A stretch of 36,953 bases of DNA from Candidatus Bathyarchaeota archaeon (lineage in GTDB: Archaea > Thermoproteota > Bathyarchaeia > Bathyarchaeales > SOJC01): contig JAGLZW010000032.1 in assembly GCA_023131225.1 (NCBI GenBank), forward strand, positions 1 through 36,953, read 5' to 3'. A model generated the notes under the pieces. That model was given only the letters and a program-made list of their open reading frames with translations. It was not told where the DNA came from and searched no databases. This document shows positions 1-36,953 of the stretch, piece by piece. The position numbers and the translations under genes were made by a program. Each line of letters opens with the position of its first letter. The first letter of the stretch is position 1.

Positions 1-187
1 CATTCATAGTCTGAAACCTGCCAAGAATGTCCGTCAACACGTCCATGTCAACAAACTCAACAAAGGCAACTACATCATACTGACCAGTAACAGCATGCGC
101 CATCTTCACGTTCTCTACCTTAAGCGCAGCTTTGGCAATTTCCCAGGATTCACCGGCTTCGCAGTTAACTAAGACATACGCTTCCAC
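1..187 (-). CDS. Lrp/AsnC-type effector-binding (RAM) domain protein, partial
   Basis: The first 62 residues are visible and the C-terminus lies outside the window. The reading begins VEAYVLVNCEAGESWEIA and continues with KMAHAVTGQYDVVAFVEF, the beta-alpha-beta pattern and the G-x-YD turn of the Lrp/AsnC ligand-binding domain (dimeric alpha-beta barrel). There is no helix-turn-helix before it, so it is probably a stand-alone effector-binding protein, a common archaeal type that binds amino acids or modulates full-length Lrp regulators. The GTG at 187 is chosen because AGGTGA lies five bases upstream of it; another in-frame GTG at 196 overlaps that ribosome site. Confidence 0.75.
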   Translation of the reverse strand, partial: MEAYVLVNCEAGESWEIAKAALKVENVKMAHAVTGQYDVVAFVEFVDMDVLTDILGRFQTMN

Positions 188-330
188 GAATGTCACCTAT
201 TCTAAATTTGCGGAAGAGACATATAACACCTATTACGTTCTACTGCGCTGCTGGACTCCCGTGTGTGCTTTAGTCTTGCGGCTCTCAACTAACCCTCAAA
301 CGTGCAGGAGGCCACTTTTCACGTGATTGG

Positions 331-711
331 CTAGAGAGTTAGAAAGTATACAGCAAACATGAATACTCCAGTCAGCACCAAGATTAGTCCTGCACGAACA
401 AACCCTTTCGACTTCCAAGCGTCTTTTCTCATAGTCTCAGCGGGACCAACAGTGTCAGCACCATACACGGCCTCGGCAGTTGCAGACAAAATTGCCGCTT
501 TCTTGCTCCAAAGATTTATCCCCCCTCTACCTAGCAAAAGCAGCGAACCAATCAGCAAAAATCCAACTCCTTCAATGAACAATGCGTCTGTTGGAGAAAC
601 TATCTCATTTGAAGACAGCAATAAAACGTTAACGAAATAAGCCATAACCACAATTAGCGAGGAGATGCCCGCAATCCCTGCAACGTTAAAGAGAATGTGT
701 TTCTTTTTCAT
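331..711 (-). CDS. Small three-helix membrane protein, unknown function
   Basis: I do not recognise this 126-residue protein. It starts with a short basic segment (MKKKH). Hydrophobic segments lie near residues 8-31, 41-61 and 104-124, with a charged loop (about 62-100) between the second and third, so it should sit in the cytoplasmic membrane with three spans. No catalytic or metal-binding motif is visible. The ATG has no clear ribosome site directly before it. A stable RNA fold with a TATA-like box behind it precedes the gene at 748-855 and may form its 5' leader. It runs divergently from tRNA-Phe. Confidence 0.6.
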   Translation of the reverse strand: MKKKHILFNVAGIAGISSLIVVMAYFVNVLLLSSNEIVSPTDALFIEGVGFLLIGSLLLLGRGGINLWSKKAAILSATAEAVYGADTVGPAETMRKDAWKSKGFVRAGLILVLTGVFMFAVYFLTL

Positions 712-747
712 ATTGATGAGGATTCCATTAGTATGATGTCTGTCCCG

Positions 748-855
748 CTGTTGAGGCTACTCAGTTAATGGGATAATAGAGGGGTTGTTGGATGCCCTTT
801 TGCAAGGGGTCTGCTCTCCTCAACAGTTTCGGGGTTTTCTAAATTTTAGGTGAGT
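748..855 (-). promoter_or_regulatory. Promoter and structured 5' leader candidate for the membrane protein gene
   Basis: Bases 748-756 (CTGTTGAGG) are perfectly complementary to 818-826 (CCTCAACAG). Between them lies a second hairpin with CCCTT at 795-799, a TTGC loop and AAGGG at 804-808. An AT-rich TATA-like box (AAATTTAG) lies at about 842-850 when read on the minus strand. A transcript starting some 25 bases after it would begin almost exactly at the outer stem. The fold would then occupy the first 80 bases of the leader of the gene starting at 711. It could be a regulatory leader or a small RNA; no known riboswitch class is recognised. Confidence 0.35.
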
Positions 856-906
856 TGACCTTCTAGTTAAGCTTTGGCAGAAACGAGTCTTAGAAAGGTG
901 GTCTAG

Positions 907-918
907 AAAAACTTAAAG
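907..918 (+). promoter_or_regulatory. TATA box of tRNA-Phe
   Basis: An A-rich stretch followed by ACTTAAAG is centred about 33 bases before the tRNA, the usual archaeal spacing for a tRNA transcript with a short leader. Confidence 0.45.
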
Positions 919-945
919 ATGTCGTATACATGATTTGAGCATGTT

Positions 946-1019
946 GCCGAGGTAGCTCAGCCTGGGAGAGCACCCGGCTGAAGACCGGGTTGTCGCCGGT
1001 TCAAACCCGGCCCTCGGCA
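946..1019 (+). tRNA. tRNA-Phe (GAA)
   Basis: The 74-base sequence folds fully. The acceptor GCCGAGG pairs with CCTCGGC, the D stem is GCTC/GAGC, the anticodon stem CCCGG/CCGGG encloses the loop CTGAAGA (anticodon GAA), and the T stem GCCGG/CCGGC encloses TTCAAAC. The discriminator is A and CCA is not encoded. No intron is present. The 3' 28 bases recur with one mismatch at 7021-7048, which marks this gene as an integration target. Confidence 0.97.
992..1019 (+). other. Attachment-site core inside tRNA-Phe
   Basis: This 28-base segment (T arm plus 3' acceptor strand) is repeated at 7021-7048 with a single C-to-T change in the T stem. Archaeal tyrosine recombinases usually target this part of tRNA genes and leave such a copy at the far end of the inserted DNA. 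Confidence 0.65.
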
Positions 1020-1056
1020 TCGTGCGCGGTTTTGCGAATTGATGCTTTTAGATATT

Positions 1057-1431
1057 TTAAAGTGAGTTTTCGAGGAGGGTTTTCAATTTTTCGACATCGT
1101 TCTTTTGGGCCTCAAATAAGTAACCGTAGGGACAGATCGGGTCGATCACTGCTTTTTTTAGGGTTTCATCGTATACTAGCGGGTATAGCTTGCATCCGTC
1201 AGGTCGATGGGGATATATTCGACAACCCTTTTCTTGGAGAAAAACGCACCTTCCACGGTTGTTCTTTAAACGCCATCCCCCGTCTGTTTTCACTGCGAAG
1301 TACTCGAGTTCATAATTGAGCTTTAGAATTCTCCTTAAATCAAGATTGGAAAGAGGCATTCTCGTTTCCAAGCAGCACTTTACACATTTACGTTTTACAC
1401 AGGGGATACCGCTTGCCAACGAGTGTCTCAC
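1057..1431 (-). CDS. YkgJ-family (CxxCxxxC) zinc- or iron-chelating protein
   Basis: The 124-residue protein has the cysteine pattern of the YkgJ/UPF0153 metal-chelating family. An N-terminal cluster holds C11, C16, C19 and C20. A second set is C62 (in GRCVFL), C70 (GCRIYPHRPDGC), C80 and C100 (PICPYG). The central CRIYPHRPDGCKLYP segment is the hallmark of the family, which is thought to bind an iron or zinc site; its physiological role is unknown. The GTG start at 1431 is supported by GGAGG nine bases upstream. It is the first gene after tRNA-Phe and runs towards it, and it may lie within DNA inserted at that tRNA. Confidence 0.85.
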   Translation of the reverse strand: MRHSLASGIPCVKRKCVKCCLETRMPLSNLDLRRILKLNYELEYFAVKTDGGWRLKNNRGRCVFLQEKGCRIYPHRPDGCKLYPLVYDETLKKAVIDPICPYGYLFEAQKNDVEKLKTLLENSL

Positions 1432-1483
1432 CTCTTCAAACCTCCTTTCATCACATTCCCCTCTCTACAGGCCGGTCCACTCT

Positions 1484-1495
1484 GCGCACGTGCGC
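1484..1495. repeat. 12-bp perfect palindrome upstream of the YkgJ gene
   Basis: GCGCACGTGCGC is perfectly self-complementary and sits about 50 bases before the GTG of the leftward YkgJ gene, where an operator could be. No protein can be assigned to it. Confidence 0.3.
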
Positions 1496-1667
1496 CACGG
1501 GATTGATTGTGAAAGTCTTCTCACAACCTTTAACATTTTTCATTGTGCGCATAAAGCATTTTCTCTGTAAATTATGACTGCTAGTAATGTTGCCACTATG
1601 AAAACTGGTAGGGCAACTAATGATGGAAACTTGGAAATCCCGTTTGTGGAGGTCATGGGTGCTAAAG

Positions 1668-1699
1668 TTTAAATAATTGTTAACACGCAAACTTGCGTG
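1668..1699 (+). promoter_or_regulatory. Promoter with palindromic operator before the 50-aa gene
   Basis: TTTAAATA at 1668-1675 is a good TATA box. The expected start site, 25 or so bases on, falls in a perfect inverted repeat, CACGCAA-AC-TTGCGTG (1684-1699). A protein bound there would block initiation. The TTG start at 1715 would leave a leader of about 18 bases containing GAGGT. Confidence 0.4.
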
Positions 1700-1714
1700 C
1701 TGTGAGGTTGTTCT

Positions 1715-1867
1715 TTGACGAAGGATATTAAGGTTTTTCAACCTAGCAGATGGGGATGCCCAAAGAAGGTGGAGGGACTTCCAGTTTTCCTGCTCCCTAA
1801 GGAAGAAAAAGAGAGGTTGCGCTATCGGAAGAGCCACTTGTCGGGAAGGCTGAGAAAGACTGCTTAG
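1715..1867 (+). CDS. Small basic protein, 50 aa, unknown function
   Basis: The frame opens with TTG and reads LTKDIKVFQPSRWGCPKKVE, then GLPVFLLPKEEKERLRYRKS, ending SGRLRKTA. The composition looks protein-like: a short beta-prone start, then a highly charged, likely helical, basic C-terminal half that could contact nucleic acid. Support comes from GAGGT eight bases before the TTG and from a promoter with a palindrome at 1668-1699. It has one cysteine and no recognised domain. The opposite-strand frame of 146 codons across 1451-1891 looks like a shadow with low-complexity composition and has no ribosome site. Confidence 0.45.
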   Translation: MTKDIKVFQPSRWGCPKKVEGLPVFLLPKEEKERLRYRKSHLSGRLRKTA

Positions 1868-1946
1868 CCACGCGCGTGAAGCTTTCAGCAAAAATAGTTT
1901 AAGTGTATTCGATAACTAGAGTATAAGATTGAAATTGTGAAGGCTG

Positions 1947-2864
1947 GTGAAAACTTTTCAGGTAGTCCAATTGTTCTCAACGAGTATGGAATACCTTAGG
2001 GTTACGAGAGTTGGAAGTTGGCTTGGGTGGATTTTTAGTTTCGGCCTCGGAAGCATCTTCCTAAGTTTGCCTCCTCTTGATCGTTTCGTTGTTGTCTTGT
2101 TTGCGTTCTCACTTGCCACAGCCAGTATTTTCATCTTGAACCAATACTTCGACCGAAAAGAAGATCAGGTGAACGAGTTCAAGTCTAGTTTGCCTGTGGC
2201 TTCTGGGAAGATAACGCCATGGACAGCACTAATCTTTTCCTTTCTTTTAGCAATCTCGTGTTTAGTCTCAGTAGTTTTTGTTGAGCCAAATCTTGTATGG
2301 CTGTTTCTCATCTATCTTGCATTCGGAATCGCGTATTCTGCTCCCCCTTTCAGACTGAAAACTGTGCCAGTTGTGGACTTCATTGTTTCAGGTATAGGTG
2401 CTGGCTTCATGCCATTCTTGATGGGGTTGGAGTTAACTGGCAAGCTAGGCTCCAATAGTTCACTAATTGTTTTAGGTGTCGTTCCGTTAATGCTAATTCA
2501 CTGTGGTGGCCATATCATTCAAGCGGTTGGAGACTATGAGGTAGATCGCAAAATGGGGATTCACACTTTTGTTGTCAAGTATGGCAGGAAGAATGGTGCC
2601 ATTGTCGCTGGATTCTTGTTTCTATCAGCATGTTTCTTGCCATTTGTCTATTCGGTTTTTGGCTTACTCGCTTACAAACATTTGTTCATGTTTTTCATAC
2701 TCCTCCCCCCTTCCATACCGATCCTCAAGCGCTATGCTGCTTTGTTAAAGAAGCCATCAGTAGAAAACGTCATGAGTATGCAAAAAACTGCCACAAAGTA
2801 TGGAATTATCGGGGCAACACTAATGTTGGGTTATATAATTCTAGTGGAAATAGCCATCTTTTGA
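1947..2864 (+). CDS. UbiA-family prenyltransferase
   Basis: This integral membrane enzyme of 305 residues would transfer a prenyl chain to an acceptor, as in archaeal ether-lipid or quinone synthesis. The first Asp-rich motif is N65-Q-Y-F-D69-R-K-E-D73 and the second is D196-Y-E-V-D200. The YSAPPFRLK segment at about 130-138 between them is typical of the superfamily, and eight or so hydrophobic segments are visible. The acceptor cannot be read from the sequence; digeranylgeranylglyceryl phosphate synthase, a chlorophyll-synthase-like or a menaquinone enzyme are all possible. The GTG at 1947 is taken with GAAGG just upstream. ATG at 1986 (residue 14), directly before the conserved EYLRVTR, is an alternative. 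Confidence 0.88.
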   Translation: MKTFQVVQLFSTSMEYLRVTRVGSWLGWIFSFGLGSIFLSLPPLDRFVVVLFAFSLATASIFILNQYFDRKEDQVNEFKSSLPVASGKITPWTALIFSFLLAISCLVSVVFVEPNLVWLFLIYLAFGIAYSAPPFRLKTVPVVDFIVSGIGAGFMPFLMGLELTGKLGSNSSLIVLGVVPLMLIHCGGHIIQAVGDYEVDRKMGIHTFVVKYGRKNGAIVAGFLFLSACFLPFVYSVFGLLAYKHLFMFFILLPPSIPILKRYAALLKKPSVENVMSMQKTATKYGIIGATLMLGYIILVEIAIF

Positions 2865-2919
2865 AGGACTTGACAAAGCCGTCTATAGATAATTGAAGAC
2901 TCGCGCTCTTTCTAGCAGC

Positions 2920-3102
2920 TCATTTCTCAGAATTGATTTTCACCATGAAAGCAGTTTTTTTGCCTTCGTGGCTCCTTTCACACATTAGCGCTGCATTTTT
3001 TCCGTCTTCACTTATCCACACACATTTTCCGAAGTGTCCCCTCTCTGGATGAAACTTCTCATCCGCTGGAATTTTTATCTTATCTCCAATTTTAATTTCC
3101 AT
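2920..3102 (-). CDS. Small beta-rich protein, 60 aa, unknown function
   Basis: The product begins MEIKIGDKIKIP, then has FGKCVWISEDGKNAALMCE and ends FMVKINSEK. The alternation of short strands and turns suggests a small SH3-like or KOW-like beta barrel. GGGAGGAT lies eight bases before the ATG, a strong ribosome site. The gene converges with the UbiA gene. Its leader may contain the hairpin at 3130-3153. Two cysteines are present but no metal motif. Confidence 0.7.
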   Translation of the reverse strand: MEIKIGDKIKIPADEKFHPERGHFGKCVWISEDGKNAALMCERSHEGKKTAFMVKINSEK

Positions 3103-3129
3103 GTCGGCACATCCTCCCTAAACATGGGA

Positions 3130-3153
3130 TGATTGTGTTGAAAACACCAATCA
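3130..3153 (-). promoter_or_regulatory. Hairpin in the leader region of the 60-aa gene
   Basis: TGATTGTGTT pairs with AACACCAATCA around a GAA loop, a ten-base-pair stem with one bulge. A minus-strand TATA-like box (TTATTAAAAAG, about 3180-3191) lies roughly 30 bases upstream, so the hairpin would fall near the 5' end of the message. Confidence 0.3.
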
Positions 3154-3275
3154 CATCTATTCGTGGCATGTACTTTTCTCCTTTTTAATAACCATTATAG
3201 CTATTAAACTTTGTTTGGAGACACACTAACGGCGAGAGCCTAATTCCAGTTTCTTGGTGATTGTGAAATGAGTAA

Positions 3276-3305
3276 TATTTAAATATATCTGATAATAATA
3301 TATTT
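3276..3305 (+). promoter_or_regulatory. Copper-locus promoter and inverted-repeat operator
   Basis: The AT-rich block ATTTAAATATAT contains the best TATA box. AAATATAT (3281-3288) and ATATATTT (3298-3305) form a perfect inverted repeat with a nine-base spacer. The regulator ATG follows at 3322 with no ribosome site, so the message is probably leaderless or nearly so. The repeat is where a dimeric PadR-type protein could bind to control its own operon. Confidence 0.45.
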
Positions 3306-3321
3306 TTGGGTAATATATATA

Positions 3322-3762
3322 ATGTTGAGCGAAGACATCGCTTTAGACATGATAAGATCATCTATAGTTCTACTTCTCAGCGAGAAACCTCTTCATGGAT
3401 ATGGAATCATGAAAGAGGTTGAGGACCGAATAGGCAAGCCAGTCAACCCAAGTCTGCTCTATCCATTTCTGAAAAAGCTTGAAAAGAATGGTTTGGTGAC
3501 GTCGACTAGAAAACCTGTGGGCCAGAAGCCGAAGAAAGTGTACGAGTTGACAGCTACAGGAAAGGTATTAGCTGCCCGTATCTACAAGCGGATAGCGTCA
3601 ATGGTCTCTATGGCCATCGCGCCGAACCTAAGTATATGTTTTCACTGCGGCTGCAAAATTTACGAAGGGGGATACCGAGAGGTTACAGGTGACAAAGAAA
3701 GGATCTTTTGTTGCGTTCACTGTGCTCAAGCCTACAAAAACGAGTTACCTACAGCAACCTAA
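3322..3762 (+). CDS. PadR-type regulator with C-terminal TRASH metal-sensor domain
   Basis: Residues 8-90 form a PadR-like winged helix (LLLSEKPLHGYGIMKEVE, then NPSLLYPFLKKLEKNGLV and a wing ending YELTATGK). Residues 104-140 form a TRASH domain: C106-x2-C109 with a further C111, then F129-C130-C131-x2-C134 and AYKNE. TRASH domains bind copper or other soft metals in archaeal CopT/CopR regulators, but those known to me carry a different DNA-binding part. The gene is 32 bases ahead of copA on the same strand, so a copper-responsive regulator of the operon is the natural reading. The start is an ATG behind a TATA box without a ribosome site. Confidence 0.9.
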   Translation: MLSEDIALDMIRSSIVLLLSEKPLHGYGIMKEVEDRIGKPVNPSLLYPFLKKLEKNGLVTSTRKPVGQKPKKVYELTATGKVLAARIYKRIASMVSMAIAPNLSICFHCGCKIYEGGYREVTGDKERIFCCVHCAQAYKNELPTAT

Positions 3763-3794
3763 TCAACTTGAAGATCAAGATGGAGAAGATTTGA

Positions 3795-6278
3795 ATGACC
3801 AAACAAAAAGGTCGAATCAAAATCAGTGGAATGCACTGCGCTACTTGTGCGCAAACAATAGAGAAGGCGTTGTTGAAATCCGATGGAGTGGATAAAGCTT
3901 CAGTGAATTTTGCAACAGAGACTGCGTACATTGAATATGATGACAAGATGACAAATGAGAAGAAACTGGCAGAGGTCATCAAGGACTCAGGCTATAATGT
4001 GGCTGAGGGGACCCGGAGGATTACGATGAGGATCGGAGGAATGACATGTGCTTCTTGTGCCCAAACCATCGAAAAGGCTCTGAGTAAGAAGAAGGGTGTA
4101 AGAGAAGCAAGCGTTAATCTGGCTACCGAGAAGGCAACTGTCACCTACGGTCTAAGCGAAACAAGCTATGAAGAGATTAAGGATGCCGTAGAAGATGTTG
4201 GGTACCAAGTTCTAGGCAGAGAGAATCAACGTGTGAGGTTTGAGGAGGAAGAAGCTAGAGAACTCCAAGCATTCTCAACAGCAAGGAGAAGAGTCCTCAT
4301 CTCATGGGCGCTTACGATACCTATCACGCTTTGGATGATTCCTGAAATGGTCTTTGGAGTCAGCTGGCCTAACTCAACGGTGTTTAACCTTGGTATGATC
4401 CTTATCGCAGCTCCAGTTCTCTTCTATCCAGGATGGACTACCTACAAATCAGCCGCAAAGGCCATAACGCATCGCGCCGCGAACATGGATGTACTTATCA
4501 TGCTGGGAACACTAGCTTCCTTCCTAACAGGACCATTATCTTTCTTCATGCCTATGGCTAACTATGCGGGAGTAGGCGCCATGATCATGTCGTTTCACCT
4601 GATGGGAAGATACATTGAAGCAAAGGCCAAGGGAAAAGCGTCCCAAGCCATCAGAAGGCTCCTCGAACTTGAGGCAAAGACAGCGAGAATACTTCGAGAA
4701 GGAAAGGAAGTTGAGGTTTCCATTGACGAGGTTGAAGTAGGTAGCATCATGATTGTGCGACCAGGCGAAAAGATACCAACGGACGGCGTGGTCTTAGAAG
4801 GTGAGAGCGGCGTCGACGAGTCGATGGCTACTGGAGAGTCTATGCCTGTACAGAAAAGGCTAGGCGATGAGGTCATTGGCGCTACAATCAACCAGAGGGG
4901 ACTCCTAAAAGTCAGAGCAACTAAGATTGGAAAAGACACCTTTCTCTCTCAGGTCATAAAGATGGTGGAAGAGGCTCAAAGTTCAAAAGTGCCAATCCAA
5001 GAATTCGCAGACCGTGTGACCAGCTATTTCGTCCCGACAGTCCTAGCCCTAGCCTCCATAACACTAGTCCTATGGATAGCCTTTCCAGGAGCTATAGGCA
5101 GTGTCGGTGATTGGGCAAGTCAGTTCCTTCCTTGGGTTGATCCGACATTGAGCGTATTTTCATTGGCAATATTTGCTACTGTGGCGACGCTGGTTATTGC
5201 GTGCCCCTGCGCTCTCGGGCTGGCAACGCCAACGGTTCTCATGGTTGGCAGTGGGATGGGTGCTGAGAATGGTGTCTTGATCAGGCGGGGAGAAGCAATC
5301 CAAACGTTGAAAGACGTCAAAGTGATGGTTTTCGACAAAACTGGCACAATAACTAAAGGACAACCTGAGGTGACGGATACAATTCCTGTGAAAGGATTTC
5401 ACGAGAAGGAAGTCTTGAGGTTAGCTGCCAGTGTCGAGAAAGGATCTGAGCACCCCTTAGCCGAAGCCATTATTAGAAAAGCCGAGGATGAAGGACTTGA
5501 ATTAGTGAAGCTGGAAAAGTTCGAGGCAATTGTTGGGAGAGGAATCAAGGGGGAGCTCAAAGGGCAGAGCACTGTACTAGTCGGCAACAGGAAGCTTATG
5601 GATGAGGAGGGAATTGACTACAGCAGCTTGGAACCGGAACTCAAGAGGTTGGAGGATGAAGCGAAGACTGCAGTACTTGTCGCCAAAGACAAGAAGTGTG
5701 TCGGAGTCGTGGCGGAAGCTGACACCCTCAAGGAGGACTCTGTGGGAGCTATTGCTGAACTAGAAAGTTTGGGTCTTCAGACAACGATGCTTACAGGAGA
5801 CAACAGACGAACTGGAGACGCCATCGCAAGGAAGGTCGGCATATCTAAGGTCTTAGCTGAGGTGCTACCAGATAAGAAGGTGGCTGAGATTCAGAGACTT
5901 CAGAAAGAAGTTGGACTCGTCGCTATGGTTGGCGACGGGATAAACGATGCGCCAGCCCTCACCCAAGCTGACGTCGGCATCGCAATAGGCACTGGAACGG
6001 ACATAGCTATCGAAGCAGGAGACATTGTACTCGTGAGAGGCAACTTGTCAGATGTGGTTAAAGCTGTAAAACTGTCTCGAGCGACTTTTCGAAAGATAAA
6101 GCAGAACTTATTCTGGGCATTCTTCTACAACGTTGTCATGATCCCATTTGCGATGTTAGGCCTTGCACACCCCGTAATAGCTGAGATCGCCATGGCAACT
6201 AGTTCAGTAACCGTGGTTACTAACGCAAACCTTCTAAGAAGAGCTAACATCCAACCAGATTATCTGGAAAGGAGGTGA
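3795..6278 (+). CDS. copA: Copper-exporting P1B-type ATPase
   Basis: This 827-residue pump exports Cu(I) across the cytoplasmic membrane at the cost of ATP. Two N-terminal HMA domains carry GMHCATC (C15, C18) and GMTCASC (C85, C88). The transmembrane ion site has the CPC motif in [12 protein letters not shown] at about residue 470. The phosphorylation loop DKTGTITKG is near 514, the nucleotide-domain SEHPL follows, and GDGINDAP is near 713. The C-terminal helices hold YN and the MATSSV segment typical of Cu(I) transporters. A ribosome site (GGAGAAG) precedes the ATG. The stop lies inside the ribosome site of the next gene, so expression of the two is coupled. Confidence 0.97.
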
Positions 6279-6282
6279 AACG

Positions 6283-6423
6283 ATGGCAAATGATCTTGTT
6301 TGTGGGATGGATGTAGACGAGAAGACCGCAAAGTACAAGGCGACACATAAGGGAAAGACGTACTACTGTGCACCAGGATGCCTGAAAGCCTTCGAAGCGA
6401 ACCCGCAAAAGTACACTGAATAG
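6283..6423 (+). CDS. YHS-domain metal-binding miniprotein
   Basis: The 46-residue product has the YHS/TRASH-like pattern: DLVCGMDVDEKTAKYKA, then GKTYYCAPGCLKAFEANPQKY. C7, C29 and C33 are the likely metal ligands. Such proteins accompany copper or heavy-metal ATPases and are thought to hand over metal in the cytoplasm. The start is an ATG seven or so bases after GGAGGTGA, which itself contains the TGA stop of copA. It is therefore the third gene of the copper operon. Confidence 0.88.
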   Translation: MANDLVCGMDVDEKTAKYKATHKGKTYYCAPGCLKAFEANPQKYTE

Positions 6424-6488
6424 TGTCAAAAGCAAGAAGGATCAATTGCGACATACACTACATAATAAATATCTATAGGTGATTTGAA

Positions 6489-6644
6489 ATGGTACGTGAA
6501 ATACGTAAAAATGGCGAGAAATTTTACGTGTGCGAGATATGCAAGCTCTTGTATAAGAAAAGATTATGGGCTGAAAAATGCCAAGATTACTGCGCAAAAC
6601 ATAACGCTTGTTCTCTAGAGATTACGAGTCACGCATTAAAGTAG
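6489..6644 (+). CDS. Small Cys-rich protein (MVREIRKNG type), 51 aa
   Basis: The protein reads MVREIRKNGEKFYVCEICK, followed by a region with WAEKCQDYC and KHNACSL. Cysteines at 15, 18, 31, 35 and 41 with H38 suggest a small zinc-binding fold. To my knowledge related archaeal miniproteins are found near metal-transport genes, in keeping with the copper operon before it and the broken FTR1-like permease after it. AGGTG lies seven bases before the ATG. The function is unknown. Confidence 0.7.
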   Translation: MVREIRKNGEKFYVCEICKLLYKKRLWAEKCQDYCAKHNACSLEITSHALK

Positions 6645-6822
6645 CGGAAAGGTGAATTTGGAATTGTCCTTCTATTATCACCATCTCAACGAGAGATGAC
6701 CTAAAGGATTCTGCAGAGGCTGGATTCGGCCCGACATACTGAAAATCTGATTATGCACAAACATCATGACCCGAGTGAAATGGGATTAGAAAAACTGATT
6801 TAAGAAAAATGGGAGAACAATA

Positions 6823-6990
6823 TTGTTGATTGGCCAATTTTTACTGGCTTTCAGGGAAGCCTTGGAAGCGGCACCAATGATAGCTATAATTTTGGCATAT
6901 TTTGTGCATTCACAATATCAACAACAATCTACTTGTTAGGTTATAAAGCATCGGAAGAAGCCAGAAAACCGAGTGGGAGCCGCATAAAAA
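6823..6990 (+). pseudogene. Broken FTR1-like iron permease
   Basis: From a TTG at 6823 or 6826, behind GGGAGA, the frame reads IGQFLLAFREALEAAPMIAI and ILAYFV, then stops at 6937-6939. FREALEA followed by a hydrophobic stretch is the first transmembrane segment and REXLE iron-binding motif of FTR1/ferrous-iron permeases. In the next frame, from about 6903, comes another hydrophobic segment, CAFTISTTIYLLGYKASEEA. This suggests a gene with its middle deleted. The remains end at the element-end repeat (6986-7048). FTR1 proteins usually have about seven membrane helices, so this is not functional. Confidence 0.6.
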
Positions 6991-7241
6991 ATGGGGATTT
7001 GCGGAGTGATATCACCACTGGTCGCTGGTTCAAACCCGGCCCTCGGCACTTCACCCTCTTTCATAAAAAAAGCTAAACCAAGAAACTTTGAGCTTGCCTG
7101 TAGATTTTGAGTCTCCAGATAATCCAAAATGCTGTTTGGGCCTTGTTCGGTGATTCTTGAAAGATTTAATCTATGGGTTCTCGCCCTTTTGACAACGTTT
7201 TTTGGAAGGCAAAGATTTACTGGTATTCCTAACAAGCTCAA
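6936..7241 (-). pseudogene. Ribbon-helix-helix gene (remnant) reading into the tRNA-derived att site
   Basis: The first 50 or so residues, from a TTG at 7241 or 7235, read IPVNLCLPKNVVKRARTHRL and NLSRITEQ followed by NSILDYLE. This is the strand-helix-helix pattern of CopG/CcdA-like regulators. The frame then runs on antisense through the tRNA fragment, giving RAGFEPATSG, and on to a stop at 6936. GFEPATS peptides are typical products of antisense T-arm sequence. A small regulator gene abutting the att site is a feature of archaeal integrative elements as I know them. No convincing start context is seen, and ITEQGPNS departs from the expected helix, so it may be decayed. Confidence 0.45.
6986..7048 (+). 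repeat. Element-end repeat copy A with tRNA-Phe 3' fragment (att junction)
   Basis: The left part (6986-7020) contains AAAAATGGGGATTTGCGG and the palindrome GTGATATCAC. It is shared with the copy at 19464-19519 and with the reverse copy at 34095-34158. The right part (7021-7048) repeats tRNA-Phe 992-1019 with one mismatch, including T arm and 3' acceptor strand. This is the expected layout of a right-end junction, the end of an inserted element followed by the duplicated tRNA end. Because a ribbon-helix-helix gene of a second element starts directly after it, it looks like a junction between two stacked elements. Confidence 0.7.
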
Positions 7242-7288
7242 TAGCTTCGCTTTTTAAAATATAGGAGTCGACTTCCCCTTTAAGCTGA

Positions 7289-7702
7289 ATGTCCCATCTT
7301 TATCTATATTTCATAATCCTTACTTCAATGAGTCACCATATCAGTTTTGAAAGATATTTCCTGAGGGAAAAAAGCTTGATGGATAGTACAAAAAGAAAGC
7401 TTTTGTATTTACATATTATTCCTCTTTGTTGTTGGGCGTTCGATTTAATTACGACTCTATATGTTATAGATTATCTAGGCGTGGCGGGAGAAATGAACCC
7501 TCTAGGCTGGCCTTTAGGAGCTTGGGGAGCTTTGATATTCTATATCCCTACTCTTTTGTTCACCTACTTACTTTTGTTCAGAATTCAAAACAGATATTCT
7601 GGTAGGGTTGCAGCTTTAATAACAATAATGGCTTTGGGATTTGGAGTTATGAATTTGTTAGGGGGGTTGCATAACATTGGTGTTGCAAGTCTATATACTT
7701 GA
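7289..7702 (+). CDS. Small multi-span membrane protein, unknown function
   Basis: The 137-residue product is mostly hydrophobic after residue 37, with spans near 38-60, 77-98 and 107-127. FDLITTLYVIDYLG followed by EMNPLG resembles small membrane proteins with D-x2-TT and E-x-NP motifs (DUF5658-like); this is tentative. A TATA-like TTTTAAAATATA at about 7252-7263 would place the transcript start close to the ATG at 7289, favouring a leaderless message. The ATG at 7379 (residue 31, MDSTKRKLL) just before the first span is an alternative start. It is the first rightward gene inside the element. Confidence 0.6.
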   Translation: MSHLYLYFIILTSMSHHISFERYFLREKSLMDSTKRKLLYLHIIPLCCWAFDLITTLYVIDYLGVAGEMNPLGWPLGAWGALIFYIPTLLFTYLLLFRIQNRYSGRVAALITIMALGFGVMNLLGGLHNIGVASLYT

Positions 7703-7717
7703 GGAAGGTAAGGAGGG

Positions 7718-7876
7718 CTAGCCTCCAAATACTCTCAAATTTGCCTTATCGTAGACAACCTTTAACATCTTAATTCCATGGGGAGTATAGTGTTTAACAA
7801 AAACATTTTTTTGGAGTGCGCGTGCATTCTCATGTATTATGGTATCAAATCCAAGGTCTTGCTTGAAACCGATAGT
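7718..7876 (-). pseudogene. Possible gene fragment, no start codon
   Basis: A minus-strand frame of about 52 codons reads LGFDTIIHENARALQKNVFV, then KHYTPHGIKMLKVVYDKANL and RVFGG before a stop. The composition is convincingly protein-like, yet a stop lies just before it and no usable start exists until a late ATG. It could be the tail of a gene cut off during assembly of the element, or chance. The family is not recognised. Confidence 0.25.
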
Positions 7877-7882
7877 TTAATA
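7875..7882 (+). promoter_or_regulatory. TATA box of the integrase gene
   Basis: GTTTAATA lies about 29 bases before the integrase ATG at 7908, so the message would start at or next to the ATG. No ribosome site is present, which fits a leaderless transcript. Confidence 0.45.
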
Positions 7883-7907
7883 TTGAGATACCGCATTAAA
7901 TACTGTT

Positions 7908-9029
7908 ATGCAAAAGCTTGAGAAATACAGAAAACTGCTAGAAGAGTACAAGAGAAACCCCAAGTCTTCCAAGACGAGAACACACGAAGTTTTCATTCAT
8001 GACTTCCGCGAAGTTGAAGAGTGGTTAAGTAGCCGTCCAGAAGAAACTAGGAGAGGTTTCGCGAGTCGGCTTTTAAGATTCTGCATGACTATGAACGTTG
8101 AACCTGAAGAGTGGCGTAGCCTAGACAAGTTTAAGGCTAGAGATTTAGCGTGGAAGTATGTCCAAGCAAACGTGAGAGATCACCCATCCGTAGCGCGAAG
8201 CGACTTAACCGCGTTGAAAAGCTTCTACAGAAACAAAGATGGTGAAAGGCTTCCTTTCGACAGTGGCAGAGGCGGCAAACATTATTTCCACATGACCCTG
8301 AAGAAAGCTGCAATCGAGCACATACCTAACAAGAAGGAAATGTTCCAGATTATTGATATGGCTGGCAACCTTCGAGATAAAGCTCTCTTACTATTTCTCT
8401 TTCAAAGCGGCGTAAGAGTGAATGTTGTAGAGCACATAACTTATGGCGACGTGAAAGACCAGCTAGAGCAAAACACAATAACCTTGAAGATTACGCCACA
8501 ACTAGACTACAAGCTAAGAGGACGCGACATAAATTTCTATTACACCTTCATTAACGGCGAAGGCGCAACCGCTTTAAAGCGGTTCTGCGAGGTCAAACAT
8601 AAAGAGAGCAGCCCCAACAGACCATTATTCGCCACGTACGGAAATAAGGCGATAAGCCAAAGCTACGTGTGGGAAATAGTGAAGAAATGCGTGAAAAGAA
8701 CAGGGTTTGACCCGAAAACAATCACTACACACACCATAAGGAAAGCCTTCCGCAAGATTGTACGGCAAACAAACATTGACGACGATGATAAGGAACAACT
8801 GATGGGGCACGTGATTTCTGGAAGCCGCGCCGCGTACTACGACAGAAAAGACATGGATCTAATAAAGAAAGCATATCAACACTGCAACTTCACGCGGGAA
8901 ACGCCACATTCAGAAACGTTGAAGCTTAGAGATCAGCTAGAAACCGAGAGAGTTGAACGTGCAAGCCTTGAGAAGCGTATAGACGCGCTTGAAAGCTTGC
9001 TTCGCCAGTACATAAACGGGGAAGGCTGA
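7908..9029 (+). CDS. Tyrosine recombinase (integrase)
   Basis: The 373-residue enzyme would integrate and excise the element at the tRNA-Phe att site. The N-terminal part (about 25-110) looks like a SAM-like core-binding domain. The catalytic domain shows R170 (SGVRVNVV), a lysine in the beta hairpin (K202), the H275-x2-R278 box (THTIRKAF), H301 (LMGH) and the nucleophile Y310 or Y311 (RAAYYDRK). All essential positions are intact, so it is likely active. A C-terminal extension after residue 336 is a charged coiled coil (LETERVERASLEKRIDAL). The gene is complete and not split by the att site, unlike SSV-type integrases. Confidence 0.93.
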   Translation: MQKLEKYRKLLEEYKRNPKSSKTRTHEVFIHDFREVEEWLSSRPEETRRGFASRLLRFCMTMNVEPEEWRSLDKFKARDLAWKYVQANVRDHPSVARSDLTALKSFYRNKDGERLPFDSGRGGKHYFHMTLKKAAIEHIPNKKEMFQIIDMAGNLRDKALLLFLFQSGVRVNVVEHITYGDVKDQLEQNTITLKITPQLDYKLRGRDINFYYTFINGEGATALKRFCEVKHKESSPNRPLFATYGNKAISQSYVWEIVKKCVKRTGFDPKTITTHTIRKAFRKIVRQTNIDDDDKEQLMGHVISGSRAAYYDRKDMDLIKKAYQHCNFTRETPHSETLKLRDQLETERVERASLEKRIDALESLLRQYINGEG

Positions 9030-9078
9030 AAAAACTCTAACGTTAGAAAAAAGAAGGGGTTTTAGGGGCGAAAAGCCT

Positions 9079-9387
9079 CTAACTTTCTTTGCCATCTTCT
9101 GGATTGTCAGGTGTTGAAGTGATTGCTATGTGCATCCACTTGTTGTTCCAACAATCTTTCTCAGCGTGCCTGTAGGCGTTTGGGTCGCTTATGAAACTTT
9201 GAAGTTCTTGATGTAGCAGCTGCACTTCTCGATAAACTGTCTCTCTACAGAAGTCTTCAACAGGGTATTTGCTGCCGAAAAATGTCAAATACTCTTTTAT
9301 GAAGTCGTAGAAGGGCTTGTAGAGAGTTAGCTTCACCGTAACCATGTTTTTGTCTAAAGTCTTCTCCACTATTGCTTTTTCACTCAT
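9079..9387 (-). CDS. Ribbon-helix-helix-like small protein
   Basis: The product has about 102 residues. MVTVKLTLYKPFYDFIKEYL and the following VEDFCRETVYREVQ resemble the strand-helix-helix DNA-binding fold. A longer C-terminal part contains WNNKWMHIAI and an acidic tail. ATG at 9387 is chosen because AAGGTGA is seven bases upstream; a GTG four codons earlier (9399) lies too close to that site. It is divergent from the AbrB gene across a 120-base promoter region and may be a repressor of one or both. The family assignment is tentative. Confidence 0.65.
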   Translation of the reverse strand: MSEKAIVEKTLDKNMVTVKLTLYKPFYDFIKEYLTFFGSKYPVEDFCRETVYREVQLLHQELQSFISDPNAYRHAEKDCWNNKWMHIAITSTPDNPEDGKES

Positions 9388-9511
9388 GTTTTCTTTCACC
9401 TTCTCCTATTGTTTATTTCTAACGTAAGATACTCTAAAAGTAATCCTACAATCTTCTATAGATATGCTTATATTTAAAACCATCTCCTATATTCAGTGAA
9501 AGGTTTTGAGT

Positions 9512-9667
9512 ATGCCTGTTAAGTTTGAGTTAAGCGTCATGCAAGTAGGAAACAGCTTGAGAATCACGATTCCTAAAGAAGTGTGTAAGCACCTAGAGAT
9601 AAAGAAGGGCGATGTGGTTAGGCTTTGGGTTGATAACGGCCACTTCATAGCAGAAAAGAAGGAATAA
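9512..9667 (+). CDS. AbrB/SpoVT-type regulator, 51 aa
   Basis: The protein reads MPVKFELSVMQVGNSLRITI, then PKEVCKHLEIKKGDVVRLWV, the swapped-hairpin AbrB fold with the VGNSLRITIP signature. It would act as a dimeric DNA-binding regulator. A TATA box (CTTATATTTAAAA, about 9467-9479) precedes it. The next gene follows two bases after its stop, so they form one unit. A second AbrB paralogue lies at 14423. Confidence 0.85.
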   Translation: MPVKFELSVMQVGNSLRITIPKEVCKHLEIKKGDVVRLWVDNGHFIAEKKE

Positions 9668-9669
9668 CC

Positions 9670-10164
9670 ATGCCTTTCGTGAACGCAAACGACCTTTGCT
9701 CTTCCTGTGAATGTAATATTCAGCAACCCAAAAACCGAGAAATAATTAGCAGTCTTTCAGACCTATCCACACTTCCAAGAGTTTGTATTTTCGGAGAGGA
9801 AAGGCAGAAAGGCAAAGTTGTTGAGTGTGACAAGTTTAGAGAAGTAGCAGGTGCTTTCAAAATGACATGCCCTCTTTGCAACGCTGAATTTTATGTCTAC
9901 TTTGACTTTGATGATGATACTAATAGAATAGATGTTGCTGAAGATAAGTGTCCAACATGTTACGCTAACCTTAGGGTTCAAGCAAGACAAGAAATCTTAA
10001 CACCAACTCTTAAGGAATGGAAAGAAACTGGGGAAATGACGAAGAAACTGGGGGCGGGATGGCGTGTCTATCCTAGTTGCAACAAAGCGCAAAGTGTAGC
10101 TGTTATGGCTAGAGATCAATTTAGGGAGTTTCCAGAGTTTTTAGAGCAAGAAAAGAAGGAATAG
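9670..10164 (+). CDS. Cys-rich zinc-ribbon-like protein, unknown function
   Basis: The 164-residue protein has three cysteine groups: C10-SS-C13-E-C15 near the start, MTCPLCNAEF (about 66-74), and DKCPTCYANL (about 92-101). The middle and last pairs together make a four-Cys zinc ribbon. The C-terminal third (WKETGEMTKKLG and beyond) is helical and lacks motifs. GAAGGA before the ATG is in the end of the AbrB gene, implying coupling. No enzyme activity can be inferred. Confidence 0.72.
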   Translation: MPFVNANDLCSSCECNIQQPKNREIISSLSDLSTLPRVCIFGEERQKGKVVECDKFREVAGAFKMTCPLCNAEFYVYFDFDDDTNRIDVAEDKCPTCYANLRVQARQEILTPTLKEWKETGEMTKKLGAGWRVYPSCNKAQSVAVMARDQFREFPEFLEQEKKE

Positions 10165-10167
10165 GCT

Positions 10168-10227
10168 TCTCCGCCGAGGCGGAGAGACTTTCAGTTCAAA
10201 TGAACTAGAAGTTAATCGCTAAGCGAT
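10168..10227. repeat. Three consecutive perfect inverted repeats
   Basis: TCTCCGCC-GA-GGCGGAGA (10168-10185), AGTTCA-AA-TGAACT (10193-10206) and ATCGCT-A-AGCGAT (10215-10227) follow each other within 60 bases. They start four bases after the zinc-ribbon gene and lie in the gap before the convergent leftward operon. The first could end transcription. Three in a row also suits a protein-binding array or an origin. Confidence 0.6.
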
Positions 10228-10426
10228 AGAGAATGTCTATACTTTTGCTGTCTTCTATGAACAAGTTTAACTTTTGGGGCAGTTAGGGTATGGGTAAACC
10301 ACTCAAAAACAGAAAGTTGCTACGGTGTGGCGAGTTGTCACTTTCTTGTCTAAAGATTACTACACATGGCCAATAACGCAAATTTTACCAAATTTTGTAA
10401 AACTTGCTGCACGCCACCGTTGAATT

Positions 10427-10609
10427 TTAGAATTGCATTTCACGCCAACAAGACACATGATAATACTTACGCCCATTCTTTGATTTTTTACAAACCACGG
10501 TTTCGCCAGCCTTTAGAGGCTTCATGCAACGCCTACAGAACCCCTTCCTTCCTACGCGGCTGAGGATTTGAGAGGTTAAAACCACATGTTTGTCAGTTTG
10601 AATTTGCAA
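10427..10609 (-). CDS. Small zinc-finger protein, 60 aa
   Basis: The C-terminal 40 residues contain FCRRCMKPLKAGETVVCKKS followed by KYYHVSCWREMQF. C24, C27, H51 and C54, with C41 as a further candidate ligand, suggest a treble-clef or LIM-like zinc finger. The N-terminal part has TDKHVVLTSQILSRVG. The start is TTG at 10609; AAGGTA before it overlaps the TAA of the 833-aa gene, so translation is coupled and it is the last gene of the leftward operon. Its role is unknown; nucleic-acid or protein binding is likely. Confidence 0.75.
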   Translation of the reverse strand: MQIQTDKHVVLTSQILSRVGRKGFCRRCMKPLKAGETVVCKKSKNGRKYYHVSCWREMQF

Positions 10610-10611
10610 TC

Positions 10612-13113
10612 TTACCTTTTCCTCGCTCGTCTTCGCTTAGTCTTCTTCACCTTTTTAGTCTTGCGCTTCTTCTTTTTGCGTGGCTTAGGAACAGAGAACC
10701 CAAACACCTTAGCGATCTGGCCTGCCGTCGCCATTTTGTGAGTGCGTTTGAACCATTCACCAAACAGGTCGTCTCGCCGTTTCCGTTTTGGTTTGAGCAA
10801 CTCTTGCCGAAATGAAAATCCCCATAACTGTGGTTGAAGTTGTGACTGTTTCATAAGTTGTTTTTGAAGCTGCACTTGAATTTGTGGCTGTATCTGCTCT
10901 TGTTTTAATAGTTGTGTTTCAAGTTGTTTCAGTAAGGAAGATTGCTTTAGGAATTGTTTTTGCGCTTGTTTCCCTAGTGAGCCAAGCCCAAGCACCTCTG
11001 ACGTTGTCAGCAGCGACTTAGGAACTTGCCCTACGGTGATAGCTTGTATGTCTGTTGGGTATGGCTTCAGCTTCAACGCGGCTAATTCTTTGCCGTAGAT
11101 TCTAGGGAACTCTTTAGGGTAAAGTATCGGGTACTGCTTGGGAATCGTCATAATCACGGTTTTCGCTTTGCGTTTAGGCTTCTGTCTCGGCGGGATTGTT
11201 TTCACGCCTAAAACGGATGCGGCACCAATTAAGCTTAAGCGCTTGCCTGTCTGCTTCGTAACTTGCATGGTTGTTTGCTTTACAATTAAAGCCATGCCTT
11301 TCCCTGAAGGCGTGACAACTCCTAGAGAACTCATTAAATCTACTGTGGCTTTTGAAGGTGTAAAAAGCCCTTTTTTCGGCACGACTCCTATTAAGCCTCT
11401 GGAAGGTGCAGAGGGAACGTAGTGGATCCGCCAAGCCTGAATCTGTATCCCATACTTGTATTCTTTAAAGAAGTCTGCTGCTACTCCGTGCCACTCATAC
11501 ATGGGAGAAGTCTTAACGGCTTTAGGTAGAAACTCCTTAACAGTTGCTCCCATCTCATACATAGGACTTGTTTTAACGAGTTGCTTCAAGCCAACGCCAT
11601 ACTGTTGAAGCTGTGGAACGCCAACTACTTTGAAGGCTAGTTTAGCTTCCTTTCCTATGCTGTAAACTGCCTCTCCCGTTTCCCACATTGGAGAAGCTTT
11701 GAAAAGCTGAGTTACTTTGCCTCCGAACTGTTTAATCTGTGGCACCGTTGCAGCCTTGAAATAAAGGTAGCGTTCTTTGCCTACACCGTAAACTGCTTTT
11801 CCCATTTCGTAGAAAGGAAAGGTCTTGAAGGTTTTAGGAGCGTAATAGGCTGCTGCTTCGCCCATTTCATAAAAAGGAGACGTTTTTAATAGTGAAACTG
11901 CACCTTTCTTTGCAGAGGGCAAATACACGTTTGACATGAGCATTTTCGCTTCTTTCGCTATGCTATAACCACGTTTGCCAGCTTCATAAAAAGGATAGAA
12001 CGGGGATGTCTCCCAAAGTTCTGGTGCAACTCTTGAAGCTGTGGCTTTAAACCCTGCCATTTTCGCTTGAGTGACCCATTTAACTTGTTTGCCAAGTAGG
12101 TACGATTCTTTTCCTGCTATGTAGAAAGGTGAGGTTCTAACAACGGTTGAAACGTAAGGCCTTACCGCTTTGCCCATCTCGTAAAACGGGAAGGTCTTAG
12201 CAGCAGAGGGAATGTATGGCTTTACGGATACTCCCCACTCGTACATGGGGGAAGTTTTGGCGATTTTAAAAGCGGGTTCTGCAACGTACTTGTAGGCTTT
12301 TGCCCCCACCGTTTTCGTGGCGACTACTGTTTTTTTGCCTGCCCATTTAGCACCACTCCAAGCTGTACCTACCACTTTTGAGATTCCTTTTCCAACTAAA
12401 ATGTCCCCGTAGAGGCTGCCTGCAATTTCAAGCGGGTGCCACTCTTTAACTTCCTCTAAGCCACTTGGATCACCTAGCAACGCAGAAATTGCAGCTCCCG
12501 ACGCAACTACAGGAGGCTTCCCCAACCCTTTCACGCCCGCGATTGTCGCAACTGTGTAAACAAAACTTTCTCCAGATCCAAAGGCTCTAGCAGCAAATTT
12601 TCCAGAAGCCGCACCCGTTTTCACCCGCTCCCATTCGAGAGGACTAAAGCCTTCACCACGCATCATTTTCTCAAACTGTTCTTCTTGCTCCTTATGCTGC
12701 CATCCAGTGAAAAAGTCTAAGACTTGTTCCGTGATTGACTTGGGTAGTGCTGGTTCTTTTACTGTTGGTGGTTGGAATGTTATGTCGTAAAAAGTTGTTC
12801 TCTCAGGCTTCGCAGCTACAGCCACCACGTCGAAGATTGTTGCTTCTTTTTTCTGAGCTTTAGCAACAACCTCTTCAAGCTCGTCACGCTTCGTAACCGA
12901 TAGAATCATACTACCCGTTGGAATATCAGTGGATACGCCATAACGAGCTTCTAATTCTTCCTTTGTAGTTGGTGGCTTACCTGCTGCCACCACCATATCG
13001 TACATGTCAATTTTGCCACTCTTATCAATGTCCAAGTATTCTTTGTATCGTGGATCGCCTCGGCGTGCGCCGTAAGCAGCTTTAATTTCACTTGTAGTTG
13101 GTACTTGAGACAA
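10612..13113 (-). CDS. Giant repeat protein with dockerin-like loop and basic tail
   Basis: I do not recognise the family of this 833-residue protein. Residues 19-45 (GDPRYKEYLDIDKSGK, then IDMYDM) carry a dockerin/EF-hand calcium loop: D28, D30, S32, G33, I35, D39. Nine copies of a TSP[FM]YExG motif begin at 286, 306, 326, 368, 410, 430, 472, 514 and 534, so the steps are always 20 or 42 residues. The longer units also share a segment such as YSIGKEAKLAFK. Residues 714-762 are rich in Gln, Leu and Lys. The last 35 residues are almost all Lys and Arg. The start is a TTG three bases after the stop of the preceding gene. A structural, tape-measure-like or DNA-organising role in a virion or plasmid is an inference. 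Confidence 0.85.
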   Translation of the reverse strand: MSQVPTTSEIKAAYGARRGDPRYKEYLDIDKSGKIDMYDMVVAAGKPPTTKEELEARYGVSTDIPTGSMILSVTKRDELEEVVAKAQKKEATIFDVVAVAAKPERTTFYDITFQPPTVKEPALPKSITEQVLDFFTGWQHKEQEEQFEKMMRGEGFSPLEWERVKTGAASGKFAARAFGSGESFVYTVATIAGVKGLGKPPVVASGAAISALLGDPSGLEEVKEWHPLEIAGSLYGDILVGKGISKVVGTAWSGAKWAGKKTVVATKTVGAKAYKYVAEPAFKIAKTSPMYEWGVSVKPYIPSAAKTFPFYEMGKAVRPYVSTVVRTSPFYIAGKESYLLGKQVKWVTQAKMAGFKATASRVAPELWETSPFYPFYEAGKRGYSIAKEAKMLMSNVYLPSAKKGAVSLLKTSPFYEMGEAAAYYAPKTFKTFPFYEMGKAVYGVGKERYLYFKAATVPQIKQFGGKVTQLFKASPMWETGEAVYSIGKEAKLAFKVVGVPQLQQYGVGLKQLVKTSPMYEMGATVKEFLPKAVKTSPMYEWHGVAADFFKEYKYGIQIQAWRIHYVPSAPSRGLIGVVPKKGLFTPSKATVDLMSSLGVVTPSGKGMALIVKQTTMQVTKQTGKRLSLIGAASVLGVKTIPPRQKPKRKAKTVIMTIPKQYPILYPKEFPRIYGKELAALKLKPYPTDIQAITVGQVPKSLLTTSEVLGLGSLGKQAQKQFLKQSSLLKQLETQLLKQEQIQPQIQVQLQKQLMKQSQLQPQLWGFSFRQELLKPKRKRRDDLFGEWFKRTHKMATAGQIAKVFGFSVPKPRKKKKRKTKKVKKTKRRRARKR

Positions 13114-13116
13114 GGA

Positions 13117-13485
13117 CTAACCCTTCTTCTCTTCTTTTGCACAGAAAAAAGCAGTGCCAGCACCAAGAATCAAAAAGTAAGAATCGGTTTCCCAAATCGG
13201 CGTTCCAAACTTATCTGAGAGTTCAATAATCGTTTTGAAATTCACGTAAATTTGGGTCTGGCCTGGCTCAAGAACCAAGGTTTTAACCTGATAGATGACT
13301 GGCTTGAAATTTTCTTTCTTAACGCGGTGAACCCCATCATAATTCGTGGCATAGAAAGCGTGTGGGCTTTCATAGATTTTGTTGGAAATCTTTTTGAGTT
13401 GATCAAGGCTTTTTAAGTCGAACAAAACCTCGCCGTCGAGGTGGAGTGTCTCGATTTGAATGGCTTTGGGTTTTCTCAGTCTCAC
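13117..13485 (-). CDS. 122-aa protein of the leftward element operon
   Basis: The sequence is not recognised. It starts MRLRKPKAIQIETLHLDGEV, has a helical middle (LDQLKKISNKIYES) and then a beta-rich half with VIYQVKTLVLEPGQTQIYVN and ETDSYFLILGAGTAF. The C-terminal half could form a beta sandwich, as in many small structural proteins; that is only an impression. The GTG start overlaps the TGA of the AT-hook gene by four bases (GTGA), with GGAGAGGT upstream, so the genes are coupled. Confidence 0.72.
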   Translation of the reverse strand: MRLRKPKAIQIETLHLDGEVLFDLKSLDQLKKISNKIYESPHAFYATNYDGVHRVKKENFKPVIYQVKTLVLEPGQTQIYVNFKTIIELSDKFGTPIWETDSYFLILGAGTAFFCAKEEKKG

Positions 13486-13613
13486 TTTTTACCTCTCCTC
13501 TTCTTCCTCTTTTTCTTTCGTTCGCAGTTCTGTCGTCTCCAGTACTTCCTCAAGATTTTCTGAGCTTTGCTTCCCGACTTGAGTCTAGGCCTTCCACGTT
13601 TCTTCTTCGCCAC
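13482..13613 (-). CDS. AT-hook basic miniprotein, 43 aa
   Basis: The product begins AKKKRGRPRLKSG, a canonical AT-hook core (RGRPR), and continues KAQKILRKYWRRQNCERKKK with more Lys and Arg to the end. Over half the residues are basic. It should bind the minor groove of AT-rich DNA or condense the element's DNA. The start is a GTG with GGGAGTAG before it, and its end overlaps the next gene by four bases. It is the first gene of the leftward operon, directly behind two tandem operators. Confidence 0.72.
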   Translation of the reverse strand: MAKKKRGRPRLKSGSKAQKILRKYWRRQNCERKKKRKKRRGKK

Positions 13614-13614
13614 A

Positions 13615-13683
13615 TTTCACTACTCCCAGTGGTGAAACAGTGTTTACCACTATTAGTGGTGAAAAGGTTGCTTATAGATTTTA
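13615..13683 (-). promoter_or_regulatory. Promoter with two tandem palindromic operators
   Basis: TTTCACTACT-CCC-AGTGGTGAAA (13615-13637) and TTTACCACT-ATT-AGTGGTGAAA (13643-13664) are two near-identical inverted repeats with their right arms 27 bases apart. A minus-strand TATA-like TCTATAAG lies at about 13672-13681, so the start site falls within the second repeat. A dimeric repressor bound there would shut off the AT-hook operon. The winged-helix or AbrB proteins encoded next door are candidates. Confidence 0.6.
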
Positions 13684-13772
13684 CCAAGTAAAATAGATTT
13701 TTTCAAGAACAACATTTGCACAAGTGTGCAAATGGTCTAATCTGGGTACATGTACCTCTATGTTGAATGTGT

Positions 13773-14333
13773 CTATTCATCTGGAAAGGCAAACTTGTAG
13801 AGATCCTTAGCTGCCTTCTGAATACCCCGTTTTACAGATTCAACTTCATGAGCTGCTCTCTTAATCTCTCGGCGTTCACTACTTGTAAACCGCGCCCAAT
13901 GACTCCCTATCAATGTTAGCCAATCTTCTGCTTTTGCAACTCTTCCATAGCCTAAGGTTGCTTTTCCAGCTAACCGCAAAAGCTTTGCCATTGTTTTCTG
14001 TGAGAGCAAATTGGTGAGTTGCAAGTATTCTTTGTAGTTGGGTAAATGTTTTTCATAGTTTATTAGCGCTTGATGGAGTATTTTTTCGTCGCCGTAAGCC
14101 ATGGCGTAAGCCATGCCTTTCTCTGTGAGCCTATACTCCTTGATTAATCCGCGTCTAGTTTTCTTTATTACTATACCTGTTATATAGTTCCTTTCTTCTA
14201 GGGAATGCACCGCTTCATTAATTGATTTGTAATCTTTGGCTAGTCTTTTAGACATTGGCTTTATCAACAAGTCGGGGGATCCAGCAAGAAGTTCTAAAAT
14301 GCTATGTTGGTTTATTGCTTTTTTCTTAAGCAT
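13773..14333 (-). CDS. Winged-helix transcription regulator
   Basis: The 186-residue protein has an N-terminal winged helix: HSILELLAGSPDLLIKPMSK, then YKSINEAVHSLEERNYITGI and a wing ending EYRLTEKGMAYAM. The rest is helical and charged (LSQKTMAKLLRLAGKATLGY, then SSERREIKRAAHEVES) and may dimerise. It probably regulates the element's own genes. It is divergent from the AbrB gene at 14423 across a 90-base region filled with inverted repeats, and its promoter region also faces the leftward operon downstream. The ATG lies within CACCATATG, part of a repeated motif. Confidence 0.8.
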   Translation of the reverse strand: MLKKKAINQHSILELLAGSPDLLIKPMSKRLAKDYKSINEAVHSLEERNYITGIVIKKTRRGLIKEYRLTEKGMAYAMAYGDEKILHQALINYEKHLPNYKEYLQLTNLLSQKTMAKLLRLAGKATLGYGRVAKAEDWLTLIGSHWARFTSSERREIKRAAHEVESVKRGIQKAAKDLYKFAFPDE

Positions 14334-14400
14334 ATGGTGTTCCTCTTTTTCATCGCCATATGGCGTTTATGGTGTGGTAATACCCACCATATTATAATAT
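14331..14400. promoter_or_regulatory. Divergent promoter region with CCATATGG-type operators
   Basis: CGCCATATGGCG (14354-14365) is a perfect 12-bp palindrome. TATGGTG (14368-14374) and CACCATA (14385-14391) form a second inverted repeat, and CATATGGTG recurs at 14331 over the start of the leftward gene. ATTATAATATA (14391-14401) is the TATA box for the rightward AbrB-to-replication operon. The related half-sites suggest one regulator controlling both directions. Confidence 0.55.
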
Positions 14401-14422
14401 ACTAACGAGGTGTATAACACTT

Positions 14423-14611
14423 GTGGTTATAAAAATGCACAAGGAAACTAGAAAAATCATCCGTGTCGGCAACAGCCTAGCCGTTACAATGCCGCCATCA
14501 TGGCTGCGATACTTCAATTTGACGGATAAAGATCGCGTTACGGTACTATCAGATGGTAATGTCGTCATTCAACCCATAAAAAGGGAGGTGGAACCCAACG
14601 AAAATAAGTGA
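14423..14611 (+). CDS. AbrB/SpoVT-type regulator, 62 aa
   Basis: After a short leader segment the protein reads IIRVGNSLAVTMPPSWLRYF and continues LTDKDRVTVLSDGNVVIQPI, the AbrB fold with the VGNSLAVT signature. GAGGTG lies ten bases before the GTG at 14423; an ATG at 14435 (residue 5) is also possible. It is the first gene of the rightward replication operon and is likely a regulator of it. It resembles the AbrB protein at 9512 in fold but not closely in sequence. Its 3' end overlaps the next frame and contains that gene's ribosome site. Confidence 0.83.
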   Translation: MVIKMHKETRKIIRVGNSLAVTMPPSWLRYFNLTDKDRVTVLSDGNVVIQPIKREVEPNENK

Positions 14612-14951
14612 CTTAGACGAGTTTTTACACGCTGATTCTGTTGAAGACGGAAGCACGATCGAAATTACAGGGAAAGCTCGATACATCAGTAGTGAGGAGT
14701 CAACTTTCGGGCGTGCCTACTTGGAAATGCCAGTAAAGTTACCCGATGGTAAGGCTAAAATATGGACACCTAATAAAACAACGCTTAAAAAATTGGCTAC
14801 GGTCTTTGGTGACGATACTGATGGGTGGCTAGGTAAAAGGGTTAAGCTGTCTATTTTGAAGCAAAACGTTCGAGGGGAAATGCGCAACGTTGTCTATGGC
14901 GAGGCTGCCGTTCAACCCTTAACAGATCAACTGCAACCAAATTTAAGGTGA
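14604..14951 (+). CDS. 115-aa protein of the replication operon, non-canonical start
   Basis: The frame reads SDLDEFLHADSVEDGSTIEI, TGKARYIS, then GRAYLEMPVKLPDGKAKIW and later LGKRVKLSILKQNVRGEM. The single-domain, beta-rich pattern with a final VVYGEA strand recalls small single-stranded DNA-binding or OB-like proteins, but I cannot name a family. No ATG, GTG or TTG occurs at the N-terminus. GGGAGGTGG at 14583-14591 is followed by ACG (14598) and ATA (14604), so an ATA or ACG start is implied. The first standard start, TTG at 14721, would remove 39 residues. It lies between AbrB and a zinc ribbon, ahead of the prim-pol gene. Confidence 0.65.
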   Translation: MSDLDEFLHADSVEDGSTIEITGKARYISSEESTFGRAYLEMPVKLPDGKAKIWTPNKTTLKKLATVFGDDTDGWLGKRVKLSILKQNVRGEMRNVVYGEAAVQPLTDQLQPNLR

Positions 14952-15097
14952 TGCAGTGCGAACAATGTGGAAAAACAATCAATATCCGCTTTTTTGTTCC
15001 TATAAGAAACCCCTTGAGAAGAATTTTGAATAGTTTGTCTCAAAACTTGAAGGAAGGCGCTTGGGTTTGCAAGAAATGTCTGAAAGAAAAAAGGTGA
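14951..15097 (+). CDS. Zinc-ribbon miniprotein, 48 aa
   Basis: The protein begins MQCEQCGKTINIRFFVP and ends WVCKKCLKEKR, so two CxxC pairs (C3/C6, C40/C43) flank a basic middle. This is a four-Cys zinc ribbon. The ATG overlaps the preceding stop (TGATG) and AAGGTG is directly upstream, so it is translationally coupled. Its position just before the replication protein suggests a role in replication or its control. Confidence 0.75.
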   Translation: MQCEQCGKTINIRFFVPIRNPLRRILNSLSQNLKEGAWVCKKCLKEKR

Positions 15098-15106
15098 GTT
15101 GCGACT

Positions 15107-17632
15107 TTGGACAAAGACTTACAGAGCTATATTGATTTCTACCTTAAGCTTAGCTTCGCAATCGTCCCAGCAATATATGGCAAAAAAAGACCTAGTGTTG
15201 AATGGAAAAAATACCAAGAAAAAACGCCTTCAGAAAAACAAATTAGAGAATGGTTTAGCGGCAACAAGCCTCAAAACATTGCCGTTGTCTGTGGTGTACC
15301 TAGTGCTAATCTTGTGGTGTTGGACTTTGACGACCCAACAGTTTACCCGCGATTCTTTGACACATCACAAATAGAGAAAGAAACGTTAGTGGTGAAAACT
15401 GGGTCTGGAAAGACTCATGTTTATCTACGTTCCAAGAATCCTATTGCAAGCTTTACGATTCCACAGTTAAAGCTCGAAATACGTTCCGACAAAAACTTGG
15501 TGATAGCACCACCAAGTAAACACCCGGGTGGGGAACTCTACACCTTCGTAAACCAAGCTGATACGCTCATTCTAGTAGATGATTTGGAAGAAACTGTGTG
15601 GCGAAAGGCCGAGCAGCTAGGAGTTAAAAGACCTAGAGATTTCATCTTAGAAGATTCGAGTTACAGAGGTAAACAAGTTTACGAAGGCGGAGATCCGCCT
15701 TGCATTGAAGTTATGCTTAGAGGCGTGAAAGAGGGAACACGCAATCATGTTGCAGTACGCCTTTGCGCTTATTGGTTATGGTTTAGGCGAGAACAGAAAG
15801 ACAAGGTTAAAAGCCTTCTTAATGGTTGGAACGCGCGAAACGAGCCTCCACTTCCAAAAAGCGAATTAAAGGACATTTTCAAAGCAGCCTTAGGACTCCA
15901 GCGGAGTTATGGCTGCCCTAAAAACCAAGCTTGGTGCAACATCGAAAAATGCGCTTTGAAGAGAAGCCAACTCCTAAGGAGAAGGGCAGAAGAAGAAGCA
16001 GAGCAGATTCTAAATAACCCATCGATGTTGGATGCCCTAACTCCACACTTGGACAACATTGTAGCTGGTGAAGACGCAAACAAGAAACTGACGTTCATAC
16101 TCTGCTTAAGTGGAAAATGTAAAGACCCGAAAATGAAGCAGATCGTACTCTTTAAAGCTGAAGCAGGCGCAGGCAAAACCCGATTAATGCGCATAGCTAA
16201 CGCCTTTAAAACCAAGTCTGTAGGGAGATTCACAAGTCACGCTTTAGATTATTCCGATTTGCAAGACTTCGAGATTTTGAAGCTGAAAGAACTGGGTGCT
16301 ATGGATCAAGAATTTCAGGGCGTTTCAACACTCAAATTTGTTAGTAGTGATGATGAAGGCTATACCGTTGAATGCACAGAGCGTGACGAACGCGGAAGAT
16401 TTACAACAGGACAACATAAAGTTCCGCCTATTACTCTACTCAGCAGCACTACGCGCATAAGCTTGGATCCACAGTTTGAACGTCGCGCTTGGATAGTAAA
16501 CCCTGATGAGTCAGAGGAACAAACAGAACGCATTCGCAAGTGGAAGGCCAAACATGAAAGAGAAAAATCGTTAGTTGCTTTGGCTTTGATAAAGGAGACA
16601 AGCGCCGATCATAGTATGCGCATTCTGAAAGCTGTCGCTGAAAAGCTTGAGCCTTTAGACGTGGTTTTGCCTTTTCCAGATACGGTTACGAAGATTCTGA
16701 AAAGCAAACGACTTAGGATTAGAGGCGACTTCGATAAGGTGCTCTCACTTGTTAAGCTTCACGCTTTATTATATCAACGCCACTTACCCAAAGCTAAAGC
16801 CAACGGCAAAAAAGTTGTTTTTGTAACACCAAAATCTGCTATTGAAGCCCTAGAGCTTGCGGAGAAACCATTCGTAACTATGACTACGGAGTTAGGGGGA
16901 CGTAGCCGAAAAATCATTAAAACCCTTAAGAAAGAAGGCTTGGACAAAAAAAACTTAACAATAAACCATGAGACCCGAGAGAAAATTGCTGTCCAACTGA
17001 ACAGAAGCGACGCGACTGTCTACAAGTTTTTCAAAGAATGGTGCAGCGCTGGATACATGAGCATGACAAAAGACACAACTAAGAAAGGCAGCCCCGTGAC
17101 TTTCAAGCTTCTCCACGATATAAGCTTCGTTGAAGGAAAGAACGCCGTTACATTCGACGATTTAAACGCAAAGACTAAGATAGGCTTGGACATGCAAAAG
17201 GAAGCAGAAATGTGGCTAGATGGCATTATCGGCGAAATCACCCTCACGGATGGGTATTCCGAAAAGACGTTGAAGCAAGCAATGGTTTTCGACACTTCTC
17301 AAATTAGCCCATCCGTAGAGCAAGTTTTGACGAGAATGCCAACTGGGCAAGAACCAAGCGTATCTAGCGAAACTGGGCAAGCGTTAGTCTTTGCGTCGAA
17401 AACGCAGACAGTAAATAACCCCATTCAAAAAAATGATATACTAGACGGAGAAAAACTGCTTTCAATTATCGAGTTAGATGAGCCTCATAAAGGGAAATGT
17501 GTAAAGTGTGGTTTGCAAGCAACTCTCTATTATCAAATCATGAATTTCAAAGGTCAATGGGGTCATGTCTGCAATGACTGCGCAGCTAATCTTCAGAAGG
17601 GAATGAAAGCGCGGCGCGAGGTGATTTCATGA
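15107..17632 (+). CDS. Replication protein: primase-polymerase with P-loop ATPase
   Basis: Residues 1-160 form a prim-pol domain, with D73-F-D75 (VVLDFDDP), H104 in SGKTHVYL and the IAPPSKHPGGELY segment near 133-145. A Cys cluster, C270, C277 and C282 (YGCPKNQAWC), follows. The second half carries a Walker A at 352-359 (EAGAGKTR), an acidic stretch at 396-403 and SSTTRISLD, which resembles the sensor region of a helicase-type ATPase. The C-terminus ends in a CxxC...CxxC zinc finger (KCVKCG, VCNDCA). Prim-pol plus helicase is the layout of pRN1-type plasmid replication proteins that prime, extend and unwind. The TTG start has AGGTGA nine bases upstream. Confidence 0.87.
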   Translation: MDKDLQSYIDFYLKLSFAIVPAIYGKKRPSVEWKKYQEKTPSEKQIREWFSGNKPQNIAVVCGVPSANLVVLDFDDPTVYPRFFDTSQIEKETLVVKTGSGKTHVYLRSKNPIASFTIPQLKLEIRSDKNLVIAPPSKHPGGELYTFVNQADTLILVDDLEETVWRKAEQLGVKRPRDFILEDSSYRGKQVYEGGDPPCIEVMLRGVKEGTRNHVAVRLCAYWLWFRREQKDKVKSLLNGWNARNEPPLPKSELKDIFKAALGLQRSYGCPKNQAWCNIEKCALKRSQLLRRRAEEEAEQILNNPSMLDALTPHLDNIVAGEDANKKLTFILCLSGKCKDPKMKQIVLFKAEAGAGKTRLMRIANAFKTKSVGRFTSHALDYSDLQDFEILKLKELGAMDQEFQGVSTLKFVSSDDEGYTVECTERDERGRFTTGQHKVPPITLLSSTTRISLDPQFERRAWIVNPDESEEQTERIRKWKAKHEREKSLVALALIKETSADHSMRILKAVAEKLEPLDVVLPFPDTVTKILKSKRLRIRGDFDKVLSLVKLHALLYQRHLPKAKANGKKVVFVTPKSAIEALELAEKPFVTMTTELGGRSRKIIKTLKKEGLDKKNLTINHETREKIAVQLNRSDATVYKFFKEWCSAGYMSMTKDTTKKGSPVTFKLLHDISFVEGKNAVTFDDLNAKTKIGLDMQKEAEMWLDGIIGEITLTDGYSEKTLKQAMVFDTSQISPSVEQVLTRMPTGQEPSVSSETGQALVFASKTQTVNNPIQKNDILDGEKLLSIIELDEPHKGKCVKCGLQATLYYQIMNFKGQWGHVCNDCAANLQKGMKARREVIS

Positions 17633-17727
17633 GCGAAGACACACAATATGTGCGCATTCCTAAGAAAGTAATTGAGCACATTTTATCGGAGCTTAAGAAG
17701 ATCCGTGAGTCTCTGAAGCGGGCTTGA
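17629..17727 (+). CDS. 32-aa miniprotein after the replication gene
   Basis: The product reads MSEDTQYVRIPKKVIEHI and LSELKKIRESLKRA, one short strand followed by an amphipathic helix, like half of a ribbon-helix-helix or a small helical dimer. The ATG overlaps the stop of the replication gene (ATGA), and GAGGTGAT is six bases upstream. The good ribosome site and the overlap argue that it is real despite its size. Confidence 0.6.
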   Translation: MSEDTQYVRIPKKVIEHILSELKKIRESLKRA

Positions 17728-17802
17728 TTTTTCAGAGCTTACGAAAATAAACGACAATGTTAAAAGTTAAACAAGTATAGAGAAAGTGAAGGAAGTATAA
17801 AC

Positions 17803-18759
17803 ATGAGCTTGAAAGATCAACCTAAACTTGTTCAAGACATAATTTTTGCCATTGATAATGACCGTTATATGTGGATGCCTATTTGGGGTGAAGCAAGAAC
17901 GGGGAAGACTACGCTTGCTTTGCTGTTGATGTTTAAGGTCTATCAAGACTGGGATAAGGTTTTGGGCGCTGTCATTTTCGATTTGAACGGTTTGCTTTAC
18001 AAGATGCAGAAAGGTGAACCCGCGCTTTTCCCAACTGTAGTGAAGCCCGTTCACATGAGGGTTCCGATTCTTCTTTGGGACGACTTTGCAGCTAAGTCGG
18101 GAAAGGCTCAGACTCAGCACGAAAGAGCCTGGGATGTGTTCAAGGGTGCGTTTGACACGTTAGGCACTAGAATCTCTGTTCTTCTTGCAACTATGGTTAA
18201 TCCGCGAAGCCCAACAGAACAACTACTACAGAAGTACACGCATGAAATCTTAATCCACATCCGCGAAGATGGGAAAAGAGTTTACAAATACGATAAATGT
18301 CGGATGCAGCAGGACTTCGTTGGATGGAGAAGCCGACAGCGTAAAAGGTGGTTAGAGTCACAAGTGTTTGGCAAGGTTCCGTTAGATGTGTTCAAACAGT
18401 ATGACGAGATGAGGACAAGCCTAGTTGACGAAGTGTTCGTGAGCATGCAGGACGCTATGGCAGAGGACACAATAGATCGTCTAATGAAGAGAGTGCAACC
18501 CATAGACTATGAACTACTGTTCTTAATTGAGCAGTCGGGCATGGTTAATTACAGGGGAATAATGAAGTCTTTAGGCAATTCTGGAAAACAAAGTCTAACA
18601 AGGTGCAAAGCTAGAGGACTAGTAACACCAGTGCGACGTTCCCAATCCTACTACGTTTACGATATCACAGACCTGGGGCTTGACTTGTTAAAATCAAAGC
18701 AAGTACAAGACGGAAAACAAGCACAAGCATCACAAAAATCAAAATATAACATTGATTAA
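17803..18759 (+). CDS. P-loop ATPase with C-terminal winged helix
   Basis: The 318-residue protein has Walker A GEARTGKTT (29-37) and Walker B VPILLWDDF (87-95). TRISVLLATMVNP (about 132-144) matches the sensor strand. The fold looks like a DnaC/IstB-like or packaging-type ATPase; the fit is too loose to choose. Residues about 240-300 look like a winged helix (LLFLIEQSGMVNYRGIMKSL, then LVTPVRRSQSYYVYDITDLG). It may load the helicase, partition the element or pump DNA. GAAGGAAG precedes the ATG. It closes the rightward operon, followed by hairpins at 18763-18836. Confidence 0.78.
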   Translation: MSLKDQPKLVQDIIFAIDNDRYMWMPIWGEARTGKTTLALLLMFKVYQDWDKVLGAVIFDLNGLLYKMQKGEPALFPTVVKPVHMRVPILLWDDFAAKSGKAQTQHERAWDVFKGAFDTLGTRISVLLATMVNPRSPTEQLLQKYTHEILIHIREDGKRVYKYDKCRMQQDFVGWRSRQRKRWLESQVFGKVPLDVFKQYDEMRTSLVDEVFVSMQDAMAEDTIDRLMKRVQPIDYELLFLIEQSGMVNYRGIMKSLGNSGKQSLTRCKARGLVTPVRRSQSYYVYDITDLGLDLLKSKQVQDGKQAQASQKSKYNID

Positions 18760-18762
18760 TTA

Positions 18763-18836
18763 CTCTATAAATAGAGAAAGAAGAAGGCTGTCACAGTCAA
18801 CAAAATGGTTGTGCATGTTTTTAATGGTTTAACCAT
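18763..18836 (+). terminator. Inverted repeats after the ATPase gene
   Basis: CTCTAT-AA-ATAGAG (18763-18776) lies five bases after the stop, and ATGGTT-T-AACCAT (18824-18836) follows at the end of the gap. They are perfect six-base-pair repeats. They could mark the 3' end of the operon, though archaeal termination does not need hairpins. Confidence 0.35.
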
Positions 18837-18943
18837 AGCGTCACCTTAAGCTTTCAACTGTTGTATTGCTTGATACCTTCATATTCAAGATTTCTTAAAA
18901 ATATCAAGCCAGAGATGCATTAATGCGAGAGCATGTTTGAATT

Positions 18944-19360
18944 TCAAGAGGTTCGTAATGTTGCATCATTAGGTATGATATCAGTCCCACATCTGGGACA
19001 GAACTTGGAATATGTTGGAAGCTTTTTCTTACATTGCGGACATGTCATCAGCAATGCAACATCAGCTTTCTGAAGCATCACCCACTTCTCACTGCTGGAG
19101 TGATGGATCGTAGGAGAATGCTTGCAAAGAATGTGAAAGCCTGTACCATATCCACCAATAGCTAAAGCTGCGCCCCCGAAAAGAAGGGATAAAGTTACTA
19201 GCCCATATTTTCCTCCTATTCTGAAATCGTATTCTCGTACGATGGGATTCCCTGGAAAACTGTAATCTACATATTCATTAGTTACAATATTTCCCAAACC
19301 AGCAACAAGGCCTAGAAACACCGAGCCGAAGATGCCAAACGTGATTAGAACATAAGGCAT
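18944..19360 (-). CDS. Membrane protein with C-terminal zinc ribbon
   Basis: The 138-residue product has two hydrophobic segments (about 3-24 and 53-78). The loop between them holds NEYVDYSFPG and EYDFRIGGKYG and may lie outside the cell. The end carries a zinc ribbon, MTCPQCKKKLPTYSKFCPRCG. The ATG at 19360 is chosen because GAGG lies nine bases before it; a TTG five codons earlier is less likely. It is the last gene before the right boundary of the element. Whether it belongs to element or host is unclear, since archaeal chromosomes have many such proteins. Confidence 0.7.
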   Translation of the reverse strand: MPYVLITFGIFGSVFLGLVAGLGNIVTNEYVDYSFPGNPIVREYDFRIGGKYGLVTLSLLFGGAALAIGGYGTGFHILCKHSPTIHHSSSEKWVMLQKADVALLMTCPQCKKKLPTYSKFCPRCGTDIIPNDATLRTS

Positions 19361-19463
19361 CGCAAGTGTCCTCAAAAGGTTCCCCAGCTGCTATATGCAA
19401 GGCTATAAGAAAAAAGCGTTATGAATCCCAAATCTTGTCTATGGGCGCAGTTATAGAGTAAAC

Positions 19464-19519
19464 AAAAATGAGGAATTGCGGGTGATATTTCCATTTGACT
19501 TGGGTTTGAACCCGGCTCT
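19464..19519 (+). repeat. Element-end repeat copy B with decayed T-arm (right boundary)
   Basis: AAAAATGAGGAATTGCGGG, then TGATAT, matches the left part of copy A at 6986-7013 with a few substitutions and one deletion. It is followed by GGGTTTGAACCCGGCTCT, a T-arm with three changes from the tRNA-Phe version over 16 bases. The acceptor strand is lost. It lies 39 bases before the DUF362 gene end and is the best right boundary for the integrase-bearing element. Confidence 0.6.
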
Positions 19520-19557
19520 ATTTACAACTATGTGCGTGCCTTTGTACTGATGGTTTG

Positions 19558-20763
19558 TTAGTAGAAGGAGGGTTGGCGTTCGTACACTTGCTTGGGCGGT
19601 TCCATCTTACCGGTCTCTTTAGGCGACAACACTTCAATTAATTCGTACTTTCTAGTGCCTAACCCATATTGCTCCGCGAATTTGGCGACGAGGTAGGGAT
19701 TCTTCATTGCCCCCCAGAGACGTTCAAAGGGATGGAGGTCGATGTTGGGGTTGAGGTTGACATGTTTGAAGTAGGGCGGGATGGTCTGTTCGATCAGCCC
19801 AGCCTTTGCGATAAGATCCAATGTGGCTATTTCAACCGCCACGATGTCGCGGCTGCCCAGAACCCCAATGTCTGCTACGACGCTGGGTTGAATCATTCCC
19901 ATGCAGTCGCAGTGAGGCGTTACTTGAAGGATGAAGTTGAGGAAGAACCGCTTGTTCTCGTCAAAGGTGTCAAGAACCTTTTTGGCGGTAATTGCCATCA
20001 ACTCTTGAAAAGCTGCGAAGAACTCAGGCTTGATTTGTAGACACCCGATCTCTTTGTCTGCTTCTATGCATTCTAGGCAGAGCTGGTTTCTGCATGCATA
20101 AAGAAGTAGCGACAGTTTGTGTTTTTTGGTATCATACTTGAGGGCGCCGTAGGGGCAGACTTTAACAAGCGCTTGGGCATGCTCTGGTGTGCACTTCTTT
20201 GCATCCCAGTATGGAATGGAATGCTCAACACCATGGATCTTATTCCACCTTGATGGAGCCGAATAGCCGCCCAGAGCGAGGTTCTTGATTGCACCGCCGT
20301 ACCCACTGCAAGCGTGTCCCTTTGCGTGGGTTAAATCTATGAGCGCGTCGGCGTCGTGAATTACGCCGCTCATCTCTAGCGTGTCCACATTCTTGTAGCC
20401 CACGTTAACTGAGTGGGTATACCCATCCTTGACGCCAGCAGCTGGAATGATTGGGCAGCCGCACGTTTCTTGCGTGTAGCCGCGATCAACCGCATTGTAA
20501 ACCGCTGTGGGATTGTCGGTGATGAAGGGCCACCCGCCAACCCGTTTAACGGCTTTGGCAATCCTCCGGACGAAGAATACTGGCACCGTTTGGTATCCGT
20601 CTTGGAAGCCTAGGTGCATCTTGATGGCGACCTTGTCACGCTTCTTGATTGTTGAGAAGTCTAGCAACTCGATTATCTTGTCAACTTTTGCCGCTAAGGC
20701 TGCGAAAATTGCATCTTGACCCTGCTGTATGGAGCCAAAATAGACCTTTGCTTTTTCACTCAT
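19558..20763 (-). CDS. DUF362-domain iron-sulfur protein
   Basis: The 401-residue protein carries the DUF362 pattern: VAIKMHLGFQDGYQTV with an early lysine and histidine, FITDNPTAVY, VHDADALIDLTHAKGHACSG in near form, and GGAIKNLALGG. Its second half holds a Cys-rich stretch, KVCPYGALKYD and ACRNQLCLECIEADKEIGC, which could bind an iron-sulfur cluster, although it is not a canonical 4Fe-4S ferredoxin repeat. The family's role is unknown, with redox function supposed. The ATG at 20763 has AAAGGGGAT upstream. It is an ordinary host gene next to the element boundary. Confidence 0.88.
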   Translation of the reverse strand: MSEKAKVYFGSIQQGQDAIFAALAAKVDKIIELLDFSTIKKRDKVAIKMHLGFQDGYQTVPVFFVRRIAKAVKRVGGWPFITDNPTAVYNAVDRGYTQETCGCPIIPAAGVKDGYTHSVNVGYKNVDTLEMSGVIHDADALIDLTHAKGHACSGYGGAIKNLALGGYSAPSRWNKIHGVEHSIPYWDAKKCTPEHAQALVKVCPYGALKYDTKKHKLSLLLYACRNQLCLECIEADKEIGCLQIKPEFFAAFQELMAITAKKVLDTFDENKRFFLNFILQVTPHCDCMGMIQPSVVADIGVLGSRDIVAVEIATLDLIAKAGLIEQTIPPYFKHVNLNPNIDLHPFERLWGAMKNPYLVAKFAEQYGLGTRKYELIEVLSPKETGKMEPPKQVYERQPSFY

Positions 20764-20855
20764 GTTGATCCCCTTTCAATCTGGTGAAGACTCTGGTCTA
20801 ATAAAACCTTGTCGGTTTACCCTCATTTTATGTGCATAGCAACACAAACATAGAA

Positions 20856-20904
20856 AAATAAGGCATGTCCATTTAGGTTGGGTCTAAATTTGGCTCTCGC
20901 ACCA
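20856..20904 (+). repeat. Very degenerate tRNA 3'-end-like sequence
   Basis: AAAAATAAGGCATG is followed by GGGTCTAAATTTGGCTCTCGCACCA in pieces, which resembles a decayed T-arm and acceptor end. The antisense frame gives VREPNLDP, typical of antisense T-arms. It could be a fourth, older copy of the element-end family. The match is weak. Confidence 0.2.
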
Positions 20905-21004
20905 TAGATAGATGGCGCTTGTGTACTCTCTTATTTACGCGGCGAGTATGTTTGGAAAACCATAAAAATTCGTCGCCTTTATCACTATATTCTTGGTGTT
21001 GTTT

Positions 21005-22450
21005 ATGTCTGTTGCGAAGGACACTGCTGCTGACTGGATTGATGAGAACAAGACCCGCTTGATTCAAATAAGTGATACAGTGTGGGAGTTTGCTGAGTTA
21101 GGTTTAATTGAGTTCAAGTCTTCTGCGCTCCTTACCGATGAGTTGGAGAAGTACGGGTTTAGGATTGAACGTGGAGTTGCATGTATGCCAACAGCTTTCG
21201 TAGCTACTTTTGGCGAAGGAAAACCCGTTATAGGAATAATGGGTGAATATGATGCACTGCCAGGAATATCACAAAAAAAGGCTCCGTGGAAAGAACCGTT
21301 GGAACCTGGGAAACCTGGACATGGGTGTGGACATAATATTCATGGGACAAGCGGGATGGCAGCAGCGATATCCATAAAGAATGCAATGAAGAAGCACCAA
21401 ATAATGGGTACGATTAAATTCTTTGGATGTCCCGCTGAGGAGAACTTCTCAGGTAAAGTATACATGATTAGAGAGGGATGCTTCCGGGACGTCGACGCTG
21501 CAATTAGCCATCATCCAAGCACTATGAATGAAGCTTCGATGTTAAGCAGCTTAGCTGTCAACTCGGTCAAGTTTCATTTTTATGGTAAAGCTTCTCATGC
21601 TGGTGGGTCCCCGGAGCAAGGTAGAAGCGCGTTGGACGCAGTTGAACTGATGAATACTGGCGTGAACTATCTGAGGGAACATGTAATCCAAGACGCGAGA
21701 ATTCATTACATAATTGAAAAAGGAGGGGACCAGCCGAATATTGTGCCTCCATACTCTAGAAGCTGGTATTATGTGAGAGCTCCAAAGAGAGATCAAATGA
21801 TGTTCATATATGATTGGGTACTTGACATAGCGCGGGGAGCAGCGCTTATGACCAGAACTGAGCTGAAGGTAGAGTTCATCGAAGGCTGTCATAACTACAT
21901 TCCTAATAAAACCATCTCAGAATTAATTGTTAAGAACATGCGTGAAATCGGACTGCCAAAATACGCCGATGATGATTTGAAGTTTGCAAATCAAATTGCC
22001 GAGACGATTACTCCAGAAATGAAGAATGCTCAACTACGAAAATCCAAACGACCTGGATGGGAACAGCTTGTTGACGAATTGATAGACCCTGAACTTCCTG
22101 ATCCTTGGGGCGAAGGAGAAACTAGCCACGGCAGCACCGACGTGGCTGACGTGAGTTGGCACACACCCACTGTAGAATTTTGCACTGCCACTTGGATTTT
22201 AGGTACCCCTGCTCATTCATGGCAAGCGGTTGCGCAAAGCGGAGTTGGCCTTGGACACAAGTCGCTGATATTCGCAGCGAAGGTGATGGCTACTACAGCT
22301 ATAGATCTCTTGACTAACGAGGACGAATTGAACAAGGCAAAGAAGGAGCATAACCGAAAAATAAATAATGCAAAATATGTGTCTCCGATCCCTACTGATA
22401 AAAAGCCTCCTCTCGATGTTTGGGAGAAAAAACCTCGTACAAGTCCATAG
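21005..22450 (+). CDS. M20-family amidohydrolase, AbgB-like
   Basis: The 481-residue metallopeptidase resembles aminobenzoyl-glutamate utilization protein B and related amidohydrolases that split N-acyl amino acids. GEYDALPG (80-87) and GHGCGHNIHG (105-114) supply metal ligands, PAEEN (143-147) the catalytic glutamates and SHHP a further histidine. KASHAGGSPEQGRSALDAVE is the dimerisation-domain signature. GETSHGSTDVADVSW near the end carries another ligand. ATG at 21005 is preferred; TTG and GTG codons just before it lack a ribosome site. TTTATCACTATAT upstream suggests a leaderless message. The true substrate is not known. Confidence 0.9.
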   Translation: MSVAKDTAADWIDENKTRLIQISDTVWEFAELGLIEFKSSALLTDELEKYGFRIERGVACMPTAFVATFGEGKPVIGIMGEYDALPGISQKKAPWKEPLEPGKPGHGCGHNIHGTSGMAAAISIKNAMKKHQIMGTIKFFGCPAEENFSGKVYMIREGCFRDVDAAISHHPSTMNEASMLSSLAVNSVKFHFYGKASHAGGSPEQGRSALDAVELMNTGVNYLREHVIQDARIHYIIEKGGDQPNIVPPYSRSWYYVRAPKRDQMMFIYDWVLDIARGAALMTRTELKVEFIEGCHNYIPNKTISELIVKNMREIGLPKYADDDLKFANQIAETITPEMKNAQLRKSKRPGWEQLVDELIDPELPDPWGEGETSHGSTDVADVSWHTPTVEFCTATWILGTPAHSWQAVAQSGVGLGHKSLIFAAKVMATTAIDLLTNEDELNKAKKEHNRKINNAKYVSPIPTDKKPPLDVWEKKPRTSP

Positions 22451-22559
22451 GCAACCCTAGCTCAGCTGTCATAAGTCGTTTTTCAAGCGTTTGTGTATGC
22501 TGCCTAAAACAGGTACATTCACTTATGGGATGCTCTGTTTTCTCAAGCTTTTGTAACTT

Positions 22560-23207
22560 TTAAGCTACTTGGAATTCTTCTCCTTCTTTCAACAGCATAA
22601 CCTTAATGTTTGAATTGGCTTCTACTTTCTTTCTGAACTCTTCGGGGTTCGTGCTCCAGCGGTGCATCGGTATCGTGGTTTTAGGGTTGATTGCTATCGC
22701 TGCTTCAGCAGCCTCAGCGTTATCCATGGTGTATGTGTCTCCGCTGGGGAGTAATGCCACATCTACAGGTCCGAGTTGTCGCATTTCGGGGATAAAGTCT
22801 GTGTCTCCAGCATGATAAATCGTCTTGTTCTCAACAGTTATCAAGTAGCCGACCCCGAACTGCTTGGGATGATAAGGTTTTCCGGGAGATCTGAAACGCT
22901 TAGTATTGTAGGCATCCACAGCCCTGACTTTTACACCCTTTACTGTTGTCTCTTCTTCAGGTTTGAGAGTCTTAACGGTTCCACCGATTTTCGAAACACA
23001 GTCTTCAGGAGCGATTATCACAGTGTCATCCCTGCGAGCTTTTTTGATCTTAGATGGGTCACAATGGTCACTATGCGAGTGCGTCACCAAAATCAAGTCT
23101 GCCTTTTCAGCGACTTCGCCGTATTTTTCTAAGTCAACGTAGATAACTGTTCCCTCAGCTTTGATTTGAAAGCTGGCGTGAGCCAAGTATTTTATGAAGA
23201 TAACCAT
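22560..23207 (-). CDS. UPF0173 metal-dependent hydrolase (metallo-beta-lactamase fold)
   Basis: The 215-residue protein has the metallo-beta-lactamase motif THSHSDHCD (H43, H45, D47, H48), YHAGDTDF for the next ligands and MHRWST near the end. These match the UPF0173 family. The physiological substrate is unknown. The ATG at 23207 gives the family's usual start, MVIFIKYLAHASFQIK. A minus-strand TATA-like TAATATACG about 30 bases upstream suggests a leaderless or short-leader message. Confidence 0.93.
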   Translation of the reverse strand: MVIFIKYLAHASFQIKAEGTVIYVDLEKYGEVAEKADLILVTHSHSDHCDPSKIKKARRDDTVIIAPEDCVSKIGGTVKTLKPEEETTVKGVKVRAVDAYNTKRFRSPGKPYHPKQFGVGYLITVENKTIYHAGDTDFIPEMRQLGPVDVALLPSGDTYTMDNAEAAEAAIAINPKTTIPMHRWSTNPEEFRKKVEANSNIKVMLLKEGEEFQVA

Positions 23208-23331
23208 TTTATTTCGCTTTTCAATGTGGTCTGTTAACGTATATTAATCTTGAATGTGCCGAAGAGAGAGGGGAAAGGGTGCAGGGTAGATATTGCTATC
23301 TGACTTAGTTTATGCTCTGCTTTCGACTCTA

Positions 23332-23862
23332 CTACTTCAAAAGTAATTCCATTAATATTCTATCAGTGTATATTCCATCAAGAAATTTTATGTCTCGAAT
23401 TAATTTGCCGCATTCTTTATACCTGCATTTCTTGTAAACGTGGAAAGCTCTCTTATTTGTGGCGTAGACAGAGAGCTGAAGAACCTCAAATCCGCGTTTC
23501 TTGGCGATTTCGATAAACGTCTTTGTCATAGTTGTTCCTAATCCTGAATTGCGATAGCCATCGCGAATGAAAATGCCGAACTCTACAACGTGCGCCCGTT
23601 TGTCAGTGTGGGGGTGGATGCTCGCGCCTCCGACTAGCTTGTCATCAACTCTTGCAACCAGGTAAAGCATTCCCGCCTTTGTGCCGCGTTCAAACCATCG
23701 TCGCTCCTCTTCCATGTCCATTATTTTATTGTTCATGAAGAGGTATTTTCCTTCGCGGATTACACTGTTAATCGCCTCTACGACTTCAGGCAGATCCTCT
23801 TCTCTTAACCAGTCAAGCATGGCTGTTCGTCCATCCTTTAGCTTGAATGTCTTGTAAGCCAT
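23332..23862 (-). CDS. GNAT-family N-acetyltransferase
   Basis: The 176-residue enzyme has the GNAT acetyl-CoA loop IRDGYRNSGLGTTMTKTFIE, the preceding beta strand HVVEFGIFI and the later VYATNKRAFHVYKKCRYKEC. It transfers an acetyl group from acetyl-CoA to an amine. The acceptor cannot be read; RimI-like or ribosomal-protein-like targets are possible. The ATG at 23862 starts MAYKTFKLKDGRTAMLDWLR, a typical N-terminus. It is divergent from tRNA-Gly. Confidence 0.9.
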   Translation of the reverse strand: MAYKTFKLKDGRTAMLDWLREEDLPEVVEAINSVIREGKYLFMNNKIMDMEEERRWFERGTKAGMLYLVARVDDKLVGGASIHPHTDKRAHVVEFGIFIRDGYRNSGLGTTMTKTFIEIAKKRGFEVLQLSVYATNKRAFHVYKKCRYKECGKLIRDIKFLDGIYTDRILMELLLK

Positions 23863-23928
23863 TGCCGCATTCCAGCCTTTCAGAAAGATTTTAAGAGAAG
23901 TAATTAAACTTGTAGTAGGCTTCGAATT

Positions 23929-24006
23929 GCGGCTATAGTCTAGTTTGGATTAGGACATCAGCCTGCCACGCTGACGACCCGGGTTCAAATCCCGGTGGCC
24001 GCACCA
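23929..24006 (+). tRNA. tRNA-Gly (GCC) with encoded CCA
   Basis: Acceptor GCGGCTA pairs with TGGCCGC, the D stem is GTCT/GGAC, the anticodon stem TCAGC/GCTGA encloses CTGCCAC (anticodon GCC), and the T stem CCGGG/CCCGG encloses TTCAAAT. The discriminator A is followed by an encoded CCA. A TATA-like TAATTAAAC lies about 25 bases upstream. No duplication of its 3' end is seen in the window. Confidence 0.97.
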
Positions 24007-24106
24007 CTTTTCTCTCATACACAATTTTTAATGGACTTGCAGTTAGTGGCTAAAGCCAAGGCTTATTGGGCAAGAATCACAACTAGAAGAATAGTAGGGT
24101 TTGGCT

Positions 24107-24226
24107 ATGGCAAACAAGGATTGCGGTTGTGCTTGGGAATTCCAAGGCAACATATTGGTATGTGTTAAGAGATGCCGAAAACATAACAAGCCAAAAAACC
24201 TTTCAATGCAAAAGCTGAATGTATGA
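24107..24226 (+). CDS. Small Cys-containing protein, 39 aa
   Basis: The frame reads MANKDCGCAWEFQGNILVCV and KRCRKHNKPKNLSMQKLNV. Cysteines at 6, 8, 19 and 23 with H26 could bind a metal. The ribosome site is weak (AGGG eight bases upstream). It stands alone between tRNA-Gly and the convergent NrdJ gene. The composition is protein-like but support is limited. Confidence 0.4.
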   Translation: MANKDCGCAWEFQGNILVCVKRCRKHNKPKNLSMQKLNV

Positions 24227-24529
24227 GACTATAAAATAAGTGCACGTTTATGAACATTGGCAGGTTTGAACCTTATTACTGTGAAGGTCTTGTTGGGATG
24301 CACGCATGCATAAATTGATGCTCATACATATTATAACTATAACTAAAACCTTAAAACCCAAACGACAGGACATCCTCAAACGTCGACCATGGATGACATC
24401 TGAACATCTTTACAGTAAGCGCGCGCGCAAGCTTTAATCTAGAACAAATAGATATTATCATCAAATGAAAACATCATTTATACCCTTTTTTTAATGAAGC
24501 TATTCACACATTTGTTTTGCTTTTTGATC
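24227..24529. other. Non-coding gap
   Basis: No gene is seen. The stretch contains an alternating GC run (AAGCGCGCGCGCAAGCTT, about 24417-24434), AT-rich sequence and T tracts close to the end of the nrdJ gene, which would act as its termination region. Confidence 0.5.
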
Positions 24530-26689
24530 CTATAAAGAGCAGTTTGGACAATGAACACCATACAGCAAATTGTTCTCCGCTATCTCTCCTCCTTGTTCAC
24601 CATATTTACTCGGCTTAGCAACATGGAGTACCTGTCTCTTCCTGCTTCCATGCCTATAAACAGTAACTCCCTTACATCCCAGCTCATATGCCAACCAAAA
24701 AACCTTCTCAATGTCCTGAGGGGTTGCACTGTTTGAAAAGTTAACGGTTTTTGATACCGCGTTGTCCGTGTAATTTTGGAAAGCCGCTTGCATGCGGACA
24801 TGCCATTCAGGCGAAAGATCATGGGCAGTGACAAAGACTTTCCTAATCTTTTCCGGAATCTCTTCTATACGAGAGATCGAAGTTGTTTTTGAAATCTTCT
24901 TAATCAATTCATCACTGTAGATGCCCTCTTGAATCGTCATCCTCTCAAAATAGGGGTTTATCACGTTCAAGGTTTGTCCCAAACTTTCGGCGACATTCCT
25001 CACGTACGAAACTGAAAACAAAGGCTCTATCCCTCCGGAGCAGCCAGCAATCTCACTGATCGTTCCTGTGGGGGCAATTGTAGTTATCGTGGCATTTCTA
25101 ATCATTTCATAACCGTTTCTCTCCCATATGCTTCCTTGAAAGTCCTGGAAGGAACCGCGCTCTTTCGCTAGTTCGACAGACATCTTTATCCCTTCGTCAT
25201 GAATAAACTTCATCACATTCTCGGCCATAGTTAAGGCCTCAAGAGAGTTGTATGGAATCCTCATTTGAATGAGCATATCAGCAAATCCCATAACCCCTAA
25301 ACCAATCTTTCTGTTTCTCTTTGTCATCTTCTCGATTTCCTCGAAGGGGTATCTGTTAACATCTATCACATTGTCGAGGAAATGAACAGCTGTTCTGATG
25401 GTTTCTCTTAGCTTCTCCCAATCGATTTTGCTGTCGTTGACCATTTTTGACAAGTTTATTGATCCAAGGTTGCAGGATTCAAAGGGAAGTAAGGGCTGTT
25501 CTCCACAAGGGTTTGTTGCTGCTATCTTTCCAACATGGGGGGTGGGATTATGCTGGTTAACCATATCGATGAAAATTATTCCAGGTTCACCGTTTTTCCA
25601 GGCCATTATTGCAATTAAGTTCCAGATTACTCTTGCCCTCAGAATCTTGACAGCCTTTCTATTTCTCGGATTTATTAGTTTATATTCTGTATCATTTTTA
25701 ACTGCATCCATAAACTTGTCGGTGAGGGCAACTGAAATATTGAAATTGTTCAATCGGCCCTCTTCTTCCTTTATCACGATGAAATCCAAGATATCAGGAT
25801 GGTCTACTTTTAGGATTCCCATGTTTGCTCCTCTTCGTTTTCCCCCTTGTTTTATGACGTTAGTTGCGGCGTCGAAAACCGAGATAAATGATAACGGTCC
25901 AGAGGCAACTCCACCAGTTGAGTTAACAACATCATTTTGAGGTCTTAACTTAGAGAATGAAAAGCCAGTTCCTCCACCTGTCTTGTGGACTAAAGCAGCG
26001 TATTTTAAGGCGTTAAATATGCTTTCCATCGAATCTTCAATAGGCAATACAAAGCATGCAGATAGTTGTCCTAAATCTGTTCCTGCGTTCATCAAGGTAG
26101 GAGAGTTTGGCAAGAATTCAAAGCGAACCATTGTCTTGTAAAATATTTTTTCTGTCTGAGCAACTTCCTCATCTGTTTTTCCATAAAGTTCTTCCGCATG
26201 AGCAATTGCTTTCGCAACTCTTCTGAAGATTTTGCTTGTAGTTTCTACAATGTTTCGGTTTTCGTCTCGTCTCAGGTATCTAGCCGCGAGAATCACTATG
26301 GCGTTCAAAGGAAGTTTAAGATCATCCTCTACGCCTAACAAAGCTGCCGCTTTCCGTATCTCGGCTCTTTTCTGCCGATATAGAATGTACGCTTTAGCGG
26401 TTTTAGCGTGCCTACTCTCAATCAACACTTTTTCTACGATGTCTTGAAGGTCTTCTACACTTTGGGTTTCGCCTCGAAAATGCCCTTCAAGCACTTGAAC
26501 AACCTTTTCAGCTAGGTGTTCAGCTTCCGTCTTGTCTTCGTCTCCCACCGACTGTACTGCTTTCCAAATGGCCTCTGAGATTTTGTTTTTATCAAAATCA
26601 ACGATTCTTCCATCTCTTTTTCTTATTTTAGATATTGTTGTCGCTTGGGAGCTTTTGTTTTGAAGAGGTATCGTTTCCTTGGTTGACAT
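24530..26689 (-). CDS. nrdJ: Adenosylcobalamin-dependent (class II) ribonucleotide reductase
   Basis: The 719-residue enzyme reduces ribonucleotides to deoxyribonucleotides with a B12-derived radical. Residues 20-110 form an ATP-cone allosteric domain (ISKIRKRDGRIVDFDKNKIS). The active site has redox cysteine C212 (LSACFVLP), the radical motif N393-P-C395-G-E397 and the second redox cysteine C406 (FESCNLGSIN). ATITTIAPTGTISEIAG binds phosphate. The protein ends CPNCSL; the CxxC (C714, C717) would re-reduce the active site. The tail is shorter than in many class II enzymes. GGTGA lies before the ATG, and a TATA box (TTTATTTAAAAAG) is at about 26703-26715. Confidence 0.95.
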   Translation of the reverse strand: MSTKETIPLQNKSSQATTISKIRKRDGRIVDFDKNKISEAIWKAVQSVGDEDKTEAEHLAEKVVQVLEGHFRGETQSVEDLQDIVEKVLIESRHAKTAKAYILYRQKRAEIRKAAALLGVEDDLKLPLNAIVILAARYLRRDENRNIVETTSKIFRRVAKAIAHAEELYGKTDEEVAQTEKIFYKTMVRFEFLPNSPTLMNAGTDLGQLSACFVLPIEDSMESIFNALKYAALVHKTGGGTGFSFSKLRPQNDVVNSTGGVASGPLSFISVFDAATNVIKQGGKRRGANMGILKVDHPDILDFIVIKEEEGRLNNFNISVALTDKFMDAVKNDTEYKLINPRNRKAVKILRARVIWNLIAIMAWKNGEPGIIFIDMVNQHNPTPHVGKIAATNPCGEQPLLPFESCNLGSINLSKMVNDSKIDWEKLRETIRTAVHFLDNVIDVNRYPFEEIEKMTKRNRKIGLGVMGFADMLIQMRIPYNSLEALTMAENVMKFIHDEGIKMSVELAKERGSFQDFQGSIWERNGYEMIRNATITTIAPTGTISEIAGCSGGIEPLFSVSYVRNVAESLGQTLNVINPYFERMTIQEGIYSDELIKKISKTTSISRIEEIPEKIRKVFVTAHDLSPEWHVRMQAAFQNYTDNAVSKTVNFSNSATPQDIEKVFWLAYELGCKGVTVYRHGSRKRQVLHVAKPSKYGEQGGEIAENNLLYGVHCPNCSL

Positions 26690-27115
26690 AACTTCACCAT
26701 CTTTTTAAATAAACGTTAGCGGATCTGGTGTCGAGATGTTTATAGTGTTTACAATAAAAAATTTGTTTAATCATTTGCTGCAAATCTGACCTTCCGTGTC
26801 TCTTTGGATCCAAATAAGTTTACTTCGTAGCTGTCTAAAAAAAGCGTTTTAGCGCATGCGGTTTAAGTTTTCAATAAAAAGTATAGCAGCTACTTGTTGG
26901 TTAAATAAGTTTTATCACGTGAAAACGTAGCGCGCGGGGGTTACAAATGTAGAAGTTTGTAGCATGTTTGTTGAATCATCCGTCGCATAGATTATAATTA
27001 TCAATTCTTCATTGTAGCCGAAAGATTGGGCGCGTGCCTTTGTTAGACTTGTGAACATTTGTGAGTGCGTACCGTTTTTCTTTGAAAGCAGCATCAAGGT
27101 AAACTTTTACAATGG
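26690..27115. other. Intergenic region between nrdJ and the DtdA gene
   Basis: Both neighbours are on the minus strand. The part next to nrdJ holds its TATA box. TACAAA and TTTGTA around 26943-26962 form a small inverted repeat. A 60-codon minus-strand frame at 26915-27097 has no ribosome site and is not called. No conserved RNA is recognised. Confidence 0.4.
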
Positions 27116-27937
27116 CTAAACTTTTTGTGTTTGCACTCCAGCTTCTTCTGAAGCCTTAACTAGTTTTGTCTTGTCTGCGCCCTTTATTCCCTTCCAGTCC
27201 AAAGTAACAGTTTCAACTTTCTCCAGTGTTCGCTCTACACATTGCCTGATAGTTTTAGCGTCAACATGTGAAATAGCATATTTCGGAATTATGTGGCCAA
27301 AGGCAAAGTCGTCTTCTAGAGCCATACGTGTAAACTTTTGGCTATAATGAGGTCCGCCGATGCCAACCGCTACTATTGAATTTCTGGATTTTCTAAGAAT
27401 TGGAGCCATCGCTGCGTGAGCCACCGCTTCTGCGGCTTTCATGTCTTTCCATTGTGTTGGTGAGCTTCCAAGTTCCACGAACATTGTCGCAATGTTGAGG
27501 GAAGGTCCGTGATGGGTGCATTCGTATGAAACTTGGTAGTCTAGGCTGTGTGTGTTTTTTTGTTCCGCCATTTCCAGTAAGGCTTCTTTCATTGCGTTTG
27601 CCGGTGCTATTGAGATTCGGTTTGGTAGGCCGCCTTTTTGCGCTTGAGCGGTTAGGTTGCCTGGCGTGTGAACTGAGAGTGTTGGTGTGCCGCTTTTGCT
27701 GCTGTGACGCGAAATGTATATTATAAGCTGTGGGTTGAAGTGGTTTAGGATCGATTGGTAGTAGATTGCTTCTTCGTCGATTGTTACAAGCTTCACTTCG
27801 TTGTCGCTGAGTGTCTTATGGTATACTGGGTTGCTGTGGAATTTCTCCTCTGATTCCTTGAAGTCGTAGTGGACTAACAGTTGCTGTCTAATGTTCATGC
27901 TTGCAACGTCTTTTGTAGAAGCAACTATGAGAATCAT
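27116..27937 (-). CDS. dtdA: D-aminoacyl-tRNA deacylase, archaeal type
   Basis: The 273-residue enzyme removes D-amino acids from mischarged tRNA. Features of the archaeal/plant DtdA family (GEK1-like) are the start MILIVASTKDVASMNIRQQL, IIYISRHSSKSGTPTLSVHT with SRH, YECTHHGPSL and VAVGIGGPHYSQKFT. The His residues in these motifs are the likely zinc or catalytic ligands. ATG at 27937 is chosen because GGAG lies eight bases upstream and family members begin there; frames from 27958 or 27973 add 7 to 12 unconserved residues. It is divergent from the carbamoyltransferase gene. Confidence 0.9.
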   Translation of the reverse strand: MILIVASTKDVASMNIRQQLLVHYDFKESEEKFHSNPVYHKTLSDNEVKLVTIDEEAIYYQSILNHFNPQLIIYISRHSSKSGTPTLSVHTPGNLTAQAQKGGLPNRISIAPANAMKEALLEMAEQKNTHSLDYQVSYECTHHGPSLNIATMFVELGSSPTQWKDMKAAEAVAHAAMAPILRKSRNSIVAVGIGGPHYSQKFTRMALEDDFAFGHIIPKYAISHVDAKTIRQCVERTLEKVETVTLDWKGIKGADKTKLVKASEEAGVQTQKV

Positions 27938-28045
27938 CTGTTGCGCTCCATTACTCATTTTTGAGGTTGCCAATTGGGTTTAAGCGTTTCCATAAAACTT
28001 ATATTATCTAGCTTCGGCTTCTTGAAAAAGATTGAGGACGCGGCA

Positions 28046-28963
28046 ATGAGGCACTTGATTAATTTTAAAGATTGGGCGCCACAAGATGTTGAGTTTCTTA
28101 TTGACAAGGCGATTGAGATTAAGAAAGAACCGGCGAAGTACCGGAATGCTTTGCAAGACAAGTCTTTAGTGATGATTTTTCAGAAAACATCTACTCGAAC
28201 ACGTGTCTCCTTCGAAGTCGCTATGACTCAGCTTGGCGGACATGCCATCTACATGGACTGGATGACAACCCAGTTCAAACTGGCGGACATAAGCGACGAG
28301 GTTAAGTATCTTTCGCGTAATGTTGACTGCATTATGGCGCGGCTGAAAAGGAATGCTGACTTGATGAAGATGTCTTCAGCGTCAAGGGTGCCGGTAATTA
28401 ATGGTTGTGACGAGAAATATCATCCTTGCCAAGCCATCGCTGATTTGATGACAGTAAAAGAGCACAAAGGCAAGCTAAAAGGGTTGAAGATGGTTTACAT
28501 CGGTGTTCACAATAATGTCTGTAACTCTTTGATTGAAGCGTGCACCATGACTGGCATGCAAATTACAACCGTAACACCGATTACACATGAACCTGCACAA
28601 GACAAGGAGTTGCTTGAGAAAGCGAAAAAAACAGGACTGTATCATGTGACACTTGATGTTAAGGAAGCTGTTAGGGATGCGGATGCTGCATATACTGACA
28701 CGTGGGTTGACATGGAACTTTTCCTTGACCCTAAATTTAAAGAAGAAAAGGAAAAACGCATCAAGCTGATGCTGCCCTATCAAATCAATAGTGAGTTGAT
28801 GGAAGGCGGTAATGCTCTGATAATGCATGACATGCCTATCCACCGAGGCTACGAAATAAGCGGCGAGATGGTAGAAGCGCCTAACAGCGTAATCTACGAG
28901 CAGGCTGAGAATAGGCTGCACAGCGAAAAGGCGATCCTGCTAAAACTACTTAACAAAATATGA
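28046..28963 (+). CDS. Carbamoyltransferase of the OTC/ATC superfamily, altered amine-site motifs
   Basis: The 305-residue enzyme has an intact carbamoyl-phosphate site: S49-T-R-T-R53, the DWMTTQFKLADISDE loop and H126-P-C-Q129. The amine-substrate site differs from ornithine carbamoyltransferase. The usual SMG is D222-M-E224 (DTWVDME), and the usual HCLP is H261-D-M-P264. It would be annotated as ArgF, but the two changes suggest another amine acceptor or an archaeal variant, so no symbol is given. The ATG at 28046 has GAGG eight bases upstream; the frame extends further back without conserved sequence. The MFS gene follows 34 bases later. Confidence 0.85.
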   Translation: MRHLINFKDWAPQDVEFLIDKAIEIKKEPAKYRNALQDKSLVMIFQKTSTRTRVSFEVAMTQLGGHAIYMDWMTTQFKLADISDEVKYLSRNVDCIMARLKRNADLMKMSSASRVPVINGCDEKYHPCQAIADLMTVKEHKGKLKGLKMVYIGVHNNVCNSLIEACTMTGMQITTVTPITHEPAQDKELLEKAKKTGLYHVTLDVKEAVRDADAAYTDTWVDMELFLDPKFKEEKEKRIKLMLPYQINSELMEGGNALIMHDMPIHRGYEISGEMVEAPNSVIYEQAENRLHSEKAILLKLLNKI

Positions 28964-28997
28964 CAGATTCCTTTTATCAGTTAGTAAGGTAAGGCAT

Positions 28998-30107
28998 TTG
29001 TGGAAAGAATCTACGAAAGTTCTAGCAGTCACTGTTGCCATCTTCTTTTTTACAAATAGTTTGTCTGGCGCGTTCCTTCCGATTTACCTCAAAGATTCAG
29101 GACTAAGCATTCTCGAAATTATTGTTGTTTTGTTTTTCACGTTTCTAGTCGTTGGGTTGCTGCCTATAGTTTTGATGAGAGTTACGAGGCATTTTGAACG
29201 GATAATAAGCTTTGGCATCCTCTTTACCCTACTTTTCTATGTTGCTCTTATTTACGTCAAGAACCCTGTCTTTCTCGGACTAGCGTATGGACTGGGCATA
29301 GCAACTTTTTGGCCAAGCTTCAACCTTCTCCTGTTTAGGCTCAGCGACGCCAGCGAACGAGCGGTGATGATAAGCCTGCTTTACGTAGCTATACCTTCAA
29401 TAACTGGCATAATCAGCCCTGCAGTCGGAGGCTTTGTTATCGAAACCTTTGGCTTCACAAACCTTTTTACGGCTTCAATTCTTCTGTATTTGGTTGCTTT
29501 CATCGCTTCGTTGAAGATACGCTACGAGCCAGAAGCACAGAAGTTTTCGATTCCTAAGAGCCGATTGTTCACGATTTTTTTGCTGACATTTGTTCTCTTC
29601 GGTATGTCAGAGTCCTACTGGCTCGCCTACCCACTCTTTGTTTTCAGCGTTTCGTCAACTATCTTGAACATGGGGTTTGTGGTTGCAGCTAGTGCGTTGC
29701 TGATTTCCATTATAACAGTTGGGATTGGCAAAATTTCTGATGTTAAGAGAACGCGTGTGGAATTCACTATGGCAAGCGCGATTCTATACGCCCTTTGGTA
29801 TTTCATACTTCCCCAAGTTTCTAGTATGATAGAGATAGTAGCACTCTCTTTACTCTCAGGCTTCGCTAGCGCCTTTGCTCTCTCTTGGTTTGCTTTCTAC
29901 GGTGATTCCTTCGAGAGAAAATATCATGCTAGCATCTTAGTAATGATGGAGGTCGGCTTAATGGTTGGCAGAATCTTTAACCTCGTTCCCACATATTTCT
30001 TCGTAACAACGTATGACTATACGCGCTATTTTGTGGTACTAGGCGTTGTCTCGATACTTCTCATTCCGCTTTTTATCCTATCAAGAAACTACATTAAGAA
30101 CTCTTAG
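28998..30107 (+). CDS. Major facilitator superfamily transporter
   Basis: The 369-residue protein is hydrophobic throughout, with about 11 or 12 membrane spans. FFFTNSLSGAFLPIYLKDSG at the start and FGLAYGLGIATFWPSFNLLL-like repeats later follow the MFS pattern. The loop between spans 6 and 7 (IRYEPEAQKFSIPKSRL) is charged and cytoplasmic. The substrate cannot be read. The TTG start at 28998 has AAGGTAAGG upstream. It probably shares a message with the carbamoyltransferase gene. Confidence 0.85.
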   Translation: MWKESTKVLAVTVAIFFFTNSLSGAFLPIYLKDSGLSILEIIVVLFFTFLVVGLLPIVLMRVTRHFERIISFGILFTLLFYVALIYVKNPVFLGLAYGLGIATFWPSFNLLLFRLSDASERAVMISLLYVAIPSITGIISPAVGGFVIETFGFTNLFTASILLYLVAFIASLKIRYEPEAQKFSIPKSRLFTIFLLTFVLFGMSESYWLAYPLFVFSVSSTILNMGFVVAASALLISIITVGIGKISDVKRTRVEFTMASAILYALWYFILPQVSSMIEIVALSLLSGFASAFALSWFAFYGDSFERKYHASILVMMEVGLMVGRIFNLVPTYFFVTTYDYTRYFVVLGVVSILLIPLFILSRNYIKNS

Positions 30108-30135
30108 CACGTGAAGACAAACGTTGATTGAATGC

Positions 30136-31041
30136 TTATTTCAGTATCATTTGTGTAAATTGTTCCGGATTGAAAGGCTGCAAGTCCGCGTATGTTTGAC
30201 CGACTCCGATAAACAGTATGGGTTTGTTAGTCGCATACGCGACGCTTAATGCTGAACCGCCTTTCACATCAGCATCCACTTTCGTCAAAATGGTTCCGTC
30301 AATGCCTATGCTTTTATTGAACTCTTCTGCCTGCATAACCGCATCATTGCCCGTTAAGGCATCAACCACGAGTAGAGTCAAATCAGGGTTCACGACACGC
30401 TTGACTTTCGCCAATTCGTTCATCAAATTCTTGTCAGTTTGAATGCGTCCTGCCGTGTCAATGAGCACCACGTTTACGCCATGGGCTTCAGCATGTTTGA
30501 TGGCATCAAAAGCCACGGCAGCAGGGTCAGCGCCATAACTATGTTTAATGATGCGTACTCCAAGCCGTTTTGCATGTTCTTCTAATTGTTCAATTGAGCC
30601 GGCTCTGTACGTGTCGCTGCAAGCTAAAACAACTGTAAAGTCTTTTTTCATGAACAATTTGGTGATTTTGGCGATGGTTGTTGTTTTTCCAGTGCCGTTG
30701 ATTCCAACAAACGCGATTACTAATGGCTCTCCGCTTTTCTGCTTCTCTTTAACCATCTTTAGCAAGTCTATTTTTTCGCCTGTGTTCAAAATTTCCAGCA
30801 AAACTTCACGTAGATTCTCTCTTACAACTTCTTTTCTGCCTTCTAAACGCTTAACCTCAAGGCTGTCCAGTCGTCTTTCCATTTCGTTACATATGCGCTC
30901 CGCAACTGGAAAAGCTACATCGTTTTCAACAAGGCTTAGCTTAAAATCTGATAGGATTGGCTGTAGCTGTTTTGCTTTCAGCTCAGTTGTTGTGATTTTG
31001 TTAACTAAGCCGCTAAGGCCTACTTTTAGTTTTTCGAACAT
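30136..31041 (-). CDS. ftsY: Signal recognition particle receptor FtsY
   Basis: The 301-residue GTPase docks the SRP-ribosome complex at the membrane. The N domain (1-90, MFEKLKVGLSGLVNKITTTE) precedes the G domain with G1 GINGTGKT (113-120), DTYRAGSIEQLEEHA (143-157), G3 DTAGR (195-199) and G4 TKVD (253-256). The ending FIGVGQTYADLQPFNPEQF is the FtsY signature. The acidic A domain of many bacterial FtsY proteins is absent, as usual in archaea. Its ATG lies inside the prefoldin gene (29-base overlap), so it is the last gene of the ribosomal cluster. Confidence 0.97.
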   Translation of the reverse strand: MFEKLKVGLSGLVNKITTTELKAKQLQPILSDFKLSLVENDVAFPVAERICNEMERRLDSLEVKRLEGRKEVVRENLREVLLEILNTGEKIDLLKMVKEKQKSGEPLVIAFVGINGTGKTTTIAKITKLFMKKDFTVVLACSDTYRAGSIEQLEEHAKRLGVRIIKHSYGADPAAVAFDAIKHAEAHGVNVVLIDTAGRIQTDKNLMNELAKVKRVVNPDLTLLVVDALTGNDAVMQAEEFNKSIGIDGTILTKVDADVKGGSALSVAYATNKPILFIGVGQTYADLQPFNPEQFTQMILK

Positions 31042-31477
31042 CGCCGGCTCTTCTCCTGCTGCTTAGCTTTAGTGAAACTTCGTCAAGCTGCTGTCTTTTC
31101 AAATGCATCTGCTCTACAACCTGACCTAACTGCTGCTGAAGGGTATTCTTAGATATTTCAAGCTCCGCAATGCGTTTCTGTACAATTTGCTTAGCTTCGT
31201 CTCTGGATTTCTCCACGGACACGCCAGCCCCCATGCCAACCACCATGGTCTCCGTAGTTGCAACTTCAGCTTTTATGAAGGAGCCACCGCCGATTGGCAC
31301 AAGCAGAGGAGCGCCCTTCTTTTCCTTATCTAATCCTTCTATAGTCATAGACGCAAAGGCAAGTTCTGTCATTGCGGCGTTTATCAGGTTGGTTCTGTTC
31401 TGCAAGGCGTCTGCTGTGCCTTCTAATAGCCGAAGTTCCGTTAGTAGTCTACGAAAAATCTCTTCGTCACTCGACAT
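31013..31477 (-). CDS. pfdA: Prefoldin alpha subunit
   Basis: The 154-residue chaperone subunit has the two-coiled-coil layout of prefoldin alpha. An N-terminal helix (residues 5-50) leads to the beta hairpin core with APLLVPIGGGSFIKAEV and VVGMGAGVSVEKS. A C-terminal helix (105-145) carries LEISKNTLQQQLGQVVEQM. Two alpha and four beta subunits hold unfolded proteins for the thermosome. It overlaps L18a by 11 bases and FtsY by 29, the usual archaeal order. Confidence 0.95.
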   Translation of the reverse strand: MSSDEEIFRRLLTELRLLEGTADALQNRTNLINAAMTELAFASMTIEGLDKEKKGAPLLVPIGGGSFIKAEVATTETMVVGMGAGVSVEKSRDEAKQIVQKRIAELEISKNTLQQQLGQVVEQMHLKRQQLDEVSLKLSSRRRAGDVRKTKSRP

Positions 31478-31718
31478 GTGCTTCTTCCCCCAAAGTTAAC
31501 TTCCTTATGAGAGGGCTTTCAATCTCCTCTGGGGGGATCTCTTCGATTTTGAAGATTTTTATTTGAAAGCGTTTGGCTCTGTGTTTGCTTCCTAACTCCA
31601 TGTATATCTTTTCTTTTGCGTTTTCAGGCTTTAAGGCTCTGATCTCTTTCTTGAAGGGCGTTCTCCAGTTTGGCTTTGCTATCTCGCCTGTTACACGGAA
31701 CACTTTGACTTCGCTCAT
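31467..31718 (-). CDS. rpl18a: Ribosomal protein L18a (LX/eL20)
   Basis: The 83-residue protein begins MSEVKVFRVTGEIAKPNWRT and has the family's ALKPENAKEKIYMELGSKHR segment, followed by IKIFKIEEIPPEEIES. It is a component of the large subunit. The length matches archaeal LX. It lies between aIF6, whose stop is one base upstream, and prefoldin alpha. Confidence 0.95.
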   Translation of the reverse strand: MSEVKVFRVTGEIAKPNWRTPFKKEIRALKPENAKEKIYMELGSKHRAKRFQIKIFKIEEIPPEEIESPLIRKLTLGEEAHVE

Positions 31719-31719
31719 C

Positions 31720-32394
31720 TTATTTCACCACATCAAGAGCTTGACCAATTATAAACATTTCAGGGCCTGTTGTGAGTAACCCTGCCACTACGTTATTGCT
31801 GTTCCCTATTAACCCTGTGGCTACATAAGGTATACCGCAGTTTATGCTTCCAACATCCACAGGCACCTTCAACACCTCTTCCAGAACTTGCTTTTCTTCC
31901 TCCTTAATCAACGGATGCGCTAAAACGCCTTTATTTGTAGCTAAAGCCAACGAACCAACGTATGGCAAACCTGCAACCTCCCCACGAACAACATCAACGC
32001 CCAAAGTGTCAGCTATTTTCCTAGTAGTTTTGGGTTTAAGCCTTGGGTCAACAACAGCGCCATAATCGTTTGTAAGAACCATGTTTCCATAAGCAGTCCT
32101 TTTCGTCTCCATAACTGTCAAATTGGCGTCGTCGTATACTGTCTTTATAACTTCAAGTTCTTCCTCTCGCACGTAGTGAGGTAAGATTATACCGTTCGAG
32201 TTAGCACAAGCCAGAGCCCCTACAATTACCGAGCCGCCGAGAGTCGTCTTAGCCACCTTAACACCAAGCCATTCTTCCACGTTATCGGCTTTTGGTTCGG
32301 GCGCTTGCAGAGGAATTATCGCCATTTTGTCAGTAGCCAAAGAATAGACTCCTATACTTGCGCTTCCAAAAAGATTTAGCAAGAAAATTGCCAA
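31720..32394 (-). CDS. eif6: Translation initiation factor aIF6
   Basis: The 224-residue anti-association factor binds the large subunit and blocks premature joining. The five-fold pseudo-repeat is seen in repeated units such as FGSASIGVYSLATDKMAIIP, ALACANSNGIILPHYV, NDYGAVVDPRL, GSLALATNKGVLAHPL and GNSNNVVAGLLTTGPE. The start is TTG with GGAG eleven bases upstream. It follows L31e closely in the same operon. Confidence 0.96.
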   Translation of the reverse strand: MAIFLLNLFGSASIGVYSLATDKMAIIPLQAPEPKADNVEEWLGVKVAKTTLGGSVIVGALACANSNGIILPHYVREEELEVIKTVYDDANLTVMETKRTAYGNMVLTNDYGAVVDPRLKPKTTRKIADTLGVDVVRGEVAGLPYVGSLALATNKGVLAHPLIKEEEKQVLEEVLKVPVDVGSINCGIPYVATGLIGNSNNVVAGLLTTGPEMFIIGQALDVVK

Positions 32395-32405
32395 CCGGTC
32401 GTCTC

Positions 32406-32891
32406 CTAAGCTAGGAAAATAGTTACGTTGCCTTCTTCATCTTTGGCAGCGCGAATTCTTAATTTCCGAGGAGGTTTCTCGATTCCTCGACTCCAAATTT
32501 CCTCGTTAACTTCATTGCTAATTATTATTCTTCCTGCTTCTTCTCCCTCTTCTTCCTCGATAGCTACTTCGCCAACTTTCATGTGTCTTTGAATGAAGGC
32601 TTTCATGATACGGATGGCTTTTGGAGCCCGTTTTTTTGGGGGCATTATCCAGGCACGCTGCAGTGGTATTGTGTAGAATCTTTCTTCTACAAATTCCTCT
32701 TCCTCTTTTTCCCGGCGACGTGGCGCTTCTTCTTCAATCTTTTCCTCGTCGAGAGCCTCTTCTTCAGCAGCTTCTTCAACTATTTCCTCTTTTTCCTCGG
32801 CAACTTCAGGTTCTTCTAGAGTCTCAGCTTCTTCTGCTGGCAGTTCTTCCTGCTTTTCGGTCTCTTGCGCTTCCTCAGCGTTTTCTTCCAA
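32406..32891 (-). CDS. rpl31e: Ribosomal protein L31e with acidic N-terminal extension
   Basis: Residues about 68-161 are L31e: ERFYTIPLQRAWIMPPKKRA, PKAIRIMKAFIQRHMKV, then KPPRKLRIRAAKDEEGNVTI. The first 65 residues are almost only Glu, Ala and a few hydrophobic positions (EEPEVAEEKEEIVEEAAEEE). Most archaeal L31e proteins are 80-110 residues, so this extension is unusual. The TTG at 32891 has GGAGG eight bases upstream; no other start with a good site lies near the conserved part. The tail is probably flexible and surface exposed on the ribosome. Confidence 0.93.
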   Translation of the reverse strand: MEENAEEAQETEKQEELPAEEAETLEEPEVAEEKEEIVEEAAEEEALDEEKIEEEAPRRREKEEEEFVEERFYTIPLQRAWIMPPKKRAPKAIRIMKAFIQRHMKVGEVAIEEEEGEEAGRIIISNEVNEEIWSRGIEKPPRKLRIRAAKDEEGNVTIFLA

Positions 32892-32904
32892 AAAATCGCC
32901 TCCT

Positions 32905-33060
32905 CTACGCCCTAAGTTTGCTTCGCCGCCAATGTTTACTCTTTGGGTGTCTTCTAACTCGACCTAGAGTCTTCGCTACTACCCATGTTGGAACTGGTTT
33001 TTTTTGCTTTCCAGCCTTTGCCAGTCTACGTTTTCTTGCAGTTGGCTTGTTTCTTGCCAC
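32905..33060 (-). CDS. rpl39e: Ribosomal protein L39e
   Basis: The 51-residue basic protein begins with GTG and reads [20 protein letters not shown], then [13 protein letters not shown] and the [12 protein letters not shown] ending. It matches L39e, which lines the exit tunnel of the large subunit. It sits between PDCD5 and L31e, the usual archaeal order. Confidence 0.96.
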
Positions 33061-33062
33061 GG

Positions 33063-33401
33063 TTATTTTCTCCTTATTTTTATGTCTCGACGTTGAGACT
33101 GTAATCGGGCTAATATTTCTTTCAGCTGGTTGTCGGCTACGGGGATTTTTAGGCGTCCTGTTTGAGCGAGTTGTATGAGTTGGAGTTCGATTTGTGCTGC
33201 GAATTCAGGTTTCACCATTTTTAGGTTTGTGAGGCGTTGTCTGGCGTCAGTGGACAGTATTCGGCGGAGTAACGCTTGTTTCTGTATTTCAACTTGCTGT
33301 TGCATTTGAGCTTGTTGTTGTTCTTGGGCAAATCTCTGCTGGAGTTCAAGCAGTCTTTTTTTGCGCAGTGCTTCGATTTCTTCGTCCTCGCTCACAGCCA
33401 C
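33063..33401 (-). CDS. PDCD5-family DNA-binding protein
   Basis: The 112-residue protein is helical and charged: [20 protein letters not shown], a Gln-rich helix ([10 protein letters not shown]), then [20 protein letters not shown] and the [14 protein letters not shown] end. This is the archaeal PDCD5 family (TFAR19-like), thought to bind DNA or translation complexes. The GTG at 33401 is next to S19e, whose stop is 11 bases upstream, so the two share a message. Confidence 0.95.
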
Positions 33402-33411
33402 TTCACCTTGT

Positions 33412-33867
33412 TTAGTACTTTGCCAGTTCAGGTATTTTCTTCTCTAATTCCTTTTTTATCTCGGTGGCCATCGTATCTAGCAGTCGTCTACCCTCACTTG
33501 TCAATACTCTACCTTGCCCTTTCACGTTTTCGACGAGTCCAGCCGCTTCAAGCTGTTGAAAGAGTTTTCTAATGTTACTTCCTGCACCTTTCCTCACATG
33601 TTCTGGGCGAACTCCCCTGTCTTTTCTTCCCGCATATTTTGCCCTTAATCTTTCAACTCCGATTGGCGCGTTCATGTAAGTTTTTCGGAGAAGTGAGGCG
33701 CAACGCGTGTACCACCAGCCTTGGTTTTGGGGTTGCCGTGTTGCATAGGAACCTGTTTTTACGTAGGGTGCCCATGGTGGTGGGGTGACCTGGTCTATGT
33801 TGTCCTTTATGTACTGAGCTAGTTTGTTGATGAAGATTTGTGCAGGGACATCGTATGGTGTTGGCAA
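33412..33867 (-). CDS. rps19e: Ribosomal protein S19e
   Basis: The 151-residue small-subunit protein begins PTPYDVPAQIFINKLAQYIK and has the family's PPPWAPYVKTGSYATRQPQN, WWYTRCASLLRKTY and GAGSNIRKLFQQLEAAGLVE. The start is TTG at 33867 with only a weak ribosome site. It is the first gene of the leftward cluster and has a clear TATA box upstream. Confidence 0.96.
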   Translation of the reverse strand: MPTPYDVPAQIFINKLAQYIKDNIDQVTPPPWAPYVKTGSYATRQPQNQGWWYTRCASLLRKTYMNAPIGVERLRAKYAGRKDRGVRPEHVRKGAGSNIRKLFQQLEAAGLVENVKGQGRVLTSEGRRLLDTMATEIKKELEKKIPELAKY

Positions 33868-33913
33868 ATTTATTACCCGCGGTTATTTTCCCTCAGAAGA
33901 TTCATGAAGCCTC

Positions 33914-33921
33914 TTATAAAA
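33914..33921 (-). promoter_or_regulatory. TATA box of the S19e-FtsY cluster
   Basis: On the minus strand AGCTTTTATAAGAGG is a strong archaeal TATA box. A start 25 or so bases on gives a leader of about 23 bases before the S19e TTG. Confidence 0.55.
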
Positions 33922-33984
33922 GCTTACTCTCCATTAGCTTGTTTGTCGTTGGGCTGGTTTGCATATATTCCAAGCACAAAGGGA

Positions 33985-34026
33985 AGACCGTCCTATTAGG
34001 AACCAGTTAGTAGACCGTTCTATTAG
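33985..34026. repeat. Two 15-base direct repeats
   Basis: AGACCGTCCTATTAG (33985-33999) recurs as AGACCGTTCTATTAG (34012-34026), 27 bases apart. They lie in the gap between the S19e promoter and the solo element-end repeat at 34095. Only two copies are present, so this is not a CRISPR. Confidence 0.5.
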
Positions 34027-34094
34027 ACTCCAAATATGATATGTTTTAGAAGAATTATGGTCTAAATTGAATATGAGCTCTCACTCCGGAATAG

Positions 34095-34158
34095 TTGGTC
34101 GAGAGAGATTTGAACCCCCACCCACAGCGGAGATATCCTCCGCAAACTCCCATTTTTA
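34095..34158 (-). repeat. Element-end repeat copy C, solo
   Basis: On the minus strand AAAAATGGGAGTTTGCGGA, then GGATATCTCC, matches copies A and B. GCGGAG and CTCCGC form a six-base-pair hairpin around GATAT. It is followed by GTGGGTGGGGGTTCAAATC and TCTCTCGACCA, a T-arm and acceptor-like end that is not from tRNA-Phe. No integrase or inserted gene is seen nearby, so it is a relic, or a dispersed repeat. Confidence 0.6.
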
Positions 34159-34221
34159 GTTTGAATGATGACGAAGTTATAGTCAAAAAATGTTAAATGC
34201 AATCTATTTATTGATTTACAT

Positions 34222-34971
34222 TTGTTGGTGGCATCTTTGAGGAAAAGAGATGTGTTCTCTATAATTGTTGACCCAACGAGGAATAGTATCATCAGACGTT
34301 TGGGTGAGGCTGGAAAAGCTGCTTATTCCGATTTGTTGGATTCTGCGGAGTATATGAGGCATCTAACTAGCACAGGAACCTTCAACTATCATCTGAACTT
34401 TCTGCTAGAGAACTCTGTGATTGTCAAAGATGGCGTTGTCTACAGATTGACGAAGAAAGGACGTGAGATCGCAAGGTTCGTCAAAGATGTTGGCCAAATT
34501 TGGAATAAACTTGAATCAACATTGCGAGGTGCGCGTATGAGTATATTCAGTTTTGCGGAACAATTTGAGGAGGAGACTGGAACAAAAATGCAGAAGGTTA
34601 CTTCGAAGCTCCACGGGATAGATTTCATTACGGACGAAAGGAGAGTAATAGGTCTAATCGCACAAGAGGATTGCAACACCGAGTTCTTCGAACAATATGA
34701 CCCAATCACAATCGAGGGCTTCAAACTGTGCTTAAAAGAATGCGAGAAAAAAGGAAAAATGGTTAAAGAATTAGTCTTCAGCCACCCAGACTTGGGATAT
34801 CATCTTTCAATTCAGATGTTGGGAATTGTATATCAATTCTTGGAAAACAATTTCGGCGAAGCCCATGCGTTCGCTCTGAAGAAAAAACCACATCCATTTC
34901 TCTTCAGAGCCGCAGAGATGAAAAAAGACTATGACGGATGTGCATTCATCGTAGCACCAGTCGTTTTTTGA
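34222..34971 (+). CDS. Winged-helix transcription regulator, ArsR-like
   Basis: The 249-residue protein has an N-terminal winged helix: IIVDPTRNSIIRRLGEAGKA, AYSDLLDS, then TGTFNYHLNFLLENSVIVKD and VYRLTKKGREIARF. The rest (about 115-249) is an unidentified sensor domain with a beta-rich end (CAFIVAPVVF) and scattered cysteines (150, 168, 172). TTG at 34222 or 34225 starts the frame without a clear ribosome site, with a TATA-like CTATTTAT 15 bases before. It stands alone and its targets are unknown. Confidence 0.75.
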   Translation: MLVASLRKRDVFSIIVDPTRNSIIRRLGEAGKAAYSDLLDSAEYMRHLTSTGTFNYHLNFLLENSVIVKDGVVYRLTKKGREIARFVKDVGQIWNKLESTLRGARMSIFSFAEQFEEETGTKMQKVTSKLHGIDFITDERRVIGLIAQEDCNTEFFEQYDPITIEGFKLCLKECEKKGKMVKELVFSHPDLGYHLSIQMLGIVYQFLENNFGEAHAFALKKKPHPFLFRAAEMKKDYDGCAFIVAPVVF

Positions 34972-35108
34972 AGCAAATCAAGAAACAGAACAAATATCCC
35001 AAAACATCAACGAAAGGCTTCTGCAACAACGATTGCAGATATCTCCTGCACAATCCGTCATTTTTCTCTGAGCTGAGATTTCGGGTGGACACCATTTCTT
35101 TCTACTTC

Positions 35109-35339
35109 ATGTCATTATTCACAGTTCATAAAATTAAAAAGGATTCTAACTCAACTGTAATTGTACGCGCACAGTTGAAGTGTGGTGATGAGGTTTTGGC
35201 CGTATCCACATTAGCCAAGGAAGAAAAAATGGAAGAGAGAATAGAGGAAAGAAAGCTCATAATACATAAGATCGTTATCGACCTTGAAACTGCGAAAAGC
35301 ATTGTCGAGAAAGGCAAAACTAAATTCTTGCAAAATTAG
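35109..35339 (+). CDS. Small charged protein, 76 aa, unknown function
   Basis: From the ATG at 35109 the protein reads MSLFTVHKIKKDSNSTVIVR, AQLKCGDEVLAVSTL, then a charged helix KEEKMEERIEERKLIIHKIV. The strand-then-helix layout looks real. The frame extends back to 34938 with unlikely composition and overlaps the previous gene, so the shorter form is given. No ribosome site is obvious. Confidence 0.45.
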   Translation: MSLFTVHKIKKDSNSTVIVRAQLKCGDEVLAVSTLAKEEKMEERIEERKLIIHKIVIDLETAKSIVEKGKTKFLQN

Positions 35340-35445
35340 GCTTACTTAGAGGTGGGAGTAGGGAGTGATCCGTAACCACAAAGTTCTTTTAACTCGACCA
35401 AACTTTTATGTGCTTCCAGAGAATCTGATTGAGGGATGATGCAAA

Positions 35446-36342
35446 GTGAAAGTGCATCTTGAATGTGTTCCTTGCTTTTTGAGACAAGCATTGGAAGCCG
35501 CAAAAATGGGCACAGATGATGAAATGATGTGTGAAAAGGCTCTTAGAGGAGTTATGACTTATCTTTTAAATGAGCAATGGACTAAAATTATACCTGAGCT
35601 TGGCACAAACGTGCATAGAATTGTCAAAAGAGTTACAGGTAACATGGATCCCTATAAACAATTGAAGGAGAAATACAATCGGATAGCGTTAGAGCTTTAT
35701 CCAAAACTTAAACTTATTGTTGACAATTCTAAAGATCCATTACTAACTGCGGTCAAGGTAGCTATAGCTGGTAACGCCATAGATTTCGGTCCGAGAGTAG
35801 ATATCAACCTGAAAAAGGAAGTTCAAAACGTATTAGATAATGAACTTGCCATAAATGATATAGACCAATTAAAAGGGTCAGTCCTGAAGTCTAAAAGCGT
35901 ATTATACCTTGCAGATAATGCTGGAGAAACATTCTTTGACAGGATATTGATGGAAGTGTTCTTAAAACGAAGCGTTAAAGTAACTTATGTGGTTAAGGAC
36001 GCGCCCATTCTGAATGACGCAACATTTCGAGACGCTGAGATGGCTGGAATCTCTCAGATGGCTAAAGTTCTGTCTGTCGGAACAGACTGCACTGGAGTGC
36101 TTTTCAAAGAGTGTTCAAATGAGTTTCTCAGCGAATTTGAAAGTAGCAGTTTAGTGATTAGTAAAGGTCAGGGCAACTACGAGTCGCTTAGTGATGTTAA
36201 AAACAAGGAAATCTTTTTTCTTTTAAAAATAAAATGTCCCATAATTGCGGATGATATCGGTGCAGAAACAGGGTCCATAGTTCTGAAGAGAACCTTCAAC
36301 AAGAATAGAAACAACTTTGCCAGCGCTAAAAAGCTTTTGTGA
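35446..36342 (+). CDS. DUF89/ARMT1-like metal-dependent phosphatase
   Basis: The 298-residue protein begins with the archaeal DUF89 signature MKVHLECVPCFLRQALEAAK (C7, C10). The metal and phosphate motifs are GNAIDFGPR, LADNAGETFFDR (D157, N158, E161) and KDAPILNDATFRDA. DUF89 proteins are metal-dependent phosphatases that remove damaged or harmful sugar or cofactor phosphates. The substrate here is unknown. GTG at 35446 has GAGGGATGA about eight bases upstream. It has no operon partners. Confidence 0.92.
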   Translation: MKVHLECVPCFLRQALEAAKMGTDDEMMCEKALRGVMTYLLNEQWTKIIPELGTNVHRIVKRVTGNMDPYKQLKEKYNRIALELYPKLKLIVDNSKDPLLTAVKVAIAGNAIDFGPRVDINLKKEVQNVLDNELAINDIDQLKGSVLKSKSVLYLADNAGETFFDRILMEVFLKRSVKVTYVVKDAPILNDATFRDAEMAGISQMAKVLSVGTDCTGVLFKECSNEFLSEFESSSLVISKGQGNYESLSDVKNKEIFFLLKIKCPIIADDIGAETGSIVLKRTFNKNRNNFASAKKLL

Positions 36343-36592
36343 ATTGCGCATGCGTTTTTGCTCATGTAATTAGGAACTTGGGAGAGATCACAAATAAAGT
36401 CGATATTTATTTAAGGCTAATTACCCGCATCTTCTCTTTCATGCTTAGCGCACTAGGGTGTTTAGAAATTGGTGTAAAATGGTTATATATCCGTTTTTGC
36501 GTTTTCAAGCTTGTTTTCACCTTCTTTTGTAAGCGTTTTTTTAGAGATTCTGGGACGATAGGCGAGGGTTTCAGAGGGGTTAGCGGAATCCG
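36343..36592. other. Intergenic stretch, no gene called
   Basis: The gap after the DUF89 gene is T-rich on the plus strand and shows only overlapping weak frames, including a 116-codon plus-strand frame of poor composition beginning inside the DUF89 end. No RNA or repeat is recognised. Confidence 0.35.
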
Positions 36593-36694
36593 TTATTCAC
36601 CGTTTTTTCGCCTTCCAGAGCACGCTATTAGATTTCTTACGTCCTTTTTCAGAATTTTAGGGGTGATCCCTGCTTTTTCCATTTCATGAAGCAC
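36593..36694 (-). CDS. Possible 33-aa miniprotein or gene fragment
   Basis: A minus-strand frame starting with GTG reads VLHEMEKAGITPKILKKDVR and NLIACSGRRKNGE. It is protein-like (amphipathic helix with basic end) but has no ribosome site, and a stop lies directly before it. It may be a relic. Confidence 0.22.
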   Translation of the reverse strand: MLHEMEKAGITPKILKKDVRNLIACSGRRKNGE

Positions 36695-36792
36695 TTATTC
36701 TTTCAAAAAGAAAACGAAGTACGCCAGCTGACTCGCAGACGAAAAAAGCAGAAAACAACCCCTAAATCCTCAAAGAAGAATTAAAACCATTT

Positions 36793-36953
36793 TTAACCAT
36801 ATTCTAAACAGGCTAGCACGCGCTGTTTATTTCCACATAAAAGGAAAGCCCCCAAGAAGAAGCGTCCTCTCTTCCAAACGTCGTTGTCAACTAAAGTCGT
36901 TACCTTTACTGAATGCCATCCTTTCACGTTTTTTCCCAGCGGGCTAAGAACTG
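36793..36953 (-). CDS. C-terminal part of an unidentified gene, partial
   Basis: The frame is open from the window edge to a TAA at 36793-36795, giving 52 residues: VLSPLGKNVKGWHSVKVTTL, VDNDVWKRGRFFLGA and LLCGNKQRVLACLEYG. It looks like the end of a beta-rich protein. No family is recognised and chance cannot be excluded. Confidence 0.35.
   Translation of the reverse strand, partial: VLSPLGKNVKGWHSVKVTTLVDNDVWKRGRFFLGAFLLCGNKQRVLACLEYG

Follow-up and report, generated by a model that had tools for sequence, protein, structure and literature searches.

What kind of mobile DNA sits in this bathyarchaeal contig, where does it begin and end, and is it closer to a plasmid or to a virus? The window, that is the whole analysed stretch of 36,953 nucleotides, had been described in an earlier note as carrying an integrative element at 7021-19519, flanked by tRNA-derived repeats. 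A comparison with the genus-mate G001, whose neighbouring protein is 98% identical to that of the source genome, bears out the integration and moves both ends inward. In G001, window positions 7070-7865 adjoin 18863-23908 directly, and the sequence between them is missing at this place. The ends therefore lie at a 7-bp core, TTGCTTG, present as attL at 7859-7865 and as attR at 18866-18872. The element itself covers 7859-18865 (11,007 bp); with the second copy of the core the annotated feature, which like the two att sites has no strand, runs to 18872. Judged by eye, the core of the empty site is enclosed by the 5-bp inverted repeat AAGGT-N10-ACCTT, and the insertion point is the gap separating two convergent host genes. 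The genes at 7289-7702 and 18944-19375, earlier counted as cargo, are both found in G001 and belong to the host flank. This comparison covers two genomes of the genus, the source genome and G001; when a further empty site was sought, the right flank gene was found in G153 and G145 and the left one was absent from the stretches read. Inside the new limits the main genes have unbroken reading frames and stand close together; the integrase shows no damage, and neither core has been lost. From this comparison of sequences we regard the region as an integrated mobile element.

The tRNA-like repeats at 6987-7043 and 19464-19520 are more alike than chance would allow (a mutual score of 42 against 33 for the best of 100 shuffled pairs), but they do not mark the boundaries. 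Both fall outside the insertion defined by G001, and we have therefore dropped them as att sites. The right repeat is part of a block of 93% identity common to the window and G001, and related copies occur here and there across the genome (with the query counted, 13 matches at E<=10). The repeats are copies of a degenerate repeat dispersed in the source genome. An Rfam search on six loci did not call them tRNAs, its sole matches being one true tRNA and a weak piece of tmRNA.

The gene inventory read from the letters alone has stood up well. The complete tyrosine recombinase is an intact integrase of 373 aa (7908-9029, plus strand) that scores 49.1 bits against PF00589 (cut-off 27.1) and 7e-15 against phrog_216, and it is 35% identical over 315 aa to the integrase of a second element in genome G535. 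The gene begins 42 bp inward of the left core, is not split and does not contain the core TTGCTTG, unlike the SSV-type integrase gene of the Fuselloviridae, which is split by integration. The two AbrB/MazE-type regulators that had been proposed both exceed the PF04014 cut-off: AbrB1 (62 aa, 14423-14611, plus strand, 2.6e-9) has homologues in G047 and G035, and AbrB2 (53 aa, 9506-9667, plus strand, 1.3e-9) has one in the G535 element (3.9e-15). A probable winged-helix regulator of 186 aa (13773-14333, minus strand) gives sub-threshold matches to MarR, PadR and HVO_A0114 families and has a homologue in G047:C128 (7e-12). The same contig carries homologues of AbrB1 and of a Cys-rich miniprotein of 49 aa (14948-15097, plus strand, 5e-22), the three genes standing in the same order as in the window. 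The zinc-ribbon miniproteins of the note are present as small Cys-rich proteins. A larger Cys-rich protein of 164 aa (9670-10164, plus strand) appears zinc-ribbon-like by its CxxC pairs, with sub-threshold zinc-finger matches only. A 76-aa protein (14721-14951, plus strand) has a homologue near another integrase of the same genome (C29, 4.8e-9), and an orphan of 106 aa (9079-9399, minus strand) is without Pfam or PHROG match.

Replication is likely served by a protein of 841 aa (15107-17632, plus strand), in which the predicted prim-pol domain is borne out by PF09250 (1.9e-20; 74.4 bits, cut-off 22.8) together with a second P-loop. Its layout comprises PrimPol, a PriCT-1-like region, a P-loop helicase/ATPase, a weak HTH (HTH_6 reaches only 0.089) and a C-terminal CxxC...CxxC, a zinc finger as read from the CxxC pairs. 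The protein matches ORF904 of pRN1 in the PDB (5.8e-5), and by its domain make-up the replicon is of the archaeal-plasmid type. Relatives occur in 13 of the 162 genomes of the order, its own included, mostly beside an integrase and usually without the ATPase. Plasmids of the pRN1 family are defined by PrimPol, CopG and PlrA; the Pfam scans of window proteins gave no CopG match, and AbrB and wHTH regulators occur instead.

The last gene of the element points in another direction. It encodes a B-251-type P-loop ATPase of 318 aa (17803-18759, plus strand), matched by phrog_5484 at 2e-14, and the winged helix that had been proposed for it, at the C-terminus, is supported by a structure model. phrog_5484 is the family of SSV1 B-251 and of the ATPase of pSSVx, which scores 6.6e-32. 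Members are found in fuselloviruses, bicaudaviruses, guttaviruses, the pleomorphic viruses of Archaeoglobales and the satellite pSSVx. Searched against 72,556 plasmids, the window ATPase matches one, pSSVx (tblastn 2e-3), and the pSSVx ATPase as query matches pSSVx itself alone. Five of 50,697 phage records match the window protein, all of them pleomorphic viruses of Archaeoglobus or Geoglobus, and ATV ORF286 and a protein of a Nitrosopumilus spindle-shaped virus are among the Foldseek matches to viral models at E<=0.001. PHROG annotates the family as 'DnaA-like replication initiation protein', and for this reason the ATPase may act in replication only. The profile is unspecific at weak E-values, with matches in 5 of 14 control genomes, and was rejected as a sole marker. 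At 1e-4 it is matched in at least 23 of the 162 genomes of the order (with G045, G000 and G010 below 1e-12), counts that are lower bounds because G048 was missed in the initial pass. In the other loci examined a small partner gene precedes the ATPase; in the window none was recognised. The A154-type profile phrog_6627 is matched by none of the 10 proteins, of 15 listed for the window, that were scanned with PHROGs, and the pSSVx partner used with phmmer against six window proteins gives no match. In G010 the ATPase is accompanied by a partner and a zinc finger; the stretch read contains no integrase.

Between the regulators lies an operon on the minus strand that contains the AT-hook protein and the periodic giant protein reported earlier, both of which we recover. 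The first gene encodes the AT-hook protein (43 aa, 13482-13613), recognised by the sequence KKRGRPRLK, and overlaps by 4 bp the gene of an orphan of 122 aa (13117-13485) without Pfam or PHROG match. The giant protein follows (833 aa, 10612-13113), likewise without Pfam or PHROG match, and a predicted zinc-finger miniprotein of 60 aa with sub-threshold PHD/RING-like Pfam matches ends the operon (10427-10609); a homologue of the latter adjoins the ATPase of G010 (3e-5). The giant contains nine copies of the motif [TA][SF]P[FM][YW] at spacings of 20, 20, 42, 42, 20, 42, 42 and 20. Its very basic tail (63% K/R in the final 30 residues) ranks top among 164 ORFs of at least 350 aa. Against the 162 genomes, residues ~10-55 alone match other ORFs, apart from a poor, stop-containing match at 609-685. 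This N-terminal piece, for which Pfam gives no match, presumably resembles a dockerin/EF-hand loop, as judged by eye. A single-sequence structure model is unusable (mean pLDDT 40.6). Homology to other giants is not significant by phmmer (G535 0.03, L037 0.18, G048 unlisted). An 890-aa giant in G048 was set aside as a third of the kind, because K/R make up under 40% of its final 30 residues. The short motif EP.LPKS.TEQ, common to the giants, was spotted post hoc and has no value as a test.

None of the genes of the element is a convincing candidate for a capsid or membrane protein. None of the 10 proteins scanned has a PHROG capsid match or a match to the two-helix VP1/VP3 of Fuselloviridae, and in the element no frame selected on coding pattern reaches a mean hydropathy of 1.6 over 19 residues, a value reached by 5 to 15 ORFs in viral comparison loci. 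The PHROG scan likewise shows nothing that would correspond to the major capsid protein of the Bathyarchaeia virus families Fuxi-, Kunpeng-, Chiyou- and Huangdiviridae, and no membrane protein was recognised that would suggest the VP3- and VP4-like structural proteins of Thalassapleoviridae and Pleolipoviridae. There are two doubtful hydrophobic frames: the first (81 aa, 13446-13691) runs opposite to the AT-hook gene, and the second (33 aa) lies at 14304-14405; they are the sole candidates for hydrophobic ORFs of the VP1/VP3 kind, and if either is real, the statement on membrane proteins falls. Five scans of viral contigs (with the ATPase, an ATPase alignment, the giant, a PrimPol alignment and the 122-aa protein) yielded no relative. 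In a search for CRISPR spacers the DNA of the whole element was compared with the 162 genomes and gave no match resembling a full-length spacer, only short ones of 25-46 bases at 80-96%, which is weak evidence of absence. PADLOC finds no defence gene among 10 proteins.

A counterpart is the element of the same class in G535 (C3, 298273-311078, 12.8 kb; loci L165 and L163). Like the window element it has an integrase (8e-52), AbrB2 (4e-15), the ATPase as its last gene (1.5e-6) and a giant with a very basic tail, the second most basic of the 164 long ORFs. It differs in its tRNA-like insertion site with 21-bp end repeats, in a helicase and a topoisomerase-like protein (phrog_6247) that replace the PrimPol protein, and in the presence of the partner gene. 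Here too a fusello-type MCP candidate was not seen, though the ends are intact. By its gene content this element lends some support to the idea of a family. G001 also carries, on C5, a degraded stretch related to part of the window element.

The collections searched hold no match of the whole element to a named archaeal plasmid or virus, and to that extent the proposal of an undescribed family stands; its combination of genes is less foreign than had been thought. A PrimPol replicon with a B-251-type ATPase is what has been described for pSSVx (NC_010011.1), a fusellovirus satellite of S. islandicus, in the available parts of two sources (PMC9608457, PMC4158269), the latter of which gives its replication protein as a PrimPol protein. 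pSSVx also carries AbrB-like and wHTH regulators, according to the portion available of PMC4027180, and its gene table records no capsid genes. Unlike the window element, pSSVx measures 5.7 kb and has an A154-type partner (phrog_6627) and CopG, and no integrase in its gene table; the window element has twice that length, is integrated and carries the giant/AT-hook operon, without a recognised partner or CopG. The small integrated prim-pol elements of the arCOG07809 / Mpal_2033 type, which lack capsid genes, have been proposed to be integrated satellites (Makarova et al. 2014, PMC4158269). They share the integrase and the order of PrimPol, helicase-type P-loop, HTH and zinc finger; a B-251-type ATPase and a giant protein go unmentioned in the available part of that description. 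In the Thalassapleoviridae the ATPase relative is gp10 of AvPV1 and ApPV1, which, unlike the window element as far as recognised, have VP3-like and VP4-like proteins, plus a spike-like one in AvPV1. Huangdivirus shares a Bathyarchaeia host, an integrase and the integrated state and differs by VP1-VP3 and an ATV-type AAA+ ATPase, as compared by description from the part available of PMC10848311.

Judged by its genes, the window element is very probably a mobile plasmid-virus hybrid. The best explanation as a whole, with a probability of about 0.5, is a pSSVx-like hybrid, possibly a satellite, outside any named family. The integrase would excise a circle via the core and the PrimPol protein would replicate it, while AbrB1, AbrB2 and the wHTH protein may control the change from integration to activity and back. 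Once the element is active, the products of the AT-hook/122-aa/giant/zinc-finger operon might coat or condense the DNA, the part of the giant being a guess, and the ATPase would load it into membrane-bound particles of a spindle-shaped or pleomorphic helper virus, a route that has been proposed for pSSVx. Such helper-dependent transfer we hold at even odds.

A plain integrative plasmid is possible, if rather unlikely. Its virus-derived ATPase would be a replication initiator or loader, as the PHROG name suggests, and the giant operon would serve segregation or compaction within the cell, a nucleoid role that suits the AT-hook and the basic tail, with no particles made. PrimPol replicons with integrase and AbrB, CopG or wHTH regulators are indeed common in the order, as the PrimPol relatives indicate. 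However, the ATPase family occurs elsewhere almost exclusively in viruses and in one satellite, and its pairing with a giant is seen again in G535, where the PrimPol protein is absent. That the ATPase is viral also fits a provirus that has lost its capsid genes, and decay products do exist in G010 and on C5 of G001; this is improbable, given the open, packed genes, intact integrase and paired cores, and the similar want of an MCP candidate in G535 despite its intact ends.

More improbable still is a complete virus of a new type with the giant, AT-hook and 122-aa proteins as virion components. The giant accompanies the ATPase in both elements where no conventional MCP candidate was seen, yet there is no structural homology, the model of the giant is unusable, and neither the giant nor the ATPase, PrimPol or 122-aa protein has a recognisable relative in the viral contigs scanned. 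That ordinary host DNA was deleted in the genus-mate is extremely unlikely: the comparison does rest on two genomes with no third empty site, but the join is precise at the core and inverted repeat, an integrase stands at one end, the genes are foreign, and both the ATPase and the PrimPol protein are missing from all 11 further genomes of the family. Beyond the preferred reading of a pSSVx-like hybrid, a bolder idea, which we consider a long shot, is that the window and G535 elements form a new family of capsid-less, virus-derived Bathyarchaeia elements that make their own DNA-transfer particle: the giant, Pro-punctuated and basic-tailed, and the AT-hook protein would coat the DNA, and the ATPase would drive it into membrane vesicles, no helper capsid being needed.

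A survey of Bathyarchaeia viruses needed structural proteins for a provirus call, as stated in the available part of PMC10848311, and elements like this one would for that reason escape it. Found together with the ATPase in both elements, the giant basic-tailed protein is a candidate for a function in DNA packing or transfer. Most known archaeal satellites come from Sulfolobales, with pSSVx as the example; the pairing of PrimPol and B-251-type ATPase in Bathyarchaeia hints at a greater age of plasmid-virus hybrids, or at their repeated origin.

The genus contains only one genome besides that of the window, G001, in which the sequences that flank the element are joined. Adjoining parts of its contig C8 align to positions 7070-7865 of the window at 95.6% and to 18863-23908 at 93.2%, and the empty site at the join reads AAGGTCTTGCTTGGTACCTT, with ten bases inside a 5-bp inverted repeat. 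Two genes converge on this site in G001, with 233 bp between their ends; the convergent host genes in the window are found at 7289-7702 and 18944-19375. Since the core TTGCTTG is present at 7859 and again at 18866, the insertion has a length of 11,007 bp. Integration at the TTGCTTG core is thereby shown at the level of sequence comparison with G001. Archaeal integrases with intergenic attachment sites are on record (PMC8371274). The G+C content of the element (0.43) is like that of the flanks (0.43-0.44), and hence composition is no marker of it. The integrated element claimed in the earlier note is real, but its limits (7021 and 19519) were wrong: these are two copies of a degenerate repeat resembling a tRNA 3' half, about 0.8 and 0.6 kb beyond the insertion.

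This dispersed repeat (roughly ATGGGGATTTGCGGGTGATATCTCCACT), located in the window at 6987-7043 and 19464-19520, is also found in C1, C7, C16, C20, C22, C25 and C36 of the same genome (1.92 Mb in 50 contigs, the window being contig C32). Several copies are followed by a tail like a tRNA 3' half (GGTTCAAATCC), and the 3' end of the tRNA-Phe at 945-1021 recurs in one copy with 27 of 28 bases shared. A copper-type P-type ATPase gene at 3795-7070 is 65-73% alike in G001 over the aligned parts, with flanks at about 93%, and about 6227-7069 is absent there; this looks like local gene replacement together with an indel. The genome (1.9 Mb) has 20 tyrosine-recombinase matches, 14 above the Pfam cut-off, and is a rich store of integrated elements.

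From the left, the element begins with a forward integrase gene, followed by a reverse 106-aa orphan, forward AbrB2 (9506-9667) and a forward gene for a 164-aa Cys-rich protein. A leftward operon, its genes separated by -4 to +3 bases, encodes an AT-hook protein, a 122-aa protein, the giant 833-aa protein (10612-13113) and a 60-aa zinc finger; the winged-helix regulator (13773-14333) is a separate leftward gene beyond it. The right-hand end holds, all rightward, AbrB1 (14423-14611), a 76-aa protein, a 49-aa Cys-rich protein, the PrimPol protein (15107-17632) and the ATPase (17803-18759).

The ATPase belongs to the SSV1 B-251/pSSVx ATPase family. It matches phrog_5484 at 2e-14 (pSSVx ATPase: 6.6e-32), one of 72,556 plasmids, which is pSSVx, and five of 50,697 phage records, all Archaeoglobales pleomorphic viruses; the pSSVx ATPase matches 72 phage records, SSV1 'ORF B-251' among them. 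Relatives occur in 5/162 genomes of the order (E<=1e-5), 7/256 of the class (1e-6) and 11/398 of a phylum sample (1e-5; nine of them weak). The model, built from five sequences (mean pLDDT 72.6), combines a P-loop domain with a winged helix at the C-terminus and matches viral models of two proteins, ORF286 of ATV and one from a Nitrosopumilus spindle-shaped virus. Against the PDB it finds distant folds of RecA/ORC/RFC type at low TM-scores, which do not decide between a role in packaging and one in replication.

The PrimPol protein scores well over the Pfam cut-off for PF09250 and matches ORF904 of pRN1 in a PDB sequence search. Among the plasmids that it matches are Sulfolobus NC_006906 and NC_005907 and Thermococcus NZ_CP040847, and 13/162 genomes of the order, its own counted, hold relatives (E<=1e-10). 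It had 18 members among the 25 loci of the gene-sharing analysis, mostly with an integrase close by; this is no frequency, as the loci were picked for having matched. On contig G035:C68, two PrimPol genes (L071, 9437-11893, and L072, 26950-29406) with identical scores are separated by 17.5 kb; an integrated element may have been duplicated in tandem here.

A second element of 12.8 kb was found in genome G535 (C3, 298273-311078), with an exact 21-bp repeat at its ends (score 42; 100 shuffled comparisons gave at most 26). The G535 loci L163 and L165 gave no tRNA call with ARAGORN; by eye, the insertion site looks like an intron-containing tRNA. Its genes encode an integrase, a winged-helix regulator, AbrB2, a topoisomerase-like protein, a helicase, a giant protein and a 150-aa partner; the ATPase gene closes the series. 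Integrase first and ATPase last is common to both elements. The integrases match at 8e-52, AbrB2 at 3.9e-15 and the ATPases at 1.5e-6, the window PrimPol protein and the G535 helicase at only 0.0015, and the two giants gave no significant match. In the integrase alignment, the R, HxxR, GH and Y positions are seen to be kept in the window protein.

The window giant carries nine motif copies spaced strictly by 20/42 residues and a Q-rich stretch; in its tail, K and R make up 63% of the last 30 residues. A share of at least 40% over this terminal length occurs in only two of 164 distinct ORFs of at least 350 aa in the loci read, namely this giant and the 1063-aa protein of G535. Of 500 shuffles, 9 attained the mean helical moment of the window giant's repeat region, which hints modestly at amphipathic helices.

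Relatives other than G535 share single modules with the window element, a pattern of modular exchange. G047:C128 shares the winged-helix regulator, AbrB and the 49-aa protein in kept order; G010 has ATPase, partner and the zinc-finger miniprotein; in G048, ATPase and partner are accompanied by an integrase, an MCM-like replication protein and a protein of 890 aa. Elsewhere in the genus-mate, part of the element has a decayed relative (G001:C5 11643-13566, L148), which is 84-88% alike to positions 8965-9057 and 9376-9666 of the window. L029, L030, L068, L149 and L154 have small second recombinase-like genes of 187-281 aa; these adjoin the ATPase in L029 and L030, and in L149 the neighbour is a different P-loop gene.

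The element has no convincing capsid gene. ORFs were counted as hydrophobic when 19 residues averaged at least 1.6 on the Kyte-Doolittle scale. Among the main genes of the element and the ORFs outside them none reached this value, except two small frames, one of 81 aa antisense to the AT-hook gene and one of 33 aa at 14304-14405. The same rule gave 15 in L028, 8 in L037, 6 in AvPV1, 5 in ApPV1, 0/9 in L030 and 1/14 in the plasmid-like element L068. L037 (QMWT01000036.1, 1837-9392), on a Thermoprotei MAG contig that looks viral, encodes a B-251-type ATPase with partner, a strongly hydrophobic 93-aa protein, a 546-aa surface-type protein (phrog_11333 match) and a 365-aa protein with a basic C-terminal part. 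L028 (WRCX01000027.1, 8385-13786), from Bathycorpusculum, has ATPase, partner, a row of small membrane proteins and a recombinase-like gene in degenerate form; it is possibly a membrane-containing virus and a candidate helper type.

The protein families lead one to expect that the element is excised, that the PrimPol protein replicates it and that AbrB and winged-helix proteins regulate it. Packaging by the ATPase would follow by analogy with the view of B251/A154 and pSSVx published in PMC9608457, and any role of the giant operon would be a guess. In open-licence PMC papers we found no description of such an element in Bathyarchaeia. Its status as a family rests on two elements, those of the window and G535. 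The element is very probably of the plasmid-virus hybrid kind.

Follow-up and report, generated by a model that had tools for sequence, protein, structure and literature searches.

A large repeat-bearing basic protein in a satellite-like integrated element with Prim-Pol and NTPase genes

What might a large, repeat-bearing protein do for the small integrated element that encodes it? The small integrated elements of uncultured archaea are for the most part cryptic, and the one found in the window analyzed here (the whole 36,953-nt stretch of a Candidatus Bathyarchaeota genome) poses the question through an 833-aa protein that a preliminary description had read as a possible scaffold, tape-measure or surface-linking protein of a virus-like or conjugative element.

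Gene content and borders of the element

The integrase and Prim-Pol genes near which this protein had been placed are both present (PF00589 and PF09250 matches; Table 1). Plasmids of Sulfolobus and Thermococcus encode similar Prim-Pols, and that of pSSVx aligns with the window protein (28.7% over 129 aa, E 5e-7), while the NTPase, which is encoded on the opposite strand and 5 kb from the 833-aa gene, aligns with a second pSSVx protein (21.7% over 240 aa, E 4e-8) and has a relative in another genome of the class (G185) that matches many fusellovirus proteins. The 833-aa gene itself, listed with a TTG start codon, belongs to a minus-strand cluster of four genes encoding, in order, proteins of 43, 122, 833 and 60 aa, the junctions of which are either overlaps or gaps of 2-3 bases. 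The 60-aa product is 27% identical to an 81-aa protein encoded near the NTPase gene of G045 (E 4e-4 in a small database). A third operator-like palindrome (13713-13734) lies upstream of the cluster, in addition to the pair listed in Table 1, and these palindromes are absent elsewhere in the window.

Among the element proteins scanned with Pfam, PHROGs and a check for membrane segments, no capsid or fusogen gene was recognized, and neither was a convincing match to capsid, tail or terminase proteins obtained, which leaves the tape-measure role without support. In the same set, the lack of any Pfam or PHROG match to a VirB4/HerA-type ATPase or to a relaxase leaves a conjugative element without support. 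Membrane-like segments were detected in only two of the non-overlapping ORFs of at least 40 aa in the element, namely a 137-aa ORF (7289-7702) and an antisense ORF. The former is located between the tRNA-Phe copy and the integrase gene and presents a sub-threshold match to DUF5658, an annotation likewise carried by one SSV1 protein.

The 3' end of tRNA-Phe occurs as a direct repeat (993-1019 and 7022-7048), the two copies of which are 6 kb apart and might represent an older island or a rearranged end of the element. The integration history is not simple, since host-like genes (a UbiA-like prenyltransferase, a PadR-like regulator and a copper-type P-ATPase) lie between the copies. The right end of the element yielded no third copy, and the right border is therefore not fixed; further right, the ribosomal and SRP genes of the window are, by eye, of archaeal type. 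In G101, which harbors the closest Prim-Pol relative, the integrase gene likewise adjoins tRNA-Phe. A contig of that genome (G101:C68, loci L087 and L088) carries two Prim-Pol genes (9437-11893 and 26950-29406) of equal score and identity, 17.5 kb apart, as if an element had been duplicated in tandem.

Table 1. Features of the element and of the 833-aa protein, in window coordinates unless residues are indicated.
Feature	Position	Strand	Basis
tRNA-Phe 3'-end copy, 27 nt, 1 mismatch; probable attachment-site copy	7022..7048	+	tRNA-Phe at 945-1021
Tyrosine integrase	7908..9029	+	PF00589 E 7e-13; phrog_216
AbrB/MazE-like DNA-binding protein	9506..9667	+	PF04014 E 1e-9
164-aa Cys-rich protein, putative zinc ribbon	9670..10164	+	ORF/Pfam scan
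60-aa putative zinc protein, directly downstream of 833-aa gene	10427..10609	-	ORF listing
833-aa repeat-bearing basic protein	10612..13113	-	ORF listing; repeats; no family match
Lys/Arg-rich tail, residues 766-833, pI 12	10615..10818	-	Composition, charge ranking
Gln-rich stretch, residues 711-765	10819..10983	-	Composition
Repeat zone, residues 286-555	11449..12258	-	Repeat spacing, self-alignment
Two 104-residue superunits	Residues 326-429 and 430-533	-	Self-alignment
N-terminal region; single dockerin-like EF-hand loop at residues 28-39	12973..13113	-	Dockerin_1 score below cut-off; host surface protein matches
122-aa protein, family not recognized, 3 bases before 833-aa gene	13117..13485	-	Pfam/PHROG scans
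43-aa very basic protein, overlapping start of 122-aa gene	13482..13613	-	ORF listing
Two palindromic 22-nt operator-like repeats before four-gene cluster	13616-13637 and 13643-13664	.	Chance expectation 0.05 and 0.00
186-aa winged-HTH-like regulator	13773..14333	-	Weak MarR/PadR/HVO_A0114 matches
Second AbrB/MazE-like protein	14423..14611	+	PF04014 E 3e-9
Prim-Pol replication protein, pRN1/pSSVx type	15107..17632	+	PF09250 E 2e-20
AAA+ NTPase, SSV B251 (DnaA-like) type	17803..18759	+	phrog_5484 E 2e-14

Architecture of the 833-aa protein

The repeat zone contains nine [TA][SF]P[FM][YW] motifs, the initial T or A of which falls at residues 287, 307, 327, 369, 411, 431, 473, 515 and 535, as compared to at most one such motif in 5000 shuffles of the sequence. 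The successive steps (20, 20, 42, 42, 20, 42, 42 and 20 residues) bear out the earlier observation that every step is of 20 or 42 residues. The nine sites reported in the preliminary description also stand, but its numbers (286 and so on) mark the K, R or E one residue before the T/A, and the exact TSP[FM]YExG form that it gave for all nine is found in only three (287, 411 and 515), making "strictly periodic" a little strong. Across the units, the proline is invariant, Y or W is present in all nine and T in eight, so that the fixed core consists of the proline, then F or M, and then an aromatic residue. The largest hidden period of the zone is 104 residues (42+42+20), and an ungapped alignment of residues 296-436 to the sequence 104 residues further on scores 170 (shuffles, at most 49); the repeats are thus assembled in larger steps, as tandem superunits of this length. 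At the DNA level, silent sites of the repeat copies have diverged to near saturation and the motif cores are better kept. The values for these cores (pN 0.28 versus pS 0.79, approximate given the short segments) suggest that selection on the protein maintains the motif.

The remaining compositional features had also been correctly anticipated. The stretch described as a Gln-rich helical zone near residues 714-762 is indeed rich in glutamine (18 of the 55 residues in 711-765), and the basic C-terminal tail holds 30 K/R residues against 4 D/E, at the end of a gradient along which the pI rises from 6 at the N-terminus to 12. Its C-terminal net charge (+20) ranks first among the 448 compared ORFs of 250 aa or more, and the nucleic-acid binding by the tail proposed earlier is plausible. 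Neither a signal-like start nor a transmembrane segment was detected (best 19-residue hydropathy, 1.28), and the hydrophobic moment in an amphipathic-helix test does not exceed that of shuffled sequences, leaving binding to a membrane surface without support. Two AlphaFold runs without alignment returned mostly helical models of very low confidence (pLDDT 40.6 and 37.8), which are uninformative.

The predicted EF-hand loop is found at residues 28-39 (DIDKSGKIDMYD), and residues 10-46 match, down to E 2e-6, dockerin-like modules at the C-termini of long surface proteins encoded by the same genome and its relatives. The outcome named in advance as evidence against an element protein, a clear match to a host family already known, is limited to the first 50 residues. 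The likeness to type I dockerins lies in a single DxDxSGxxDxxD loop, whereas these modules have two EF-hand-like loops; moreover, the Dockerin_1 score (16.1 bits) is below the cut-off of 22.9, and the 833-aa protein has no export signal.

Only this 37-residue module matched when the whole protein was searched against Pfam, PHROGs, NCBIfam, PADLOC, PDB, phage records and IMG/VR, as well as against 201 relatives and 398 genomes of the phylum (two overlapping sets), and one scan of genome contigs yielded only dockerin-like matches, in Prevotella and relatives. For the body of the protein, no homolog was obtained in these libraries or in several hundred related genomes. As the preliminary description had stated, no known family fits: it is an orphan with, as far as the searched libraries show, a previously undescribed repeat. 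A query with the mid-region against 257 genomes of the class returned weak, chance-like matches (e.g. to SRP54-like and glutamate-dehydrogenase-like proteins), and a match in G068 to residues 609-685 contains several stops and was of no further use.

Counterparts in known and related elements

The closest known parallel is pSSVx, a satellite plasmid-virus with a fusellovirus as its helper (PMC9608457; PMC4158269) and carries an AbrB-like regulator (PMC9608457). The fusellovirus proteins B251 and A154, which are common to this satellite, have been implicated in replication and packaging (PMC9608457). Like the window element, pSSVx (NC_010011) combines a Prim-Pol, a B251-type NTPase and an AbrB-like regulator, and its ORFs include no membrane proteins, just as the window element shows no coat-type proteins. 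However, pSSVx is only 5.7 kb long and presents no visible integrase and no large repeat protein, both of which the window element has, and its NTPase gene adjoins an A154-like gene with no counterpart in the window: no A154-like match was obtained among the proteins compared, and no candidate ORF lies between the Prim-Pol and NTPase genes. Small integrated Prim-Pol elements have also been proposed as satellites (PMC4158269); these are likewise small and carry an integrase, a primase-related protein and genes shared with fuselloviruses but no capsid genes, and the window element departs from them in its pRN1/pSSVx-type Prim-Pol match and in the added large repeat protein. Judged by its genes, the element is a variant of these small, satellite-like Prim-Pol and NTPase elements.

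With the Fuselloviridae (SSV1 and relatives), the window element shares the NTPase family and a tyrosine integrase, but not, as far as could be detected, the VP1/VP3 coat proteins with two hydrophobic helices, and no notable PHROG structural match was obtained. In SSV1, the end-filament protein VP4 begins with a signal-like stretch and carries membrane segments at its C-terminus, whereas the 833-aa protein has neither. A spindle-virus-like contig of the same class (L126; G214:C26, 3-2210 and 2231-3472) served as a positive control for coat-protein detection, since one of its 75-aa proteins matches phrog_11172, a virion structural protein (E 1e-8). Besides the NTPase, this contig encodes a pair of 75-aa proteins bearing two hydrophobic segments, together with a 736-aa protein that has a signal-like start and a membrane segment at its C-terminus, and several membrane proteins are encoded both by it and by SSV1. 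The likeness to the Pleolipoviridae and Thalassapleoviridae is limited to a distant NTPase (24-35% identity over partial length), and neither a VP4-like fusogen nor a VP3-like membrane protein of the Pleolipoviridae was found in the window element, again with no PHROG match.

Large proteins comparable to that of the window do accompany the NTPase elsewhere. G185, of the same class and another family, encodes a protein of 1063 aa that contains internal repeats of its own and ends in a basic tail; an overlapping zinc protein gene and then the NTPase follow. In G120, a protein of 890 aa, also basic-tailed but with different repeats, is encoded ahead of small proteins and the NTPase. In net charge of the last 40 residues, the window, G185 and G120 proteins rank first, second and fourth among the distinct proteins of 448 long ORFs, and no such large basic-tailed repeat protein occurs in about a dozen Prim-Pol neighborhoods without the NTPase. 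The co-occurrence nonetheless amounts to three elements. The three proteins show no significant alignment among themselves, and the best common stretch spans 13 residues (P[AS]LPKS[IL]TEQxL[DE], P about 0.03). Hence, what they have in common is architecture and position rather than a proven family and, sequence homology not being significant, convergence is possible. A match to the G120 protein in G119 turned out to be a PAS-type kinase.

Among the other NTPase loci, those of G112 and G155 are truncated where their contigs end, G035 and G124 present weak matches, and G100 and G214 have other gene sets. In G045:C1, a decayed element (L037) flanked by host genes retains only the NTPase gene (172768-173631) and genes for a 116-aa protein and a zinc protein, and elsewhere on this contig lies a further, short fragment of an NTPase gene (263032-263109). 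Scans of IMG/VR with the NTPase, the G185 protein and the Prim-Pol revealed no useful archaeal element.

Candidate roles of the large protein

Taken together, the absence of signal-like and membrane segments, the C-terminal charge, the tight gene cluster and its dedicated palindromes lead us to infer, tentatively, that the 833-aa protein may be a cytoplasmic DNA-binding scaffold. The pSSVx matches of the Prim-Pol and the NTPase and the similar large proteins of G185 and G120 would associate it with the NTPase during condensation, segregation or packaging of the DNA of the element. The Lys/Arg tail would grip this DNA, the proline-marked repeats would fold into a helical rod or platform of defined length and the N-terminal calcium-type loop would contact a partner. 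The NTPase would then use the scaffold to condense, segregate or package the DNA after excision, in the last case possibly into the particle of a helper virus, as with pSSVx, and the operator-like sites would hold the four-gene cluster off until the element is mobilized. Counting against this reading are the position of the NTPase gene, on the opposite strand and 5 kb away, the small number of elements (three) behind the co-occurrence and the lack of significant homology among their large proteins.

The main rival, to which we give somewhat less credence, is that the protein serves plasmid maintenance and has no role in transfer: acting like a nucleoid or partition scaffold, it would tether the element DNA or its replication complex inside the cell. 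A Prim-Pol replicon devoid of recognizable capsid, fusogen or conjugation genes would suit such a function, as would a basic-tailed protein without membrane segments. Nevertheless, no ParA/ParB-type partner was found among the proteins tested, the large size and the repeats are unusual for a partition protein, and the dedicated operator-like sites suggest conditional expression.

It is less likely that the protein is structural, for instance forming the core or the scaffold of the element's own viral or vesicle particle, the coat proteins of which have diverged beyond detection. The NTPase family is that of spindle-shaped viruses and pleolipoviruses, and large repeat-bearing proteins recur with it; yet, against the several membrane proteins of SSV1 and L126 and the detectable structural protein of the latter, the window offers a single candidate (137 aa) and G185 none. 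A fast-evolving passenger, such as an anti-defense or conflict protein unrelated to packaging or maintenance, is possible, if at low probability, and would fit the orphan status in all libraries and related genomes; against it stand the embedding of the gene in a tight cluster with small DNA-binding-like proteins and the recurrence of similar architectures with the same NTPase family. Finally, a surface or host-interaction role, in which the dockerin-like module would join a host protein complex, is quite unlikely in spite of the resemblance to host surface proteins, because the module has one loop only, scores under the Pfam cut-off and is N-terminal rather than C-terminal, in a protein with a very basic tail and no signal peptide or membrane anchor, which also leaves the surface-linking function first proposed without support.

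Returning to the scaffold reading, it would be a bold generalization, and one that we consider rather doubtful, that repeat-bearing basic-tailed large proteins are a recurrent and hitherto undescribed component of capsid-less archaeal elements with B251-type NTPases, forming with them a scaffold-plus-NTPase system by which elements that have no coat of their own would condense and move DNA. Should the large protein and its NTPase partner indeed cooperate, they would offer a testable handle on how coat-less elements survive and spread, and, if true, this would provide a clue to the substrate of the B251-type NTPase, which is common to spindle-shaped viruses, pleolipoviruses and satellites.
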